Source: a virus
IMG/VR virus record: IMGVR_UViG_3300037010_000793
Location: 1 to 64,000 of that record
DNA: 64,000 nt
Reading direction: 5' to 3' (one strand)
Shown: piece by piece, positions 1 through 64,000 of the stretch
Layout of the letters: each line of letters opens with the position of its first letter
Position numbering within the stretch: the first letter of the stretch is position 1
Position numbers and translations under genes: made by a program
Notes under the pieces: generated by a model
Seen by the model: the letters and a program-made list of their open reading frames with translations, nothing else
The model's database searches: none
What the model was told of the DNA's origin: nothing

Positions 1-239
1 TTAGATAACGTTTTAATTGGATTTGCTGTTGGAATATCAAAAGCAATTTCATTTTTTATGTTATAAATGAATTGATCTGAGATATTATCTAAATCTAAAC
101 GTGAAATAACGTCAGATGCAGAAGTACTCTTGATAAACAAGATATACTGCCTGAATAGCTCAGTAAATTCTGGATACTGAGCTACTATCGAATCAGGTAT
201 GAAACGATCCAACGATGATATTTGATTCAAATAATTCAC
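1..239 (-). CDS. Baseplate wedge gp7-like protein, N-terminal part
   Basis: The gene enters from a GTG start at 239 and runs off the left edge, leaving about 79 residues visible. The start is preceded by an AGGT-type ribosome site and lies 11 bases after the gp6 stop. The visible part has the pattern FIPDSIVAQYPEFTELFRQY, typical of the N-terminus of T4-type baseplate wedge and initiator proteins (gp7 family), in which a short helix is followed by a tyrosine-rich FxxFxxxY segment. T4 also places gene 7 after gene 6. Only the N-terminus is seen, so another long baseplate or fibre protein is possible. Confidence 0.6.
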   Translation of the reverse strand, partial: MNYLNQISSLDRFIPDSIVAQYPEFTELFRQYILFIKSTSASDVISRLDLDNISDQFIYNIKNEIAFDIPTANPIKTLS

Positions 240-249
240 TATTTTCTAC

Positions 250-1989
250 CTAGTTAACAGGAGTTTCGATCCAGCTGTACGTATCAGAGTCAATTAATAG
301 TAACTCATTATTGGTTTTAATAAACGGGCTTACAGTTGTAAACGTTAACGATATAACTCCATTATTTAATGGATACGAAATAATGCTATAGGTAACAGTA
401 CCTCTTAAACAATCAATAACACAAAAATCATTACCGTAAACAGTAGAACCGCAGGTAACTATATCACCGACAACTGTTTTGGTTACGGTTCCGCAATTAG
501 AAGAAAACACAATACTGTTAGCATTTATTTGATTACCAATATTAACAATCTTCGATAACGGATCACCTAAGTATTGTGTATCCATAGTTACGCTAAATAC
601 TACACTACTACTTACAATACTACGATCACTGCTATCTACTGTTGACTGAATTCTTGAAATAGGAAGATACGTATTGAACCGAATAATTTCAGAGTCATAA
701 AGCGCTTTAATATTAGCAACTATGTTAGACTTGATAACCCCCATATCGCTATCTAGTTTATCTTTATCATAAAAAATAGTTATGTTATGATTAACTTTCA
801 AATAAATAGGATCAAGCAGCACAGGTCTAATACCGCCGACAATGTAATTTATAGAAATACTTTTTAGAATTTGGTTTTTGACGTCTTGTTGCAGATACGG
901 CGATGTTCTATACTCTCTTGGTTGGACACACATATATACATGACCAAGCCGTGTAAAGTCAAACGACGCGTCATCATTCAAATCCCATGAATTTGCGTGC
1001 AATACAGTATTATAGAATATTGATTCAAGAATATACGCGTAATCTTTAACAGTTGTTGCTCTTTTCTGGGTAACTGTATTGTATAAAGTATTCTTTCTAA
1101 TATCTTCTATTGATTCGCGATTAGCACCACCTGATGGAGTAGATACAACATTGATTGAAATATACTTAGTATAGTTAATGTTATTACTAATGAATGTTGA
1201 ACTATACGAGATATTGACAGGAGCTACACCTGCATTAGCGTTAGGTCCAATCGATTCGAGATATGTAATACTGACCGTTGCATTGTTATTAGGACGGGCT
1301 GATACTACACCATCGCCAAAATAAATTTCAAACAATCCATTTGAATTTTCACGTAGATAGTAAACTTTAGATTCAGCCGCGTGCAGAATACCGTCAATAG
1401 CATATTCCCAAGAGATGCCGTCAATACTGACGCGTATCGTTTTTGTATCACAGTTTAACGGCATAACAATGGCGCTTTGCTCATTAAATGGTATATTAAG
1501 CTCTCGTTGAACACCTTCGTACAATACGATGTTTGATAACGATAAATCTCCAAACGAGTTATAAATCGTGTAGCTTTTTAAAGTGCTAAACGTCATTAGT
1601 TTGTCCAGCAATTTAACAGAGAAAATTGAATTAATTGGAACGGTTACTTGCTCAGGTAATGCTAATCCATCAGCTATAATAGAAGCTGTATCTAACGTAA
1701 TACCGATAGTCATAGTAGCTGACGTTCTAGATGAAGGAATATAACCTTTTGACTTAGCGTTAGCAACTACGTTTTCTCTTAGCGTTGCTGTATCTAAGAA
1801 TGATTCATTCAACGCAAACGAATTATATACATTTGTGAAGTAAGCAGAGTACGCTAACATATCAACCAAATACGATATGTTACTACCACCAAAGTTAATA
1901 TCTGAGAACCGAGGATTACTTGAAATAAAGTCAATCAGGTTTTGCTTAATACCATCATATGATATAAGGGATAAGTCTTGTTGCAACAT
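250..1989 (-). CDS. 6: Baseplate wedge protein gp6-like (baseplate J family)
   Basis: A 579-residue protein compared with about 660 in T4 gp6. The N-terminus carries the family signature of a cell-puncturing baseplate wedge: SYLVDMLAYSAYFTNVYNSF followed by ESFLDTATLRENVVANAKSKG, close to the gp6/J pattern. The central part (about residues 230-330) matches the Baseplate_J core, including GGANRESIEDIRKN. gp6 forms the dimeric ring of the wedge around the hub and holds gp25 and gp53. It is 20 bases downstream of the gp25 gene and just upstream of a gp7-like gene, as in T4-type baseplate operons. The stop is TAG. Confidence 0.9.
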   Translation of the reverse strand: MLQQDLSLISYDGIKQNLIDFISSNPRFSDINFGGSNISYLVDMLAYSAYFTNVYNSFALNESFLDTATLRENVVANAKSKGYIPSSRTSATMTIGITLDTASIIADGLALPEQVTVPINSIFSVKLLDKLMTFSTLKSYTIYNSFGDLSLSNIVLYEGVQRELNIPFNEQSAIVMPLNCDTKTIRVSIDGISWEYAIDGILHAAESKVYYLRENSNGLFEIYFGDGVVSARPNNNATVSITYLESIGPNANAGVAPVNISYSSTFISNNINYTKYISINVVSTPSGGANRESIEDIRKNTLYNTVTQKRATTVKDYAYILESIFYNTVLHANSWDLNDDASFDFTRLGHVYMCVQPREYRTSPYLQQDVKNQILKSISINYIVGGIRPVLLDPIYLKVNHNITIFYDKDKLDSDMGVIKSNIVANIKALYDSEIIRFNTYLPISRIQSTVDSSDRSIVSSSVVFSVTMDTQYLGDPLSKIVNIGNQINANSIVFSSNCGTVTKTVVGDIVTCGSTVYGNDFCVIDCLRGTVTYSIISYPLNNGVISLTFTTVSPFIKTNNELLLIDSDTYSWIETPVN

Positions 1990-2008
1990 TTATCAGTAAT
2001 CCTTTATT

Positions 2009-2392
2009 TTATCTATTTAGTGCGATAGCCATAGTAAAACCGCCAGCTGTGTTAGACTGCTTAATGACATATTCTATTTTAATTTTAATTTCATTAGAAT
2101 CGTAACTGCCAATAACGTCAACAGACGCCAATATAACTCTAGGTTCGTATTTATTAATGCAATATTCAACTTGGTCTTGAATTTGACTTACTAAAATCGG
2201 AGTATACAATTCACCGATCAAATCTTTAATAATAGTTCCCTTATCTCTTGCAAATGGAATTGAACCATCCTTCGTTAGAATTAAATTACGAATAGCATTA
2301 TTAATTGCAGCGCTATCAATTAAACGAGAAATGTCTTTTGTTACTGGATGTAGCACAGTAATATCAAAATTTGGATCAGTGTAAACAGCCAT
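2009..2392 (-). CDS. 25: Baseplate wedge protein gp25-like
   Basis: A 127-residue protein, close to T4 gp25 (132). It has the GPW/gp25 signature: NAIRNLILTKDGSIPFARDKG at residues 31-51 followed by a conserved hydrophobic segment and EPRVILASVDV near residue 84. gp25 is a sheath-like component of the wedge that nucleates contraction of the tail sheath. It is 11 bases after the gp5-like gene and 20 bases before gp6. Confidence 0.9.
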   Translation of the reverse strand: MAVYTDPNFDITVLHPVTKDISRLIDSAAINNAIRNLILTKDGSIPFARDKGTIIKDLIGELYTPILVSQIQDQVEYCINKYEPRVILASVDVIGSYDSNEIKIKIEYVIKQSNTAGGFTMAIALNR

Positions 2393-2402
2393 AATTACTC
2401 TT

Positions 2403-3233
2403 TTAATTAAGTTGAATTGCAGAAGCAGTTATTTTAGTAGCACCGCTAGACGTTAGATTATTGGCGCTTGAATTTGTAGTAATATTACCGCCAACAGTTA
2501 ACGTACAATTTCCTGTAATATTTATATTCATGTCTGCACCAATTGTTATTGTTTGTGATCCACCAACAACATGTTTACCCTCACCAGTAACATGATTATA
2601 ATTTGATCCGCTAGTTCTATGTACAATGTCTCCGCTAGCTTGCATTTCGGTATATGTACCTGATTTATGCCAAACCATAATACGCTCATGACCTGGTGTA
2701 TCATCTAATTCAATAACGTGCCCTGATAACGTTTCTGTTACTTGATTATAAGGATATACAGCAGCATAAGAACTAGCGGGGAACCCGTTTGAAGTATCTT
2801 TATTAGCGTTAATAGTGCTTCCTAGATTTGCGCCTCTACCGAGCCGGTTTGTGTCAGGCTCACTCATTCTGCTTTTTATTGGTAGTTTACCAGTCTTGTC
2901 TTTAAATGTGTTAGGGTAGTTGCTGATTTGATCTGAGCTGATACCCTGAATAACTCCAGTGACTAATGGTATTTGTTGATCAACACCGTCAAGAAACGAT
3001 ACGGTTACAATAGATGAATTTTTCAATCCATGAATTGTTGTACCAATGCCAGTCACCCCGGCGCTTGTACATGGCATTTGCACCAAAGCCCATATTAAAT
3101 CATCATTTGATAGCTCGGTAGCATTTGATTCGTTAAAGCCGAATAATCTAACTTTAACTCTATTAGCCTTTAGCGGGTCATTAATATCTACAACGGTGCC
3201 CATGTATATTGAAAAGTCATTTGGTGTTATCAT
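2403..3233 (-). CDS. 5: Baseplate central spike protein gp5-like, no lysozyme domain
   Basis: A 276-residue protein. Residues 1-95 look like the gp5/VgrG OB-fold domain (MGTVVDINDPLKANRVKVRL, then TVSFLDGVDQQIPLVTGVIQ). The end is a short beta-helix spike with repeated glycine and threonine strands (residues about 205-260). T4 gp5 has 575 residues because a lysozyme domain sits between these parts. That domain is missing here, so the spike punctures without its own muralytic enzyme. The start overlaps the stop of the gp27-like gene by 4 bases (ATGA), implying translational coupling. gp5 and gp27 form the tail hub tip. Confidence 0.82.
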   Translation of the reverse strand: MITPNDFSIYMGTVVDINDPLKANRVKVRLFGFNESNATELSNDDLIWALVQMPCTSAGVTGIGTTIHGLKNSSIVTVSFLDGVDQQIPLVTGVIQGISSDQISNYPNTFKDKTGKLPIKSRMSEPDTNRLGRGANLGSTINANKDTSNGFPASSYAAVYPYNQVTETLSGHVIELDDTPGHERIMVWHKSGTYTEMQASGDIVHRTSGSNYNHVTGEGKHVVGGSQTITIGADMNINITGNCTLTVGGNITTNSSANNLTSSGATKITASAIQLN

Positions 3234-4393
3234 TTATGTAACCTCTTCAAGTACAATCTCTGGAAAAAAGTATCACCTAACATATGAATACACTTTGAAA
3301 TAACGTATCTACCATCTAAGAACGGTTCGTCTTCTTTTTTACCATCTTTATTAACCTTAACAGAAAGAGTCTTGAGTGTTACACACTTTCCAATAACGTT
3401 TGCATTATTACCTGGCACTTTTATCGATATTACTAAATCGTTAAATGTCTTATCAATAATATATCTTCCTTGGATTATATCGTCAAGGTGGGTATTATCA
3501 AATCCAGGAACAGCATTACCGTACGAGTACCTAAACAACCTTGTTGTGTTTGGCGTAATATTTTCATTCACTGTCTGTCTACCTGTATCATTAGTCTTTA
3601 CTTGGCCTGGAATGTATTTCTTACTAAACGGGTCAAACATACTAAGCTTGGAAGAATAACCTAAATTGTTCATCTCAATAAAATCACCGTTACTCTCGAT
3701 CTTAAATTCATCATACATGATATGACTTAACGAAAATTGATCTGTGTCAGTCTTAGCGATAAACGTCATGACCTCTTTTTCTTTTAAAGTATCAACAATG
3801 TTTGACAATACATACTTGAAAGGAGTTTTGTAAAATCTATAGCCAACACCATCTGATTTTTTAGATATCGCTCGCGAGCATAGAAAATCAACAATGTTGT
3901 TGCCTGACCAACTATTAAAGACAAAATTCATATTCCATTTAGTTTCATCTAATTCTATAGGTAGCTTAGACTTTATATGGTTTGAAACAAAACTCTTTAA
4001 TTGATCGGTGATAGTACCATTTGAACCTAGACTATAGTACGCGATCATTTTGGGATAGTCAATATCAACCAAATCAAGCTGATAGTATCTTGCACCACTA
4101 TTATCGCTGCTTGTCTCTTTGATAACTGAAACAATCATTTGGTGATTATAAGCTAGTTTTGAATCACCTACTTGATATGTAACATCAATCTGCTCCCCTC
4201 CTCTTATTTGATACTTAGCGAAGAAGTCGTATCGGTCTAAAATGTTAATCGCAGCAATAGGAGTAACACGTTCAATATCATAGTCTATAGTCATGCCATG
4301 AAACATTTCAGTGATTATATACTTGACTTTGTTAATAACCATGCTTATTTCTGTGAGACTATAACCGCCTCTTGATTTAATTAACTCTGCCAT
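3230..4393 (-). CDS. 27: Baseplate hub protein gp27-like
   Basis: A 387-residue protein, almost the length of T4 gp27 (391). Beta-rich segments such as QIRGGEQIDVTYQVG (residues about 63-77) and the late stretch GRYVISKCIHM fit the hub fold shared by gp27 and phage Mu gp44/late-control D proteins. The assignment rests mainly on length, this fold-like pattern and position: it lies between gp53-like and gp5-like genes, overlapping each by 1 to 4 bases. gp27 makes the trimeric collar that carries the gp5 spike. Confidence 0.7.
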   Translation of the reverse strand: MAELIKSRGGYSLTEISMVINKVKYIITEMFHGMTIDYDIERVTPIAAINILDRYDFFAKYQIRGGEQIDVTYQVGDSKLAYNHQMIVSVIKETSSDNSGARYYQLDLVDIDYPKMIAYYSLGSNGTITDQLKSFVSNHIKSKLPIELDETKWNMNFVFNSWSGNNIVDFLCSRAISKKSDGVGYRFYKTPFKYVLSNIVDTLKEKEVMTFIAKTDTDQFSLSHIMYDEFKIESNGDFIEMNNLGYSSKLSMFDPFSKKYIPGQVKTNDTGRQTVNENITPNTTRLFRYSYGNAVPGFDNTHLDDIIQGRYIIDKTFNDLVISIKVPGNNANVIGKCVTLKTLSVKVNKDGKKEDEPFLDGRYVISKCIHMLGDTFFQRLYLKRLHK

Positions 4394-5196
4394 TATAACC
4401 CGCTATCTTCTAAATATTTTCTAACAACTTCCATTGCATCATTTTTATACTCTGGCGATATCATGTTGATGAATCGTTTACTATCATTAACAGCAGCTTC
4501 GTACTGATAAAACGTATATGAAATGACTCTATCTATAGGAGCAAATGCTGGATTTTGGAAATAAACTGCACCATTGTATACATAGTGTCTAATCGAATCA
4601 CCATACTTAATATTATCAAACTCTTGATCCGGTATAATATCACTAACTGGTTCAACATACCCAGCTTCGAAGTATCCTTCAGTTACATACACATTTTTAG
4701 ACGCTTTACTAGATACCGGCACATAAGAATCAACTAGCTTATAATAAAGACTGGGTTTATCAACCCATCTTGATAAAATCACTTGTTTTCTAGTATAATC
4801 GATTTCAGTTATAGGAACAATTTCACCTGTGCTAATATCAGTTGCAATTAGCTCAATAGAAGGTTCATCTGGGAATAGCTTAAACGAGGAGCTTAACTTC
4901 AAACATGATACACCGTATGTAGCTTCTACGTATTCCAACAATGATTGAGCAGATCTAGGTTCATTGAATACGAGACCAGGGTTAACCAAATAAATCAACC
5001 AATACAAGCGATCATCATCGTATAGTTTATACGCAATATCGTTTACAGTCTCAGACTCATTAATGTAATATGATGACAGATATTTTGACATATCATTAGT
5101 TACTTTAATAGTCGTCGATATATCTACCAGCTTTAAACCATTTACTTCTGCAGTTTTGAATAAATCAAAATAATCATACATATTTTTGTTGTCCAA
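4393..5196 (-). CDS. 53: Baseplate wedge protein gp53-like
   Basis: A 267-residue protein with the gp53/LysM-like pattern near residues 40-75: SSYYINESETVNDIAYKLYD, then RLYWLIYLVNPG. T4 gp53 (196 residues) uses this domain to join adjacent wedges around the hub. This version has an extra C-terminal domain. It is in tight register with its neighbours (0 to 1 base spacing), so it is cotranslated with the gp48-like and gp27-like genes. Confidence 0.8.
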   Translation of the reverse strand: MDNKNMYDYFDLFKTAEVNGLKLVDISTTIKVTNDMSKYLSSYYINESETVNDIAYKLYDDDRLYWLIYLVNPGLVFNEPRSAQSLLEYVEATYGVSCLKLSSSFKLFPDEPSIELIATDISTGEIVPITEIDYTRKQVILSRWVDKPSLYYKLVDSYVPVSSKASKNVYVTEGYFEAGYVEPVSDIIPDQEFDNIKYGDSIRHYVYNGAVYFQNPAFAPIDRVISYTFYQYEAAVNDSKRFINMISPEYKNDAMEVVRKYLEDSGL

Positions 5197-6066
5197 TTAT
5201 ATCGGGAAATTTACGCCAGGTGTGTCATTGGAATTATCAACGTTAGCACCCGCAGCTGCTGAATCTTTAGCTGAAGGTGGATTAACTACATCGTTATTAT
5301 CGCTTGAGAATAATTTACCAACAGCCTTTAATCTTTCAAACCCACCAATTCGCTTGCTTTGCGCCGATAACGACTTGGTCATCTCTCTCATAGATAACGT
5401 AATAGTGACCATGGTGGGTTCACCATTTAGAAAACTTGACCAAGTTGATCCACCGTTGTACGTTACTGACATGTTTTCACAAACCCAATTAGCTTCTGTA
5501 GCTGGCTTGAGATAATCAAATGTATCAGAATTGCTTGGTGTTGTAAACTTAAGACCGAACGCATCCGGAAATGATAACGCTTGTGATTTTTCAAAACCTT
5601 GACGACTAGGTAAAATGCTAGATCTTAGGGTTGAGATAATTTCTGAAACAGTATCTGAATCTTTTTGACTTCGGGGCATCAAATCCCATGTTAACGTTAA
5701 TACTCGGAGATTCACGCCTTTGAATAACGGTGTAACGTTAGGATCAATAATAGTGCCTGTTGACAAAGATGCCATATCATATGAATAAGCAGATTCTAAC
5801 GCAACTTTTCCAGCGTGTTGCACCAAACCAGCGTAGTTCAAATCGACCGAAGTCGTTCGAACTTCACTAAAATTTAACATATAATTTTCGCCAAGACCTG
5901 AATTAGGCGGAGGTAAAACTATTGAACCATTTTGTTTATAATCAGGTCTAAAGTCATCACGAGTAGACGACTTAGTTAAATCTGTTAGCGATTTACCGCC
6001 TATTTTAAAAATGTTAATGGTAAAAAACGTAGAGCCTTTATAACCAACCGGGTATCTTAATTGCAT
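5197..6066 (-). CDS. 48: Baseplate tail-tube cap gp48-like
   Basis: A 289-residue protein (T4 gp48, 364). It shows the family stretch NLRVLTLTWDLMPRSQKDSD and, after it, SFPDAFGLKF, as in gp48 tail-tube junction proteins, followed by a beta-barrel tail-tube-like part (GGSTWSSFLNGEPTMVTITL). In T4, gp48 sits on the hub and starts tube polymerisation together with gp54. It follows the tape-measure gene by 6 bases, the T4 order 29-48. Confidence 0.75.
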   Translation of the reverse strand: MQLRYPVGYKGSTFFTINIFKIGGKSLTDLTKSSTRDDFRPDYKQNGSIVLPPPNSGLGENYMLNFSEVRTTSVDLNYAGLVQHAGKVALESAYSYDMASLSTGTIIDPNVTPLFKGVNLRVLTLTWDLMPRSQKDSDTVSEIISTLRSSILPSRQGFEKSQALSFPDAFGLKFTTPSNSDTFDYLKPATEANWVCENMSVTYNGGSTWSSFLNGEPTMVTITLSMREMTKSLSAQSKRIGGFERLKAVGKLFSSDNNDVVNPPSAKDSAAAGANVDNSNDTPGVNFPI

Positions 6067-6072
6067 GTGTTA

Positions 6073-7734
6073 TTATCTCATCGGCTTATTATTTTGTTGT
6101 GTATTGAATATGCTAATATTCGAACTATTGCTTGAACCACCAATATTAAGATTATTATTGCTTTGGTTGGATTGCTGTGTATTTAGTTGCGATTGTTTAG
6201 TATCTGCAAGGCGTCTAGATTCAGTAGTAACCGCAGTATCTAAACTTTCAACAGGCGATATTTGTTTAAAATCATATAAGTTGCTTTCGGGAACATCGTC
6301 AAGCTCAATTCTGCCAATATTATTAAGGTTTTTCTCTAATAGCTGTCTATTTGTTTGAATCTCTGTTTGACTATTACTAGTTTGACTATTACCAGATTGA
6401 CCATTACCTGTTAAATAATTGATCCATTTTTGAATCATAGTATTCTGTTCAGACTGTTGATCAGTACTACCTAAACCACTAACTTTATTTCTATCAAACT
6501 CTTCCTTAGTAACAAATGTCAGGTTTTCACCGTCTGAAACTAGTTTTTTAGCACCAGGTAAATTGCCAGCTGTGTTATTCCATAAGTCTGCAACACCATC
6601 TATAAGGAACTTCTTACCGTCCTTAATAACTTCTGATATTTTATCCATGTGATCAAATATATAATCAAATGCGTCGAATAATAGAAGTCCAATCGCAGCA
6701 ATACGACCAATCGGGGTTAGCTTCATTATCATCTTGCCAAGATTTTTAATCCAACCAAAAATCTTATCTTTAAGCATTACAACAGCACCTATTAAACCGA
6801 GCTCAATAGCGCTTAACAGTAAACCAACATTGGATAGTAAAGATGATGTGTACGGGTTAATTATTTTAGACGCCTCACCAACTATGAACGAAGTCTCTGG
6901 CTTTTTATCTTTTATAGCTGATACTTCACCTCTATCAACTGCTTCTTTATTATCCATAAGCTGTTCGTATGCTATATCTGCCATATTTTCTAGTACTTGG
7001 AATTGGCCTTCAATTGGTTCTCTAATACTCTCGATAGCCTTTAATTCACGCTCTACTAAATCAGTGTGTATAACTTCACCGGTATATATTTTTTCTAGTA
7101 CTTGGAATTGACCTTCAATTGGTTCTCTAATACCTTCAATGGTCTTTAGTTCTTTTGAATCTTTTGAACCTTCAATGGTCTTTAGTTCTTTTGAATCTTT
7201 TGAACCTTCAATGGTCTTTAGTTCTTTTGAACCTTCAATGGTCTTTAGTTCTTTTGAACCTTCAATGGTCTTTAGTTCTTTTGAATCTTTTGAACCTTCA
7301 ATGGTCTTTAGTTCGGTGCTATCACGTTTAGATTGATTTGAACATTTTAAATCTTCAACAGCCTTTAATAAGGCTGGCATCAGTTCAAGCGTTTTTAATT
7401 CATCAGCAATATCAAAACCGACCGCTTTTATTGTTGAATTGATATCACTAAGCGTTGTTTCTTGATGGGTTTGTTTTCCTTCTTTGCTTTCTTCTTTTGA
7501 CTTTTTCATGTTCTTGAAGTAGGCGCGAACATCGCTAAAAGCTGACACAAGTAAACGTCCAGCTGGGATTTCTTGAATTATTGAATCTTTAGCAGCATCA
7601 AGCATAGTAGATACTGTTTTTGGAATAAAGTTCTTTGCTTTATCTGCTCCACTTGCAGCTCGGGTACTGATATTAGCTTTTAGATCATATCTAATCTGTT
7701 TCAGCGTATCATTTATCTCAGTAAAAGTTGACAT
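6073..7734 (-). CDS. 29: Tape measure protein gp29-like, with internal tandem repeats
   Basis: A 553-residue protein, close to T4 gp29 (590), implying a tail of roughly T4 length if it is the ruler. The N-terminal half is helical and charged. Residues about 135-205 contain tandem KELKTIEGS repeats. Residues about 300-355 hold two hydrophobic segments (LLSNVGLLLSAIELGLIGAV and RIAAIGLLLFDAFDYIF) as in other tape measures. The C-terminus is glutamine and asparagine rich. Position supports it: zinc-binding gp26-like chaperone or hub genes are upstream, gp48 is downstream. I did not see residue-level similarity to gp29, so the name rests on size, composition and order. Confidence 0.6.
   Translation of the reverse strand: MSTFTEINDTLKQIRYDLKANISTRAASGADKAKNFIPKTVSTMLDAAKDSIIQEIPAGRLLVSAFSDVRAYFKNMKKSKEESKEGKQTHQETTLSDINSTIKAVGFDIADELKTLELMPALLKAVEDLKCSNQSKRDSTELKTIEGSKDSKELKTIEGSKELKTIEGSKELKTIEGSKDSKELKTIEGSKDSKELKTIEGIREPIEGQFQVLEKIYTGEVIHTDLVERELKAIESIREPIEGQFQVLENMADIAYEQLMDNKEAVDRGEVSAIKDKKPETSFIVGEASKIINPYTSSLLSNVGLLLSAIELGLIGAVVMLKDKIFGWIKNLGKMIMKLTPIGRIAAIGLLLFDAFDYIFDHMDKISEVIKDGKKFLIDGVADLWNNTAGNLPGAKKLVSDGENLTFVTKEEFDRNKVSGLGSTDQQSEQNTMIQKWINYLTGNGQSGNSQTSNSQTEIQTNRQLLEKNLNNIGRIELDDVPESNLYDFKQISPVESLDTAVTTESRRLADTKQSQLNTQQSNQSNNNLNIGGSSNSSNISIFNTQQNNKPMR
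7135..7315 (-). repeat. In-frame tandem repeat inside the tape-measure gene
   Basis: A 27-base unit (TTCAATGGTCTTTAGTTCTT followed by TTGAACC on the plus strand) is repeated with optional 15-base insertions, giving units of 27 and 42 bases, about six times. Both lengths are multiples of three, so the frame is kept. The protein reads as KELKTIEGS units, some with an additional KDS. A further KAIES and REPIEGQFQVLE duplication lies just beyond (6990-7130). Such repeats can change length by slippage. Confidence 0.9.
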
Positions 7735-7741
7735 TATCGAC

Positions 7742-8578
7742 TCACTTATTCTTTATTCTTGATTCTTCTTCTTTGATATACCCCAGAACTTCATTGATGT
7801 ATATCTTATATTCGAATGGCTTCATCTGTTCTATATCTGCGATGGATAAACCAAAATCTTTTGCTAATCTAAAACTGGTTTTATAAAACGTTGCTACATT
7901 AATATGAAACGTTGTTATTTTAAAAACATCAGCAATTCCTGATAAACTGATACTGTTCTTAGCATAGCAATGCGGACATATCCACTGCTTAGTTAATTGA
8001 TATTTATTATTACTATATAACCAATCCATAATATATTCAACATCACTGGAAACAAGAGACTCAATAAATTCGACAAGCTCATTAGATGAAACGTTGCTAA
8101 TATCAAATTCAACATCACCTGTTTTAATAATGTTGACAACGTATCTGATGTCAGTAATATCATTTTTAGCTTTAACTAAGTCAGATAAACTAATATGCTT
8201 TAACACGATACTAGTTTCTTCATCTACATTAACGATATTACTGACATTATTTTTTGTTAATTCAAAATCATCAAGACTTATTTTAAACGGAATATCAGTT
8301 TTGCATTCACGACACCCAACGCTAAGCTCGATAATAGAGCCACAACTAATGCGACATATCTGAACAAATACCCATTGGAATTCATCAACGCTAAGAGTAT
8401 CTGGATCTAATGTACTATAACTAGATATTACTTGACGCATCATTTCGATACAATCTTCTACCTTCGCTTGTTTATCAGACAACGCCATCCACTTGTATTC
8501 CTTCATGCTAAAGGGCGATACAAAAAAACTCCTACCGGAGATAGGAGTTTTTAGTGATGTTCTGAGCTCAACGCTCAT
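7742..8578 (-). CDS. Baseplate hub/tail assembly protein, gp26-like paralogue 1
   Basis: A 278-residue protein. It resembles the T4 gp26 baseplate hub family in its ending and in two cysteine pairs, CRECKTD near residue 90 and CPHCYAKN near residue 199, which look like a split zinc ribbon. It is paralogous to the next gene upstream: both share an FQ/IW(V/L)FxQI...S.G segment followed by a CxxC pair, a helical part ending LVSSDVEYIMDWLYSN, and a second CxxC. Genes of this kind lie beside the tape measure and may act as hub parts or tape-measure chaperones. The start overlaps the upstream stop by one base. Confidence 0.6.
   Translation of the reverse strand: MSVELRTSLKTPISGRSFFVSPFSMKEYKWMALSDKQAKVEDCIEMMRQVISSYSTLDPDTLSVDEFQWVFVQICRISCGSIIELSVGCRECKTDIPFKISLDDFELTKNNVSNIVNVDEETSIVLKHISLSDLVKAKNDITDIRYVVNIIKTGDVEFDISNVSSNELVEFIESLVSSDVEYIMDWLYSNNKYQLTKQWICPHCYAKNSISLSGIADVFKITTFHINVATFYKTSFRLAKDFGLSIADIEQMKPFEYKIYINEVLGYIKEEESRIKNK
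8524..8552. other. Strong hairpin with T-tract inside a coding sequence
   Basis: An 11-base perfect stem (AAAAACTCCTA / TAGGAGTTTTT) with a 7-base loop lies within codons 9-18 of the gp26-like paralogue. Both arms end in A or T tracts, so on either strand it looks like a rho-independent terminator. Whether it works while ribosomes translate the region is not known. Confidence 0.6.
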
Positions 8579-9246
8579 TAAGATACAAATTCCTTAATAC
8601 CATCTGCTGTAATTTCATTAACGTGACCGCATGAGTGGCAATTCCAGCTATGGGTTGCTGTGATGCTACCAGTATTCTTTACCCATGCTAATATAAGATT
8701 TAACTTATCTGATTCTAAAGAATCCATAAATTCAGATAGATCAGAATCACTGACGTCATTAGGTTTGTACACATCCACATCATCATAGATATAATCAATA
8801 ACACTTCTGAATAATGCAAGCTCATCAGTAAAGTTTAGAGTCATAACATCATTAATGTTTGGTGTCTTTAAGTATACACCGATATTATCAGTAAGCTCAA
8901 TTTGTGGATTCATCTTTTCTGGCGCAGTCACTTCAAATCGATTCAAATCGATTGTTGTTTCAGACGTTGAACCACAATTACTGCATTTAGCAGCTACTTT
9001 AACGTCGTATCCTAAAGATAAGCCACGGATTTGCAAGAATAACCAGCTAATCTCAATAACATTCAACTTTGAAACATCAGCGTCTGTGCATGACTCGATG
9101 ATCTTTACGATGACATTAAGCATATTATCATTATTGATTTCTTTCATCAACTTCTGATCTTTCAGCGTTATTTTAGACACGTTAACATCAATATTAGTAA
9201 TCGGTGTTTTGAATTTTGTATATTGTTTTTTAATTTTTGGTAGCAT
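8578..9246 (-). CDS. Baseplate hub/tail assembly protein, gp26-like paralogue 2
   Basis: A 222-residue protein, close to T4 gp26 (208). It has two CxxC pairs, CSNCGSTSE near residue 86 and CHSCGHVNE near residue 203, with NVIEISWLFLQIRGLSLGYD between. The C-terminal EFMDSLESDKLNLILAWV matches the same place in its paralogue downstream. Likely a hub subunit or a chaperone acting with the tape measure. Two adjacent copies suggest a duplication within the tail operon. Confidence 0.6.
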   Translation of the reverse strand: MLPKIKKQYTKFKTPITNIDVNVSKITLKDQKLMKEINNDNMLNVIVKIIESCTDADVSKLNVIEISWLFLQIRGLSLGYDVKVAAKCSNCGSTSETTIDLNRFEVTAPEKMNPQIELTDNIGVYLKTPNINDVMTLNFTDELALFRSVIDYIYDDVDVYKPNDVSDSDLSEFMDSLESDKLNLILAWVKNTGSITATHSWNCHSCGHVNEITADGIKEFVS

Positions 9247-9255
9247 GTTTGTTCC

Positions 9256-10524
9256 TTAAAACGGTTTGACGGGTTTAATTGGTTTTGATGGCACGTTACC
9301 AATTAGCGTTTGTAGCTCTTTAATTGCAACGCTCTTTGCGTATGCTGATGTTGCATTGGGCATGCCAAGAATGATATTTTGTGATTGTCTATTTAATACT
9401 TTACTTAGCGCTGGGTCTTGCGTTAAACCGCCAATTACAGATCCAATAGCAGGCGCTGCTGCCTTCCTTAATTCCCCGCCAGCATCGAATTTAGTACCAT
9501 TGATTTTAGCAGCAACAAATTTAGTTGCCATGGTCTTAGCAACATCCATTACTCTAGAATCCAGTACTTCATTAGCTCCACCTAGGAATCCAGAAACACT
9601 ATCTTTAGCAGATAAGTACCCTTGTTTTAACTCGCCTAACCAATCTCTAGGAGCTTCACCTTCACCAGGTGTTGTACCAAAACCACTAACGCTTAAATCA
9701 CCGAATGAATCCTTTAACCCTTCTGGTAAATATCCGCTAATGTTTGAACCAATACCGGTAACTGATGTTACTATATCTGTCATAAACGGGTTTGAAGAGC
9801 TTCCAGATATCATATCGATTAAATCACCATGACCGTCATGAGCAGCATTAGCAACCATATCTGTCGCATCGAAAGTTACTGTTACGCCAAGCATTGCACT
9901 AACGTTACTATAGCTTAATTCATCATGTGAAATTGCAGTTGGGTATGCACCTATGATAGTCCATGTATTAATAATAGTACCATCGTCGCTAATTAGATCA
10001 ACTTCAATATCTTTGGTATATTGATCAGCATAATTTGCATAGTTCTCAGAATTACCGTCTGGTTTATTGTATACAACTGAGTGTTTAAGCGTTCCTGCCA
10101 TCCATTCATCGAAAAAAACTAGATTATCATTGAGCTGAAGTTTGCTATCATATGACGTATAGAATTGAATAGTTAATTGAGCAATATCAGTGGCGTACGC
10201 AGTTTTCAATGTACGACCAACGACGTAATTATCATCATTTCTTGTTTGGATTGTTCTGCTAGGTAAACCAACTGTATGAGCTAGGATATAATCGGTGCCG
10301 CCAATGCGAACCATATATCGGCTAGGCTTAACTAACGAGGATGCATCTGATAGTAATTTATCAATACCATAGTTAACACCTTCAGTTACGTTGACTGTAA
10401 AAGGCTGACTGCTTAACCCGCTCATTAATCCAGACGTGAGTTTACCTGCCTTGGACAGAATAGATGGTAGCATATCTTCTTGTAATACTACACCGTCCAC
10501 ATCAAAATTATCCCATTCGCTCAT
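9256..10524 (-). CDS. 54: Baseplate/tail-tube initiator, gp54-like
   Basis: A 422-residue protein (T4 gp54, 320). Residues about 65-235 look like a tail-tube beta barrel: SRYMVRIGGTDYILAHTVGL, then TIQFYTSYDSKLQLNDNLVF and TIIGAYPTAISHDELSYSN, the last being typical of tube and gp54 proteins. The C-terminal third is glycine and alanine rich. It is the first gene of the tail operon as read from gp4, 24 bases after the head-completion gene. An alternative is a second tube-like hub protein. Confidence 0.6.
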   Translation of the reverse strand: MSEWDNFDVDGVVLQEDMLPSILSKAGKLTSGLMSGLSSQPFTVNVTEGVNYGIDKLLSDASSLVKPSRYMVRIGGTDYILAHTVGLPSRTIQTRNDDNYVVGRTLKTAYATDIAQLTIQFYTSYDSKLQLNDNLVFFDEWMAGTLKHSVVYNKPDGNSENYANYADQYTKDIEVDLISDDGTIINTWTIIGAYPTAISHDELSYSNVSAMLGVTVTFDATDMVANAAHDGHGDLIDMISGSSSNPFMTDIVTSVTGIGSNISGYLPEGLKDSFGDLSVSGFGTTPGEGEAPRDWLGELKQGYLSAKDSVSGFLGGANEVLDSRVMDVAKTMATKFVAAKINGTKFDAGGELRKAAAPAIGSVIGGLTQDPALSKVLNRQSQNIILGMPNATSAYAKSVAIKELQTLIGNVPSKPIKPVKPF

Positions 10525-10548
10525 AATATACCCACTAGCATCTTTCTA

Positions 10549-11025
10549 CTATTTAGTTGTCTTTTTCGGTAATATGTCATGTTCTGTCAACACGATAAAC
10601 TTTACCCCTTTCATTTTTGCATACTCGCTCGCAGCTTTCCATTTAGCTTGATTCTTTTCGTACGTTTGCATCTGAGTAACGAATCGATCAACTGCTTTCT
10701 TTGTTTTTGTTTTTGGCATCTTTGGCGGTATTGTTTCAGCATACGGTTTAACTTCAATCAAACAAATCTCATCTGGTTGATCTTTTCGATGAAAGCATAC
10801 AATAAAATCCACAAAGTATCTATGGTGCTTCTTATCTAATTCAAGATAGTACGGAATAATCATGCCTTCAGAGTTCCACCATTTAATTGTTGGATTCTGA
10901 TCAAAGAAAATCATACATCTTCGTTCCCATGAACTTCGATAGAATATCTCACGAATATCAGTTTTGCAAAGATATTTTTGCGGATTTATAGGAATATATC
11001 TACCTTGCTTAAATCTAACTGCCAT
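10549..11025 (-). CDS. 4: Head completion nuclease gp4-like
   Basis: A 158-residue protein, similar in size to T4 gp4 (150). It shows the full family pattern: KQGRYIPINPQKY at the N-terminus, IFYRSSWERRCMIFFDQNP, then a nuclease-like core with D, HHRYFVDFIV and ICLIEVKP (D...ExK). gp4 finishes packaged heads and has an endonuclease-type fold. The start codon follows an AACTTGGGATACTT leader. It precedes the tail operon. Confidence 0.88.
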   Translation of the reverse strand: MAVRFKQGRYIPINPQKYLCKTDIREIFYRSSWERRCMIFFDQNPTIKWWNSEGMIIPYYLELDKKHHRYFVDFIVCFHRKDQPDEICLIEVKPYAETIPPKMPKTKTKKAVDRFVTQMQTYEKNQAKWKAASEYAKMKGVKFIVLTEHDILPKKTTK

Positions 11026-11062
11026 AAGTATCCCAAGTTAATTATACGATGCCCGAAGTTCA

Positions 11063-11125
11063 CAGGTTTAATCCAAAAAGAAAAGATATATATTTTATCA
11101 TCTAACTTGATTATAATTAAACCTG
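11063..11125. other. Long-loop inverted repeat before gp4
   Basis: A 10-base perfect inverted repeat (CAGGTTTAAT / ATTAAACCTG) encloses 43 AT-rich bases between two genes. It lies in the 110-base gap upstream of the gp4 gene. It could be a transcript hairpin or a regulator site. It loosely resembles the hairpin repeat at 27366 and 39464, though the loop is not conserved. Confidence 0.45.
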
Positions 11126-11136
11126 AGTGATTCTGT

Positions 11137-11715
11137 CTAGTTCTTATGCATTTCTGCAATAGGTAAGAATAACATTGACTCCCACAACTCAGGAGGGACA
11201 ATAGTCACATGCGATCTCATTTGTGTCCATAAGTATCGTTTTACCATGGAACCAATTATTTTATCGTTAGCAAGATTCACGCTAATTTCATAGTCTAATT
11301 TCAAACGCTTGATATCATTTTTACTATTGCGAACTGCTGATCTTAAAAACGCAATAAAAATCTTCTGTCTAATTACAGGTGGAACATGGTGCAAGTTTAA
11401 CCCAAGAAACCCGTTGTCATAGATGTTCAAAACAAATATTAATGGAAACGCATCCCATACTGGTAATGTGTCTTTATATTTTGGATCATAATGAAACAGG
11501 TACATTTGACCTGGCTTCAGTTTATATACTTTCTTAAGAGTACCGTTTAATAATTTGTTTCTTGTTGCAGTTACACGGTCTTTACCAATCCTAGTAACAA
11601 ATTGACGTAAAAAAGTTAAGCTTTCTGATTTTGACTTGAAGTCGTGTTTGAGTACTGCAGTTTCAATACGTTTAAGTACTGCAGGCATATTCTCTGGTTT
11701 TACTGAAATATCCAT
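11137..11715 (-). CDS. Conserved T4-type phage protein, unknown function
   Basis: A 192-residue protein. The centre reads YLFHYDPKYKDTLPVWDAFP, then GFLGLNLHHVPPVIRQ, a strongly patterned block that I associate with a conserved protein of T4-type phages and cyanophages; I cannot name its function with confidence. It lies between gp32 and gp4, after a terminator. T4 has helicase loader gp59 next to gp32, but the sequence does not look like gp59. A packaging or DNA-end role (gp2-like) is possible from the neighbourhood only. Confidence 0.75.
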   Translation of the reverse strand: MDISVKPENMPAVLKRIETAVLKHDFKSKSESLTFLRQFVTRIGKDRVTATRNKLLNGTLKKVYKLKPGQMYLFHYDPKYKDTLPVWDAFPLIFVLNIYDNGFLGLNLHHVPPVIRQKIFIAFLRSAVRNSKNDIKRLKLDYEISVNLANDKIIGSMVKRYLWTQMRSHVTIVPPELWESMLFLPIAEMHKN

Positions 11716-11724
11716 TTAAATCCT

Positions 11725-11762
11725 CCAAAAACAAAAAAGGTGAAGCAATGGCTTCACCTTTA
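11725..11762 (-). terminator. Rho-independent terminator after gp32
   Basis: On the minus strand a 10-base stem (AAGGTGAAGC / GCTTCACCTT) with a CATT loop is followed by a T-rich run. It lies between the gp32 stop and the next gene, so it should separate strong gp32 transcription from the downstream virion genes. Confidence 0.88.
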
Positions 11763-11858
11763 AGGATCTGTCGATTTTAATAAACCTCCTACTAAAATCA
11801 ACAACATTGCCAAACAGGAACAACGCTTGACTTGTTATTTTGTCGTCCTCGATTCTAT

Positions 11859-12794
11859 TTATACACCAAGAGCAGCTAGAATATCGTCAATAGAATCATC
11901 ACCAGAGCTTGTTGCTTTCACCTTCGGTGTGCTTGCTTTAGTAGGTACAACTGCCTCGTCTTCCCATGGTGGTACATCATCTTGATGTGTAGGTTGAGCT
12001 GGTTTTGCTTTGGTTGAAGGTGCAATAGTTTTTCCAGTAGCTTGCAACCACTTGTTAAAGTGAGGATCAGCGCCAAACACTTGAATCATAGCCTTAAGCT
12101 TTTCGTCATATGACTTGTTTTTACTAGGATCAACAAACATCGCGTTCAAATCTACAGCATGACTAAAGATTTCTTCAGTTTCTTCATCTGTCTTACCTAC
12201 GCTAGTAATCTTTTCTTCGAATACTGAATCATCATAGTTACGGTAACCTGCTAGGTTCTTAATTTTCATTCGGAAGTTTTTACCTTCGAATAAATCGAAC
12301 ACGTTATACGATTCGTCTTCAGCATACTCAGGGATTAACTGTGCTTTGATCTTATCTTGAATCTTAGTACCGTACTTAAGGATGAATACTTTACCTTCAT
12401 TTTCAGCATTGCCTGGATCGCGGACAACGTAGCAGTTAGCGTACATTGATGTATTTTGCTTCAGCTTTTGTTCTTTAGCTACATCTTCATTACCGTTTTT
12501 CCATAACCAGTTGATGTACTCCGCCATTGGATCTTCACGGCTACCAAAAGTACGAGCAGCTAGCTCTGAGTAAACTTTACCAGTAACTGGGTGTGTGAAA
12601 TAGTAGCTATATGTAGTTACATGAGGTAATTGGTTTAGATCTGGTTGAGGCAAGAATCGTAAAATTGCACTACCATTACCAGCTGAATCGACTGTTGCTT
12701 TCCAGAAATTACCACCAGAACGGGTTTCTTGTGTATTAGCCGCAGTTGTCATGTTGTTTAGAAGAGATTTCATTTGTTCACGAAGTTTTGACAT
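11859..12794 (-). CDS. 32: Single-stranded DNA-binding protein gp32-like
   Basis: 311 residues from ATG 12794 (MSKLREQMKS), chosen because AAAGGA stands 8 bases upstream; the frame is open for 24 more codons. Landmarks of T4 gp32 are clear: a basic N-terminus, the SYYFTHPVTGK block, TSMYANCYVVRDPGNAENEG followed by KVFILKYGTKI, NLAGYRNYDDSVF, and an acidic tail DDSIDDILAALGV like T4 DDLLNDL. It coats single strands during replication and repair. The zinc-binding His/Cys cluster of T4 gp32 has no counterpart: the segment between ELAARTFGSRED and TSMYANC contains no cysteine. Confidence 0.93.
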   Translation of the reverse strand: MSKLREQMKSLLNNMTTAANTQETRSGGNFWKATVDSAGNGSAILRFLPQPDLNQLPHVTTYSYYFTHPVTGKVYSELAARTFGSREDPMAEYINWLWKNGNEDVAKEQKLKQNTSMYANCYVVRDPGNAENEGKVFILKYGTKIQDKIKAQLIPEYAEDESYNVFDLFEGKNFRMKIKNLAGYRNYDDSVFEEKITSVGKTDEETEEIFSHAVDLNAMFVDPSKNKSYDEKLKAMIQVFGADPHFNKWLQATGKTIAPSTKAKPAQPTHQDDVPPWEDEAVVPTKASTPKVKATSSGDDSIDDILAALGV

Positions 12795-12904
12795 TTCATT
12801 TTCCTTTAATTTGCATTTTAATAGCATGTTTTTAACATAAATTGAATGATTAATAACCCAAATCAAACAAAGGGATTATGTGGGAAGAGCTATCTTCCCT
12901 ACTT

Positions 12905-12912
12905 TATTTATA
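12905..12912 (-). promoter_or_regulatory. T4-late-type promoter box TATAAATA
   Basis: TATAAATA on the minus strand, about 110 bases upstream of the gp32 start and directly after the previous gene. This is the T4 late -10 element recognised by the gp55-class factor. gp32 also may be read from elsewhere. A second TATAAATA overlaps the gp32 stop (11855-11862) but is followed by the terminator. Confidence 0.55.
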
Positions 12913-12916
12913 GAGA

Positions 12917-13648
12917 TCAAATACGCTCAATGGTATTTTTCTTGATCATTGTCACCGCTGAGTTAGTCTCTGCAAAGTATTTGCCTTTGCTAGGACCTGA
13001 TGTGATTTCAAATTTAACTAATGTACCAACATCGTTAACATCACCAATGGCTGAACGATCAACGTCCATCTCTTTAGCAATTGAATCAATTAATTTTGCA
13101 ATATATGATTCATTTATAAACTCTTTAAATGTTTTCAATTTATTTACCTCTGTAGTTATCATACTGCTAACAATACCAGCATTGACTAATTTATTATATT
13201 CAAGACTTATCAAACTAGATAATTCGCTAACTAGTAACAAGTCGTTAGATTCGATTAAATTAAATGTTTTATTATAGCTGTAAATCAGTATTACATTTGC
13301 GCAAGATTTACACCAGATTTTATCAATATCAATTACTTCTGTTTTTGTTTTAACATCAAAAGCTTTTGCATAACCCGAAATTAAAAATCTTTTCCATACT
13401 GATATTGACACAGCAGTTTGTTCATTATCTGAAATAAGATACCCATGATTGATATTAATAGCAATATCACGATAAAACTCTTCTGTTAATCTACCTTCTT
13501 TAGTTGCGGGTGATTTGATTAACTCTGTAGTTTCATATAATCTTGTTTTATTCTCCCTTAACAACCTAGTAGCGATTATTGGGATACCATCTTGTATTAG
13601 ATATGCAAATATCTCTTTAGTCGGTTTGAACGGAGAATCAATATACAC
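12917..13648 (-). CDS. Hypothetical protein
   Basis: A 243-residue protein that I do not recognise. The first part has IFAYLIQDGIPIIATRLLRE, the middle has two cysteines in KIWCKSCANVI, and the C-terminus has KFEITSGPSKGKYFAETNSA, which reads like a small beta domain. It lies upstream of gp32 within the replication cluster. Confidence 0.75.
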   Translation of the reverse strand: MYIDSPFKPTKEIFAYLIQDGIPIIATRLLRENKTRLYETTELIKSPATKEGRLTEEFYRDIAININHGYLISDNEQTAVSISVWKRFLISGYAKAFDVKTKTEVIDIDKIWCKSCANVILIYSYNKTFNLIESNDLLLVSELSSLISLEYNKLVNAGIVSSMITTEVNKLKTFKEFINESYIAKLIDSIAKEMDVDRSAIGDVNDVGTLVKFEITSGPSKGKYFAETNSAVTMIKKNTIERI

Positions 13649-13719
13649 TAACCTAGAATTAGGTACACTTACTTTTCATACGCATAGTCAAGATACAACT
13701 TTAATAGTGAATTCCAACT

Positions 13720-13766
13720 TGCAATAACTAAGTGTTTATTGCAGTCACCTAAATTAATTAGGTGAC
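13720..13766. other. Two adjacent hairpins in an intergenic gap
   Basis: Two perfect stem-loops stand side by side: TGCAATAA/TTATTGCA with an 8-base loop, then GTCACCTAA/TTAGGTGAC with a 5-base loop. No T-run follows on either strand, so they are not standard terminators. They may be processing or mRNA-stability elements between the acidic 84-residue gene and the next gene. Confidence 0.55.
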
Positions 13767-13781
13767 ATACACAGTATATTG

Positions 13782-14036
13782 CTAATCGTCGTAATCTTCA
13801 TCAGTGTCTATTAGATCATACTCGTCTTCATCATACTCATACTCGTCGCGATTGCTTTCCTGATTATACAAAGCGTCAACCAAATCTTGGTCAAGGTCAA
13901 TACCTAAATCATTAGCGCAAAAGTCAATAAGATCATCGACTGTAGCAAAATCGGTATAAACATCACCCGTATTAGTAGACACCACATACGTATTATTTTT
14001 ATCATCAAAAAAGATGCTAATTTCTAAATCGTCCAT
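13782..14036 (-). CDS. Small highly acidic protein
   Basis: An 84-residue protein. The last third is almost only D, E and Y (DEYEYDEDEYDLIDTDEDYD). The first part has IFFDDKNNTYVVSTNTGDVY, a likely small beta hairpin. Such acidic phage proteins sometimes mimic DNA or bind polymerase, but nothing here proves it. It lies between gp32-side and RNase H-side genes. Confidence 0.7.
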   Translation of the reverse strand: MDDLEISIFFDDKNNTYVVSTNTGDVYTDFATVDDLIDFCANDLGIDLDQDLVDALYNQESNRDEYEYDEDEYDLIDTDEDYDD

Positions 14037-14069
14037 TTTACTTCCTTGTGTATTTTTGTTATTTATGAA

Positions 14070-14618
14070 TTAAAAAAGCGTTGCACTAGGAGATACACCT
14101 TTAATCATTCGTTTGTTAGCCAATTCAGCCATCAAACGCTCTTTCATAGTTGGTGTAATTAATTCAGCAATGTCATACTCATCCATGTCTGTCGCAGTTT
14201 CAAGGTATGCTAATATTTTATCAAAGTTGGATAGCTCGATTGAGTCTGATACAGCATCTAAAATTGTTGATTCAAGATTAGCGCTGATGACGCTCTGTTG
14301 ATTTTTAATAGTAGCATATTTAATATCAAATGTATCATATACTTTCCAAACAGTTGCACGATCAATAACTTTAGAACCGATTCTAAATGGATTATCAATA
14401 GTGATGTCAAGATATTCAAACATCAATCCAATAACAACTTTATAATACAACTCAGTAATCATGTTTCGATTAACGACAATTAATGACGTGTCTGAAGGTC
14501 CAATAAACGATAAAGGGATACCGTCGATAACAACTTCATATTGCTTTGGATTGGTGCATGCATATACGTCGCCATTTACACCGTAGTTAGCTTTAATTAA
14601 GAATTCTAATGTAATCAT
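14070..14618 (-). CDS. Hypothetical protein in the RNase H cluster
   Basis: A 182-residue protein, unrecognised. It overlaps the zinc-ribbon gene upstream by 4 bases (ATGA), so the two are coupled. It has mixed alpha and beta composition, with DEYDIAELITPTMKERLMAE near the C-terminus. Confidence 0.8.
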   Translation of the reverse strand: MITLEFLIKANYGVNGDVYACTNPKQYEVVIDGIPLSFIGPSDTSLIVVNRNMITELYYKVVIGLMFEYLDITIDNPFRIGSKVIDRATVWKVYDTFDIKYATIKNQQSVISANLESTILDAVSDSIELSNFDKILAYLETATDMDEYDIAELITPTMKERLMAELANKRMIKGVSPSATLF

Positions 14619-14884
14619 GATATGTCGCTCTGTACCTTTAAACCTAGGTCTTTATTTAAGTTATTAATTTTATCTTTATACCAGCTAGGTACTTGCATAC
14701 CAGAAGTGCTTGATTTGCCTCCTGTTGTACTGAACCCAGTACCGGCAGAGATAATTTGCTGAATACAGTGATCAGCAGAACACGACGGGCACGGTAATGC
14801 TTCAGGCGCCTTCCTTTCTGAAACTGAATGGCTTTCATCCCAAGTATGATTACATTCTTTGCAATTATATGTGTATAGCGGCAT
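14615..14884 (-). CDS. FmdB-type zinc-ribbon protein
   Basis: An 89-residue protein beginning MPLYTYNCKECNHTW with a second pair CPSC: cysteines at 8, 11, 32 and 35. This is the FmdB/CxxC_CXXC_SSSS zinc-ribbon pattern, including the start MPxYxYxC. Members are small regulators or metal-binding accessory proteins. It is coupled to RNase H upstream (8-base gap) and to the unknown gene downstream (4-base overlap). Confidence 0.85.
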   Translation of the reverse strand: MPLYTYNCKECNHTWDESHSVSERKAPEALPCPSCSADHCIQQIISAGTGFSTTGGKSSTSGMQVPSWYKDKINNLNKDLGLKVQSDIS

Positions 14885-14892
14885 AACTCTCC

Positions 14893-15798
14893 TTAAATCT
14901 CAGCGATAGAATCTAACAACATTCTCAAACGATTCTTAGCAAAATACTGTTGTAGTTTCATGATAGACGTTGGCTTCTGCGAATCATATTGTTCGATGCA
15001 TTTATCTTGCAACTCAACTGGGATCATGGTAAAATCTACTAGCATTTTATTACGTTCGTATCTTGCTAATGTTTCGTCATTAGGACAGAATAACTTTGGA
15101 TTAAACCCTGTATTCATAGCCTCAGTGAAGAATTTAGATGTAACAGATTTTTGCTTTTCTTTAATACCATCAGTTCGGCGTTTAAAGAATTCATCATCAG
15201 AGAAAATATTAGGGATAGCATCACCTGAATCACCTCCGATAATCTTATGTTGCAAATCAATTAACGGACTGTCTTTTGGTTTAACTAACTTCTTGGTGAT
15301 TGGTGAATACTGTTCCACATTGGGGTAGCGTTGTAGTTGAACTAAATCTCCATCAGTAGAGATAATCCGTACCTTTCCATATGAAGCTGCTCGAGGCGCA
15401 AGGATACCGATAACATCATCAGCCTCAAGACTTTTGACACGAATTACTTTCCATGGGAATACTTCGTCAATTTCGTCAATAAGCTCTTCTAAGATTGGAA
15501 ATAACGACTTATAGTCAATATCTGACTCTTCACGACCTGATTTTCGTGTACCTTTATAGAATGGTAAAATATCACGGCGCCAGTATGGTGCAGAATCAAC
15601 TGCGATGATGCATTCTGATGGTTTGGTCTTCATGTTTTTGTAATAAAGAATAGAACCAATCATAGCGCTTTTGAATTTAACTGGTTCAATTGTCCGTTTA
15701 CCTGATTCAGTAACACTCCAATCACCTTTATTAAACAATCCATGAAGCGTTGCGTGAAAAATACCAGAGAGGTCAATTATAACTGTTGTTTTATTCAT
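14893..15798 (-). CDS. rnh: RNase H (T4 Rnh-like 5'-3' exonuclease)
   Basis: A 301-residue protein, close to T4 Rnh (305). It has the FEN/5'-nuclease landmarks: IIDLSGIFHA at the N-terminus, IIAVDSAPYWRRDILPFYKG, LEADDVIGILA, ISTDGDLVQL and GGDSGDAIPN, supplying the acidic residues for two metal ions. Rnh removes RNA primers of the lagging strand and works with gp32, whose gene is nearby. Confidence 0.92.
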   Translation of the reverse strand: MNKTTVIIDLSGIFHATLHGLFNKGDWSVTESGKRTIEPVKFKSAMIGSILYYKNMKTKPSECIIAVDSAPYWRRDILPFYKGTRKSGREESDIDYKSLFPILEELIDEIDEVFPWKVIRVKSLEADDVIGILAPRAASYGKVRIISTDGDLVQLQRYPNVEQYSPITKKLVKPKDSPLIDLQHKIIGGDSGDAIPNIFSDDEFFKRRTDGIKEKQKSVTSKFFTEAMNTGFNPKLFCPNDETLARYERNKMLVDFTMIPVELQDKCIEQYDSQKPTSIMKLQQYFAKNRLRMLLDSIAEI

Positions 15799-15904
15799 GT
15801 AACTCCGATGTTAATTAGTTGATAAAATATGAATTTTAAGGGTGATATTTTCGAGTAAGAACTACTCTAAGAGAATACTAGATTTTTAGATGATTTGCAT
15901 TATA

Positions 15905-16978
15905 TTATTTCCAAATATAACCCATTAGCAGCTCACTTCTTTCTGAAACACGCTTAGCCATTGCTGTTGACATTTTAACACTGAATAAGAATGATGAACT
16001 CGTTCTAATACGCAACATATTTTTAGAAGAATCGACTGCAAGATATGTTAGTTGCGGAATTGTATAGTTCTTCTCGTTAGGAAGTGTTATAGTTGGGTTT
16101 TCCCAGACTGAGTATTCAACGCTAGGTGATAACTGAATGTATTCAGGTAGACCTTTTTCTAGTGGAAGAGATAAAATACCACCAGACCGGTCACCAATAC
16201 CACTTATAATATTAGCATTAATTAATACGTTAACCAGATGCTTAATATCATTTGGGTGAATAACCACATTAACATTGTATGACATTACAACATCATCTAA
16301 TCCTAATGGGTCAACCTTAATATTGCTTACTGATATTTTCGCGTACTCTTTAAAGAGTTCATTAAATTTTTGTACAGCGTTATACTGGTTAATCACAATG
16401 CTTTTAGCTGTTTGTTGTTGCATATTGACAACTGAAACAGAATTAGCTAAGTACTTTCCTCGTTGTTCTTTAATCCATCCATCTATTTCTGTAATCTGTC
16501 TATTATATACTGAAACATCATCTTTGTAAACATTTATTTGTTGAGTTGCTAATTTATCTTGAATCAGCTTCAACGATGATATCTGAGATGCAATATTATC
16601 ATTTTGGTATATTAAAGCCTCAATATGTTTCTGCTGATCTTCATCATAACTAGCAATAACTGACACAAAATACAGAACATCGCCATTCGATTCGTAAACC
16701 TTATACTTAGATGTTACTTTATAATCCATCAACGCCGAGGTGATAACTGATGTAGCTGTTCTTGACGACGTATTAGATTCAGTTCTAATTAAATCCTTAT
16801 CAACACTAACTAACACCTTACTAGATTCAGCCGCGTTAGCAAGAGCAAGACTAGTTGCGATTTTATATCCAGTAACATCGTCTTCAGTACTAGCAGCATA
16901 TTGAGCTTCACCAGTTGATTTGATAACAGCACCATAAGATGAAAAACTCAATAACAAAATCAAGAACATCAGTTTCAT
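15905..16978 (-). CDS. Exported protein with signal peptide, FlgT-like N-terminus
   Basis: A 357-residue protein with a signal peptide MKLMFLILLLSFSSYGA followed by VIKSTGEAQYAAS. Residues about 20-120 resemble the N-terminal domain of FlgT and related periplasmic proteins: a GEA motif, alanine-rich helix, then a VSV(I)ASYD strand. Residues about 120-160 look coiled. It is 6 bases after a lipoprotein gene. In Vibrio, FlgT works with FlgP (an LPP20 lipoprotein) in the flagellar H/T ring. The similarity is weak and I infer only an exported, envelope-associated phage protein. Confidence 0.75.
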   Translation of the reverse strand: MKLMFLILLLSFSSYGAVIKSTGEAQYAASTEDDVTGYKIATSLALANAAESSKVLVSVDKDLIRTESNTSSRTATSVITSALMDYKVTSKYKVYESNGDVLYFVSVIASYDEDQQKHIEALIYQNDNIASQISSLKLIQDKLATQQINVYKDDVSVYNRQITEIDGWIKEQRGKYLANSVSVVNMQQQTAKSIVINQYNAVQKFNELFKEYAKISVSNIKVDPLGLDDVVMSYNVNVVIHPNDIKHLVNVLINANIISGIGDRSGGILSLPLEKGLPEYIQLSPSVEYSVWENPTITLPNEKNYTIPQLTYLAVDSSKNMLRIRTSSSFLFSVKMSTAMAKRVSERSELLMGYIWK

Positions 16979-16984
16979 GACTTT

Positions 16985-17563
16985 TTACTCAGCTAACGGA
17001 ACGAACTTAGGCTCGATTTCTTTAGCAACACGCTCAACCAATTTAGCATGATCAGTCGTTAACGTACCGGTATTTGCTTCATTATTCCGTGAAAACGGTA
17101 AAAATACCATAACATATGCACGGACAAACTTACCGTCTTGTTTTACTTCACGTTTAACAATTCGATACCCTGCCATGTTTTGACGTGCAGTAAACTCATC
17201 GGTTACTAATGAAGAGCTTTTATTTGTAGTACCATCAAGGCCTTTCTTTTGCATCAATGCTTTTTGTTGAGACATAAGATTGTTAGATTTGCTAGCTAAC
17301 TCAGACAACGCAATTGTTCGCGCATCATCTAGCGCAATCTGTATATCGTCTGCAAAGCTTGTACCAACAGCATACATACCATTATCATCTGATTGATTAT
17401 AATCTAAGAACCAATCTGGTACATTTTCCAGTTGTTTTTGTACATTCTTAGTTTGCTTAATTTCAATCTGCTCTTGTTGCTTTGCAATTCGTTCTTGTAC
17501 TGTTGGACTTGAACAACCGCTTAACACTAGAGCTACTGTAGCAGCTAAAATTAGTTTCTTCAT
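16985..17563 (-). CDS. LPP20-family lipoprotein
   Basis: 192 residues from ATG 17563, chosen because AGGA precedes it by 8 bases; three codons earlier is another ATG. MKKLILAATVALVLSGC carries a lipobox with the lipidated cysteine at 17. The body has VPDWFLDYNQSDDNGMYAVG, then DARTIALSELASKSNN, the LPP20 domain pattern. Members are outer-membrane lipoproteins, including FlgP-like proteins. With the downstream exported gene it forms a surface pair. Confidence 0.85.
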   Translation of the reverse strand: MKKLILAATVALVLSGCSSPTVQERIAKQQEQIEIKQTKNVQKQLENVPDWFLDYNQSDDNGMYAVGTSFADDIQIALDDARTIALSELASKSNNLMSQQKALMQKKGLDGTTNKSSSLVTDEFTARQNMAGYRIVKREVKQDGKFVRAYVMVFLPFSRNNEANTGTLTTDHAKLVERVAKEIEPKFVPLAE

Positions 17564-17607
17564 TTCAAACATCCTATTTCAATTAGTGTAAACCACACTG
17601 TAGACAC

Positions 17608-17637
17608 ATTATATACTAACACTGTGCAAAAGTAAAC
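17608..17637 (-). promoter_or_regulatory. Early-type promoter (TTTACT-N17-TATAAT)
   Basis: GTTTACT and TATAAT, 17 bases apart. It reads toward the lipoprotein gene, whose start is about 45 bases downstream. Confidence 0.8.
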
Positions 17638-17648
17638 ATGTTTTTCAA

Positions 17649-17903
17649 TTAATACCAAATAAATTTGCTACTGTTAATCGGCTGGTTGTTATTTCGAGCT
17701 CGGCTAGCATGCGCCATTGGAGAATCATATCCACATTTACTTAATGTACGAAGCATATCATGAATAGCCGGCTGAATTTCCTGGCTAGAGTTAACACGAA
17801 CTTCTATGATAGGCTTTCGTGTTTTTAAAGAAATAATACGGCAACCAAACAAGTTGTTTCCTAAAGCTGTTACATTTGTATCTAACGTTTCTACTGGTTT
17901 CAT
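17649..17903 (-). CDS. Small hypothetical protein
   Basis: 84 residues from ATG 17903, chosen because AAAGGA lies 7 bases upstream and earlier in-frame starts fall on or before the promoter -10. It contains CRIISLKTRKPIIEVRVNSS and a C-terminal RARNNNQP. Not recognised. Confidence 0.7.
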   Translation of the reverse strand: MKPVETLDTNVTALGNNLFGCRIISLKTRKPIIEVRVNSSQEIQPAIHDMLRTLSKCGYDSPMAHASRARNNNQPINSSKFIWY

Positions 17904-17937
17904 TTCAATATCCTTTGTTAATTTATCTGTCATGATT

Positions 17938-17966
17938 ATTATAATACGTGTAATTCCAAATGTAAA
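17938..17966 (-). promoter_or_regulatory. Early-type promoter (TTTACA-N17-TATAAT)
   Basis: TTTACA and TATAAT with a 17-base spacer, reading into the 84-residue gene. Transcription would begin about 30 bases before its ATG. Confidence 0.8.
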
Positions 17967-17982
17967 CAACTTTAGATAAATT

Positions 17983-19218
17983 TTACCAACCTTTTATTAC
18001 TCTGCTTGAAAAATTGTAATGCGAGAAGCTCAAACGATCAACGAGCTTTACTGTATTCGACGACAACTTATCAACTACAACAACGCCTTCACTACCAGTG
18101 ACTTGAAACCCATCAGCTGTTTTAATGAATGTTTTCATATTACTAATTTTATCAAAATGATTAATAATCATAACTTTAGCGTTAACCAAAGCAATCTGTA
18201 GGTCAAACAGCATGCTAAGGTTATCAATATTTGACTCATCGAAGAATTTTAATATCTCAGATCTCTTATCATATTGGGTTTGTTTTCCGCGAGCAGTAAC
18301 TCTTTTTTCAGCTTCAGCTTCATATCTGTTATGAATCCAATCGATTAAACCTAATACATGTTTCTTAGAGTCTGTAATAAACATACCTTGTCTAATATGC
18401 GAATTGTTGTATATTTCAATTAACTTAGTAAGCTCTTTATTTTCTGATAGTACCAACAAAGTATTGCTTGCAATTTTATTAAAAATCTTACGAACTGTAT
18501 TGATAAGATCTGTGAGGTCTTGAGTCTCGCCTTTGGTCAATGTAACCGTACCCGCAAAGTTATGAATCTCTGCGCTTGATACCCACACATTATCGTTATA
18601 CTCAAAATCTTTTGACGTTACATCTGAACTTGCGACCAAACTAGATAGCGTGCTACCAGTATATTTTGTGTGAAATACGACACCTATGTTAGTCTTCACT
18701 ATGTACTCGCCAAATTCTGAATCTTGAGGTACCGCGTAAACAATAGTGTTAGGATGCATTAACCAATATGATTTACCGTCAATCACGTCAGATTCTATAT
18801 CTGTTCTAATATGTAGCAAGTCGCCTTGATAGATGCCTGACTTTACTACTAATGGTAGCCAGCGTAATGCGGCAATAAAACGTTCCTGGAGAGCTGGAGG
18901 TAAGTTAGATGATAATACACCTTGTTCAGACGTATAATATTGCGGATCTGTATTGAATAACGACTTTTTAGCAACAAAAAACTCATTAGTTTCAGGATGA
19001 TAACCGCAGATGATACTAGGATTTCCATCAATCTTCATAGTAGTATTGATATGCGCTTTAGTGCTGCCTGCTAATTCGTCTCTAACGTCTGATAGAATGC
19101 TAATAGCATTTTGTATTTGAATTACGCCTTGGTACGTCAACTCTTCAATATGAGGTAGATGCAATAGTTTAGATGCATTTGTTTGATTTTGTAATTTATT
19201 AAACTCGCTAAATTTCAT
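17983..19218 (-). CDS. DUF6267-type protein, nucleic-acid-ligase-like
   Basis: A 411-residue protein of the DUF6267 family of T4-type phages. It has nucleotidyltransferase-style motifs: K62-xDG in TTMKIDGNPSII, YQGDLL where motif III would be, then GSEGVVVVDK and VKLVDRLSFSHYNFSS near the C-terminus as motifs IV and V. These suggest an ATP-dependent ligase or a derived enzyme with lysine 62 as the adenylated residue. Substrate unknown. It overlaps nothing and is 2 bases from the next gene, so it is cotranscribed. Confidence 0.8.
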   Translation of the reverse strand: MKFSEFNKLQNQTNASKLLHLPHIEELTYQGVIQIQNAISILSDVRDELAGSTKAHINTTMKIDGNPSIICGYHPETNEFFVAKKSLFNTDPQYYTSEQGVLSSNLPPALQERFIAALRWLPLVVKSGIYQGDLLHIRTDIESDVIDGKSYWLMHPNTIVYAVPQDSEFGEYIVKTNIGVVFHTKYTGSTLSSLVASSDVTSKDFEYNDNVWVSSAEIHNFAGTVTLTKGETQDLTDLINTVRKIFNKIASNTLLVLSENKELTKLIEIYNNSHIRQGMFITDSKKHVLGLIDWIHNRYEAEAEKRVTARGKQTQYDKRSEILKFFDESNIDNLSMLFDLQIALVNAKVMIINHFDKISNMKTFIKTADGFQVTGSEGVVVVDKLSSNTVKLVDRLSFSHYNFSSRVIKGW

Positions 19219-19220
19219 TT

Positions 19221-20468
19221 TTATTCTCCAATCTTTAAAAACACTGAGCTATTATCAGATGCACTAATAGCATATCTAACCATTTTGTCTACGATCATAT
19301 TCTGATTTTCATCACTTTCTAACACGCTAATTAACTCTAACCCTTTAAACTTACCTAGCATGTATGAATCACTCACGTCTCCACTCATTACTTTATGTAT
19401 AAATTCATCAAATGACGTATCCACTTTTTCATATAGTGAAGACGCTAAGTCATAAAATTTGCCTAAATGACTAACACATCTATTACTTCTATTGACATCC
19501 AGCGACGGGGTTAGACGATTATCAAAGAATTTAGATATTTTCTTTTCACCTATTTTTCCGTGATTAGCTTCATGTCCTTTAACTTCACCTTGCCAATTAG
19601 AGTTGACGTTAAACGGTCTAAACTGGATTCTGCCTGGCTTTCCATTGATAACATAATGAACATATACGTCAATCGAGTCATTTAAGAATGTTGATTTTGT
19701 TATATTAAACCCGCTGTACTCTATATCAAGAGTCATATTAGGTGTATTGTATTCAGTTATTTTGCAGAATTTAGACACTTTTTTGAGACTAACACCAATT
19801 AAATTCCCAGCTTTATAACTATCGTGCATGTGACTGTTTAATTCTTGAAGCGTTTCAGCTCTACTTAGAATAGTGTTAACATCCCATTCCTTATTAATCA
19901 TCCAGATGTCTGATGGGTTCCATTTGTTAATATTGCTAAACGGATCATCAAGTTTTTTGTTAAGCTCGCTAAACTTGGATGCAATTGATTTTACAGTGTA
20001 TGATCCTTTATGATGAATATAATCATGCGGATGTTCAATATGATTCGCTAGCATGCTTGCAATAATAATAGCAGATTTATGCCATGTATCACAAACATTT
20101 TTATGAATATCATCGACTGGTAAATCTATATCATACCCATGGTTATCAATAGTGTTTGCATTGTAATAACACTGTAGACATTCGACTTTACCAGTCAACT
20201 CAGATCCAGCTCCGCTAGCCAGTTTACCACCAAATTCATCTGTCTTGGAAAACTGTGCTAGCGTTCTTACTGAACCGTCACCCATGATAAACGGAGCATA
20301 TCCCAAGTTGTTCCGGATGTTCTGTAATGATGTGAGATTATGTTGTATATTACTAACTAATAATAATTCACCTGATTCCATCTGGAACAATGATTCAGAT
20401 TTAATTTTCTTACTAAAAATCTCTATCCTATCATACTTACGAATTGTAGCAGGTGATAAGCAGCCCAT
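19221..20468 (-). CDS. Conserved phage protein, unknown
   Basis: A 415-residue protein between gp13 and the ligase-like gene. It contains NKWNPSDIWMINKEWD near residues 184-199, a motif reminiscent of nuclease-fold NPxDIW segments in T4-type phages, a cysteine pair (VECLQCYYN) and histidine-rich stretches. A nuclease role would be a guess. It abuts the gp13 stop with no gap. Confidence 0.7.
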   Translation of the reverse strand: MGCLSPATIRKYDRIEIFSKKIKSESLFQMESGELLLVSNIQHNLTSLQNIRNNLGYAPFIMGDGSVRTLAQFSKTDEFGGKLASGAGSELTGKVECLQCYYNANTIDNHGYDIDLPVDDIHKNVCDTWHKSAIIIASMLANHIEHPHDYIHHKGSYTVKSIASKFSELNKKLDDPFSNINKWNPSDIWMINKEWDVNTILSRAETLQELNSHMHDSYKAGNLIGVSLKKVSKFCKITEYNTPNMTLDIEYSGFNITKSTFLNDSIDVYVHYVINGKPGRIQFRPFNVNSNWQGEVKGHEANHGKIGEKKISKFFDNRLTPSLDVNRSNRCVSHLGKFYDLASSLYEKVDTSFDEFIHKVMSGDVSDSYMLGKFKGLELISVLESDENQNMIVDKMVRYAISASDNSSVFLKIGE

Positions 20469-21224
20469 TTATCCAAGAATCATCATTGCAGGCATCTGCC
20501 ATTTACTTTCTATCTCATCACGTAGCTCATCAATTTTAGCTTGCGCTTCGCCTTGCATACCTGCTCCATCGATAACTACACCACCAGGTAAAGCCACGTT
20601 ACCAAATTTACCTAATACTCTACCCCAGATCAGTTTTGATTGTTGTACCGCCATTTCTCTGAACCAAGTATCATTGAACACTTCAGGATCTTCTTCTGGG
20701 TCAACTTCTTTGGTGCATTCAATGATGACATAATCGCCGACTACCATTTTACTCCAATCAGTAACAATGTTAAGTTTGTACTTTACTCTTGAAAAGTTCC
20801 AAACAACTTTATTGTTAAACACAGAGCGAAGATCTCCTAATTGCTGTTCAAGACTCATATAACTCATTACTGAATATCTAGAATCAGAACTAGCGCCAGA
20901 TGCTGTCATGAACGAATCCCAAAATGAAACAGCGGTAATACCGTGCCAACCAAGCATGCTGCCGTTAGCGCTAATACTAACTTCTCTAATACCATTAATT
21001 GTTTTATCGAGTGTTAAGTATTTGTTATCAATATCAGTTTGACTGATTTGGTATGACACAATAGATCTTTCAGATCCGTTGTAGTGGTACATTCTGTAGT
21101 ATCTTAGTGTGTTATCGATCGCAGATAAGAATTGATCTGTTGTTAGGTTAACCCGAATAATAGGAGCACCTAATTGTAGCCTTATATATGATATTAAATC
21201 ATCATAGTATAGAATTTCGTTCAT
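20469..21224 (-). CDS. 13: Neck protein gp13-like
   Basis: A 251-residue protein (T4 gp13, 309). The start YYDDLISYIRLQLGAPIIRV and the later FLSAIDNTLRYYRMYHYNG, WFREMAVQQSKLIWGRVLGK and the glycine-rich GGVVIDGAGM fit the T4-type neck/head-tail connector family. gp13 and gp14 seal the packaged head before tail joining. It is away from the tail operon, next to metabolic genes. Confidence 0.75.
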   Translation of the reverse strand: MNEILYYDDLISYIRLQLGAPIIRVNLTTDQFLSAIDNTLRYYRMYHYNGSERSIVSYQISQTDIDNKYLTLDKTINGIREVSISANGSMLGWHGITAVSFWDSFMTASGASSDSRYSVMSYMSLEQQLGDLRSVFNNKVVWNFSRVKYKLNIVTDWSKMVVGDYVIIECTKEVDPEEDPEVFNDTWFREMAVQQSKLIWGRVLGKFGNVALPGGVVIDGAGMQGEAQAKIDELRDEIESKWQMPAMMILG

Positions 21225-21250
21225 AGGATTACCTCAGAATTAACAAACAT

Positions 21251-21811
21251 TTATTGCCTATTTATCATTACTTTAGATAGAGCATGGTATAATTCTTCGC
21301 TGTAATCGATACCGTCATATAACTTAACAAAGCCGTCTAAATCGTTGTCAATAACCAGTTGCCTAGCTTTAGTTGAGGATACTGAGCTAACATCCGTTGC
21401 ATCTTGGTTTCTTTCACCGCTAGATATGATGCTGATAGACTCAAATGAATAAAACCCATGTTTAGCTTCTACACCATTGTACTTCGGTATCTGTCTATTA
21501 TGCTCAACTATTCTATCTGCACCAACTACCAAAGTGATATGTGTATATCCTTTAATGTATAGATAAACCAATGAGTCAAACATGTTATTAATAGCAATGT
21601 CTTCCACAATATTATTTTGGTATTCATTGAACATCAAACACATGAATTTTAGCTTATCATGATACGGTAATGGGTTTTTTGCGTTTTGTGTTGAGCTTGT
21701 GAATATTAACAAGTCTGAAGACGGTTCTGTGCTTGACATAAAATCAAACAAATGTAGATGTCCTTTGGTAGGTGGATTAAATCTACCAAAGGTGAATATT
21801 GCTTTATTCAT
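21251..21811 (-). CDS. NMNAT/cytidylyltransferase-like nucleotidyltransferase
   Basis: A 186-residue protein. FTFGRFNPPTKGHLHLFDF at residues 7-25 carries the TxGH form of the HxGH nucleotide-binding motif, and VSSVSSTKARQLV near residue 146 is the second (ISSTxxR) motif. This family includes nicotinamide-mononucleotide adenylyltransferase. In phages like KVP40, such a gene works with a NAMPT (as NatV with NadV). Here a NAMPT is 1.5 kb away, so NAD formation is a plausible role; a different nucleotide substrate is possible. No Nudix domain is fused, unlike KVP40 NatV. Confidence 0.75.
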   Translation of the reverse strand: MNKAIFTFGRFNPPTKGHLHLFDFMSSTEPSSDLLIFTSSTQNAKNPLPYHDKLKFMCLMFNEYQNNIVEDIAINNMFDSLVYLYIKGYTHITLVVGADRIVEHNRQIPKYNGVEAKHGFYSFESISIISSGERNQDATDVSSVSSTKARQLVIDNDLDGFVKLYDGIDYSEELYHALSKVMINRQ

Positions 21812-22040
21812 TAACCGCGTTAACCGCGTTAACTACATTTTTGTATTGTTTAATATGTTTAAGCATAAACTTGCGAGAAACAAACAACGCAATAATACTA
21901 ACACCAACAATCCAACTAGTTTCATATGAAATTACAACTATTGATCCGATAAAAACTAAAAGACCAAGTACACTTAATGATAAAAACGTTAATACAGATT
22001 TTTGTTGTTCATCTGTTAATTCTTCAATATCTACATGCAT
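21804..22040 (-). CDS. Small membrane protein (two TM)
   Basis: A 78-residue protein. It has an acidic N-terminus (MHVDIEELTDEQ), two membrane segments (about residues 20-35 and 40-55), and the C-terminus VVNAVNAVNE, encoded by a duplicated 9-base unit. It overlaps the nucleotidyltransferase gene by 8 bases. Function unknown. Confidence 0.7.
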   Translation of the reverse strand: MHVDIEELTDEQQKSVLTFLSLSVLGLLVFIGSIVVISYETSWIVGVSIIALFVSRKFMLKHIKQYKNVVNAVNAVNE

Positions 22041-22235
22041 TTAAAAGAACCCCATAATAACGCCAAGAGGAAATATAAAAACGCCAATTGCGCGAGCGAC
22101 AACTTCGCCTGTAAGCGCTTCAGCTCCAAATAAAGTAACAATGTTTGACACATATCCAAGCACGATCAATAATGCAATAGCCAAACCAATTACGGTAAAC
22201 GTAAACGGATTATAATTGCGTTGTTTCTTAAACAT
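22041..22235 (-). CDS. Small membrane protein (two TM)
   Basis: A 64-residue protein with a basic start (MFKKQRNYNPF) and two hydrophobic helices (FTVIGLAIALLIVLGYVS and ARAIGVFIFPLGVIMG). GGAGACGTTAG precedes the start. Likely inner membrane; function unknown. Confidence 0.7.
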   Translation of the reverse strand: MFKKQRNYNPFTFTVIGLAIALLIVLGYVSNIVTLFGAEALTGEVVARAIGVFIFPLGVIMGFF

Positions 22236-22377
22236 CTAACGTCTCCTTAAAGAATGTTTTATCTTTATGTTTAGCACCCTTAAACTTTTTAGGTGTTTCA
22301 ACTTTATGTTTAAATCTGCATGAATGAAAGAATTGTTTTTGAGCTAATTCGCATTCAATGCTTTTCTTCTTTTTCAT
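22228..22377 (-). CDS. Small basic protein
   Basis: 49 residues from ATG 22377 with AAGGAG 6 bases upstream; a longer frame upstream is just the end of the DUF3307-type gene. The sequence begins MKKKKSIECELAQKQFFHSC and is lysine rich (KFKGAKHKDKTFF). It overlaps the next gene by 8 bases. Not recognised. Confidence 0.7.
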   Translation of the reverse strand: MKKKKSIECELAQKQFFHSCRFKHKVETPKKFKGAKHKDKTFFKETLDV

Positions 22378-22391
22378 AATCAACTCCTTAG

Positions 22392-22814
22392 TTAGAGTTG
22401 ATCGACTCCAACTGTAATACAAACGAAATAATACGAAATAAACAAGTACATGGTATAATGTGCTAACTGATCTACGCCAATAGCTATCCAAAATTTATTA
22501 TCAGAGACAGCCAAACTGTTACTCTTGTTATAATTCATCTTAATATAATCAATGATATAATGCAAAACTGTATCAATTAACGCAAAAATACCAGCAACAA
22601 GCAACACAGTATTCACGTTTGGATTATGTAGCGCAAATACAGATACACCAATTAAAACTGCATAAGTAAACACACCATGATCTAGCGAGTGTTCAATACC
22701 ATCAGAGTTAAACAAAATACCTTTTCCTTTAACCATTGCATCAGTCTGAATCACCCAATCGCAGTACATATGCTTAACAAATAATGCAAACAACGTGATA
22801 ACTAAAATACCCAT
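22392..22814 (-). CDS. DUF3307-type membrane protein
   Basis: A 140-residue protein with three to four membrane segments. The pattern HSLDHGVFTYAVLIGVSVF, with IDTVLHYIIDYIKMNYN and FWIAIGVDQLAHYTMYLF, is typical of DUF3307 proteins, which conserve histidines and an ID..K motif in the membrane. Role unknown. It is followed by small membrane-protein genes, suggesting an envelope module. Confidence 0.8.
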   Translation of the reverse strand: MGILVITLFALFVKHMYCDWVIQTDAMVKGKGILFNSDGIEHSLDHGVFTYAVLIGVSVFALHNPNVNTVLLVAGIFALIDTVLHYIIDYIKMNYNKSNSLAVSDNKFWIAIGVDQLAHYTMYLFISYYFVCITVGVDQL

Positions 22815-22825
22815 ATAACCTCTAT

Positions 22826-23230
22826 TTACTTAATACTAGTCAAAGCAATAGCTGCTTTTTCATAAGCTGCGACTTTAGACTCGAGCGCTTTAATTCGAAC
22901 GGAATGCTTTGATATACGCTCAGCACAATGGTCTTCAATAATCATACGGTAGAAGGCGCCTAACCCAATCATTTTATTCACTTTAGGTGATGCAAAAGCG
23001 CAATCAGTAAAGGTAATAACATTGGTTGTGTGCATAATATCGATATAGACATAATTTAATGAATAAACGATATCGTAATTAACACCAACTTCGCGACGGA
23101 TACTAAATGAACATTTGTATCCTTGTATATCTGCTTGAAAATATACCAAACAGTCACCCATCGGTCTGCCTTTAAAGACATTTTTTACCGAAATTAAGTC
23201 TAGGTAGAAAGACTTTGCTGCTTGTTCCAT
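22826..23230 (-). CDS. Hypothetical protein
   Basis: 134 residues from ATG 23230 (MEQAAKSFYLDLISVKN), chosen because AAGAGG stands 9 bases upstream and the promoter at 23264-23292 lies within the longer frame. The C-terminal part IKALESKVAAYEKAAIALTS looks like a coiled coil. Not recognised. Confidence 0.75.
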   Translation of the reverse strand: MEQAAKSFYLDLISVKNVFKGRPMGDCLVYFQADIQGYKCSFSIRREVGVNYDIVYSLNYVYIDIMHTTNVITFTDCAFASPKVNKMIGLGAFYRMIIEDHCAERISKHSVRIKALESKVAAYEKAAIALTSIK

Positions 23231-23263
23231 TTCAAATAACCTCTTTTCATTTAATACGTGATT

Positions 23264-23292
23264 ATTATATACTGTTTGGACGCAATTGTAAA
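23264..23292 (-). promoter_or_regulatory. Early-type promoter (TTTACA-N17-TATAAT)
   Basis: Reads into the 134-residue gene and the following membrane genes. It lies just after the NAMPT terminator. Confidence 0.8.
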
Positions 23293-23302
23293 CTGTTTTC
23301 GT

Positions 23303-23340
23303 CATATTTTTAAAAGGAAAGGAAGCATTGCTTCCTTTCC
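23303..23340 (-). terminator. Rho-independent terminator after NAMPT gene
   Basis: Minus-strand stem GGAAAGGAAGC/GCTTCCTTTCC with AAT loop, then TTTTAAAAAT. Separates the NAMPT transcript from the promoter of the next gene. Confidence 0.88.
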
Positions 23341-23375
23341 TAACACGACTTTAGTTTTATAAAAAGTACTGCATA

Positions 23376-25064
23376 TCAGATCACGCTGTCGATCCTAGCT
23401 CGGATCTCATCAAATGTGCTGATGTTATAGAATAATCCATCTTCATACACTTTGACAAGAAGGCCTTGTTCTTCTTGTTCCGCGGATTGCTCATCAAAAA
23501 GAACAAGTTCATTGTCAACGCACTCAACACGAACAAGCCCTTTGGCTGATTTTTTAGTCCCATCATCAGTTTTAGGGTCTTTATTTAAGTTAATAGGTGC
23601 ACCATCTACGATTGCGTATGTAGCCTTAAGTGCCATACCCAATGTATCACGTGTGCTATAATTGTAAGTAAAGCTACCTGCAGCTACTATAACGTTGGTA
23701 CTTGCAAAGCCTTTTGCTTTTAGTCTATTGGTGATATCTAGTGCGCGCTTAACTGTGATGCTATCTCCATAAATCATGCCAATGTGACTGTCTAGTAAGC
23801 GATATCCTTTTTCTGTGATAGTACCGCCAAACGTTTCCCATAAGCATTCTACTGTACCTTTCATTTCCGGTGTAACTAACTCATCCTGAATAGGAGCAGA
23901 TAGAATACCTTCATCGGTAACAGTACATACCATATAGCTATTGGTATAAACCTCTAACTCTACGGTAGTGTTAACAAACACAAATGTGTTAACACTGGGG
24001 TTATTTTTAAACCAGCGCTCTACATCAGTTAGTGTTTTAACTGGAATAGCGATACCACAAATGATTTGAACAGGATCACCTGAATCTGGCCGAATGACTA
24101 CCTTTGACATTCCTAACGAATCGGGTGCTCGATTAAGAATATCTTCTTTTAGTCGAGGTACGATGTCAGTAATAACATTCCAGTAATCATAAGAATCACA
24201 TACCCGAGCAACAACACCTGAAGGGTAAACCTCGGTGATCAACCGCTTCATTTGAATATATTCTGCTTCATTCAATGAAATGTTGTTACGCTTAGCGATA
24301 GTTTGAATTGCTAAAGTCTCTGTCATATGCTCTGACGCATTAACAGATCCTGCGATGAATGACCCAAACGGTGCATTATAATAATCAACCACCATCGCAG
24401 TTGAACCGATAGCATCACTACCGTAAAAACACGTTAGATGGCACATACCTTGTCGAGCTGCATCAGCGCTACCAGACATACCTCGCGCACTAAAGTCATG
24501 GCATTGCCACTTTACAAAGCCAGTATTACCTACCGTTTCTATAGCAGCTGCAGTCAATAACCTGCGATAGGCTAGCGCGATGGTGGCATTGTTTACTGAT
24601 TTCCAGGTTTCATTTGAAATAACAGTCTCAAGGTAACCGGTAACCCAAGCAAAGTCTTTATGTGTGTTAATCATAGTCAAACCAGGGATCTTTGCCTTCA
24701 TAAGCGAACCCTCTTTTAGCGACTTAACTCTAATAGGAAGGTAACCTAGTTTGTGCAATGATACAATATGGCTATCATCGTATGATCCACCCGAAAAGTA
24801 GCAAACTTGTGAACGAAAGTTCTTCAACGCTGTTTCTACATCAACTTTAAAGAATTCACGTTCAAATGCATCATGAATCATTTTCATGGTAGCTTGAACA
24901 CCAAACCAAACCGCGTGATCATCTGTTAAGTTACGTGTTTCTTTTGGCAAGTGCTTAAAGCTACGTGGAGTGAATGTTTCATAGATATACTCAGTACCTG
25001 GAAACATCTGAGCTTTATGTGAAATTTTATATGAGTCGGCACTCATTAAAACATTATTAATCAT
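23376..25064 (-). CDS. nadV: Nicotinamide phosphoribosyltransferase family (NadV/NAMPT)
   Basis: A 562-residue protein, typical length plus a C-terminal extension. It has ADSYKISHKAQMFPGTEYIY near the start, HDFSARGMSGSADAARQGMC, PFGSFIAGSVNASEHMTETL (catalytic His), then VIRPDSGDP and ITVKRALDI. Standard function: PRPP plus nicotinamide to nicotinamide mononucleotide, the first step of NAD salvage. Related phage enzymes in the NARP1 pathway use ADP-ribose pyrophosphate instead; I cannot tell which substrate from sequence. A NMNAT-like gene and a PRPP synthetase gene in the same window support salvage. It has its own terminator and a leader hairpin. Confidence 0.93.
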   Translation of the reverse strand: MINNVLMSADSYKISHKAQMFPGTEYIYETFTPRSFKHLPKETRNLTDDHAVWFGVQATMKMIHDAFEREFFKVDVETALKNFRSQVCYFSGGSYDDSHIVSLHKLGYLPIRVKSLKEGSLMKAKIPGLTMINTHKDFAWVTGYLETVISNETWKSVNNATIALAYRRLLTAAAIETVGNTGFVKWQCHDFSARGMSGSADAARQGMCHLTCFYGSDAIGSTAMVVDYYNAPFGSFIAGSVNASEHMTETLAIQTIAKRNNISLNEAEYIQMKRLITEVYPSGVVARVCDSYDYWNVITDIVPRLKEDILNRAPDSLGMSKVVIRPDSGDPVQIICGIAIPVKTLTDVERWFKNNPSVNTFVFVNTTVELEVYTNSYMVCTVTDEGILSAPIQDELVTPEMKGTVECLWETFGGTITEKGYRLLDSHIGMIYGDSITVKRALDITNRLKAKGFASTNVIVAAGSFTYNYSTRDTLGMALKATYAIVDGAPINLNKDPKTDDGTKKSAKGLVRVECVDNELVLFDEQSAEQEEQGLLVKVYEDGLFYNISTFDEIRARIDSVI

Positions 25065-25123
25065 ATTTTATTTCCTTTGTGCACATTGTGGCTGCACGGT
25101 TAGTTTAAAAGTTAGATTGCATT

Positions 25124-25168
25124 TTGGTCAATCTGATTAATCGATTTTGATTGGATCGATTAAACCAA
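25124..25168. other. Hairpin in the NAMPT leader
   Basis: A 9-base perfect stem (TTAATCGAT/ATCGATTAA) with a 9-base loop sits inside a second, outer TTGGT/ACCAA pair. It lies in the 111-base gap just upstream of the NAMPT start. There is no T-run after it. It could regulate NAMPT translation; a nucleotide-binding role has not been shown. Confidence 0.45.
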
Positions 25169-25175
25169 TTTCAGG

Positions 25176-25979
25176 TTATCTAACCCAAATATCTTTATCA
25201 GGTACCATAGATACTAACATGTTATAAACATCATCACTTAGTTCGTCTACGCTCATTATTGGTTTATTAACTTGTTTTATTTTAACATAGTTTAGCTCTT
25301 TTTGATTGAAAACAATAAACATGGTACCATCCATATATTTTCTAATATCTGTCACCCCTTTTAAAATGTTCCGCATCTGGTACGCAACAAGATTATAGGT
25401 ATCAATTAAAATATTATCATCAACTACACGGCTACGAAGACTATTCTGTTTGATAGCAGTTGCTAAATCGTTCAGAACCCAAACAACATGAATATTTTCT
25501 TTAGGGTATCCTAGTTTATTGGCCAGCTGAGATACTTTTATTAGCGATGAAGATGATTTCATAGTAATATCGAATATCAAGTTCGGTCTACGATCATTGT
25601 TGCTAACAAGAATAGATTTAACCAATGCCTCTAGCTTACGATCGCTAATACCAAGATCCTCAATCACTGTATGGATAATCGACGTATGATCTGGATTTCT
25701 TAGATCTAACGCACTAACATCTAAATCGTATTCACTTTTTATTCTATCTTTTATTAAGCTTGACTTTAACGCCAGCTCTTTTAAACGATCAACGTCAAAA
25801 GTAAAACCTTGTATATTAAGCAAATTAGACTTTACGTATCCCTTGCCGCTACCAGCTCCACCGGCTAAGATTACTATCTGGTTAAAATTGCTAGTATTGT
25901 TATTATTAAAGTTAATTAGCGCTTCATCTAAGTATTGTTGATCAAAAGCGTTCTCTTTTAAAAAGTCAATAAATGTCAT
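25176..25979 (-). CDS. P-loop kinase-like protein of T4-type phages
   Basis: A 267-residue protein with a Walker A motif GGAGSGKGY at residues 40-48, then GFTFDVDRLKEL, RRPNLIFDITMKSSSS and ENIHVVWVLNDLATAIKQN. This matches a family found in T4-type phages and cyanophages, related to zeta-toxin/kinases. The N-terminus MTFIDFLKENA resembles other phage proteins here. It likely phosphorylates a small molecule or nucleotide. It is 2 bases from the HD gene, so they are cotranscribed. Confidence 0.75.
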   Translation of the reverse strand: MTFIDFLKENAFDQQYLDEALINFNNNNTSNFNQIVILAGGAGSGKGYVKSNLLNIQGFTFDVDRLKELALKSSLIKDRIKSEYDLDVSALDLRNPDHTSIIHTVIEDLGISDRKLEALVKSILVSNNDRRPNLIFDITMKSSSSLIKVSQLANKLGYPKENIHVVWVLNDLATAIKQNSLRSRVVDDNILIDTYNLVAYQMRNILKGVTDIRKYMDGTMFIVFNQKELNYVKIKQVNKPIMSVDELSDDVYNMLVSMVPDKDIWVR

Positions 25980-25981
25980 TT

Positions 25982-26428
25982 TTATTTTCCTAAATCATCA
26001 TAAATCAAAAAGATATTTAAATCTGCTTTAAATTCATCTGGCAGTTTATCCCAAACCTTATTAATCCTGTTATACCGCTTTATATCCTTTATTTGCGACT
26101 TACTCATATCTCTAATTAAGTAGTGGTATCTTACCAAGTTCTTTGTATAATCGCTTACAAACCACCAATTTTTAATTATTTGAAATGACATTTCCTCATG
26201 ATTCTTGAAGCTATACGTATCGTTTAATACATCGTCATCCTTAGATTGATCTGCTGTAAATGGCTTGCCAAAGTCATGAAGTAGCCCAGCAGCTATCATT
26301 TTATAATTGCCTGATCGGATTAGATGATACGTTACCTTTATAGTGTGAATCAGAACAGAGTGTTTATGTCACTTATTCTGTTTCACAAATAAACTTCTTA
26401 AAAACGGTAAACTTAATACTTTGTTCAT
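25982..26428 (-). pseudogene. HD-domain phosphohydrolase with in-frame TGA near its start
   Basis: The frame from ATG 26428 (MNKVLSLPFLRSLF) meets TGA at codon 20 (26369-26371), then continues open to 25982 with the complete HD pattern: HSVLIHTIKV, AAGLLHDFGKP and SFKNHEEM. The first HD histidine would directly follow the stop (TGG to TGA would explain it: QNK-W-HKHS). Intact length would be 148 residues. An internal ATG at 26299 gives 105 residues that keep LLHDFGKP but lose the first histidines. It could be a decayed gene, a sequencing error or read-through. Confidence 0.7.
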
Positions 26429-26460
26429 CACAATAATCCAAATATCTTTAACTTGTAATT

Positions 26461-26490
26461 ATTATAACATGTTCAAAAGCTAAAAGTAAA
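26461..26490 (-). promoter_or_regulatory. Early-type promoter (TTTACT-N18-TATAAT)
   Basis: Reads into the HD gene, whose ATG is about 30 bases downstream. It lies just after the small membrane-protein gene. Confidence 0.75.
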
Positions 26491-26498
26491 CTGTTTTG

Positions 26499-26648
26499 TT
26501 ACTTATTTGTCGCGTCATGTTCAAGATATGCGCCAATACAAACTGCACCAGCGACAAAAACAGTAGCAACCAGACCAAACAAAATCAATGAAACTAACCC
26601 CAACAAAGATAGGATTAATATGTTTTGCAATGTGCTAACAATCTTCAT
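26499..26648 (-). CDS. Small membrane protein (49 residues)
   Basis: ATG 26648 has AAAGG 6 bases upstream. The protein MKIVSTLQNILILSLLGLVS continues with another hydrophobic helix (LILFGLVATVFVAGAVCIGA). It probably spans the membrane once or twice. Unknown role. Confidence 0.6.
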   Translation of the reverse strand: MKIVSTLQNILILSLLGLVSLILFGLVATVFVAGAVCIGAYLEHDATNK

Positions 26649-26661
26649 GATAAACCTTTAA

Positions 26662-26889
26662 TTACTCAGTATCTGTAGTCTTTGTATGCTTTTTATTACT
26701 GCGTTTCGCCATCTCGTTAGCAACACGTGCAGATAACATCATACGTTGAGAACGCTTTTGACCTGCGCGATCACCTACATGATTCAATGCAGCTAAGCAC
26801 TTATCATTCTTGGTTAGCGTTACACCAATCACCTGAGCAATTTTATTGCGAGGTGTTGTTGCCACGTCGCGAGTTTTCTTATGTTCCAT
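26662..26889 (-). CDS. Small basic protein
   Basis: A 75-residue lysine and arginine rich protein (RAGQKRSQRMM, then RSNKKHTK). It may bind nucleic acid. Not recognised. Confidence 0.65.
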   Translation of the reverse strand: MEHKKTRDVATTPRNKIAQVIGVTLTKNDKCLAALNHVGDRAGQKRSQRMMLSARVANEMAKRSNKKHTKTTDTE

Positions 26890-26913
26890 TTCATCTCTCC
26901 TAGTTTTAAAAAA

Positions 26914-27348
26914 TCAATACATTTTTGAAAATTTACATTCACCATTCGCTACAGTCATGGTGTAGAACTTACTTAAATCCCCTGCCATTCGCGAATAATC
27001 TCTTCCACCGTCAATCATCATATTGCCAAGTGTTACACAGTCATGTCGATAAGCACTATAATAGAATACACCGTCTTCTACAAACCCATCAATAGCCATG
27101 GATTCGATAGATATACCATTTGTTATCACAAGTTTGTCTTTATTATATCCAATAGCGTAATAATTAGAACCTCTTGGGTGGGGTGTTTCGTTGTAAAAAA
27201 TGTGATACGGTTGATACGTAAACTCACCGCTAAGATCTTTAATTTGACTTTTGCAAATATATCTACCTCCATACGCTTCAATTGCTTTATGGATTAAGTC
27301 TTCCTCTTCAGGTCGTATCATAACCTTTATTAAACCCAATTCTATCAT
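26914..27348 (-). CDS. Hypothetical protein
   Basis: 144 residues from ATG 27348 (MIELGLIKVMIRPEEEDLIH), chosen over the earlier ATG pair because AAAGGA lies 8 bases upstream. It contains HPRGSNYYAIGYNKDKLVIT. Not recognised. The hairpin repeat lies directly upstream. Confidence 0.7.
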   Translation of the reverse strand: MIELGLIKVMIRPEEEDLIHKAIEAYGGRYICKSQIKDLSGEFTYQPYHIFYNETPHPRGSNYYAIGYNKDKLVITNGISIESMAIDGFVEDGVFYYSAYRHDCVTLGNMMIDGGRDYSRMAGDLSKFYTMTVANGECKFSKMY

Positions 27349-27365
27349 ATCAAATCCTTTCATCA

Positions 27366-27419
27366 CGAGGTTTAAATTAAAAAGATGTACATTGCATTAG
27401 CTTTTTGATTTGAACCTCG
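27366..27419. repeat. Hairpin repeat, copy 1
   Basis: A long imperfect stem (CGAGGTTTAAATTAAAAAG / CTTTTTGATTTGAACCTCG) closes on a loop ATGTACATTGCATTAG. The second copy at 39464 shares the stem pattern and a near-identical loop (ATGTATATTCTATTAG) and the same ACAGTTTAA that follows. Here it lies in the leader of the hypothetical gene at 26914. Confidence 0.6.
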
Positions 27420-27434
27420 TATACACAGTTTAAA

Positions 27435-27839
27435 TTAGTCGTTAACAACCAAGATCGGTTCATTACTTAAGTAAACTTGATTTACTCCATCTTTAACGTA
27501 GTAGTTCTTATAGCCTTTAATCTTCTGCGTCGTCGTGCATTGTTTATGCTTTTCTGTATTACCGGTATTAGCTCCAATTATACCGCCGGTTGCACCGCCT
27601 GCTAATGTGCCTAAGCTACTACCTGTTTTTCCAAATAATAGCTTACCAATAATATGACCGGCAGCTGCACCAGCAACACCACCAACTACAGCTCCTGTTG
27701 TGTTTGGCTGATTCGATTCATTAGTAACATCAGTACAGTCTTTAACATCGTAGTATACAGGTTCTGATGATACTACAGGATATTGCGCGCTAAACGCTGT
27801 GTTAGACAACAGCAGCAAAATAACTGGAATTAGTTTCAT
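27435..27839 (-). CDS. Exported glycine-zipper protein
   Basis: A 134-residue protein with signal peptide MKLIPVILLLLSNTAFSA, then VVGGVAGAAAGHIIGKLLFG and LAGGATGGIIGANTG, a double glycine zipper of the outer-membrane 17-kDa/2TM type. Cysteines flank it (KDCTDV and KQCTTT). It probably sits in the outer membrane or periplasm. It overlaps DNA ligase by 4 bases, so it is coupled to a replication gene. Confidence 0.8.
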   Translation of the reverse strand: MKLIPVILLLLSNTAFSAQYPVVSSEPVYYDVKDCTDVTNESNQPNTTGAVVGGVAGAAAGHIIGKLLFGKTGSSLGTLAGGATGGIIGANTGNTEKHKQCTTTQKIKGYKNYYVKDGVNQVYLSNEPILVVND

Positions 27840-29296
27840 AACGACTCCGTTAATAATTGTTGTAAGCTGAGTTCTGTGCTAGCTGCTTCAATTTCTAAGC
27901 ATTCTTCAAGTGTATTTGCTGAAGTTTTGTCGCTTCGAATCAAGTGGAATCGTGGATGCATAGTTGAATGAATATCAGCGCCTCTAGCTAAAGTAATGCC
28001 ACAACATTCAATGGTGCAAACAGAACCGATATACTTATCAGCGTTATTTGTAAACTCATCCATCATATCTTCTTTTAATCCACCAGCAATAGTCTTTAAC
28101 CGACCACAAGCTGATTCAACGTTGATTGTAGAGTACACATTCTCGTTTTTAGTACCCTTAGTTCCATAGTTAAAGCCGGTAATAATCAAATCTAATTCAA
28201 TCAACTCCTTGAACTTAATTTGATGAACACCTTTACCATCAGACCATAGAGCGTCAAGCGACTTAAGGATGGTACCCTCTTCACCTTTACCTCGCATCTC
28301 GATAAAGTGCATTTTAGCATCTTTAATATTTTCAACTAGTACATAATCAACAATCTTTACAATCTTGCTAAATTTTTCATTTTTGCTGATATTATCTATT
28401 AACCAGTTGAATCGTGTAACATACTTATCAGACTTAACTTTACCGTATGACTTGTACGTATCTAGACTGATAATATCCCAAACGATGTACTGTAACCGTG
28501 TGTGAGCAGTGTCAAAGGTGATTCCAAACTTGTTATACTCTTTGTTGAATTTATCAATATCTTTCTTAATCTTTGTATCAATTAAGCCATCATTATCACG
28601 AATCTTTTCATTGATTGAACAGAACGATGATACAACACCATTTGATTCATAACGGGTAACCCCTGATAATACAATCTCACCATTCAAAACACAATCAGAA
28701 CCATACAAGTCACGAATATCTACGAGATCGTCAAAAGCACCGTTAACTACAGTTTCCAACCCTTGACGTGATTCCATGTAGACTGTATCCGTAATGATAG
28801 TATTAGCATATCGACCATCTGCTTTTACTTGTGAAATACAAGATCCGCTAGCAAGTAGCTTTGCAACAGCTTTTTCGCTATACGACTTAGCACCCATATA
28901 AGGAGCTTCTTTAATGAAGTTAGCGCCAAACACTTTATTAATAATTGAAACATTAATACCAGCTTTAGCTGATCCGCCAATCATTAATTTTACAATTTCG
29001 CCTAATTGATCATCTGAATTTTCAAGAATTTCAATCAAAACTTGTTTGGCAGCATTGCCAGTAGCTTCACGTGTAATTAGCTTGTTAATCTTTACTAAAA
29101 CATCGCCAAAATCAAGTGTTGGATTTGGATTTACAGTGTAATCAGGAATTTGCTTAATACCAAACTTAATCAACGGTGAATAACACATTTCCAAAAACAA
29201 TCGTAACGGTAGAAAGTCTTTGTGATTGGTAAGAACTTCAATTTTATGGTTTTTACCATTATCACTTCGAAGTTCATTGATAATTGAATATAGCAT
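27836..29296 (-). CDS. 30: ATP-dependent DNA ligase (gp30-like)
   Basis: A 486-residue protein, T4 gp30 487. Motif I is SQVKADGRYAN with the adenylated lysine at 158; SRQGL, LNGEIVL and then KGEEGTILKS and HQIKFKE supply motifs Ia to V. It seals nicks in replication and repair. It has a promoter directly upstream and is coupled to an exported glycine-zipper gene. Confidence 0.95.
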   Translation of the reverse strand: MLYSIINELRSDNGKNHKIEVLTNHKDFLPLRLFLEMCYSPLIKFGIKQIPDYTVNPNPTLDFGDVLVKINKLITREATGNAAKQVLIEILENSDDQLGEIVKLMIGGSAKAGINVSIINKVFGANFIKEAPYMGAKSYSEKAVAKLLASGSCISQVKADGRYANTIITDTVYMESRQGLETVVNGAFDDLVDIRDLYGSDCVLNGEIVLSGVTRYESNGVVSSFCSINEKIRDNDGLIDTKIKKDIDKFNKEYNKFGITFDTAHTRLQYIVWDIISLDTYKSYGKVKSDKYVTRFNWLIDNISKNEKFSKIVKIVDYVLVENIKDAKMHFIEMRGKGEEGTILKSLDALWSDGKGVHQIKFKELIELDLIITGFNYGTKGTKNENVYSTINVESACGRLKTIAGGLKEDMMDEFTNNADKYIGSVCTIECCGITLARGADIHSTMHPRFHLIRSDKTSANTLEECLEIEAASTELSLQQLLTESL

Positions 29297-29322
29297 GGTT
29301 TGTTCCTTTATTAGATGGTCTT

Positions 29323-29351
29323 ATTATAACACCAACACATGAAAATGTAAA
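29323..29351 (-). promoter_or_regulatory. Early-type promoter (TTTACA-N17-TATAAT)
   Basis: Reads into the DNA ligase gene; its -10 lies about 25 bases before the ATG. Confidence 0.8.
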
Positions 29352-29368
29352 CTGCTAAAATTAATAAT

Positions 29369-30013
29369 TTAATCAATATGTTTTAGAATCATTCTAAGAT
29401 GAGATTTATCGTCATTATAAGAATCAATTCGCTCATCAAGCCATTTACTTTCATGAGGCCCATGCTTAATTTTAACATCATGAAACGTTATAAGACAAGC
29501 TTTAGTATCAATGATGTCTACAGTTAGTGTAGCATCATAACTTAGTTTACTCCAAAGCTTACGTGCACCAAAGTATTGTTCAACATCAGAGATTAAGTTT
29601 AGTTTCTCACGGGTTACAAGTAATTCATAAAGCTTAGTTGAAATTCCTAACCCACGATACTCTTCAGCAACTCTAGCAAGATAAACAGCTTTATAGTTTT
29701 TACCGCAAATATGTTCATCACTGAGTTTAATTTCAGCAACCCTGGTGAACACGTATTCAGCATCAATAGTTTCCCAATAACCTACAATATAAACTCTGCC
29801 TGATTCGAGTTTGCGTAATTCTAACTTAGATACCATAGGCGATTTCTTAGTTAGAATCACGTCGCAGCAGTATTTCCATTGGATATTAGTTACTGTCTCA
29901 GCCGTGTATATACCAACTGTAAGATCTAACCCGAAATTACCATAACGAGCGATAGCTTGCTCTGTAAGCTCCTCACCATCAGCATCTTTTAGAAATTGTT
30001 TAAACGATTTCAT
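29369..30013 (-). CDS. GNAT-type acetyltransferase-like protein
   Basis: A 214-residue protein. ARVAEEYRGLGISTKLYELL near residues 113-132 is a GNAT motif A (R/QxxGxG/A, here YRGLGIS), followed by ISDVEQYFGARKLWSKLSY, typical of the C-terminal part of such folds. The N-terminus MKSFKQFLKDADGEELTEQA is a leader found in several T4-type proteins. It probably acetylates something, substrate unknown. Confidence 0.7.
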   Translation of the reverse strand: MKSFKQFLKDADGEELTEQAIARYGNFGLDLTVGIYTAETVTNIQWKYCCDVILTKKSPMVSKLELRKLESGRVYIVGYWETIDAEYVFTRVAEIKLSDEHICGKNYKAVYLARVAEEYRGLGISTKLYELLVTREKLNLISDVEQYFGARKLWSKLSYDATLTVDIIDTKACLITFHDVKIKHGPHESKWLDERIDSYNDDKSHLRMILKHID

Positions 30014-30043
30014 TTTTGATTACCTTTATGCTTTATACGGTCT

Positions 30044-30072
30044 ATTATATACTAGCTAGTAGTAAAAGTACA
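30044..30072 (-). promoter_or_regulatory. Early-type promoter (TGTACT-N17-TATAAT)
   Basis: Reads into the acetyltransferase gene. The -35 is TGTACT, a variant also seen at 59243-59271. Confidence 0.7.
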
Positions 30073-30081
30073 TAATTACAT

Positions 30082-30273
30082 TTAATATTTTTCATCGCTC
30101 AATCCATCTAATACAACTTTTGCTAACTCTATTGTATCATCAATACCTGATAATGTTAAAGCACAATCAATAGGATTACTAACCACTTTACTCACTGTTG
30201 AATCAGCAACCTTTAAAACGTTTGTTGGTAGTTCAATAACAGTGTCAACAATTGAATTAATTAATCCGAACAT
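30082..30273 (-). CDS. Small hypothetical protein
   Basis: A 63-residue protein (MFGLINSIVDTVIELPTN). It is amphipathic with SNPIDCALTLSG in the centre. Not recognised. It lies just downstream of the terD terminator. Confidence 0.65.
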   Translation of the reverse strand: MFGLINSIVDTVIELPTNVLKVADSTVSKVVSNPIDCALTLSGIDDTIELAKVVLDGLSDEKY

Positions 30274-30282
30274 ATCTTTTCC

Positions 30283-30308
30283 TTATTAAAAAGGAGACCG
30301 AAGTCTCC
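30283..30308 (-). terminator. Rho-independent terminator after terD
   Basis: GGAGAC/GTCTCC stem with a TTCG tetraloop followed by TTTTTAAT on the minus strand, directly after the terD stop. Confidence 0.88.
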
Positions 30309-30314
30309 ATTAAA

Positions 30315-30989
30315 TTACATATAGAACTGAACTACTTGATTAGGGTCTTTAACATCGCCTTTACCAACTGGGATAAACTCAAAACCTGCAGCACCAAATA
30401 CAATATCACCAATATGTACACAGGTCTTACCGCTATGGTCTGTTGTTAGGTTAAAATGAGCCAGCTCTTCATCAGTATCGTCATTCACAACTTTAACATA
30501 CGCATTTTTAATCATACCTAAATGATGTTGACGTTCCATTGCCTTATGAACAAAGCAATAAACTGCTACTGTCTTATCACCTGGTTGACGCTTATCATAG
30601 TCAACAATACCGAATTCGTCTTCACCAGTACCATCATCTTCACCAGTTTGATTATCTTTTGGAATTGCAATAGTAGAAGAGCGTAGAAGTTCTTCTTTCT
30701 GTTCTTCAGTCATCGCTTTTAAATCTGCTTTTGTTACTGACTTTGGATAGTATTGATTGTTAAAAAATACTACTTTATTAGGTGCAATGACTTTACCTGC
30801 GTTATTGAGCACGAACATGAATAAGTCTAAATCAAAACCTTTTGTCTTATCTGCTGAAAATACTGGATGCATCTCCCAGTTAGTGATTAAACGTAAACGA
30901 GTTAGAGCTGGAAACTCTTTAGCCAAGTCTAATACAAAACCAACTTCATGTTGCTTTTCTAAATCTAGCATAAAAATTCCTTGTGACAT
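30315..30989 (-). CDS. terD: TerD-family stress protein
   Basis: A 224-residue protein. SADKTKGFDLDLFMFVLNN near residues 46-64 is the TerD calcium-binding pattern (FDLDLxxF), followed by KVVFFNNQYYP, then a longer insert and RQPGDKTVAVYCFV. TerD proteins bind calcium and belong to the tellurite/phage-resistance Ter systems. It is last in a four-gene Ter-like set, ending at a terminator. The insert with GEDDGTGEDE carries extra acidic residues. Confidence 0.88.
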   Translation of the reverse strand: MSQGIFMLDLEKQHEVGFVLDLAKEFPALTRLRLITNWEMHPVFSADKTKGFDLDLFMFVLNNAGKVIAPNKVVFFNNQYYPKSVTKADLKAMTEEQKEELLRSSTIAIPKDNQTGEDDGTGEDEFGIVDYDKRQPGDKTVAVYCFVHKAMERQHHLGMIKNAYVKVVNDDTDEELAHFNLTTDHSGKTCVHIGDIVFGAAGFEFIPVGKGDVKDPNQVVQFYM

Positions 30990-31075
30990 GTTAATTGTTC
31001 CTTAAATTGTTAAAACTTTATTGAATATCTTGTAATGTTAATTAATACAGAATAAACACTTATTTCATTTGATTA

Positions 31076-32107
31076 TCAATTAGTAGATTCTTCTTGACGA
31101 TTGTCGAACGCTGAGTGAATAACACTAGCAATAATAATACTAACAGAAGTCAATGCGATCATATAGTCAGGGATTTCTAAGAACGGTTCCATCATAATCG
31201 ATGCCGATAGGAATCCAATAGACCAGAATGCGCCAGTTTCAAGGTATTGATACGTTTTGAGTGTACCAGTTGCATCTAACATAACTGTCATAGATCGAAC
31301 AAACATTGCGCCAATACCTAATCCAGCAGCAATAACGAATACGTTAGACGAGATAGCGAAGGAAGCTAATACACCATCAGCAGAGAATGCGGAATCTAAG
31401 ATTTCAATATAGATGAATGTTCCAAGACCTGCTTTTGCTACAGTTCCAGCCGTATTTGCAGTTGCTTCATCAGTTGCACCTTCTAACAAGTGCTTAATAA
31501 TCTCAATAACGACAAAGGCAATCATACCAGCTAATGCCGCCATAAAGAATTCATGCCCACCATGTTCCATATTCAGCGATACTAAGTATGATAATGAGCC
31601 GACAATCATAGCTTGTACCATATCAAGTGATCCAATAGCAGCTAATGGTTTTTCGATTGGTACAAGCCAGAACTCATCACGTTCTTTATCCATGAAGAAG
31701 CTCAAGAACACCATTGATAAGAACGCGCCACCAAAACCAGCTACCATAGAATGCGAACTAATTAATGTATGTTCAAACTGGGTAGGGTTTGTTAACGCCC
31801 AATCAAGAGCAGTTGACATCGATACATCACCGACAATTGATACAATTCCAATAGGAAACAGTACTCGCATACCGATTACTGCAATAAAGATACCAACGTA
31901 TAAGAACATTTTCTTCCAGAAGATGCTCATTTTACTTAGCTGTGCTGCGTTAACCACCGCGTTGTCAAACGAAAGGGCAATTTCAATAACCGCCAATGTT
32001 AACACCGTGCCTAATAAAAGCAGGCTGCCTGTCTCAATATACACTGCGCTAAGCGCTACAATTGCAAAGATAATTGATCCGCTAAAATACTTAATTAAAG
32101 TATTCAT
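31076..32107 (-). CDS. terC: TerC-family membrane protein (DUF475)
   Basis: A 343-residue protein with about nine membrane segments. LAVIEIALSFDNAVVNA near residues 38-54 and EILDSAFSADGVLASFAIS near 239-257 are the paired acidic TerC/DUF475 motifs within the membrane. TerC is a membrane metal-ion exporter or anchor associated with TerD. The gene has its own promoter and sits between terD and the VWA gene. Confidence 0.9.
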   Translation of the reverse strand: MNTLIKYFSGSIIFAIVALSAVYIETGSLLLLGTVLTLAVIEIALSFDNAVVNAAQLSKMSIFWKKMFLYVGIFIAVIGMRVLFPIGIVSIVGDVSMSTALDWALTNPTQFEHTLISSHSMVAGFGGAFLSMVFLSFFMDKERDEFWLVPIEKPLAAIGSLDMVQAMIVGSLSYLVSLNMEHGGHEFFMAALAGMIAFVVIEIIKHLLEGATDEATANTAGTVAKAGLGTFIYIEILDSAFSADGVLASFAISSNVFVIAAGLGIGAMFVRSMTVMLDATGTLKTYQYLETGAFWSIGFLSASIMMEPFLEIPDYMIALTSVSIIIASVIHSAFDNRQEESTN

Positions 32108-32275
32108 TTTTATTTCCTATTTGTTTAAATGTTTATGAAAGAATTACTTTTACATCTTCGTGAGAATAAAGTTAGGTGTAAATTAAGTCATGATAGATTT
32201 TGTCAATGTTATGTTCATTACCGTCATTTAATGACTTAATCTTCATTTCCTTCATGCTCGCTAAATATATAATAC

Positions 32276-32304
32276 ACTATATCCTAACTAGCTTAGAATG
32301 TAAA
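32276..32304 (-). promoter_or_regulatory. Early-type promoter (TTTACA-N17-TATAGT)
   Basis: Reads from the end of the VWA gene into terC, about 170 bases upstream of its ATG. Confidence 0.6.
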
Positions 32305-32307
32305 CAG

Positions 32308-32994
32308 TTATTTCTTTGTCCAAGTCAAAAACTTAGAAGAAGCTAAATCATCGTAGAATGTATCAGGTAAAACGTTCATTGGGTTTTTGTAGTGAATAAA
32401 ACCAACGTTGCTATACTCATCAGCTAAACCGTTTAAGAAACGGGTATTAACATCGTTACCGATACCAATAAATTGCACAAACGTGTCTTTATTAGCACGT
32501 GTTAAGAACTCATTAACAATAAGTTGATCATGTTGAGGCGTATCACCGTCTGTGATAATGACTAATAGCGCTCCAGTGCTAACAGATACTTCCTTCTTAC
32601 CGAATAAACTTCCAAATAATGATTTCTTCGGTTTAGCTAAACCATACATATTTTCAAAGATTGGATAGAATAGCGTGCCACCATCAGCTAAATTACCATA
32701 TTGTTTCATATATTTGCCAAAATCTTTTGATGTTGCACTCGACGCTTCTTTAAATGAAGTATTGAAGAAACCAACATCAATAGAGCCGTTATCATCAAAC
32801 TTCATACCAGACACGATCATCATATCTACGATATATTCAACGAAACCAGATGAAAATTCGTCACGCATTGATCCTGATCGATCGATTGCAATGCGAACTT
32901 CTAATTTTGGTAATTGAGAAAGATCAAATCCGCTTTTTTCTAAGCTAAGTGAAAACGTCTCTTCAGTTTTACCGAGATCCAGTGTGAATGACAT
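32308..32994 (-). CDS. VWA-domain protein (TerY/TerF-like)
   Basis: A 228-residue protein with the MIDAS site AIDRSGSMRDEF (D38, S40, S42), then NLADGGTLFYPI (threonine of MIDAS) and VIITDGDTP near residue 151. Ter operons often carry VWA proteins. It probably binds a divalent metal and a partner, as the Ter complex does. Confidence 0.85.
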   Translation of the reverse strand: MSFTLDLGKTEETFSLSLEKSGFDLSQLPKLEVRIAIDRSGSMRDEFSSGFVEYIVDMMIVSGMKFDDNGSIDVGFFNTSFKEASSATSKDFGKYMKQYGNLADGGTLFYPIFENMYGLAKPKKSLFGSLFGKKEVSVSTGALLVIITDGDTPQHDQLIVNEFLTRANKDTFVQFIGIGNDVNTRFLNGLADEYSNVGFIHYKNPMNVLPDTFYDDLASSKFLTWTKK

Positions 32995-33015
32995 ATTTGT
33001 GTTCCTTTTAATAAG

Positions 33016-34188
33016 TTAAAGTGTTAAACCCGTTGCAGTAGAGCGTGCACCTGTTGCAGTTGATTTATTTTGTAATTGGTTCAAGTATTCAATTTGTGAC
33101 GATTGCATCATAATAGCATCCTGTTCACGTTGCAATTTTGCATTAGCTTCAGTTGTCTGAACACCTGAAATAGTATCAAGCATTGCGCTTCGAATGTGAC
33201 TAAGCGTATCGTTGCTGATGACACTAGTATTCAAGCTGGCAGCTGCAGTTAGCGCGCTGTTTTTCGCATTCGTAGCTCCTGTTTGAATTGTCTGATTAAT
33301 AATATCTTTAACGCTGTTATTGAACATATTAGACTCATCAGAATCTAAAGAGTGCATATACATAACAAATTGCAATTTCAAATCGGGAATAACTGCAATT
33401 ACTTCGCGCATAGCCGAAACAGTAGCGAGTGATGTCTGCTGCTTAGAACGAATCAGAGGAGCGTTATTCTCAGTAACAATTTTACGTCGTTCTAAGTTGT
33501 CAAGTTTAATCTCGATGCTATTCAACCTGACTTCCATATCACGCAGGTATTGTGCTTTAATCATAGACTGCGGATCTGCTGGATCGATCGGCGGAATATT
33601 AGCAATAAAATCAATTTGGTATTGCTTCCATTCTTTTACTTTTTCGATTAGCTCATGAATATACAGATGATTCGCATAATTTTCTTTATACAGATTCTCT
33701 AAATCCTGAATCCAGATATTATGTTTTGTCATATGTGTTTGAATATCGCTAGCAACACCGTCAAAAACAGTATCAGCGTCTTTCAATCGCTTAGTTAGCT
33801 CGGTTTTAACATCAACAACAGTTCTATTAAACCAGTTGATAATTTTACCTAATCCCTTTGGTTGTAAATCATTTGCAATATTAGCAGGATCTAACCGACC
33901 ATGTACTGCACTCATGCGAGACATAATTTCACCAAGCTCATTAAATTTCTGCATTGATACAGCTGAGATAATCTTCTCAGTTGTCGCAGATACGCGAGAA
34001 TTTGCGTCTGCTCCTAAGCTTTCAATATCTTGCTCTGTAATAAGCTCGCTTTGAATCAGAGGAGTGTGATCTTTAGCAACAATAACTTTTGTTAAATTAT
34101 TTGTTGCAGCGCTTACTGTCAGACTAGGCTTATCATGAGTTGCGATAACAACCTCGTTTGAAGATAACCAGTCAAATTCATCAGCCAT
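33016..34188 (-). CDS. telA: TelA/KlaA-type toxic-anion resistance protein
   Basis: A 390-residue helical protein. LGKIINWFNRTVVDVKTELT and KDADTVFDGVASDIQ, then LENLYKENYANHLYIHELIE and MEVRLNSIEIKLDNLERRKI are typical TelA features. TelA family members relate to tellurite resistance and cell-envelope stress. It is the first gene of the Ter-like set. Confidence 0.85.
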   Translation of the reverse strand: MADEFDWLSSNEVVIATHDKPSLTVSAATNNLTKVIVAKDHTPLIQSELITEQDIESLGADANSRVSATTEKIISAVSMQKFNELGEIMSRMSAVHGRLDPANIANDLQPKGLGKIINWFNRTVVDVKTELTKRLKDADTVFDGVASDIQTHMTKHNIWIQDLENLYKENYANHLYIHELIEKVKEWKQYQIDFIANIPPIDPADPQSMIKAQYLRDMEVRLNSIEIKLDNLERRKIVTENNAPLIRSKQQTSLATVSAMREVIAVIPDLKLQFVMYMHSLDSDESNMFNNSVKDIINQTIQTGATNAKNSALTAAASLNTSVISNDTLSHIRSAMLDTISGVQTTEANAKLQREQDAIMMQSSQIEYLNQLQNKSTATGARSTATGLTL

Positions 34189-34210
34189 GATACTATTTCC
34201 TTTTATTAAA

Positions 34211-34606
34211 TTAAAACCAGTCTAGATCGACTGCTCCCAGTGTATAACCTACAAAATTTGGGTGATTAATCATTTGACCAAATGCACCAGCATATTGAAC
34301 AATTTCACCGTTTACTAGCTCATACATAACAATATTGTCAGCGTACAATAAACTAGAAATACGTCCAGGTGTTTCATCGTCATGTAATCTAACTAATTGT
34401 GATGGTAACCACAATCGAAACTGTGCATCTGACATCCAATTTGGTTCAAGATCAATATACCGCATTAAGCCAACAGGTCTACGTCTTTCTATCTTGAATC
34501 CATTTTCATAAGCCAATATTAAATTCATGTTGCCATGTATACTTTTCATCGGATTAATTACTTTTGAATTGTCGAATACAATAGCAAACTTTTCGCTTTC
34601 AGTCAT
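34211..34606 (-). CDS. Hypothetical protein
   Basis: A 131-residue protein with RRRPVGLMRYIDLEPNWMSD and VDLDWF at its end. It lies just upstream of telA and may be part of that operon. Not recognised. Confidence 0.7.
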   Translation of the reverse strand: MTESEKFAIVFDNSKVINPMKSIHGNMNLILAYENGFKIERRRPVGLMRYIDLEPNWMSDAQFRLWLPSQLVRLHDDETPGRISSLLYADNIVMYELVNGEIVQYAGAFGQMINHPNFVGYTLGAVDLDWF

Positions 34607-34630
34607 ACATCACCTATTTCATTTTATTGT

Positions 34631-34660
34631 ATTATAACATAACCAGTATTAATAAGTAAA
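34631..34660 (-). promoter_or_regulatory. Early-type promoter (TTTACT-N18-TATAAT)
   Basis: Reads into the 34211-34606 gene and from there into telA and the VWA gene. It lies directly downstream of the 135-residue gene, in the leader. Confidence 0.7.
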
Positions 34661-34671
34661 CAAAAATGTTA

Positions 34672-35079
34672 TTACTTAATGACGTTTTGTAAATAAAATG
34701 GCTGAGTATATCCACGTGATGCAGTATTCCGGCCAAATCCTTCAGCATTTGTCATGTACTTGTCAAATCTAAACTTAGCATCATGTATCTGCAAACCAAT
34801 AACATCTGCGATAATCTCTAAACTACCAACAAAATGTGATAATTCAAACAATTGACAATTATCGGCATTATTTTTTAAATAATCAATTTGCTTCATCAAA
34901 TAAATCCAACTAATCTTGGTTTTTAGAGAATCATCCATATTATTAACTAAATCGCTTAGCTCTGTAATATATTGCACATACGCTAGCTTAATACCAGTAT
35001 CTGTGTCATTAGAATATCGATTTGTTTGCGACTCAGCTAACAAGCATGGTCCGCCTAAGAAGTTTATACTTTTACACAT
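34672..35079 (-). CDS. Hypothetical protein
   Basis: A 135-residue protein, helical with cysteines (MCKSINFLGGPCLLAESQ). It overlaps DHFR by 8 bases. Not recognised. Located at the end of the folate/thymidylate operon. Confidence 0.7.
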   Translation of the reverse strand: MCKSINFLGGPCLLAESQTNRYSNDTDTGIKLAYVQYITELSDLVNNMDDSLKTKISWIYLMKQIDYLKNNADNCQLFELSHFVGSLEIIADVIGLQIHDAKFRFDKYMTNAEGFGRNTASRGYTQPFYLQNVIK

Positions 35080-35707
35080 TTAACACACCTAATTGATAAG
35101 CGTACGATGGAGATTTCTGAGAAAAGAATTCAAATGGCTTCACTGTTTGCGTTTGTGTATCCATGCAGATGAAGTCATTTGTGCTGACTTTGCGGGAAAA
35201 CTTGTAAATCACCCCGTCAAGCACAGAACCGTTAGACTCTTCCTCACTAATTAAACATAATGTTTCGCGATTAAACTCACGAAACAATGTTGCTATAAAC
35301 TCAATTGATAGTTTAACATTGCCATTATCACAATACGAATCGAAACGTGTTAAGTATACATTTTTAGCGTAATGGATACCATCTTCAAACATGTACTTAC
35401 CGCCAATAATGTATACAGTTTCAAATATATCATGAGCTTTAACAACCATTAGCGCTTCTTTGATGCTACGGTATACTTCGTGGCCTCTAACGTCTTCGCG
35501 TTTTGCTGTAGAACTGATAATAATCATTCGACGATTATGTAGATCATTTGGTAAAGATTTAAAGGTATTCAAACCCATTAACACAGTTTTACCATTGGTC
35601 ATATTCTTAAAATGATTCAAATCAATACGTGACTTAACGCATAAATCATTTGAACCAGTGCCGATATACCCATCATTATCAACGGATAATATTAAATTCA
35701 CTTGCAT
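35072..35707 (-). CDS. frd: Dihydrofolate reductase
   Basis: A 211-residue protein. It has the family pattern: LILSVDNDGYIG, SRIDLNHFKNMTNGKTVLMG, SLPNDLHNRRMIIISST and ETVYIIGGKYMFEDGIHY. It regenerates tetrahydrofolate consumed by thymidylate synthase, whose gene ends 9 bases upstream. It is longer than bacterial DHFR (about 160) by a C-terminal extension. Confidence 0.93.
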   Translation of the reverse strand: MQVNLILSVDNDGYIGTGSNDLCVKSRIDLNHFKNMTNGKTVLMGLNTFKSLPNDLHNRRMIIISSTAKREDVRGHEVYRSIKEALMVVKAHDIFETVYIIGGKYMFEDGIHYAKNVYLTRFDSYCDNGNVKLSIEFIATLFREFNRETLCLISEEESNGSVLDGVIYKFSRKVSTNDFICMDTQTQTVKPFEFFSQKSPSYAYQLGVLNV

Positions 35708-35716
35708 GGTAATCTC

Positions 35717-36616
35717 CTAAACTGCCATCTTAATGTTTTCAGCGCCTAAAGTAGGACCCTTAACACAATTTGAAACTACAATGTCTGACCACTGTGTAGA
35801 CAGCACATCTTGTAGAGTTTTTATCTCTTTATCTTCCTTAACATCGCATATAGGCTCGTTAAGATATGCAGCTGCACCGCGACAATGATAGTCTAATAAC
35901 TCATCGACAATTGGCTGCTGGTTTTCATAGTAGTGTGCATTTGCTACATTAAGACGAATATTGCCCATTTTATAACCAAGCGCTCGACTAAACAACAACA
36001 ACCAAAAGAAGCTAAAAGCTAAATTATAAGGCGCTCCGTACGGGTAGTCGTTTGATCTAGATGTAACATCCAAATTCAATACCCCGTTAATATACACAAA
36101 GTTATATGCATAAAAACAAGGTTCAAGAGCCATATCATTTTTATCGTTTGGATTCCAGATAGAAATTACATATCGGCGTGAGGTTGGATTATCGCGAAGA
36201 CCTTCAAACACTTCCTTTACTTGGTCAGTTACACCGCCAAATGATCTAAACTGGTAACCATAAGCTCGACCAATGTTATTTTCAGGTGTATCAAGCATTC
36301 CCCTTGAGTCAAGAAACTCTCTAGTTGAATTACCGTCCCAGATATGAATATTCTTTTCCTGAAGTTCAGTAACGTCAGTTGAACCTCGAAGCATCCACAT
36401 CAACTCTTCAAACGCAATACGTGGTGCAAATGAACGGCATTGAATAAACGGAGCATACTTATTTTGTGTATGAAAGCGAGTTGTAAGACCAAACATTTGC
36501 TTGCTTCTACCTACTGACGTTCTATCGCTTTGCCATTCGCCCATGGTGTTAATAACATGTAAATTCAATAAGTAGACATGTTCAACCACATTGTTGTTTG
36601 CGTAATATGCCAGCAT
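35717..36616 (-). CDS. td: Thymidylate synthase
   Basis: A 299-residue protein. Catalytic Cys167 is in EPCFYAYNF. It has RGSTDVTELQEKNIHIWDGN and SRSNDYPYGAPYNLAFSFFW, keeping Asn198, which in thymidylate synthase selects uracil. T4 gp42 has Asp there, so this is not a dCMP hydroxymethylase. The Cys is followed by Phe instead of the usual His. It makes dTMP for a DNA-rich phage. The ATG overlaps the PRPP synthetase stop (TAATG). Confidence 0.92.
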   Translation of the reverse strand: MLAYYANNNVVEHVYLLNLHVINTMGEWQSDRTSVGRSKQMFGLTTRFHTQNKYAPFIQCRSFAPRIAFEELMWMLRGSTDVTELQEKNIHIWDGNSTREFLDSRGMLDTPENNIGRAYGYQFRSFGGVTDQVKEVFEGLRDNPTSRRYVISIWNPNDKNDMALEPCFYAYNFVYINGVLNLDVTSRSNDYPYGAPYNLAFSFFWLLLFSRALGYKMGNIRLNVANAHYYENQQPIVDELLDYHCRGAAAYLNEPICDVKEDKEIKTLQDVLSTQWSDIVVSNCVKGPTLGAENIKMAV

Positions 36617-37470
36617 TATGAGCTCATTTCGTTATAACATAAAACATCATCATACATGCTAAGAGCTTCTATACCCTTAGAGTAGATACCATGCGTTGTC
36701 CATAGAATAGTGCGATCACCTGGTTTTAATTGATGTTTAAACGCGTCATGTAAAGCAATAAAAGTACCACCGCCATCGCAAATGTCATCAACAACCAAAA
36801 CAGTCTTTGCTAAATCACTTGAAAAATCAGGAACGATAATCGATTCAATCTTACCTGTTATATAATCACGTCGTTTAACAGCTTGAATTAATGTAACATC
36901 ATAATTGTGACTGACTAGAACATTTGCAATCTTCTCAGTTTTCTTAGATGCACCATTGTCTGGTGAAATTAGTACAACTCGTTTTTCAGTTAAGCTCAGT
37001 TTGTTATAATAAAACGAATGATCAAACGCTCGCTCTTGGCTTAGTACGTTTAGAACACCTACCTTAAACATTCCAGCTAGTACATCGCTATGAGGATCTG
37101 CTACTGTAATTGTTTTAAAACCAATGTTATTAATCAAATTAGCATACACTAATAAACCATAAGACTCGCCGCTAATTTCTGTTCGGTCTTGACGAGCAGC
37201 AGGGAAATAAGGCATATTAAGATGGATATCAACTTTGGGTTGCACTCGTTTAATAGCATCATAAATTAATGATAAACTTGTGATATCGTCAGACCCGCTG
37301 AATTTACAGTATACATCAACATAATCAAATAATTCAAACGATGGGTTTCCGCTTAACCAATTAGGCACAGTTACTTTAACCTGTAATTCACCTGCAGGGA
37401 ACTTAATTAGTTCAAATGGCATGGAATGTATAGTGGACCCTTCATACATAATATAGATTGCTTTAATCAT
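36616..37470 (-). CDS. Ribose-phosphate pyrophosphokinase-like
   Basis: A 284-residue protein (bacterial PrsA about 315). It has MPYFPAARQDR, TVADPHSDVLAGMF, LISPDNGASKKTEKIANVL and the PRPP loop VLVVDDICDGGGTFIAL. It makes PRPP from ribose-5-phosphate and ATP, which feeds NAMPT and nucleotide synthesis. The NARP1 enzyme Adps has the same fold and makes ADP-ribose pyrophosphate, so that role is an alternative. It is translationally coupled to thymidylate synthase. Confidence 0.87.
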   Translation of the reverse strand: MIKAIYIMYEGSTIHSMPFELIKFPAGELQVKVTVPNWLSGNPSFELFDYVDVYCKFSGSDDITSLSLIYDAIKRVQPKVDIHLNMPYFPAARQDRTEISGESYGLLVYANLINNIGFKTITVADPHSDVLAGMFKVGVLNVLSQERAFDHSFYYNKLSLTEKRVVLISPDNGASKKTEKIANVLVSHNYDVTLIQAVKRRDYITGKIESIIVPDFSSDLAKTVLVVDDICDGGGTFIALHDAFKHQLKPGDRTILWTTHGIYSKGIEALSMYDDVLCYNEMSS

Positions 37471-37526
37471 AACTTACCTTTATAAGCAACATGGTTTAAA
37501 AATTGAATTAACGAGGCATACTTGTT

Positions 37527-37715
37527 CTAATAATCAAAATAATGACTGATTTTAACACCGCGCTGAGGTTTTGTATTGCGCTTAACGTCATGTTCAGCGC
37601 CAGACTTTCGTTTAACATTTTTTAGTTTATGTCGAGCTCGGTCTTTAACGTCAGACGAATCGACAAAACGGTCAAAAGAGTCAAAGCTATCTGAATAATC
37701 TAATTGTGTTTCCAC
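37527..37715 (-). CDS. Small basic protein
   Basis: A 62-residue protein from a GTG start with GGAAG 6 bases upstream. It begins METQLDYSDSFDSFDRFVDS and then is rich in K and R (RARHKLKNVKRKSG). It may bind nucleic acid. Not recognised. Confidence 0.65.
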   Translation of the reverse strand: METQLDYSDSFDSFDRFVDSSDVKDRARHKLKNVKRKSGAEHDVKRNTKPQRGVKISHYFDY

Positions 37716-37759
37716 TTTATACTTCCTACGTTATGTTAATATAGATTTAATATAGATTT

Positions 37760-37788
37760 ATTATAATACATGTATGCTCATAAGTAAA
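37760..37788 (-). promoter_or_regulatory. Early-type promoter (TTTACT-N17-TATAAT)
   Basis: Reads into the small basic gene and the nucleotide-metabolism operon (PRPP synthetase, TS, DHFR). Confidence 0.8.
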
Positions 37789-37805
37789 CATATTTTGTAA
37801 CTGAA

Positions 37806-38570
37806 TTAAAATGGATCGGATTTATCTATCATATCAGCAATCCTTACACTAGTAACATCAACAATCTTACATGTTACCATCTCAACTGTGATGGTGTTAA
37901 TGGTTTCTGTTGAAATATCAACAATACTAATTTTACCAGTTCTATAAAATCCAGTGTCTAAGAATATTTGCTTGCCCATCTTTTTAGGCTCTTTGACAAT
38001 AGTATGACCAGTGAATAAGTAATCAATTCCTATAACATCAACTTCAATCTTAGCAGAATGAACCAAACGACCCCAAATAAAACCTTGTGCGCAGAATGTA
38101 TCTCTTGCGTCGTAAGCGCTGGTAATCTCATCCCAATATTCAATATTAGCAGGTAGCTCAGCGTGAACGATGCCATATTTGCGATTATTAAATTCAATAT
38201 CGATTGCGCTAGGTAATTCGTTGATGATTGATTGAAGGTGTCTAACAACTTTAACCTTGTGCGGTAATCCGCTGGTAAGCATGTCATATACCCACTTGTT
38301 ACCATTACCTACATTACCAAAGTATTCATTAAGGATCATCAGCTCGTGATTGCCAATCACTGTCTTAAACCAGGGGCATTTATATAAACTAATTGATAGG
38401 ACATTATCAGTTCCTCGATCGACAACATCACCTACACAGAATAGACGGTCTTTTTCATAATCAAATTTAATATGATCTAGCGCAGCTATCAGTTCCTCAT
38501 AGCAACCGTGAATATCACCACAAACATAATCTTTACCGTCTACATTTTCATAGTAAGATTCTAATTTCAT
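37806..38570 (-). CDS. PPP-type metallophosphatase
   Basis: A 254-residue protein with the three core motifs: GDIHG (18-22), GDVVDRG (47-53) and GNHE (73-76), then HAELP and GHT motifs later. Relatives are lambda PP and Ap4A hydrolase. It removes phosphate from proteins or dinucleotides. T4 lacks this one, but several large phages carry it. It lies just downstream of the sigma factor. Confidence 0.9.
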   Translation of the reverse strand: MKLESYYENVDGKDYVCGDIHGCYEELIAALDHIKFDYEKDRLFCVGDVVDRGTDNVLSISLYKCPWFKTVIGNHELMILNEYFGNVGNGNKWVYDMLTSGLPHKVKVVRHLQSIINELPSAIDIEFNNRKYGIVHAELPANIEYWDEITSAYDARDTFCAQGFIWGRLVHSAKIEVDVIGIDYLFTGHTIVKEPKKMGKQIFLDTGFYRTGKISIVDISTETINTITVEMVTCKIVDVTSVRIADMIDKSDPF

Positions 38571-38582
38571 GTTAATCCTTAT

Positions 38583-39407
38583 CTAAGCAACTAAGTGCGA
38601 TAATTGACTTCGCAACTTCTTTACAACTGTTCTAAAAATTTCATCAACCCGCTGATGGCTAACGCCTAGCTCAATAGCAATCTCTTTTAGAGTCATTTTA
38701 TCTTCATCAATTAAACGTTTTTGAATTACAAACCGCTCCCGCTCATTGAATTTATCTAACGCGCCGTGAACTTTGTTGAGAATATTAAGTTCATTGTCTT
38801 CTGTTATCGCAATTGATTCAGGGTTAGAGTCAAAATCAGGAACCTCAACTACCGTTTCTTCATTGTCATATAGTTGATATGTTGATTCAATTTTAGCGCT
38901 TAATCTAATATCCATCTCAATTACATCTTCTACTTTTACGTTCAATTGAGCAGCAATCTTATTAGCGTCTTCAATCGTAATTGGAAGATTGCTTTTCTTT
39001 AGCGATTTTAGATTGAAGAAAAGCTTTTGTTGTGATTTAGTAGTAGCGATCTTCATAATATGAACATTGTTCAAAATATAATCATACAGTTCAGCTTTAA
39101 CGTAGTAACCAGCAAAGGTCATTAACCGGACACCTTGCATTGGGTTAAACTTCCTAACTGCTTTCATTAAGCCAATTGAACCTTCTTGAATTAGATCAAT
39201 AAGCGGTAAGTTATACCCTTTAAAGAGCGATGCAATTGTGATAATATTCTTGAGATTATGAATTACTAGCTTCTCTGCAGCAAATAAATCATTATTTGTG
39301 ATATAACGATTAGCTAACGAATATTCTTCATCTTTAGATAGATCAGGGAAGGATTTGATATGTGCAATATACTGATTATTTTCAGATTGAATGGTTATTG
39401 AGCTCAT
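38583..39407 (-). CDS. Sigma factor of the RpoH (sigma32) type
   Basis: A 274-residue protein, about E. coli RpoH size (284). Region 1.2 to 2: IAHIKSFPDLSKDEEYSLAN, DLIQEGSIGLMKAVRKFNPM and RLMTFAGYYVKAELYDYI. The RpoH box QQKLFFNLK is at 126-134. Region 4 helix-turn-helix: ERERFVIQKRLI then TLKEIAIELGVSHQRVDEIF. The E. coli degradation-control residues L47, A50 and I54 align with L, A and V here. T4 gp55 is shorter and lacks this box. It may direct phage late or middle transcription or exploit host heat-shock promoters. Confidence 0.92.
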   Translation of the reverse strand: MSSITIQSENNQYIAHIKSFPDLSKDEEYSLANRYITNNDLFAAEKLVIHNLKNIITIASLFKGYNLPLIDLIQEGSIGLMKAVRKFNPMQGVRLMTFAGYYVKAELYDYILNNVHIMKIATTKSQQKLFFNLKSLKKSNLPITIEDANKIAAQLNVKVEDVIEMDIRLSAKIESTYQLYDNEETVVEVPDFDSNPESIAITEDNELNILNKVHGALDKFNERERFVIQKRLIDEDKMTLKEIAIELGVSHQRVDEIFRTVVKKLRSQLSHLVA

Positions 39408-39463
39408 TTTGCTTTCCTATTACTTGCTTATCTTTAATTATAACCTATCAAATCTTGTCTCTA

Positions 39464-39515
39464 TGAGGTTCAATTCAAAAATATGTATATTCTATTAGCT
39501 TTTTGAATTGAACAA
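39464..39515. repeat. Hairpin repeat, copy 2
   Basis: GTTCAATTCAAAA and TTTTGAATTGAAC form a 13-base perfect stem around ATATGTATATTCTATTAGC. Loop and flanks match copy 1 at 27366. Here it lies in the leader of the sigma-factor gene, 57-110 bases upstream of its start. Confidence 0.6.
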
Positions 39516-39805
39516 CGCGATGACAGTTTAATGAGTTTAAACACACTGCCTGTTTTAACGAATAACAGACCATTATCACGACGTTCAATATCTTTATAAT
39601 ATGACCCTGTCAGCTTCATCCATGATTTACTAGCCGGGAATATAAAGAAGCTTCATGCTCGACAAGAGTTTCTACACGTAATGAGTTTGTATTCAGTTTA
39701 ACCCCTGTATTGTTTCCTATCAGATGTAAACTTAAAATTACTAAACCGATCCTCTGTTAACTTTACACTGCTTCGTAATGCTTCTTTAACTTCTTGCTTT
39801 GTCAC
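39470..39805 (-). pseudogene. Decayed small gene with two frameshifts
   Basis: A GTG at 39805 (TKQEVKEALRSSVKLTED) has a ribosome site and an upstream promoter. The frame breaks at a G-run (39702-39705), continues in another frame as VKLNTNSLRVETLVEHEASL, and breaks again, continuing as SKSWMKLTGSYYKDIERRDN and LLFVKTGSVFKLIKL. Joining these by two single-base corrections gives about 112 codons. The end overlaps hairpin copy 2. It may be a dead gene or a damaged assembly. Confidence 0.45.
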
Positions 39806-39838
39806 GTTGCGTTACCTATGTATTAGTTTGTTGTAAAC

Positions 39839-39867
39839 ATTATAACATAAAATAAAGCAAAGATAAA
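39839..39867 (-). promoter_or_regulatory. Early-type promoter (TTTATC-N17-TATAAT)
   Basis: Reads into the decayed gene at 39470-39805. The -35 is slightly degenerate. Confidence 0.65.
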
Positions 39868-39882
39868 CTATTTTTAATAAAA

Positions 39883-40518
39883 TTATTCACATTCGTCTAA
39901 CGTAACATCAACTTCATAGTCTGCTAGTTCTGAGTTCTTATTAATAACGTCCAACTTTTTAGATAAAGAGTCTAACATTTCGAGAGCTTGGGCCAGTTTT
40001 ACGTTCGACGCTTGTAATATGTTACCTGCATCGTTAAAGTGATTTGCTATAGTCTCAAGCTCGCTGACACTAATATCAGTAATAGAAAGAGTCTTAGCTA
40101 AACGATGAAACGCATACACCTTCGTAAACATATTCAGCGCAGAAGGTATTCTTTCATCTATATTATCCACGGTTAATATAGATACGACCCAGGCTGAATC
40201 AGGGTCGTGAACCCACCAATAGTTAGCGTGTTTACTTACATAGGTCTTACCAAGCATTGTATAAAGCTTTGACGTGATCGGGTATAGTTTTGAAGTTTCA
40301 TCGATGAGATGAGGCATCAGCGAGTCTTTGATAGCGTTTACGGTTGACTGGTTGTTTATTAAGTCAATCGCCACTTCTTCATACTGTGTCTCGATTGAAT
40401 TGTATTTTTCATGTGATGCTTTATTCGTCTGCTGTTCAAGCTTGAGCGCAATATTGGCTACATCTAAGCGTTGCATTATAATGCGACTATATTCGCTTAG
40501 CTTAATTTTAACTACCAT
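39883..40518 (-). CDS. Hypothetical protein
   Basis: A 211-residue protein, mostly helical with coiled-coil stretches (LKLEQQTNKASHEKYNSIET). WWVHDPDSAWVVSILTVDN is in the middle. It ends with an acidic tail. Not recognised. Confidence 0.7.
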   Translation of the reverse strand: MVVKIKLSEYSRIIMQRLDVANIALKLEQQTNKASHEKYNSIETQYEEVAIDLINNQSTVNAIKDSLMPHLIDETSKLYPITSKLYTMLGKTYVSKHANYWWVHDPDSAWVVSILTVDNIDERIPSALNMFTKVYAFHRLAKTLSITDISVSELETIANHFNDAGNILQASNVKLAQALEMLDSLSKKLDVINKNSELADYEVDVTLDECE

Positions 40519-40908
40519 TGCTCTGTTCCTTTTATTTGACTAATCTTATTAATGATGTATATACTTCCCCGGCTTCGTTCAGTAGAATAATGTTAACCTT
40601 TAACTTGGTTACATTACAATTCTGCATTTTAATTATAACAAATGTCTAAGAATTTTTAAACTTATATAAAACTATTAAGTTGTATTACGTGATTTTTAAG
40701 AAGTGGTTTTATAAACTGGTGCTCGCCAAGAATTGACGGTTAGAAAACAATAAGTATATTAATCTTTTCTGAGATAATTAAGCCAGACAATTCTGGGTAT
40801 GTGTCTGTGTCAATTCGTTATACGCATTAAAAAGGTAAGGCTGATTTATATTCTTAAACAATATCCAATCTAACGTGTTCACTCTGATTCAGTTAATAGC
40901 ATTGTAAA
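40519..40908. other. Intergenic region with promoter, no intact gene
   Basis: A promoter (TTTAAA-N17-TATAAT) is at 40632-40660. Immediately after it a 31-codon frame (40532-40627, MQNCNVTKLKVNIILLNEAG) is open, but its ATG is at the expected transcript start, so translation is doubtful. From 40661 to 40908 I see only short broken minus-strand frames, one reading IDTDTYPELSGLIISEK, probably the remains of a gene. Confidence 0.5.
40632..40660 (-). promoter_or_regulatory. Early-type promoter (TTTAAA-N17-TATAAT)
   Basis: Reads into the 39883-40518 gene through a leader of about 110 bases. Confidence 0.65.
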
Positions 40909-41379
40909 TTATAATAATTCAATTTCTTTTGGCGCTATTTTAATATTCTTCTTAACTAGCACTTCCTCTTCTTTTAAAGCTGAGTCAACAGAACGTGGAT
41001 CTAAACCAACGCCACCAGTAAACAACGCATAATTATAAATGTCTAGTATGCTTTGTGTCTTAGATATATTCTTTGTTATAAGAACAGGTACTAAATCTTT
41101 TTTCTTTGCTGTGGTATATTTGGTATCTTTTGTAAATTTAATGGCCATTGTTTTAGATTTTGACCATGATGTATACTTATCAAATACCATTCTACCTTCA
41201 GCTGCGAGCTCAATAAACTCAGGTGTGACCAACATACCACGATACAATTTACCGGTAAATCTGAAATGATCTGGTACGTTAATAGCTTTCGCTAACTGAT
41301 CTGCATACTTCTGATCATTATCAGAAAGCCATTTATCCAAAGTATCGGTGAATTCTTTTGAGAAACATTGTAGTGCCAT
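40909..41379 (-). CDS. Mono-ADP-ribosyltransferase (R-S-E class)
   Basis: A 156-residue protein. It has the arginine of GKLYRGML (R47), the STS-like element DKYTSWSKSKTMAIKF (near S71), and the catalytic ExE in LKEEEVLVKKN (E137-E139). These are the R-S-E residues of arginine-specific toxins and phage enzymes Alt, ModA and ModB. T4 uses such enzymes to ADP-ribosylate host RNA polymerase and other proteins early in infection. It uses NAD, which the same phage can salvage. It is too short to be a virion Alt. Confidence 0.82.
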   Translation of the reverse strand: MALQCFSKEFTDTLDKWLSDNDQKYADQLAKAINVPDHFRFTGKLYRGMLVTPEFIELAAEGRMVFDKYTSWSKSKTMAIKFTKDTKYTTAKKKDLVPVLITKNISKTQSILDIYNYALFTGGVGLDPRSVDSALKEEEVLVKKNIKIAPKEIELL

Positions 41380-41432
41380 TAAACTATACCAAATTATATA
41401 ATTAACTTATTTATCACTACAGTTAATAGATA

Positions 41433-41687
41433 TCACTTGATATTTGTTAATGCAGTACCTTTTTCTGAGATAATATTAATTTCATTTTTATTCATGATTG
41501 CCGACCTTGCTTTACGAATCTTTTGAATTGCAGATTCAACACCGCCATTAAAGAATACCTGCGCTTCTGTTAACATTACCTGATCTTCTGGTAATTTAAT
41601 TTTTAACGACGTGATCTCTGTAATTAGCTCAGATAATAATGCTTCATCTGTACTTGATTCATGATTACAACTTAAGATATGTTTCAT
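41433..41687 (-). CDS. Hypothetical protein
   Basis: An 84-residue helical protein (TDEALLSELITEITSLKIKL). It overlaps the next gene by 4 bases. Not recognised. Confidence 0.7.
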   Translation of the reverse strand: MKHILSCNHESSTDEALLSELITEITSLKIKLPEDQVMLTEAQVFFNGGVESAIQKIRKARSAIMNKNEINIISEKGTALTNIK

Positions 41688-41983
41688 TTTGGCTCCGTTG
41701 TTGACTTAACAGCCTTAACCCGGCGTTGTGTTTTATTTCTCTTTATTGAAACTATAACATTCTTCATAAACGTCAATTCTTTACCAATTAACGCAGACTT
41801 ATCTAGTTGTTTAATAGCATCATTACATACTAATCTGATAAGATAATTCTTTAACTCACCTGTTAATTCAGCGTTATTAATTTGATTACATTTACATGCG
41901 CATAACGATGTTACCGACTCAACATAGGCAAGACGTTTTGGTTTGCCGGCTAGTATAACTTTCAGGGTTTCTAAATTATTCAT
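41684..41983 (-). CDS. Hypothetical protein
   Basis: A 99-residue protein with several cysteines (SVTSLCACKCNQINN) and a basic C-terminus (KRNKTQRRVKAVKS). The cysteines might bind metal. It overlaps genes on both sides by 4 bases, so the three form a coupled set. Not recognised. Confidence 0.7.
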   Translation of the reverse strand: MNNLETLKVILAGKPKRLAYVESVTSLCACKCNQINNAELTGELKNYLIRLVCNDAIKQLDKSALIGKELTFMKNVIVSIKRNKTQRRVKAVKSTTEPK

Positions 41984-42417
41984 TTCAGTCCTTTGAGCAG
42001 CAAGTTGTACGACGTAGTCTTTAACGATACGACTTTAGTTGAAGAATGAATAATTCTATAAGCTAACATATCAGCTGTGATCAGCATTGCGTTAGGAACC
42101 TCATCAAAGAATACATAATCGTAAGATGATTTGCCACGCCAGATATCTTTGTTATCCATGAATTTGCCGTTACCATCGTAAGAGACATAATCGCACGGTA
42201 AACAATGTTTACAATCTTTAGCACGGGCAACATAAAGAATTTTACGATCCGCTAATAACCCGCTTGAAATAATCTCTTCGATTGTGGTAGTCTTTCCATA
42301 ACGTCTAGGAAGATTTAACTCAAGGAAATTCAATTCAAAGAAAAAACAAACAGGGTCTCTGTCACCAAATAATAAAAATTGTTTGATCATATCTGTCAAT
42401 AACTTGTTTGTATTCAT
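41980..42417 (-). CDS. P-loop ATPase-like protein
   Basis: 145 residues from ATG 42417, chosen because AGGAG precedes it by 5 bases; a longer frame exists. NLPRRYGKTTTIEEI is a Walker A-like motif and SYDYVFFDEVPNAM is Walker B-like. This resembles the ATPase core of terminase or helicase-type proteins but is very short. Cysteines KDCKHCLPCDYV might bind zinc. Likely a single ATPase domain. Confidence 0.7.
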   Translation of the reverse strand: MNTNKLLTDMIKQFLLFGDRDPVCFFFELNFLELNLPRRYGKTTTIEEIISSGLLADRKILYVARAKDCKHCLPCDYVSYDGNGKFMDNKDIWRGKSSYDYVFFDEVPNAMLITADMLAYRIIHSSTKVVSLKTTSYNLLLKGLK

Positions 42418-42457
42418 AATTACTCCTAGTGAAATATTTGAAGTTGATGGATGCAAC

Positions 42458-42709
42458 TCACTTTGCGAATTTAATAATTTGATAAGATGTTACTTCACAG
42501 CTATCAAAAAACGGCTTAAGCGTACTATAAGTTCTACCTTGTTCTGCAGTAACACCGTGATATTTTGTGTCAACTCTAATTACATCGTGTGCATCAAACC
42601 AAATATCATCGCAATAAGGGACAAACCCAACTCGAATTGTTGGCTCTGCATGTTCTTTCACAACATCGCTCATAACAACAGAGAATAGCTTAAAAATATA
42701 GTAAAGCAT
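42458..42709 (-). CDS. Hypothetical protein
   Basis: An 83-residue protein from ATG 42709 with GGATTAATG upstream; an internal ATG at residue 13 (MSDVVKEHAEPT) is also possible. It contains VGFVPYCDDIWFDAHDVIRV. Not recognised. It lies 5 bases after the next gene. Confidence 0.65.
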   Translation of the reverse strand: MLYYIFKLFSVVMSDVVKEHAEPTIRVGFVPYCDDIWFDAHDVIRVDTKYHGVTAEQGRTYSTLKPFFDSCEVTSYQIIKFAK

Positions 42710-42714
42710 TTACA

Positions 42715-43107
42715 TTAATCCAAAATAATCTGATAAACTTCATCACTTAATCCTTCTCTATTAAGAGAATGTATTTTTGAGTCTAGAATTGTACTTACAT
42801 ACCAGGAATGGTTACCAGGAACAAAACGTCGACTGATTACAACGATAACATTCTTATACCTAAGCTCAATAGTACAGTACCGTCCTTGAACCATTGCAAA
42901 AATAAGCTCGCATAGCTTATGCCTATATGTTTTATTGAGTGCATCAAAGCAATAATCGACAGATAAACGACGTTGCTTAGCACGACTTAATATATGATCA
43001 CGTGCTAATCCAAAATCAATACTAACTGAATTTAATAACGATTTATACTTATTGCAAACAATGTTAAATGAGTTAATATAAACATCGTCAATAGTTTTAG
43101 CTGCCAT
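42715..43107 (-). CDS. Hypothetical protein
   Basis: A 130-residue protein: helical start, then RAKQRRLSVDYCFDALNKTY and RYKNVIVVISRRFVPGNHSW. Not recognised. Confidence 0.7.
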   Translation of the reverse strand: MAAKTIDDVYINSFNIVCNKYKSLLNSVSIDFGLARDHILSRAKQRRLSVDYCFDALNKTYRHKLCELIFAMVQGRYCTIELRYKNVIVVISRRFVPGNHSWYVSTILDSKIHSLNREGLSDEVYQIILD

Positions 43108-43184
43108 ATTATTACCTTTTATTATGTTTCAAAAACTAAGCAAGTAAGTTATTGTTTATCCAAAATGTCTAACAAAATTAACAT

Positions 43185-43487
43185 CTAGATATCTTGATAA
43201 TCCCATGCGTTAGGAGTATGGTGTTTAACGAAATGTTTATAAGCTAGTTGAGAGGTTGCAACAACTCTTTCTTCAAAATCGCCTTTAACTACTCCATGTT
43301 CTGGATGAACTGCGTTAAAACGGTTAACCCATTTAAAGTAATCCTCCGACACTTTACCTGTAATTGTCCAACCAGAATCATTCTCACCTAAGTGCTCAGG
43401 ATCTAATGTGCAAGCTGAATAAAAATGAAATTGAGCTTTTAAGTCATCTTCAGTTAAGTCAACAACCCATTGCTTGTTATTCTTCAC
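43185..43487 (-). CDS. Hypothetical protein
   Basis: 100 residues from a GTG start at 43487, chosen because GGGAGG precedes it by 6 bases and overlap with the upstream gene falls to 11 bases. ATG 43508 or 43544 would also be in frame. Contains SEDYFKWVNRFNAVHPEHGV. Not recognised. Confidence 0.65.
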   Translation of the reverse strand: MKNNKQWVVDLTEDDLKAQFHFYSACTLDPEHLGENDSGWTITGKVSEDYFKWVNRFNAVHPEHGVVKGDFEERVVATSQLAYKHFVKHHTPNAWDYQDI

Positions 43488-43851
43488 AGCAATCCTCCCA
43501 ACCTTCATAGCTAAACTCGTTGTAATGAACAGGGAATTTAGCAAAGTTGTTAAGGTAAATTGTCATCTTGTTTGATGGGTAAAATTCACCGTTATCTTCA
43601 ACAAAGATATAGGTTACTGCAAATCTGATCATTTTTTGTAATTCATTCAGACCTGAATCAGCATGAAGCATACGACGAAAATAGTAGATTGCATCAAGTT
43701 TACTATTTGCAACCATTGACTTATAATGATCTTTAATATTATTGTTTCGATAATCAATAGATAAACACAATTTAGCGTATTGATTTACAGTTAAATTATC
43801 TTTTGCTACATTTTCATCTAGATATAACATTGAAATTGAGCAGATATACAT
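43477..43851 (-). CDS. Hypothetical protein
   Basis: A 124-residue protein with AGGAAG upstream. It is mostly helical (NVAKDNLTVNQYAKLCLSID). Its end overlaps the next gene by 11 bases. Not recognised. Confidence 0.7.
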   Translation of the reverse strand: MYICSISMLYLDENVAKDNLTVNQYAKLCLSIDYRNNNIKDHYKSMVANSKLDAIYYFRRMLHADSGLNELQKMIRFAVTYIFVEDNGEFYPSNKMTIYLNNFAKFPVHYNEFSYEGWEDCCEE

Positions 43852-43888
43852 TTTATTTCTTCCTATTGTCTTGTTTGGGCTAAAGCTA

Positions 43889-44278
43889 TTACAAGCCTAA
43901 TGCTTTACGTTCTTCTTCAGATAATTTAGCAATTGCCTGCTTCTTAATTTCGTTTAATCGAATCTCTTGCTCTAGTCGAATCTTTGCAGATTCTAGCCAG
44001 CCTTCAACGGCCTCAATAGCGTCCAGTTCCGAGCTATTCAATATTGTTGATGGCATATCAAACAAAAGAGGGTACTTATCGCCTGAAGTGGTTATAATTT
44101 GACATGCTTGCGGCACATTTTCGTGATTATTAATTAACCCAGTAATGAATGCATCTGCTGAAATAGATGAGGCAATCGCTTTTACCACTCGCATATACCA
44201 TTCTTTCTGGATAAGCTCAAGTTGTGCAGCTTGTTGGATTTCGTATGCGGTTCGAGCTGCCTGTTTTTTGGTTGTCAT
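43889..44278 (-). CDS. Hypothetical protein
   Basis: A 129-residue helical protein with an N-terminal TKKQAARTAYEIQQAAQLEL and C-terminal KQAIAKLSEEERKALGL. Probably coiled coil. Not recognised. Confidence 0.7.
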   Translation of the reverse strand: MTTKKQAARTAYEIQQAAQLELIQKEWYMRVVKAIASSISADAFITGLINNHENVPQACQIITTSGDKYPLLFDMPSTILNSSELDAIEAVEGWLESAKIRLEQEIRLNEIKKQAIAKLSEEERKALGL

Positions 44279-44315
44279 TTTGATTTCCTGTTCTCTGTTT
44301 GCTTAACTTATGGAT

Positions 44316-44344
44316 ATTATAACATAGCTCTATGCAAAAGTATA
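44316..44344 (-). promoter_or_regulatory. Early-type promoter, leader class A
   Basis: TATACT-N17-TATAAT, followed by the class A leader ATCCATAAGTTAA. Reads into the 129-residue gene. Confidence 0.85.
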
Positions 44345-44419
44345 CGGTTTACCAGTATAAAACACAAATAAATTGCAATTCTTCAATGAACTCAATATTC
44401 CAAGCTAATTCGTACATGT

Positions 44420-44731
44420 TCATGCGCCACATTCAAACGAATAAATTGCATGATTCAGCGTGATGTACGCTTTCCAAATTTTAACGACGTCTAACGGGAG
44501 TTCCGCTAATACGTTATCAAACCTATCGTCATCAGAAACGCTGGTTGTGATATACCCAACACCAGTTTTATTATCGATACGAATCAACGAACCAATTTTG
44601 TATCTATTGTCTGGGTGAATATTGCATTCTCTCAGTCGCTCTAAAATAATCTTATCAACAATAGCCGACAAGAGTTCTTGCGAATCAATCTCGACATCAA
44701 CAGCCTGTTTTGCTTTGGTTTTGATAATCAT
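44420..44731 (-). CDS. Hypothetical protein
   Basis: A 103-residue protein with AGAGGAATGG upstream. It has GSLIRIDNKTGVGYITTSVS, probably a small beta domain. Not recognised. Confidence 0.7.
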   Translation of the reverse strand: MIIKTKAKQAVDVEIDSQELLSAIVDKIILERLRECNIHPDNRYKIGSLIRIDNKTGVGYITTSVSDDDRFDNVLAELPLDVVKIWKAYITLNHAIYSFECGA

Positions 44732-44790
44732 TTACCATTCCTCTTATACGGTTTAATACTCAATGTCTTACTCGAAAAGTATTTGAGTTC

Positions 44791-44816
44791 CAGAAAAGCG
44801 CCAAAAGGCTTTTCTG
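44791..44816. terminator. Intergenic hairpin, possible terminator
   Basis: A 9-base stem CAGAAAAGC/GCTTTTCTG with an 8-base loop stands between two genes, after the 152-residue gene. T-tracts are inside the stem but not after it, so termination would be weak. Confidence 0.4.
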
Positions 44817-44875
44817 TCCAAACTTTAGTTTCTCTAAACAGACACTTCACATGAAACAACATCCCGTCTAAATAC

Positions 44876-45334
44876 TTAGGCTCTTTCGTTCGAATACACA
44901 ACCTCTATCCCTTTCGAACAACACACGCTGTCGAAAATCAACGAAGCATCATAGTCTACATATTCATTCTCAACATCGTATTCTACAGTATGTAATATGT
45001 CTCCAATAGGACTTTTGATTTCCGCGATATGTCTGTATGTAGATCCATATAGGCTAACAGAAGTTATATCCAACGATATACGAATACCAGACCCAATACA
45101 ATGGGAATATTCATCAGTGTTGATATACGCAGACTCAACACCATAAATAACAGCAATTGCAAATAACAACTTACTATCTTCATTACCATCCCATTCACCG
45201 CCACCAAAGTGACCATCATGTTCGAATGTGTGAGTGATGGCATCATAGGCTATGGTGAATGATGACATATCGCACCATCCGCAATCTTCACAATCAAACC
45301 CATCGTGTTTTGTATGGATTTCAATCTTGTTCAT
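44876..45334 (-). CDS. Hypothetical protein
   Basis: A 152-residue protein with a cysteine-rich start (GFDCEDCGWCDMSSFTIAYD), perhaps metal binding, and an acidic second half. It overlaps the upstream gene by 14 bases. Not recognised. Confidence 0.7.
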   Translation of the reverse strand: MNKIEIHTKHDGFDCEDCGWCDMSSFTIAYDAITHTFEHDGHFGGGEWDGNEDSKLLFAIAVIYGVESAYINTDEYSHCIGSGIRISLDITSVSLYGSTYRHIAEIKSPIGDILHTVEYDVENEYVDYDASLIFDSVCCSKGIEVVYSNERA

Positions 45335-46016
45335 TTAGTGTACCATCATCTATAATAAAATTGGATAGCGTGCGTCTAATTCGCCCCATAATATACGAGT
45401 TGTTTTCTTTATATGCAATCAGATAAAATGCACCAAGAATTGCTTTAGCTGTTTTCTTCAATACAATACTGATATTCATATCAAATTGACAGATTTTAGA
45501 GTAGTTTGAGAAGTCTTGTTCGGTCAAGACTATACCTGTAGCACAAATCTGTTTACCCCAATATTCTACATCGTATAATGTATCATCTGGGTCGAACTCG
45601 TCTGGATTCGGTAGGGTGACTTGATTGTCGTACCTACCATAAAATTTAGCATGTTCTTCATCCCACAACATCTCACCGAGTTTCTTTGGATCGAACTCGT
45701 GACCAACCCTAGTATATAGATCGGATAGGTGGTTGTACCTAGTGGCAATATTCTCTTCGATTCTATCATCGTTACCGTAATCGTCGTTGGAAAAATCTCG
45801 TAAGTATTCTATTGTTGTGTTCTCTGAGTAGAATATATGAAACGGGATACTTCTACCATATGAAACTCTAACCACGAAGTTACCTTCTTTGATCGAATAC
45901 TCGTACCCATTACCAATAACAAACAATAGATGCCGCATCACATGGATTGGGTACTGGTTAGTGCTGGGGTAGGTAGTCTGCGATTCTCTAATAAACTGCG
46001 CTAACCAATTGTCCAT
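45321..46016 (-). CDS. Hypothetical protein, intact member of a duplicated pair
   Basis: A 231-residue protein with AAAGG upstream. It is nearly identical, over most of its length, to the damaged copy at 61561-62247 (shared YLRDFSNDDYGND, EFDPKKLGEMLWDEEHAKFY). No family is recognised. It has an acidic middle and a C-terminus IMGRIRRTLSNF. Confidence 0.75.
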   Translation of the reverse strand: MDNWLAQFIRESQTTYPSTNQYPIHVMRHLLFVIGNGYEYSIKEGNFVVRVSYGRSIPFHIFYSENTTIEYLRDFSNDDYGNDDRIEENIATRYNHLSDLYTRVGHEFDPKKLGEMLWDEEHAKFYGRYDNQVTLPNPDEFDPDDTLYDVEYWGKQICATGIVLTEQDFSNYSKICQFDMNISIVLKKTAKAILGAFYLIAYKENNSYIMGRIRRTLSNFIIDDGTLNEQD

Positions 46017-46055
46017 TTTATTACCTTTACTTGTTACAATGTTATTAATAGAATA

Positions 46056-46397
46056 CTATGATCCAAGCCAAACAACATCATTACCAGTGTATTGATATAA
46101 GATGTCTTCTAGACACTCTAAGAATGAATCACCAAATCCAACAATACCATATCCGTTTGCATATCCAGGGATACCCATAAGTATGAGTTCACCTTTGAAT
46201 GTATCTTGATTTTCTTTGAACCAGATATAGATGGTATTGATGTGCCTAATGCCTTTGCCATTATCATAATCCTTGGTTAAAGAGAATGTATCAACGATTG
46301 GGAGTACTAAGCCATTTGAGTCAGGCTCTTCTGTTGGATTTGGGTTATCAAAAATAAACACCCGATTGCCATCGATAAGATAGTATGTATTTTTCAT
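46056..46397 (-). CDS. Hypothetical protein
   Basis: A 113-residue protein with NTYYLIDGNRVFIFDNPNPT and GKGIRHINTIYIWFKENQDT. Not recognised. The promoter precedes it directly. Confidence 0.7.
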   Translation of the reverse strand: MKNTYYLIDGNRVFIFDNPNPTEEPDSNGLVLPIVDTFSLTKDYDNGKGIRHINTIYIWFKENQDTFKGELILMGIPGYANGYGIVGFGDSFLECLEDILYQYTGNDVVWLGS

Positions 46398-46434
46398 GAA
46401 TGATATATTCCTATGTTCTGTTTAACTTATGAGT

Positions 46435-46463
46435 ATTATAACATAAACAATGTTTAATGTAAA
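46435..46463 (-). promoter_or_regulatory. Early-type promoter, leader class A
   Basis: TTTACA-N17-TATAAT followed by ACTCATAAGTTAAAC. Reads into the 113-residue gene. Confidence 0.85.
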
Positions 46464-46465
46464 CA

Positions 46466-46876
46466 TCATTTTCTCCCACAGAAAACTGAAAACACTTCAT
46501 CGTAGTACGCATCCATATCATAATCGAACAAATCTGGACCAGTGATATATTGTGGAGCTTTGTATCTAGCTCGTGTGTACGTCTTAATTTTATCAAGTTC
46601 CTTCGATCGAACCCAATCATCATACGTCTTCAGCCATTCAGTTGTATATACGAATCGTCTCCATCCAGGTTGGGTTACATCATGAACAATCCAACCATCA
46701 ATATCTTCATGTAATCGTTGAATCTTTATGGTTTCCTCTGAAGATAATAAGTCGTTTCCCGTTTCTAGAGACTGCCAAATTAAAAAATCGACTCCAATAT
46801 ACCAACTAGCGGACCAGGTACACTCAGAAACTTCACTCATCAAATCCGCTAATTTTTGTTGCTTTTCAGTCAACAT
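46466..46876 (-). CDS. Hypothetical protein
   Basis: A 136-residue protein with ECTWSASWYIGVDFLIWQS and a tyrosine-rich C-terminal half. Not recognised. Confidence 0.7.
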   Translation of the reverse strand: MLTEKQQKLADLMSEVSECTWSASWYIGVDFLIWQSLETGNDLLSSEETIKIQRLHEDIDGWIVHDVTQPGWRRFVYTTEWLKTYDDWVRSKELDKIKTYTRARYKAPQYITGPDLFDYDMDAYYDEVFSVFCGRK

Positions 46877-46911
46877 ATCAATACCTGCCTGTTACCGTAA
46901 AATGATCCGCA

Positions 46912-47310
46912 TCATTCATCACATTCTTCATCATAGTTGGTAGGATCTGAATAATAGAACATATCAATGTTAGGAATGTTTTGAGTATATTCACCATTCT
47001 TTCTAACAATGTGTTCGACCACTGCAGCAATAGAACCTGCTAGAATGGTTTTAATTTCTTCAGTCAATTTACCAGAATACCCACGATTTACAAATGCTTT
47101 AAGTTTTTCAAATTCTGGGTAAATGCCCAGCATACCAAATTCTTGCACCAGAAAGTTGTATGGGCCTGATGTATTGTTACTGAATCCGTTGTTATACCCG
47201 TCGTAGTTAATCTTATTGACGGCTCGTAAATATTCTCCATCTAGTGTAGTACAATTGCCTTGATTAGATACTAACGCATTATATAGACTTTCAAAAACTT
47301 CTTTGCTCAT
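46912..47310 (-). CDS. Hypothetical protein
   Basis: A 132-residue protein with TLDGEYLRAVNKINYDGYNN. AGGAAATGTAA precedes its start. Not recognised. Confidence 0.7.
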   Translation of the reverse strand: MSKEVFESLYNALVSNQGNCTTLDGEYLRAVNKINYDGYNNGFSNNTSGPYNFLVQEFGMLGIYPEFEKLKAFVNRGYSGKLTEEIKTILAGSIAAVVEHIVRKNGEYTQNIPNIDMFYYSDPTNYDEECDE

Positions 47311-47349
47311 TTACATTTCCTAGTTGGTTGTTATTGTATATACATGTTG

Positions 47350-47622
47350 CTAAAACTTTTTACCCATTCTTTGTTGCCGGCTCAACATTTGTTCACATTC
47401 TTTTAACCAATCCCACAACTTCTTGTTCTCTCGAACCAAAGCAGAAACATCAAGAGGTTCAGGTGATTTGATGTATAGCGGAGTTACTTCCGAAATAGAA
47501 ACCAAATTCTCGTCAGGCTTTTCTTTGGTTACCTGATATCGAATATCACCCCGATCATCGACATATTTGAAGCGTTAGAAAGCGGGTTCATCTCTTTTAG
47601 CTGGCTCTGGGGTGTTAATCAT
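47350..47622 (-). pseudogene. Small gene with in-frame TAA near its start
   Basis: ATG 47622 with TAGGAGG 12 bases upstream. It reads 15 codons (MINTPEPAKRDEPAF), meets TAA at 47575-47577, then stays open for 74 more codons (RFKYVDDRGDIRYQVTKEKP, LREN-type end) until 47350. A single sense-to-stop change would explain it. Read-through or sequence error is possible. Function unknown. Confidence 0.6.
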
Positions 47623-47626
47623 TGTC

Positions 47627-47989
47627 TTACTCACCTCCTATAACATGAACAAGAAAATGGTTTAATCCATGGGCGCGGCGTTCAACCAGATTATAGTTTT
47701 GATTGTAATCAGTACCATGGCGAATAAATTTCAATAACCATCTATGTTTAACAGGAATGAGCAGTGGTTCGAATGCATATAAGCTTTTAACATAATTATT
47801 AAATTCAATAAATGATACGTTAGACGATCGCACATAAGGTACATGCATAATTACTGGTATTTTAACCATTGTTAGTCCTTTAATACCATCTGTAGTCGAA
47901 ATACCAGGTACCGTAGTTAATACAACTACCAGTAAACAACGGTCATCAAATACTGACTTATACAGTTTGCGTAATTTTTGTAACATCAT
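47627..47989 (-). CDS. Hypothetical protein
   Basis: A 120-residue protein with KAAGG-type site AAGGAATATT upstream. It is basic at both ends and has TVPGISTTDGIKGLTMVKIP. Not recognised. Confidence 0.7.
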   Translation of the reverse strand: MMLQKLRKLYKSVFDDRCLLVVVLTTVPGISTTDGIKGLTMVKIPVIMHVPYVRSSNVSFIEFNNYVKSLYAFEPLLIPVKHRWLLKFIRHGTDYNQNYNLVERRAHGLNHFLVHVIGGE

Positions 47990-47997
47990 AATATTCC

Positions 47998-48159
47998 TTA
48001 GTGGTGCAATAAAGCTTTAAAAATCTCGGCTATTACCGATGGTAATACTTCAAAAATAAATTCAAAAACAGGCCCGATAATAGAACTGTTATCCGACGAG
48101 TTTTGGTTCCGTACGTCGTCGACCCCGTCTTGACGAAATAATTTAAACACATAAGCCAT
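47998..48159 (-). CDS. Small hypothetical protein (53 residues)
   Basis: The start overlaps the stop of the preceding gene by one base (TAATG), a coupling signal. MAYVFKLFRQDGVDDVRNQN is followed by a hydrophobic amphipathic end (PVFEFIFEVLPSVIAEIFKA). Not recognised. Confidence 0.6.
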   Translation of the reverse strand: MAYVFKLFRQDGVDDVRNQNSSDNSSIIGPVFEFIFEVLPSVIAEIFKALLHH

Positions 48160-48623
48160 TAATAATATTCGTCTAATCTAACAAACCATCTTTTAAACGA
48201 TTCCATATCGCCAAACACTGGGATATCATATCGCTCACACACAATATCTACGTTACCCTTTCGGTAAAACCCAGCAGGACAAACAACAAAAATGCTCTTA
48301 TCTTTAAACAGTCCAAACTCTAATAAACTAATTGGTGATTTAGAATTTGGGGCAAAATACATCAAGATGTGATCGCATTTCTCAAGGTGATCAAGCTCCC
48401 AAAGAACTCGTTCTCGGAAAGGTCCATCGTCCTTTCCTTGCTTCCATGAATTATTCCAATCTAACCATCGAGGATTGTAAACGTCTATACCTTGATTAGT
48501 AAAATAATCAGTAATATCACGCCGCCAATCATCGCCAGGGACCATATCAATACTACCAGCTAAGAATACAGATCTGTTTTTGCTTGATGTTCTCTCAAGT
48601 GAATAATATCTTCTACCGCTCAT
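48159..48623 (-). CDS. Nucleoside 2-deoxyribosyltransferase-like protein
   Basis: A 154-residue protein. NRSVFLAGSIDMVPGDDWRR, NPRWLDWNNSW and WELDHLEKCDHILMYFAPNS followed by PISLLEFGLF match the nucleoside deoxyribosyltransferase-like fold (GS..., D, E...). It probably binds a nucleoside sugar. Enzyme activity could be base exchange or a related hydrolase. It is coupled to the small downstream gene. Confidence 0.82.
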   Translation of the reverse strand: MSGRRYYSLERTSSKNRSVFLAGSIDMVPGDDWRRDITDYFTNQGIDVYNPRWLDWNNSWKQGKDDGPFRERVLWELDHLEKCDHILMYFAPNSKSPISLLEFGLFKDKSIFVVCPAGFYRKGNVDIVCERYDIPVFGDMESFKRWFVRLDEYY

Positions 48624-48633
48624 TTAGTACTCC

Positions 48634-49299
48634 TTACATTCCAACAAATAGCGCTGTTAATTTCAAATCTTCTTTGTTTTCAAAATAACCATTAGCTGGA
48701 TTTGAAATAAGAACAAAATAATCAGGAGCAAGCTCAGTAGAAATGCTATAGTTATCACCATTACATCTAGACGATGTCTCTTTATCCCACTTATCATAAG
48801 CGCGCTTCGCAAATTCTTTATCGGTGAACACAGCTAGTACTTCGCCGTTACCTTTTGATTGACCAAAAGAGTTACTGGTTGAATATTGAATCCAAAGAAC
48901 GTATACAACAGCGCCATCTTTGATTTCAGCTTCGGAATAAACAGGAAATGAATCCCAACCATATTCGTTTGTTTTATCATCAATAGATGCGTTATCTACT
49001 GTAAAAAACCAGTCTTCAACCCACTCGCCCCACTGTTCACCAGAATGATATGAACTAGTAATGTGATGGTTAGAATAAATCCATACTTTCTTGAAGGCTG
49101 GTCTGAACAGTTTATCATACTGTCCAGACAAATCATCGAACCCATAATCTTGGCATAGATAAGTAAGACTAGTATAAGTGCTCTGCTTACGTTTGGAGGC
49201 TGGACGAATATGCCATTTATCACAATCAGCAGTGATTTCGTAATTAATGCCGTTATGTTTAACCTTAATTAAATTCTTTTCGATTTTTAAAATTTTCAT
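48634..49299 (-). CDS. Hypothetical protein
   Basis: A 221-residue protein with AGGAAACG upstream. It has many aromatic residues (SGEQWGEWVEDWFFTVDNAS) and VLAVFTDKEFAKRAYDKWDK. Not recognised. Confidence 0.75.
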   Translation of the reverse strand: MKILKIEKNLIKVKHNGINYEITADCDKWHIRPASKRKQSTYTSLTYLCQDYGFDDLSGQYDKLFRPAFKKVWIYSNHHITSSYHSGEQWGEWVEDWFFTVDNASIDDKTNEYGWDSFPVYSEAEIKDGAVVYVLWIQYSTSNSFGQSKGNGEVLAVFTDKEFAKRAYDKWDKETSSRCNGDNYSISTELAPDYFVLISNPANGYFENKEDLKLTALFVGM

Positions 49300-49360
49300 T
49301 TTCGTTTCCTAAGTAGGATTTAACAAGATCAGTTACTTCACTAACAGTATACTTTAACAA

Positions 49361-49389
49361 ATTATAATACACAACAAATGAATAGTAAA
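49361..49389 (-). promoter_or_regulatory. Early-type promoter (TTTACT-N17-TATAAT)
   Basis: Reads into the 221-residue gene at 48634-49299. Confidence 0.8.
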
Positions 49390-49404
49390 CAACTTCAGAA
49401 AATA

Positions 49405-49608
49405 TTACTGATTGTTTTTACAAAGCACACTGTCTGCAAATTCGTTAATTGAAATGCCGCTGGCATTTGTAAGCACTACGTTAGTTTTATCAAAATCAAC
49501 TTTGCCCGTATCAAGGTCGACTCTTACCTGAAAAGGCGTACCAGCAGCAGATATAAACAAAGGCGACCAGCTAGAATAATTAACTGGGTTATCATTTTTA
49601 GTAGACAT
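49405..49608 (-). CDS. Small hypothetical protein
   Basis: A 67-residue protein with YSSWSPLFISAAGTPFQVRV. Preceded by GGAGATAAC. Not recognised. Confidence 0.7.
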   Translation of the reverse strand: MSTKNDNPVNYSSWSPLFISAAGTPFQVRVDLDTGKVDFDKTNVVLTNASGISINEFADSVLCKNNQ

Positions 49609-49692
49609 GTTATCTCCGTCTAGTTGATTTAGTTATACAATTAGTAAGTTGAACGGTAACAGCGAATTTAATGTACGTGTTACCTAGAAGAT

Positions 49693-49917
49693 TCAATCCC
49701 CGCACGGTGAACCACTAGATGAACAGCATGATGAACCAGATCCGCAAGACCATGAGCTGTCAAGATAGCTATCATGATTAACCTGATGGCTGGAATCATA
49801 AGATTTGTTTCGTGTATTGATCTTCTTATAATTCTGTTTAATTGAATAAGCAAGCCAACCCAATACCAAAGCAATCCCGATAAACCCAAGTATTGTTAAA
49901 ATATATCCTTCTACCAT
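49693..49917 (-). CDS. Small membrane protein with Cys/Ser-rich tail
   Basis: A 74-residue protein. One membrane segment (YILTILGFIGIALVLGWLAY), then a basic stretch and a tail SSWSCGSGSSCCSSSGSPCG rich in serine and cysteine. AGGAAAATG precedes the start. The cysteines may be lipid or disulfide sites. Not recognised. Confidence 0.7.
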   Translation of the reverse strand: MVEGYILTILGFIGIALVLGWLAYSIKQNYKKINTRNKSYDSSHQVNHDSYLDSSWSCGSGSSCCSSSGSPCGD

Positions 49918-49918
49918 T

Positions 49919-50287
49919 TCATTTTCCTATAATACATTGTTGATTTGCATCATATGTTGCAGAGCATGGTGAGTCCATAAAATAATTAATGCTAAATTCA
50001 CTTATTTGATTTTCAACGATTTTAATCTTATCGTTAACGTCAGAGATGTCTTTCAAAATAAGCTTTTGTTTAACATCATATTGATAAAGATTTGTCAACC
50101 ACTCAGCATCAGCTTCGTGACATGCTCGAATATTGACATACTTCACACCTAAATCAAACATATCGATCCCAATCACCAACCCATCCGAAACGTATCGAGT
50201 TGAACCAATTTCGCTCTTAGCTTCGGCTTCTGGATACATAGATAGAATTTTGCGAAAGTAATCATCATTGACTTGTGTTGTGAACAT
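49919..50287 (-). CDS. Hypothetical protein
   Basis: A 122-residue protein with GGAGATAAAAG upstream. It has LILKDISDVNDKIKIVENQI, probably helical. It overlaps the preceding gene by 23 bases. Not recognised. Confidence 0.7.
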   Translation of the reverse strand: MFTTQVNDDYFRKILSMYPEAEAKSEIGSTRYVSDGLVIGIDMFDLGVKYVNIRACHEADAEWLTNLYQYDVKQKLILKDISDVNDKIKIVENQISEFSINYFMDSPCSATYDANQQCIIGK

Positions 50288-50930
50288 CTTTTATCTCCAA
50301 ACTAACCGATACACCTTCTTCGAATCTAACAAGATTGACTAACGAGTTCTTTGGTTTGGTTTGCTTTCGAATGCGGGTACGAACCTCTGGTGAAACTTCG
50401 ACATTAATCGGACCATTCCAATCTCCTTCATACTCGCATTCTATGTCAGCTTCCCACAACTTTGTCCTAGGATTCCAAGTCGGCTTACTATGAAATGCAA
50501 AAACGTCATAATCAACACGGTAACTAGCTCTAGGAAAAACTCCATCAATAGCGATATAATTATACCCATTAGGAACTTTGACAATTTCACCCCAAAAGTA
50601 AAAACTACTAATGTCAGCATGTTCTGGATTCGACTGACATTGATCTTGGTCTTGAATTGTTGGTATTTTTGAGTTCATGGCTAATTTTTCCATTAATTGT
50701 TGGTGTCGAACACTGTAAACTTCTGATGCTAATTTCTCACTGAGAACATTGAACATATCGACAGGAATATTATATTCTTGCGAATATTGGTCTACAACAG
50801 CATAAAATGGGTCAACTTCGTATAGGAAGCACCCGTCATCGTTTAACCCAGTTTCATACGCATCGATGATTTGTTCGAGTTGGTCGCTAGTGAATTGGCT
50901 GGCGATTAGATATTGTCGAATGTTCATCAT
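50265..50930 (-). CDS. Hypothetical protein
   Basis: A 221-residue protein. The first part is helical, while the second (SYRVDYDVFAFHSKPTWNPR and beyond) looks beta-rich. Not recognised. Confidence 0.7.
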   Translation of the reverse strand: MMNIRQYLIASQFTSDQLEQIIDAYETGLNDDGCFLYEVDPFYAVVDQYSQEYNIPVDMFNVLSEKLASEVYSVRHQQLMEKLAMNSKIPTIQDQDQCQSNPEHADISSFYFWGEIVKVPNGYNYIAIDGVFPRASYRVDYDVFAFHSKPTWNPRTKLWEADIECEYEGDWNGPINVEVSPEVRTRIRKQTKPKNSLVNLVRFEEGVSVSLEIKDVHNTSQ

Positions 50931-50988
50931 TTTGGTTTCCTCATCAGGATTTAGTAGTTAAATTTAAGGTTTCCATCAACTTGTAATT

Positions 50989-51017
50989 ATTATAACCTAA
51001 GTCATGAGAAAAGTAAA
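50989..51017 (-). promoter_or_regulatory. Early-type promoter (TTTACT-N17-TATAAT)
   Basis: Reads into the 50265-50930 gene and from there into 49919. Confidence 0.8.
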
Positions 51018-51038
51018 TAGATTTAATGGTTATCGTTG

Positions 51039-51479
51039 TCAATAATCACAGTGGTTCCTGTATTGAATACGAAAGTTGATGATGCTTTCGTCAGAATAAA
51101 AAATTTCATCAGTGATTCCAACCGATGCATGGTCAACATAAGATGAGGGGTATGTTCCCACCCACAACACATTGTATCCTAAGTATTCAGAAATAACATA
51201 ATTGAGTTTATCGAAAATGCTTTCATCATTAGAATCAGTTTCATCAATGTATGCTGCTTGTGCATATAGATAACTGAGACGGTCTTCCCAATTGGTTAAT
51301 GTTTCTATGCCCCAACCAAACGCACCGCCAACAACCAAAATTGTATCGGACTCTTTGTCGTATAAAATTGATGTTTCTACTTCAACAGGTTTTCGTAATT
51401 TCGAAGGGTCAGTTCCTAACGTGAATGAGTGAGAAGAACTTGAGTTGGTCTCAAACGTAGAATTGCGGATTTGTTTCAT
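51039..51479 (-). CDS. NSSSSH-type conserved protein
   Basis: A 146-residue protein whose start MKQIRNSTFETNSSSSHSFT matches a widespread N-terminal signature (RNxxFETNSSSSHS) in phages and bacteria, of unknown function. The rest is variable. It is directly after the radical-SAM gene (4-base overlap). Confidence 0.8.
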   Translation of the reverse strand: MKQIRNSTFETNSSSSHSFTLGTDPSKLRKPVEVETSILYDKESDTILVVGGAFGWGIETLTNWEDRLSYLYAQAAYIDETDSNDESIFDKLNYVISEYLGYNVLWVGTYPSSYVDHASVGITDEIFYSDESIINFRIQYRNHCDY

Positions 51480-52352
51480 TGTACTTTTACCTTTTCAAAA
51501 ATTTCACGGATTGTTAGATTATCTAAGCTGTGTCGAATTGGAGAAGTTGAGCTAACAGCAAATTCACCTTTCTCCGCATCGATATACATAGTGTGTGACC
51601 CGTCAGTACCCATATAATATGTATCATAATCCGACCAATTAGCCAATACACGCTTTGGGTTCAATTGTTCAATTGCTAAATTGTCAAAAGATAATTTAGC
51701 TTCATGTACAGCATTGAATAATTTTCGATACCAAGTCATAATGCATGCTTGAACCTGTTTCTCTCTAGTTTCGATGTAACGAGAACCTCGACGGAAGTTC
51801 TTGTATCCTAATAGCAACACCTTACCTGAATTTTTACTGACGATGTTGGATAATTCTCCGTAAGGAGTCACCCCAACAATAACATGATTGACCGCATGTT
51901 CATAATCCCAAACAAGCGGAGTCTTAGTGTAAGAATAACCACCCCCTTTAGATGACCATTAGAAATCAATCGTTCTAGACGTTTACGTTCATCTGCGAAA
52001 TGGAATTCATTCACAGTAACATTACAAATTTTACCTTGATTTGATAGTTCCTCAACAAACTCATCGAACCCAGCATGAGCTAGTGGATTACCGCCACCAA
52101 TGGCGATTTCAACACCGGCCGGTAATTGCGAATATAGGTCGATGATTTTAGATAAATCTGGGACTTCATTCCCTTCGTTGTCGAGTTCTCGTGACACCAA
52201 GCACAACCAGCATCACACCAACCATTGATCTTTACATCCATAGATTCTGGGAATTCTACGTAAGGTGTTAAGACATCTGTCATTCTGATCTTGGTTCCAT
52301 CTTTGTGGATTTCTACTGACCACGAACCATTGGAATATTCATGTAGTTTCAT
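51476..52352 (-). pseudogene. Radical-SAM protein gene broken by two frameshifts
   Basis: Three frames, in order, make one protein: MKLHEYSNGSWSVEIHKDG to the CxxxCxxC cluster in DVKINGWCDAGCAWCHENST; then VEIAIGGGNPLAHAGFDEFV; then VIVGVTPYGELSNIVSK and DTYYMGTDGSHTMYIDAEKG. The joints lie at G-runs, minus-strand GGG (52171-52173) and GGGGG (51942-51946). Adding one G at each gives an uninterrupted 292-residue protein. The family uses S-adenosylmethionine and a 4Fe-4S cluster; the substrate is unknown. Sequence error is as likely as mutation. Confidence 0.75.
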
Positions 52353-52723
52353 TTTCTATCCTCCACAAGATAGATGATATGTCTAATTCTATCACGAGTT
52401 ATATCATGATCGACGTCCGCTCTACCAGAAAGAAGATCTTGTAAGAGAACATACATAGCTGGGGCGCTTTTGATCAATCTTGTATTAGCTTCTTGCATTT
52501 TAATATCAGAAAAACCGCACGATTGAATAGTCATTTCACCCCAAAATAGAGTTGGATTTAAATCTTCAATGTCATGCCTGCCACAAAATGTGAATATCTG
52601 CATATTTCTCGGGTCTTTAAAAACGACATGTACACTGCGATCCTCTATAAGAACTATTGTACCCCATCCGCAGAGTATAGACCAAACACGATCACCTATT
52701 TGTGCATTTTCAAATGTATTCAT
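52349..52723 (-). CDS. GDRV-type paralogue 1
   Basis: 124 residues from ATG 52723 with AGGA 8 bases upstream. The N-terminal block (GDRVWSILCGWGTIVLIEDR, then NPTLFW) is shared with paralogues at 56415, 60179 and 62462. It looks like an SH3-like or small beta fold. Function unknown. Confidence 0.75.
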   Translation of the reverse strand: MNTFENAQIGDRVWSILCGWGTIVLIEDRSVHVVFKDPRNMQIFTFCGRHDIEDLNPTLFWGEMTIQSCGFSDIKMQEANTRLIKSAPAMYVLLQDLLSGRADVDHDITRDRIRHIIYLVEDRK

Positions 52724-52752
52724 TGACAAATTCCTTTTATTGTTTTGTAATA

Positions 52753-53055
52753 TTATCCAATGAAACTGTTCTTCAATTTCAAAAACTTAGCTTTACGGTA
52801 ACGCTTAGCATTACGCAATCCATAAGCCTGACAGCGACCATTTTCCACAGGAAAAAACGTGTAATCATTAGTAGAACTATCAGAACACAGCACTGCCATA
52901 ACAGGGATGTCTCCATAGTCGCGGTGAAACATGCGGCGCAAACGCTTCTTGGTACTAGGGTGAGTGTTATAGTTGCTAGCAACCAAACAAGTACCTTTGG
53001 TCTCGATGATATGGCGAGAGTTATTTAGAAAGTGAGAAGATTTAGTACCGCTCAT
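52753..53055 (-). CDS. Small basic protein
   Basis: A 100-residue protein with TKKRLRRMFHRDYGDIPVMA and C-terminal NAKRYRKAKFLKLKNS. Basic, perhaps nucleic-acid binding. Not recognised. Confidence 0.7.
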   Translation of the reverse strand: MSGTKSSHFLNNSRHIIETKGTCLVASNYNTHPSTKKRLRRMFHRDYGDIPVMAVLCSDSSTNDYTFFPVENGRCQAYGLRNAKRYRKAKFLKLKNSFIG

Positions 53056-53100
53056 ATTATGTTATCCATATCGTTTAGTGTTTGTTCATTTGTTAGATAT

Positions 53101-53129
53101 ATTATAACAAGAACATGAGCGAATGTAAA
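53101..53129 (-). promoter_or_regulatory. Early-type promoter, leader class B
   Basis: TTTACA-N17-TATAAT followed by the class B leader ATATCTAACAAATGAACAAA. Reads into the 100-residue gene. Confidence 0.85.
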
Positions 53130-53195
53130 TAGCAAAATGTAAAAATAATTGAATTATTTTATTCAATACAAACATGATGGTAAAATCTTAATTAC

Positions 53196-53708
53196 TTAGC
53201 AGTTATTATCATTTTGAGTGTATGGTGACTGAGCTTTAATAGTCTCAATACAGCTAGCAATCAATAATTTATGATTTTTCCACCATTTTAACGCGTATGG
53301 GTGCATCTTCTGAATCTTTTTGTCTGAGAAGTTTAGCCACTCTTCATGACTGTAATGAAGATTACCAACGCGAACACTATCTGTATAGATATACGTCTCC
53401 CAACCTTGAAGATTAATGATAATAAGAGCAACGCCACGGAGGTCTGCGTTGTGAAGGTTTACACAACGGAGGTCTGCTCCTCGGACGTCTGCTTTGCGAA
53501 GGTCTGCTCCTCGAAGATTTACTCCTTCGAGGTCTACATTACGAAGATCTACATTACGAAGATCAGCTCCGCCGAGGTCTACGTAGCGAAGGTCTAGACC
53601 TCGAAGATCCGCTTTACGAAGGTTCGCACGAACACCACCTTCTTTACCTTCTAACCATAGCTTATGTAATTTAATGATTTCATTTAACTGTTGTTGAGTT
53701 AATTTCAT
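53196..53708 (-). CDS. Pentapeptide-repeat protein
   Basis: A 170-residue protein. Residues about 30-95 are a run of pentapeptide repeats with central leucine (ADLRGLDLRYVDLGGADLRN), forming a right-handed helix. Some such proteins mimic DNA and protect gyrase. The C-terminal part is not repeated (YSHEEWLNFSDKKIQKMHPY). It has its own promoter. Confidence 0.9.
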   Translation of the reverse strand: MKLTQQQLNEIIKLHKLWLEGKEGGVRANLRKADLRGLDLRYVDLGGADLRNVDLRNVDLEGVNLRGADLRKADVRGADLRCVNLHNADLRGVALIIINLQGWETYIYTDSVRVGNLHYSHEEWLNFSDKKIQKMHPYALKWWKNHKLLIASCIETIKAQSPYTQNDNNC

Positions 53709-53753
53709 ATTCTGTTCTCCGCGTTGTTTAGCATTTGTTCATTTGTTAGATAT

Positions 53754-53782
53754 ATTATAACATGTTGGTTGTGACTTGTAAA
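53754..53782 (-). promoter_or_regulatory. Early-type promoter, leader class B
   Basis: TTTACA-N17-TATAAT followed by ATATCTAACAAATGAACAAA. Reads into the pentapeptide-repeat gene. Confidence 0.85.
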
Positions 53783-53988
53783 TAGTTATTTTCTACATAA
53801 TACACATTAATTTCCAACATTGTTACTGCATTACATATGCTCTGTACATAATCACAAATTAAATATATTTCAGCGTTAGAAATGAATCCAGAATGGTTAG
53901 GTTCACTTGCGGTTATGTTCCATAAAAATTGGCTATAAGACATTAATGGAAAATATGACAGATGTTTCATTAAGATTGGTTGATACAT
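53755..53988 (-). CDS. Doubtful small ORF, possibly a remnant
   Basis: A 77-residue frame (MYQPILMKHLSYFPLMSYSQ) with no ribosome site. It runs into the promoter of the pentapeptide gene, and upstream in-frame codons are interrupted by TAA. It may be the end of a decayed gene. Included because the stretch 53783-54050 contains nothing better. Confidence 0.3.
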   Translation of the reverse strand: MYQPILMKHLSYFPLMSYSQFLWNITASEPNHSGFISNAEIYLICDYVQSICNAVTMLEINVYYVENNYLQVTTNML

Positions 53989-54050
53989 CGAGAGACAATC
54001 AAAATTTAGACTTGATTACTGTTTTAGATAAATCATTACCATTTGTATTT

Positions 54051-54278
54051 TTATCCTGAATATGGAGAAACTAATGACAATGTTACATCAGTTATGGTTA
54101 CACGGTCTAAGTTATCTAGCAATTCGTCAGACAAAGATTCTTCATAATTAATGAGGATTGTCTGCCCGTAGATTTCAAGGTAATCTTCATAAGGTTTTAT
54201 AGTGATTGCATCTACTACTTCATGTGTAATAGATGTATCTTTCCAATAAATTTCAAGAGTGACTTTGTAATGGTGCAT
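54051..54278 (-). CDS. Small hypothetical protein
   Basis: A 75-residue protein with KVTLEIYWKDTSITHEVVDA, probably a beta fold. Not recognised. Confidence 0.65.
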   Translation of the reverse strand: MHHYKVTLEIYWKDTSITHEVVDAITIKPYEDYLEIYGQTILINYEESLSDELLDNLDRVTITDVTLSLVSPYSG

Positions 54279-54312
54279 AAAGTATACCTAAATATTGATT
54301 ACTATGAGTGTT

Positions 54313-54651
54313 TTACACGTTCACCGCAACGAAATGTTCATCGAGATAAGCATCAACCAATTCTTGAACTTCTTCAAGCTCGAATTTCTTCCCTAGAAGA
54401 TCCAATTCTTGAATTCTAGCAATCTTCAATGTATTCTCTAAGAATGGTGTAATATTATTGAGTCTTTCATCTACACTGCATTTATAGATAACTTCAGCTT
54501 GAGAAGACAATAATCCTAAACGGAATGCATCGGTTCCTATTAGCAAACGAGCCTTTTCCATACAAATATTGAAGAAAATCGTTTGCCAAAGCGTAATGAT
54601 ATCCGGTTCGAATCTCTCGCCAGTTACTTTAGTGTAAAAACATTTCTTCAC
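54313..54651 (-). CDS. Hypothetical protein
   Basis: A 112-residue helical protein with CMEKARLLIGTDAFRLGLLS. Not recognised. Confidence 0.7.
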   Translation of the reverse strand: MKKCFYTKVTGERFEPDIITLWQTIFFNICMEKARLLIGTDAFRLGLLSSQAEVIYKCSVDERLNNITPFLENTLKIARIQELDLLGKKFELEEVQELVDAYLDEHFVAVNV

Positions 54652-54664
54652 AATAAATTCCTTT

Positions 54665-54832
54665 TTATAAATATCTAATTGAAATAAAATGATCGTTCTT
54701 ATGATCTTCAGACCATCTTAACATAGCATTGTATACTATGTTAGCAGCTATACGACATTTCCTAACATTACCAAAAGAAAATTCTCTATATAGAATTTCA
54801 AATTCGATGTTAGTAGAATTAGTATTATTCAT
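54665..54832 (-). CDS. Small hypothetical protein (55 residues)
   Basis: ATG 54832 with GAGG 7 bases upstream. MNNTNSTNIEFEILYREFSF then basic VRKCRIAANIVYNAM. Not recognised. Confidence 0.6.
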   Translation of the reverse strand: MNNTNSTNIEFEILYREFSFGNVRKCRIAANIVYNAMLRWSEDHKNDHFISIRYL

Positions 54833-54847
54833 GATAGCACCTCGCTG

Positions 54848-55432
54848 TTAGTAGTACCAAGAACGGTAATGAGTTGCGGTTTCTGGATTTTGAATTTTCG
54901 TAGCACGCTTAAATGAGGAGAATTTAATAGAGTCTCCAATTAAACGGAATTTTTCAGGTTCTCCAATGAACGTATCTTTAACTGGACGACAATATTCAGA
55001 AGCCCAACCATGTACTTTAACAGTTTCCCGAGCGATTTCTCTAACGATCACGCTATTAGTTGTAGGTTTATCAATAACTTGATAGTAATCACATTGCGTT
55101 TGCTCATACCCCCAATCAGCGTGTAAAATATCACCTACTTGAATCACATTAGCATCTTCTTTTTCTTTAACTTTACGTTCGGCTTTATTTTTAATATCCA
55201 GTTCAATATTACTAGTGATATTGTTTAATTGAGTTTGAAGATTTTCGATAAGAGACTCTACTGTTTTAAAACGGTAGCCATAAATCATTTTCTCTTTTTT
55301 CAAACGAGCTTTTGGAGTAGGTTTATAGATCGCGCCAGCGATAGTAGGTGTTACACTATATTCTAGACGGTAGCCGATTTTAGCAAACCCTGAAGAGATA
55401 GTTTCTAAAGTTTTGATTTGATTTGAATTCAT
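54848..55432 (-). CDS. Conserved WGYEQT-type protein
   Basis: A 194-residue protein. VGDILHADWGYEQTQCDYYQ near residue 99 matches a pattern (GDI...WGYEQTNxDFYQV) common in phage and plasmid proteins of unknown function. The leader has an anti-ribosome-site hairpin. Confidence 0.75.
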   Translation of the reverse strand: MNSNQIKTLETISSGFAKIGYRLEYSVTPTIAGAIYKPTPKARLKKEKMIYGYRFKTVESLIENLQTQLNNITSNIELDIKNKAERKVKEKEDANVIQVGDILHADWGYEQTQCDYYQVIDKPTTNSVIVREIARETVKVHGWASEYCRPVKDTFIGEPEKFRLIGDSIKFSSFKRATKIQNPETATHYRSWYY

Positions 55433-55440
55433 AATATAGA

Positions 55441-55488
55441 CTCCTAAGAGATTTCAATTTTTAGTTGATAACCTAACCAACTTAGGAG
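55441..55488 (-). promoter_or_regulatory. Hairpin that may hide the ribosome site
   Basis: CTCCTAAG at the predicted 5' end of the transcript (55481-55488) can pair with CTTAGGAG (55441-55448), which contains the ribosome site of the 54848 gene. The loop is 32 bases. Confidence 0.5.
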
Positions 55489-55490
55489 TA

Positions 55491-55519
55491 ATTATAACAT
55501 AACTAATCAGTAAAGTAAA
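55491..55519 (-). promoter_or_regulatory. Early-type promoter (TTTACT-N17-TATAAT)
   Basis: Reads into the WGYEQT-type gene. The predicted transcript begins with the anti-ribosome-site sequence. Confidence 0.8.
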
Positions 55520-55523
55520 TAGT

Positions 55524-55616
55524 TTAGCGAATATTTCTTATATTTTTCTTAACCTTATCCGGTAACTGGTTAAAGGTCATTTCAATGTATTTCACCATTT
55601 CGATAAATGTTTTCAT
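55524..55616 (-). CDS. Very small ORF, coupled
   Basis: 30 codons (MKTFIEMVKYIEMTFNQLPD). The ATG overlaps the stop of the preceding gene (ATGA). Its end abuts the next promoter. Support is only the overlap. Confidence 0.35.
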   Translation of the reverse strand: MKTFIEMVKYIEMTFNQLPDKVKKNIRNIR

Positions 55617-56317
55617 TTCTTTACAAATAAATTCTTCATAATTAATATTACCCGAATATACGGATTACTATCCATACGAATAGTATCAATATTGAATTTA
55701 ATTTCCCCATTAGCAATGACAATATAGATATATCCTTGAGCTAATCCTACTGTTAGATAAAAATGGCTATCATAATTATTATATTGTCTAGATATATCGA
55801 ATTCCAGAGATCCTAAATTGAAGTCTTCCTTAAGATTCTTTTTGAGTAAAGATAGATTTAATATGCTGAAAACGTCGCAGAGCTCTGGAAAAGGCTTGGT
55901 AAAATCTTGAGAACATTCCATCAAATTGATACTATCAAAAATTAGTTCGAAAATGGAGAATACGTTTAAATGAATGAAGTTAGCTAACTTGCTTCTACCA
56001 ATTTTACGAATCTCGGTATATCCATGACCATTGTTACTCGTTTCTATTACAAGTTTCTTAGTACCTCGAACACGAATATAAAATGGTTCCGTACCAAACT
56101 TATTATTATAGCAAAGATAATAATGTACTGTAGGATCCGTCGTATTAAGCACCTTTAGAAATTTCATAGATTTAGGGTAGATGTAATTTTTGAATAAATC
56201 TACAGCTGGGATTTTGAATAAATCGGTGCCAATAGGAAGTCTAAGTTTTGCTTTCATTTTTGTCTCGCAGTTCATGTGATTAGTTTTATATTGGCATCTT
56301 ATAGAGATCCATTCCAT
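55613..56317 (-). CDS. Hypothetical protein
   Basis: A 234-residue protein; ATG 56257 (MKAKLRLPIGTDLF) may be the true start. It has NSNPYIRVILIMKNLFVKK-like ending (HFYLTVGLAQGYIYIVIANG). Not recognised. The upstream ATG sits in the loop of a strong hairpin. Confidence 0.7.
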   Translation of the reverse strand: MEWISIRCQYKTNHMNCETKMKAKLRLPIGTDLFKIPAVDLFKNYIYPKSMKFLKVLNTTDPTVHYYLCYNNKFGTEPFYIRVRGTKKLVIETSNNGHGYTEIRKIGRSKLANFIHLNVFSIFELIFDSINLMECSQDFTKPFPELCDVFSILNLSLLKKNLKEDFNLGSLEFDISRQYNNYDSHFYLTVGLAQGYIYIVIANGEIKFNIDTIRMDSNPYIRVILIMKNLFVKK

Positions 56318-56331
56318 TAGCGGATCTCTAT
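56301..56331. other. Hairpin over a start codon
   Basis: A 10-base perfect stem (ATAGAGATCC/GGATCTCTAT) with an 11-base loop contains or flanks the ATG at 56317. Either it controls translation of that ATG or the gene begins at 56257. Confidence 0.5.
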
Positions 56332-56414
56332 TTCAGTGATGACATTTTTAAGAAAATGTTGCACCGCTGATGTCTACAGCGCCGGACCATGATGGTAAAA
56401 TGTTTTGTTCTTCA

Positions 56415-56876
56415 TCAATGCTTTAGCATTGCTTTGATATGAAGTATAGCTGCCTCACGACCTAAATTATTACAGGGATAACACAAATTATTCTCAGACA
56501 AAAATTTACACCAAGTGCCATCATTGTATATCATTAATTTATGTAAACTTGTACAATCTACAGATGGGTGATAGAAATGTTCACCTGAAGTCGGTTTAAA
56601 CGAGATATTAGGGACTTCAATCCCATTAATCAATTTAACACCTACTGGTTTTACAGGAGCATTAATCTGACATTCATCCCAAAACAAAGACTGGGTTTGT
56701 ATTGTATGCATACAATACCCTTCCACGGTAAAGAAAATAGTTTGATCAACTAAATTTATGAAACGAACGTAAATAGCATATGTTTTACCTGCTTCTACAC
56801 GATCAATTTCACCCCAGCCAAATGTATGGGAAAAGACGCGATCACCGACTTTAGCGGTTTCAAATGTAGTCGTCAT
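56415..56876 (-). CDS. GDRV-type paralogue 2
   Basis: A 153-residue protein: VGDRVFSHTFGWGEIDRVEA, then QSLFWDECQI and INGIEVPNISFKP. Same family as 52349, 60179 and 62462 and the longest intact copy. Function unknown. Confidence 0.78.
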   Translation of the reverse strand: MTTTFETAKVGDRVFSHTFGWGEIDRVEAGKTYAIYVRFINLVDQTIFFTVEGYCMHTIQTQSLFWDECQINAPVKPVGVKLINGIEVPNISFKPTSGEHFYHPSVDCTSLHKLMIYNDGTWCKFLSENNLCYPCNNLGREAAILHIKAMLKH

Positions 56877-56919
56877 GTCTAAATTCCTTTATGGTTAATA
56901 TTTGTTCAATGTTAGATAT

Positions 56920-56948
56920 ATTATAACACGTCTGAAGTAAAAAGTAAA
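56920..56948 (-). promoter_or_regulatory. Early-type promoter, leader class B
   Basis: TTTACT-N17-TATAAT, followed by ATATCTAACATTGAACAAA. Reads into paralogue 2. Confidence 0.85.
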
Positions 56949-56966
56949 CAGTTTATTGCAATTCTA

Positions 56967-57359
56967 CTAACTATTTTCCCAACATGTACTGTGGTCATAC
57001 ACGGCCGAACTATCTGCAGGATTGTAAGGCATAATTCGAGTAATTACCTCACGATCGCTGGATACATCAACACGAAAACAACTAGCTAGAGTAGGGTGTT
57101 CTGAAACCAACCAAACTAAAGAGTCATGGTTCATTTTACTAATCTGTTCAATAACAAACGACCTAATGTCTTCAAGTGGTACAGTTGGTTCCTGAACAAT
57201 TCGAATTACAGTATTCATATTAAGATCACCTTTACGATTATCTAAATTATGTTTTAGCTCATCAATCGTGATGTCTTTAAATGTAACAACAGCCTCATTA
57301 TCCTGGTGTTTACCTCTACCCTCAACGAATTCGTATACAATACTATATGTGTTTTTCAT
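56967..57359 (-). CDS. Hypothetical protein
   Basis: A 130-residue protein with IVYEFVEGRGKHQDNEAVVT. Not recognised. Confidence 0.7.
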   Translation of the reverse strand: MKNTYSIVYEFVEGRGKHQDNEAVVTFKDITIDELKHNLDNRKGDLNMNTVIRIVQEPTVPLEDIRSFVIEQISKMNHDSLVWLVSEHPTLASCFRVDVSSDREVITRIMPYNPADSSAVYDHSTCWENS

Positions 57360-57377
57360 TTTGTCACCAATTAATGT

Positions 57378-57746
57378 TTATTGAATTTTAACAGCTTTAA
57401 CAGCTTTTTCAACACAAGCAAAATCATTTTCAGATAAATCAGCATGGTATTTCAATTCAAACTGAAGAAAAGTATCACCTGAGTCATAAACGCGAATACT
57501 ATCCCAATTAGAGCAGCTGATTCCGTCTGCTAGTTGACAATCAACGTCATTAACTAAAGTTGTGTCTAATTCGATTGACTCAACATTAATAAACGTGATG
57601 ATAATAGTTTGTGTATCCACTTGCTTCCATTCTACAGAAGATGGATGTTGATTGGTTGAGACCCACTGTGATTGTTCACCTTCAGCGATACTCTGAATAT
57701 AAACAATCTCATGTTTTACACCAGTGTTTGGATCAATTACATACAT
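57378..57746 (-). CDS. Hypothetical protein
   Basis: A 122-residue protein with MYVIDPNTGVKHEIVYIQSI and a C-terminal ENDFACVEKAVKAVKIQ. Not recognised. Confidence 0.7.
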   Translation of the reverse strand: MYVIDPNTGVKHEIVYIQSIAEGEQSQWVSTNQHPSSVEWKQVDTQTIIITFINVESIELDTTLVNDVDCQLADGISCSNWDSIRVYDSGDTFLQFELKYHADLSENDFACVEKAVKAVKIQ

Positions 57747-57881
57747 TAAAATAAAACTCCATTAAAATAAATTTAAGCACTACAGCGACACCAAAATGAT
57801 GCTAGCTATAGTTACCCAATCATTAATAATTAGATAATTAAGCAGGGACAATCTGGTGTAATCCTATTACAGTTTAATGAC

Positions 57882-58646
57882 CTACTTATTCAAAGCAAGT
57901 AGCTGTTTATTTTTCCAGTTATCATCTACTTTCTTCATATCAGCCTTGTAGAATACATGATCTCCAATAACAGTTCTCGTTTTCTTATCCATATAAGGAA
58001 TCCAGCTAGTCTGTCGCTCTACCTTAAGAGTGCAATAATGGTCAAACTTATGTTTTAATTTGCCTGCCTTATACTTCTTGATAGTCTCGTTAGCAATAAT
58101 ATTAGCGTTATTCCAAGCAACCATAGATTTAGTATCAGAACCGATGACCCGATTATCAATACCTTCACAGTACCATGAAAAGTGGCATTTGTTTAATACT
58201 AGTTGTTTTTTATCAGGTGATGTATAAGCGTGTTTAACAACTTGACATATATTATTATCACCGAACATACCAACTCTGCTAACTGTAGTTTCGGCTTGGG
58301 TGATTTGACCTGAGTTTAATTGATTAGCGGCTTCAAAGAAAATGTTAACAGCAAGACATGTTTGATCATCTTCGAGCTTTAGATATTTTTTATCAATTTT
58401 GCTATACACTGTTGGAATGTTTATGTAACGATTATCTTTGTTAGTTGAATCAATAAAGTCTGGGTCATTACCATCAATGGATATTTGCGGTTTATTAATG
58501 GTTAAAACTTCAGCGTTATTAGCAGGTGTTACTAGCTGAACTTCTACTGTGCCTGGTTGTCTTAAGTGTAGGTATTGAAGATACCCCATAATAATCACAG
58601 TTACCGCGAAAATAGCTGAGTATTTGTACTTCGAGGCTACTAACAT
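57882..58646 (-). CDS. SleB-type cell-wall hydrolase, membrane anchored
   Basis: A 254-residue protein. An N-terminal membrane segment (KYKYSAIFAVTVIIMGYLQY) precedes about 70 variable residues, then the SleB core: CLAVNIFFEAANQL (likely catalytic Glu105), FSWYCEG and later HYCTLKVERQTSWIPYMDKK and IGDHVFYKAD. Such enzymes cleave peptidoglycan; with a membrane anchor it could be a SAR-like endolysin or a periplasmic enzyme. It lies in the early region, so another use is possible. Confidence 0.85.
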   Translation of the reverse strand: MLVASKYKYSAIFAVTVIIMGYLQYLHLRQPGTVEVQLVTPANNAEVLTINKPQISIDGNDPDFIDSTNKDNRYINIPTVYSKIDKKYLKLEDDQTCLAVNIFFEAANQLNSGQITQAETTVSRVGMFGDNNICQVVKHAYTSPDKKQLVLNKCHFSWYCEGIDNRVIGSDTKSMVAWNNANIIANETIKKYKAGKLKHKFDHYCTLKVERQTSWIPYMDKKTRTVIGDHVFYKADMKKVDDNWKNKQLLALNK

Positions 58647-58678
58647 AAAAAGAATCCTATTTCAATCAAATAAATGTA

Positions 58679-58707
58679 ATTATATCACACGTATTGAATA
58701 ATGTAAA
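58679..58707 (-). promoter_or_regulatory. Early-type promoter (TTTACA-N17-TATAAT)
   Basis: Reads into the hydrolase gene. Confidence 0.8.
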
Positions 58708-58711
58708 TCGT

Positions 58712-59203
58712 TTATTGTGATAAAATATCAGCAATGATTGCTTTTTGTGTATTACTAAGGTTACGTTTTTGTCCTAGTGAACTACAAGTTTCAATAATCT
58801 CTGCTTTACGCTTTTCGCTTGGCTGATCTGATACGTTGTAAAGAAAGTCAATTAGCTTTAATGTCAAAGCCCATGAACTCATTCCAAGCATCTTTTTCAA
58901 TTGATATGCACCCTTACCAATCAATTCAACCATTGTCTTATCGTTAGACAACTCTAACACAAGCGAGGCAACCAATGGGGTAGTTTGCTCTGCTAATTCA
59001 TGGAATGTAATATCGCAATCTTCAAGAACATCATGCAAAATCATAGCAGAAATGAGTTCATCAGCACGATGAGAATTCGGTTTGTACTTAGCTAGCAGAT
59101 ACGAACAACCGATAGGATGTGCAATGTATTCATGACCGTTACCTTTGCGGACTTGACCTTTGTGTAATTCATCTGCTAAGCGCATAGATTTTACTACTAA
59201 CAT
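58712..59203 (-). CDS. SpoT/MESH1-like HD hydrolase
   Basis: A 163-residue protein with HKGQVRKGNGHEYIAHPIGC (H14, H29), ISAMILHDVLEDCDITFHEL (HD 57-58, ED 61-62) and PLVASLVLELSN. This is the (p)ppGpp hydrolase HD pattern. It may degrade alarmones or a similar nucleotide to keep host growth active. The substrate could differ. Confidence 0.8.
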   Translation of the reverse strand: MLVVKSMRLADELHKGQVRKGNGHEYIAHPIGCSYLLAKYKPNSHRADELISAMILHDVLEDCDITFHELAEQTTPLVASLVLELSNDKTMVELIGKGAYQLKKMLGMSSWALTLKLIDFLYNVSDQPSEKRKAEIIETCSSLGQKRNLSNTQKAIIADILSQ

Positions 59204-59242
59204 AATACTGTACCTCGGTGTGAATTAATTTAACTTATAGAT

Positions 59243-59271
59243 ATTATAACATAGCACATACAAAAAGTACA
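59243..59271 (-). promoter_or_regulatory. Early-type promoter, leader class A
   Basis: TGTACT-N17-TATAAT followed by ATCTATAAGTTAAA. Reads into the HD hydrolase gene. Confidence 0.8.
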
Positions 59272-59308
59272 CTGTTTTGTTAGTTATTTTATCATTTAAG
59301 CTTTACTT

Positions 59309-59620
59309 CTAATGACCATAGTTACACCCAAATTCAAAAACAATGTCTTCAATAGAATCAATTGTTACCATCCTATCAGTGTGACCGCAGCAGGTGATCA
59401 GTTTTCCGTATTCTTCTTCGTTATTATAAACTTCATCGCCGCAAGAAACAATACGAATACGAAAAGAATCTTGATAATTATCTTGATCAAATTCGTCAAC
59501 AAATCCCTGAAATTTAGTTAAAATATCAGTTGCTGATTGCGGTGTAAAAGCATTATGTAAGTTAGCAATACCTTCAGCAGATGCCAAGTCGAAAACTGTA
59601 ATTAATTCAGGCGATGTCAT
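59309..59620 (-). CDS. Small acidic protein
   Basis: A 103-residue acidic protein with FQGFVDEFDQDNYQDSFRIR. Not recognised. Confidence 0.7.
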   Translation of the reverse strand: MTSPELITVFDLASAEGIANLHNAFTPQSATDILTKFQGFVDEFDQDNYQDSFRIRIVSCGDEVYNNEEEYGKLITCCGHTDRMVTIDSIEDIVFEFGCNYGH

Positions 59621-59656
59621 TTGATTTTCATATCTCTATTTGTTTAACTTATGAGT

Positions 59657-59685
59657 ATTATAACATAACTCCAGACAAAAGTATA
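59657..59685 (-). promoter_or_regulatory. Early-type promoter, leader class A
   Basis: TATACT-N17-TATAAT followed by ACTCATAAGTTAAAC. Reads into the acidic gene. Confidence 0.85.
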
Positions 59686-59700
59686 CTGTTTTGATGAGTT

Positions 59701-60138
59701 TTATTTGTTATTGGTAGTAATATTATCTAGTTTGTGAGACACTAACTCTAGTTTTTTCTTAAGCAACTCACGTTCATCAATCAGCAGTTGACGCTTATTC
59801 TCCTGCGCTTGATTAAGACGTTTAGTCATGTCTTCAACTGTTTCCATCACAAAAAGATCGTATACAAGCGTTGTACAACAGTATGGATCAGTATCAATCC
59901 AACTAAACTCTAAAATCCATCCAACAGATGATGCCATTTCCTGCATGTTAGCTAATAGAAAAGTATACTCTTTTACATCCGTTACGACAGAGGCATCACC
60001 GTCCATAATAAGTTGAATACGGCTCCAATAACTAAGAAATGTAGAATATGCAGGACATTCACAACTGAGTTCTACACCAGTTTTATAAACATCTGCGTTA
60101 TGTCTTGACGATGATAATAAAATCTTTCTAGGTTGCAT
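59701..60138 (-). CDS. Hypothetical protein
   Basis: A 145-residue protein; the C-terminal half is a coiled coil (LNQAQENKRQLLIDERELLK). It has CECPAYSTFLSYWSRIQLIM. Not recognised. Confidence 0.7.
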   Translation of the reverse strand: MQPRKILLSSSRHNADVYKTGVELSCECPAYSTFLSYWSRIQLIMDGDASVVTDVKEYTFLLANMQEMASSVGWILEFSWIDTDPYCCTTLVYDLFVMETVEDMTKRLNQAQENKRQLLIDERELLKKKLELVSHKLDNITTNNK

Positions 60139-60178
60139 ATATTAGTTACTCTCCTTTGTGCTAATTTCTAAATTCAGT

Positions 60179-60530
60179 TTACATCTCTAAATGCAATGGA
60201 TATCTCACATCCATAATATCAGGGTGTTGATAACGAGTACCAGCTTCTGTAGGATGAAAGCTGATGTCTGGTACCTCTACACCGCTGTCAACTGTTCTTC
60301 TGGTTTCTTAGGCTTTCAATTTATACCTTATCCCAAAATAAAGACTGGGTTGGTTTATCCATATCGTGATAGCCTTCTAATGTAAAATATTCATATTCAT
60401 TATTGCGGGAGAATCTTACATAGAGAGGATGATTAGCATGCTCATGTATAACAAGAATTTCACCCCAACCAAATATAGGTGAATAGACCTTGTCACCTTC
60501 TTTAGCATATTCAAATGTTTTAGTTAACAT
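60179..60530 (-). pseudogene. GDRV-type paralogue 3, broken
   Basis: The N-terminal 69 residues (EGDKVYSPIFGWGEILVIHE, QSLFWDKV) are intact from ATG 60530, then stop. The following sequence, in another frame, reads GVEVPDISFHPTEAGTRYQH, which matches the end of paralogue 2. So at least one frameshift or stop divides it. Either a fragment or sequence error. Confidence 0.55.
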
Positions 60531-60569
60531 ATTTTTGTTCTCCGTGTTGTTTGTTCATTTGATGGATAC

Positions 60570-60598
60570 ATTATATCAAGAACGTTAGGCAATGTAAA
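60570..60598 (-). promoter_or_regulatory. Early-type promoter, leader class B
   Basis: TTTACA-N17-TATAAT followed by GTATCCATCAAATGAACAAA. Reads into paralogue 3. Confidence 0.8.
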
Positions 60599-60774
60599 CA
60601 GTTTTGTGAAAATATTTCAATTATTTTCAGTAGGTCCTATAATCGCCTCTACAACACCAAAATCTATACAATGGTAAAATACCTATCAGTCTAGCCGTTA
60701 GAGTTCAACCTGGGGACTTTATGGAGGTTTGATGGTGTATAAAGAAAAAGGCTGTATATTAAACATATTCAATA
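60599..60774. other. Intergenic region, no gene seen
   Basis: A 176-base gap between the broken HAD gene and the promoter of paralogue 3. I see no intact ORF with a ribosome site and no convincing hairpin. Confidence 0.5.
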
Positions 60775-61187
60775 TTATTTTGTGTCCAGACTGTTAAACC
60801 GATTATTAGTCCAGCGGTTAATATTTTCCGGAATAGAATCAAATATAGAGATGACGTTGTATTTGTTAAGCAATATAGGACTCAAAAAATTGGACTTTAG
60901 TTCCATATTGTTTCTATCTTGATATACCGATGCCATATATAATTCTGCATTCGGTGCGCCAATAGAAAATCGAACATTATCAATATTCTTATTGATCCAT
61001 TTCATAGTAATATCGGGATGAAATTCATCCCTAGTTGTTAGAAAACAACACGATGGGCATTTTGTATTAACCACATTGAGACCATAAATTTTACTGTTTC
61101 GTCTATCAATGTACCATTTAAATCAATAACTATGCATTTCGGTTTTGACAGATTTGGTACATATTGGTAACTAACGTTGTAATCCAT
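60775..61187 (-). pseudogene. HAD-type phosphatase gene with a frameshift
   Basis: The N-terminus (MDYNVSYQYVPNLSKPKCIV then IDLNGTLIDETVKF) is in one frame, and CPSCCFLTTRDEFHPDIT with LYMASVYQDRNNMELKSNFL and SIFDSIPENINRWTNN follows in another. This order matches the polynucleotide-kinase-phosphatase HAD fold (DxDGT, TTR, D..N). Adding one A at the minus-strand AAAA run (61089-61092) restores a 137-residue protein. The DxDGT second Asp is Asn here, so activity may be lost. The start overlaps the upstream gene by 17 bases. Confidence 0.6.
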
Positions 61188-61422
61188 AATATTGTCTGAT
61201 TGCATATAAACCTGCTAAAATATCTTTAATTTGTTTTTCATGATCTGCTGGATAACCAAGATTTTCGGTAATTTGTTTAGTCTCCGGATCAAAATGTACC
61301 AATGTACCGTTTTTAATGTATATATTTTCTGGTACACATCCGCCTTCAATCTGATTGAGCGCATCAGCTAAATCAATAGTAACACTGGTTGATGCACGTA
61401 CAATTAATGTTTTCATAGGCAT
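61171..61422 (-). CDS. Small hypothetical protein
   Basis: An 83-residue protein with MPMKTLIVRASTSVTIDLAD and ENIYIKNGTLVHFDPETKQI. GGAG precedes its start by 5 bases. Not recognised. Confidence 0.7.
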   Translation of the reverse strand: MPMKTLIVRASTSVTIDLADALNQIEGGCVPENIYIKNGTLVHFDPETKQITENLGYPADHEKQIKDILAGLYAIRQYYGLQR

Positions 61423-61464
61423 GAAGTCTCCGTACTCTTTGGTATTTGTTTATTTGATTGATAT

Positions 61465-61493
61465 ATTATAACAAGAACAATGGGTAACGTAAA
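61465..61493 (-). promoter_or_regulatory. Early-type promoter, leader class B
   Basis: TTTACG-N17-TATAAT followed by ATATCAATCAAATAAACAAA. Reads into the 83-residue gene. Confidence 0.8.
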
Positions 61494-61560
61494 CAGCAAA
61501 AATGCAATTTTATGATAATATGATGGTGTATTTCTTTAATATGTAGTATTACCACTTCAT

Positions 61561-62247
61561 TCAACTGCAATAAAAATTAGACAGTGCGCATCTAATTCGA
61601 CTCATAATATATATATATATATATATGTTGATCTCTTTATAAAGCAATAAGATAAAATGCGCCAAGAATTGCTCGAGCTGTTTTCTTCAATACGATATCA
61701 GTATTCATATCAAATTGACTGATTTTATAGTAGTTTGAAAAGTCACGAGCAGCCAAGACTATACCTGTATCATTAATCTGTTTGACCCAATATTCTACAT
61801 TATATAATGTATCAACTGTGGTAAACTCGTCTGGATTGGGTAATATGACTTGCTTATCGTACCTACCGTAAAATTTAGCATGTTCTTCATCCCACAACAT
61901 CTCGCCGAGTTGCTTTGGATCGAACTCATGACCATTCCTAGCGTATAGACTGGATAGGCGGTTGTACCTAGTGGCAATATTCTCTTCGATAGTAGAATCG
62001 TTACCATAATCGTCGTTGGAAAAATCTCGTAAGTATTCTATTATAGTATTCTCCGAGTAGAATGTGTGGAACACCATACTTCTACCGTATGAAATTGGAA
62101 CCATGAAGTTACCTGTTTCAGATGAATACTCATACCCATTGCCAATAACAAACAATAGATGATACATCACATGTATTGGATATTGGTTAGTGCTTGGGCA
62201 GGTAGTCTGAGTTTCTCGAATGAACTGAGCCAACCAATTATCCCCAT
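61561..62247 (-). pseudogene. Damaged duplicate of the 45321-46016 gene
   Basis: ATG 62247 has AGGA 8 bases upstream but meets a frameshift at once in GGGG (62242-62245); one more G would restore MGDNWLAQFIRETQ, matching the intact copy. The body matches closely (YLRDFSNDDYGND, EFDPKQLGEMLWDEEHAKFY). Near the end a T insertion creates a TAA after GAFYLIAL, and an (AT)10 repeat replaces SYIMGR codons. About 198 residues can be read from a TTG at 62233. Confidence 0.7.
61607..61626. repeat. (AT)10 microsatellite
   Basis: Twenty bases of perfect AT repeat inside the damaged duplicate, absent from its intact counterpart. Likely grown by slippage. Confidence 0.9.
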
Positions 62248-62260
62248 CAGTAAATTCCTG

Positions 62261-62440
62261 CTAATTATTACCATCACTGTTCTGAGATGTATCAGCCGTT
62301 GCAGACTCTTGCTCAATCATTTGTGTAGTGTTAAAAATATCTTTATTAAACTCTTCTGATACACAGTACTTACTAGCTAGTTCTTCCCATACATCGAATG
62401 ATTTTCTTGTTAGATCATTTGACAGCTGGCACGTTGTCAT
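62261..62440 (-). CDS. Small hypothetical protein (59 residues)
   Basis: ATG 62440 with AGGAG 9 bases upstream. MTTCQLSNDLTRKSFDVWEE, acidic C-terminus. Not recognised. Confidence 0.6.
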   Translation of the reverse strand: MTTCQLSNDLTRKSFDVWEELASKYCVSEEFNKDIFNTTQMIEQESATADTSQNSDGNN

Positions 62441-62461
62441 TTAGCAAATCTCCTAGCTAAG

Positions 62462-62931
62462 TTAACGAATACCGGGCATTGCTTTGGTATGAAGTATCGA
62501 TGCTTGTTTGCCTTCTTCTGTAAATGGATAGTATACAACATTGGTGCTTAGACGTTTATTTGTTGCATCTGGTAAGTAATATACATGACGATATAACTCT
62601 GAATAACTTAGTAAAGGGGCGTAACAGTCGATGTACGAATTAGGCTTAAAAGAAATATCTGGAATATCAACCCCATTAATTAGTTTCATACGAACTGGTT
62701 GTTCAGTTGCTTCGATTTTAATCTCTGTCCAGAACAACGTTCGATTTTGGTTATGAGTTTCTATACCTTGAAATGTATAGCTACGTGTATTATCATCGGA
62801 AAATTTAACCACGACAGGAAAAATACTAAAGCTTTGTGGTGATAGTCGTATTCCTACCACTTTACCCAACCGTAAACGATGGAAAAAACGTTATCGCCTG
62901 ATTGTGCGTTTTCAAATGTAGTTGTTTTCAT
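62462..62931 (-). pseudogene. GDRV-type paralogue 4, broken by one frameshift
   Basis: From ATG 62931, TTFENAQSGDNVFSIVYGW then a stop; the rest (KVVGIRLSPQSFSIFPVVVK, RTLFWTEIKI, INGVDIPDISFKP) lies in another frame. Adding one G to the minus-strand GGG (62865-62867) gives GWGKVVGI and a continuous 156-residue protein, matching paralogue 2. Strong evidence for one missing base. Confidence 0.75.
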
Positions 62932-62958
62932 ATACTATCACCTATTATTGGTTGTTAA

Positions 62959-63378
62959 TTATGATGCTTTTAACACGTTTGATACAAATTCTTCTAAATC
63001 ATCAAACTCACTGACAAGCCCATCATAACTGTAGGTGTTACTATAAGCCTTTGAGTACAAAATATCAAACACAGCGTCAGAAAGGTGTTTGTTTTCATCG
63101 CGCAATGCTTCTCTGAATAACTTCAATGCAGTATCTGATACTTTACGCTTAATTTCTTTGATATTAGCTACAAGATTAACTGAAGATACTGTAGCTGTTT
63201 TATCAACTAGAATAGAGAAAGCGGCTGCATCTTCATAGTTGCTAAATTCACGAACTTCACCGTTTTTGTAAGCATGATATACAAAATCTAACTTAACGGG
63301 TGTATTGGATTTGTAATCAGAATAAGAAACTTGGTTTTAAGTACAAGCGATCTTAACATATTCTTCAAATTTTTTCAT
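62959..63378 (-). pseudogene. Gene with in-frame TAA at codon 14
   Basis: ATG 63378 has AGGA 9 bases upstream and a promoter before it. MKKFEEYVKIACT is followed by TAA (63337-63339), then 125 open codons (NQVSYSDYKSNTPVKLDFVY, DTALKLFREALRDENKHLSD, FDDLEEFVSNVLKAS). No start codon lies shortly after the stop, so the protein cannot be made without read-through or a correction. Confidence 0.65.
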
Positions 63379-63412
63379 TTTGTTTCTTCCTACGTTCGTT
63401 TAACTTATGGAT

Positions 63413-63441
63413 ATTATAACATAGCTCAAGTCAAAAGTATA
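63413..63441 (-). promoter_or_regulatory. Early-type promoter, leader class A
   Basis: TATACT-N17-TATAAT followed by ATCCATAAGTTAAAC. Reads into the 62959-63378 gene. Confidence 0.85.
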
Positions 63442-63615
63442 CTGTTTTGTTTAAAATTTTAGTAAACCATTAGTAGTATTCTGCTTGTTATAAAAGCTGA
63501 GCGATAACCTTCTTGAAAATCTAACTTAATACATGAGCAAAAGTATTTGGTAATTTGATGTCAACACTAAACCATTTTACGCGAGGTTCATTTCATTATC
63601 TCTCATTTATATACA
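63442..63615. other. Gap with traces of a small gene
   Basis: No intact gene. A minus-strand frame RVKWFSVDIKLPNTFAHVL (about 63520-63590) could follow an ATG at 63593 if one A were added. Otherwise nothing recognisable. Confidence 0.35.
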
Positions 63616-63831
63616 TTATAACCTATAGTAGCTACAGTTATTATCCATGTAAGTACCAGTGATAACATTGTAACTATCACTATCCAATACTGCTTCTACA
63701 CTACTTGAGTATACTTATGATATGATTAGATTAGCCTCATAGTCTGACATCTTCTGTGTTAGCCGGTATGTGCTAGGAACAGCAATGTCTTGCGACAATA
63801 TATAACCTATCAACTCTTTTATGTTTTTCAT
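63616..63831 (-). pseudogene. Small ORF with in-frame TAA
   Basis: ATG 63831 overlaps the preceding stop (ATGA). MKNIKELIGYILSQDIAVPS runs 38 codons to TAA (63715-63717), then 32 open codons follow in frame (VEAVLDSDSYNVITGTYMDN). It may simply be a 38-residue protein. Confidence 0.4.
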
Positions 63832-64000
63832 GTCTTGATACCTGCACCTGTATAGAAGTAGAAACCATCATGGTATTTCATAAAACCTGCATGGTATTTC
63901 ACAAAACCTGCCTTTAACCACTTAGGTAGTTCATCACACAATATGGGGTACTTTAACCCGTCCACTGGTACGGTAGGGTGGAATTCGTGGACGATTTCGA
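63828..64000 (-). CDS. Hypothetical protein, C-terminal part
   Basis: About 56 residues visible, entering from the right edge. The last part has a 7-residue duplication (HAGFMKY, from two 21-base units at 63869-63910). It ends TGAGIKT. The stop overlaps the next start. Not recognised. Confidence 0.6.
   Translation of the reverse strand, partial: EIVHEFHPTVPVDGLKYPILCDELPKWLKAGFVKYHAGFMKYHDGFYFYTGAGIKT

Follow-up and report, generated by a model that had tools for sequence, protein, structure and literature searches.

Phages depend on host chaperones for assembly and have to cope with the proteases of the host, yet a heat-shock sigma factor carried by a phage has rarely been reported. T4 gp55 (phrog_234), a short protein without an RpoH box, is a phage-encoded sigma factor used with the host core polymerase. 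T4 also interferes with sigma32, via mrh and srh (PMC6070864), and Srh is annotated as a postulated sigma32 decoy. Bacillus phages carry sporulation sigma factors (ELDg169, SP10 g120), which are host-derived accessory proteins that can steer a host regulon (PMC9429907). The general strategy thus has precedents in T4 and in Bacillus phages. A phage homologue of RpoH is also known already, gp39 of Salicola phage SCTP-2 (MF360958), annotated as 'RNAP sigma-32 factor-like protein'. In the open-access papers that we searched, we found no experimental study of a phage RpoH homologue.

Here we describe a gene for an RpoH-type sigma factor in a window of 64,000 nucleotides from an IMG/VR virus record. 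Like gp55, its product is a phage-encoded sigma factor that would be used with the host core polymerase; the two are encoded by different genes in these phages. With the Bacillus phage proteins it would share the role of a host-derived accessory sigma factor, but sigma group, host phylum and regulon are different (PMC9429907). Its best match in sequence and fold is E. coli RpoH (sigma32, structure 8hkc), with which it shares the RpoH box, K130 and L47/A50 at approximately 40% identity, whereas E265, R268 and Q269 are changed in the phage protein. SCTP-2 gp39 likewise has the RpoH box and occurs in a phage with gp55, but it is only 32% identical to the window protein, keeps E, R and Q at these three positions and comes from a 440-kb jumbo phage of a halophile.

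New here, judging from the sequences, are the co-occurrence of RpoH and gp55 in five lineages (gp55 of the window phage being deduced from a close relative, G001), the multiple captures of rpoH and the changed -35 helix. Our preferred reading, to which we assign a probability of roughly 45%, is that a T4-superfamily phage took the gene from a proteobacterial rpoH and that its product acts as an accessory sigma factor of the early region, directing host core polymerase to a relaxed RpoH-like promoter set that includes the heat-shock set but is not exclusive to it. RpoH in phages with gp55, its -35 helix changed in two of them, offers a test of heat-shock takeover versus a new phage regulator, and the phage variants are natural material for work on how promoter choice shifts in a sigma factor.

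Results and Discussion

A full-length RpoH-type sigma factor gene

The features of the gene and its surroundings are as follows.

38583 to 39407, minus strand: gene for an RpoH-type (sigma-32 subfamily) sigma factor of 274 amino acids, assigned by profiles, structure match, tree and fold
39006 to 39032, minus strand: RpoH box QQKLFFNLK, residues 126-134 of the translation, aligned with E. coli positions 132-140
38625 to 38660, minus strand: -35 recognition helix of region 4.2, SHQRVDEIFRTV, residues 250-261, with E265Q, R268D, Q269E and E271F
39413 to 39418, minus strand: AGGAAA, resembling a ribosome-binding site, before the rpoH ATG (read from the sequence)
39437 to 39442, minus strand: TATAAT, a -10-like box 30 bases before the rpoH ATG, in the context AGGTTATAAT shared with some of the phage's early promoters, with no good -35
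37806 to 38570, minus strand: gene for a NinI-like serine/threonine phosphatase (phrog_246, E 1.4e-53)
37760 to 37788, minus strand: TTTACTT-N16-TATAAT, a promoter of the early sigma70 type that lies downstream of the phosphatase gene

A single open reading frame starting with the ATG at 39407 encodes the full-length protein of 274 residues; it runs on the minus strand, which the original prediction had not specified. It scored 253 bits with the sigma-32 subfamily model NF005143, above the curated cut-off of 241. With the RpoH equivalog model TIGR02392 it reached 252.7 bits (E 4.7e-75), below the cut-off of 323.1; 39 of 100 proteobacterial genomes likewise had no match above it. Both Sigma70_r2 (PF04542) and Sigma70_r4 (PF04545) of Pfam exceeded their cut-offs, and the protein has a complete region 4. 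A search of solved structures ranked E. coli RpoH (8hkc) first (E 1.2e-51) and RpoS a distant second (5e-22). The AlphaFold model had a mean pLDDT of 77.6, with most of regions 2 and 4 exceeding 80, and a fold search with it ranked sigma32 (8hkc_E) first (E 9.4e-16); the TM-score was low owing to the free orientation of the domains, so the fold match backs domain identity only. The late-sigma profile of gp55 (phrog_234) did not match the protein. The original prediction, an alignment with full-length RpoH including QQKLFFNLK and a complete region 4, was thus confirmed by profiles, phylogeny and fold.

The gene lies in an early-type region with genes for DHFR, thymidylate synthase, Prs and the phosphatase and with many early promoters. 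The phosphatase gene begins 12 bases past the rpoH stop codon and is probably co-transcribed with rpoH. AAAGGAA/AGGAA is enriched upstream of genes. No RNA thermometer or other Rfam family was detected in the window at gathering score. The composition of rpoH (GC 0.336, GC3 0.295) is close to that of the contig's other genes (0.360 and 0.302). We rejected host contamination or a prophage edge as an unlikely source of the gene, given its phage-like composition and its position within an array of phage genes only.

Origin of the gene

A place in a known phage late-sigma clade would have spoken against the original prediction. In a maximum-likelihood tree, the window protein instead fell within the RpoH clade with support of 100/100 against the RpoS/RpoD-like rows, and on the beta/gammaproteobacterial side of that clade (99/97). 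Its branch is very long (2.57, compared with a median of 0.36). In the same tree, RpoH of the phage record G002 (IMGVR_UViG_3300025012_000028) joined that of the deltaproteobacterial Geobacteraceae, and RpoH of G157 joined a gammaproteobacterial one.

A single phage clade comprising the window protein, G002, L188 and L189 was rejected by the AU test (p 3e-5), while the window protein and G002 alone as a clade were not rejected (p 0.33). A pairing of the window protein with SCTP-2 in a quick tree was set aside, as both have long branches. On the strength of the AU rejection of the four-row clade, the trees indicate that rpoH was captured by phages more than once; the donor of the window copy is uncertain.

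Membership in the RpoH clade, together with a retained K130 and RpoH box, would also be expected of a recently acquired, unmodified host rpoH that simply switches on the host heat-shock regulon. We consider this very improbable, given the long branch, an identity to the bacterial RpoH proteins found of 43% at most, and the change of three invariant residues in the -35 helix.

Residues kept and residues changed

We compared the phage protein with 69 bacterial RpoH proteins, using E. coli numbering. The E. coli sequence behind this numbering agrees with the aligned stretch from the 8hkc search over residues 17-282. The phage protein keeps D77-E81 (the core-binding stretch of region 2.2), A111, T128-T129-K130 and KLFFNL. 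Its box differs from Q(R/K)KLFFNLR by two changes, both outside the KLFFNL core. In E. coli sigma32, K130 has a role in extended -10 reading. Near the -10 side we also found W108Y and W121V. Overall, the -10 side appears mostly RpoH-like.

In contrast, the residues that read the -35 element in the RpoH family, E265, R268 and Q269, are replaced by Q, D and E in the phage protein. At these three positions and at 271, all 69 bacterial proteins have E, R, Q and E; the phage has F at 271. E265 and R268 align with E585 and R588 of sigma70. There, the substitutions E585Q, which is the counterpart of E265Q, and R588H make reading at -33 less specific (PMC2613000). By this analogy, the -35 side of the phage protein looks altered in the direction that relaxes reading in sigma70. 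With three invariant residues missing from this helix, the notion that heat-shock promoter reading was plainly retained became doubtful. Taken with W121V/R122H and the length of the branch, the helix changes could point to another class of promoters or to a weakly active protein.

L47, A50 and I54 act in the control of degradation of E. coli sigma32. The original prediction called them almost kept, which understated the case: L47 and A50 are kept, and V, found in the phage at position 54, is the commonest bacterial residue there (52 of 69). This suggests that the phage protein may still be unstable and under chaperone, FtsH and SRP control.

Keeping the core-binding and degradation-control residues without the -35 reading residues would suit a competitor. 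Such a protein would draw core polymerase away from host sigma factors, or tie up chaperones and FtsH and thereby stabilize host RpoH, its own promoter reading being minor. The postulated decoy role annotated for T4 Srh points the same way. A pure competitor, however, would be expected to lose region 4 and the -10 determinants; here region 4 is full-length and most -10 determinants are present, which makes this explanation improbable for the window protein. Such a loss has perhaps occurred in G159, whose rpoH is split downstream of the RpoH box.

The phage has a relative with gp55

The window record is a fragment (76,844 bases) of a T4-superfamily myovirus genome. It encodes gp6, gp25 and gp5-, gp26-, gp4-, gp2-, gp32-, gp13-, ligase- and RNase H-like proteins of this superfamily. 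Relevant features are:

250 to 1989, minus strand: gp6-like baseplate wedge subunit (phrog_219, E 1.2e-94), overlapping the start of G001
11859 to 12866, minus strand: gp32-like single-strand DNA binding protein, a T4-superfamily marker (phrog_224, E 9.8e-66; T4 gp32, E 1e-33)
14070 to 14618, minus strand: gp33-like late co-activator, a weak C-terminal match (phrog_254, E 1.9e-5, residues 118-175)
2519 to 2526, minus strand: exact late box TATAAATA before the gp25-like gene
11856 to 11863, minus strand: exact late box TATAAATA before the gp2-like gene
12905 to 12912, minus strand: exact late box TATAAATA before gp32

G001 (81,961 bases) starts inside gp6, where the window record ends, and the two overlap by 936 bases at 91.6% identity. 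It supplies the missing half of a T4-type genome, with terminase, portal, capsid, sheath, uvsW, gp55, gp47 and gp46, and also carries uvsX, nrd genes, gp45, regA, gp44 and gp62. Its gp55 (35834-36400; phrog_234, E 1.7e-23) is located as usual, between uvsW and gp47/gp46. Queries with Nampt and TelA yielded no close relatives of the right-hand half of the window record.

No gp55 was found on the 76.8-kb window contig itself, as would be the case if RpoH had replaced gp55 as the late sigma factor, a replacement that the original prediction had implied. The record is a fragment, so the absence says nothing, and judging from G001 the window phage probably has gp55 as well. With gp55 and gp45 in G001, a weak gp33-like gene in the window, TATAAATA boxes before late genes, and gp55 in every other RpoH-bearing phage record long enough to judge, we rejected RpoH in place of gp55, an idea that is hardly credible. 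Gene content and boxes indicate that the T4-superfamily late transcription system (gp55/gp33/gp45 and TATAAATA) is present in the lineage of the window phage, the gp33-like match being weak.

Two promoter classes are visible on the phage

On the window contig and G001, two elements were enriched upstream of genes in gene direction. One is an early sigma70-type pair, TTTACTTTT and TGTTATAAT, the latter observed 15 times against 0.6 expected. The other is the late box TATAAATA, with 12 occurrences against 4.3 expected, which precedes the portal, capsid, sheath and tube genes.

The original prediction had also considered an RpoH-like factor for the phage's own genes. Use of RpoH-type promoters by these genes was not supported: the RpoH consensus CTTGAA-N12-17-CCCCAT did not exceed chance upstream of phage genes at any mismatch level (in one example, 8 instances against 6.3±2.6 by chance). 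CTTGAA is absent from the upstream regions of both contigs, and the six phage records searched contained no exact RpoH promoters (spacer 12-16).

We also weighed a dedicated phage sigma factor for a small set of middle-type promoters of the phage, where the -35 element co-evolved with the altered helix or where an activator or the -10 element alone serves. All three -35 residues are changed while the rest of the sigma factor is kept, G002, which has gp55, is changed at the same three positions (to Q, M and E), and, by the criteria of our promoter search, neither an early nor a late box stands immediately before middle-type genes such as gp45 and uvsX. Nevertheless, C-rich -10 elements were not enriched, and k-mer counting and an EM motif search after masking of early and late boxes revealed no third promoter class, although one with only few members would escape such a search. 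The sole residual EM motif, ATAAGTTAA, lies directly downstream of the early promoter -10, in the start region. We regard a dedicated middle sigma factor as somewhat unlikely.

An early-promoter sub-family of G000 (e.g. 59657-59685, 65119-65148 and 69699-69727) has a common TATACTTTTGTCTGGA..TATGTTATAATAYYCATAAGTTAAACA extending into the transcript start.

RpoH beside gp55 in other phages

We scanned IMG/VR for sequences that could encode the RpoH box, using a strict pattern that gives a lower bound, and found at least eight stretches, two of which are probably edges of bacterial chromosomes. RpoH and gp55 occur together in G002 (214 kb), G157 (90 kb), G159 (363 kb) and Salicola phage SCTP-2 (440 kb). 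Two further records, just 17 and 20 kb long, contain RpoH but no gp55. As both genes are present in all records long enough, RpoH appears to be an extra sigma factor in phages that have gp55.

G002 resembles the window phage in its RpoH-type sigma factor, in having gp55 elsewhere and in the -35 helix changes, but its RpoH lacks approximately 20 residues after the RpoH box and its gene is just upstream of gp47/gp46. SCTP-2, G157, L189 and L191 retain E, R and Q in the helix. It is possible, and we propose it tentatively, that T4-superfamily phages have repeatedly captured rpoH beside sigma70 and gp55, and that some have re-engineered the -35 helix for a separate phage programme or a host-stress sub-regulon programme.

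Under our preferred reading of the window protein as an accessory sigma factor, it would, alongside sigma70 and gp55, bind the core RNA polymerase of the host through the kept region 2.2 and RpoH box. It would then read RpoH-like -10 or extended -10 elements, with a relaxed or altered demand on the -35 element. From early to middle infection, part of the host polymerase would be steered to promoters that overlap the heat-shock regulon without equalling it. The targets would be host promoters, that is, those of chaperone and protease genes and others with a matching -10. Host promoters are more likely as targets than phage promoters, since we saw neither RpoH-type promoters nor any other third class on the phage.

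Additional observations

In G002 (C1:203748-209300; L024, L003), rpoH occupies the place that gp55 has in G001, and gp55 is found elsewhere, after uvsW. RpoH of G159 (C1:106094-106608; L190, L285) is split into 143 amino acids with region 2 and the RpoH box, and 54 amino acids with region 4 in another frame; the split may be real or a sequencing error.

The window carries a tellurite-resistance-type cluster (30315-34188) as in several large phages. It encodes a TerD-like-looking phrog_5698 protein, a TerC-like membrane protein (31076-32107), a VWA/TerY-looking protein (32308-32994) and a TelA-like toxic anion resistance protein (33016-34188). A NAD-salvage set (21251-25064 and 36616-37470) comprises a cytidyltransferase/NMNAT-like protein, nicotinamide phosphoribosyltransferase and ribose-phosphate pyrophosphokinase, and possibly counters NAD-depleting defences. 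A pentapeptide-repeat protein encoded in the early region (53196-53708) is possibly a DNA mimic.

In G001, nrdA (71680-75415) is interrupted by an open reading frame for a T4 mob-like homing endonuclease (73354-74313). A dispersed repeat of approximately 75 bases occurs at 11055-11132 of the window, at G000:C1:75462-75536 and at 35675-35752 and 33176-33253 of G001. It is 87-96% identical between the two contigs and lies in intergenic gaps, once directly before gp55.
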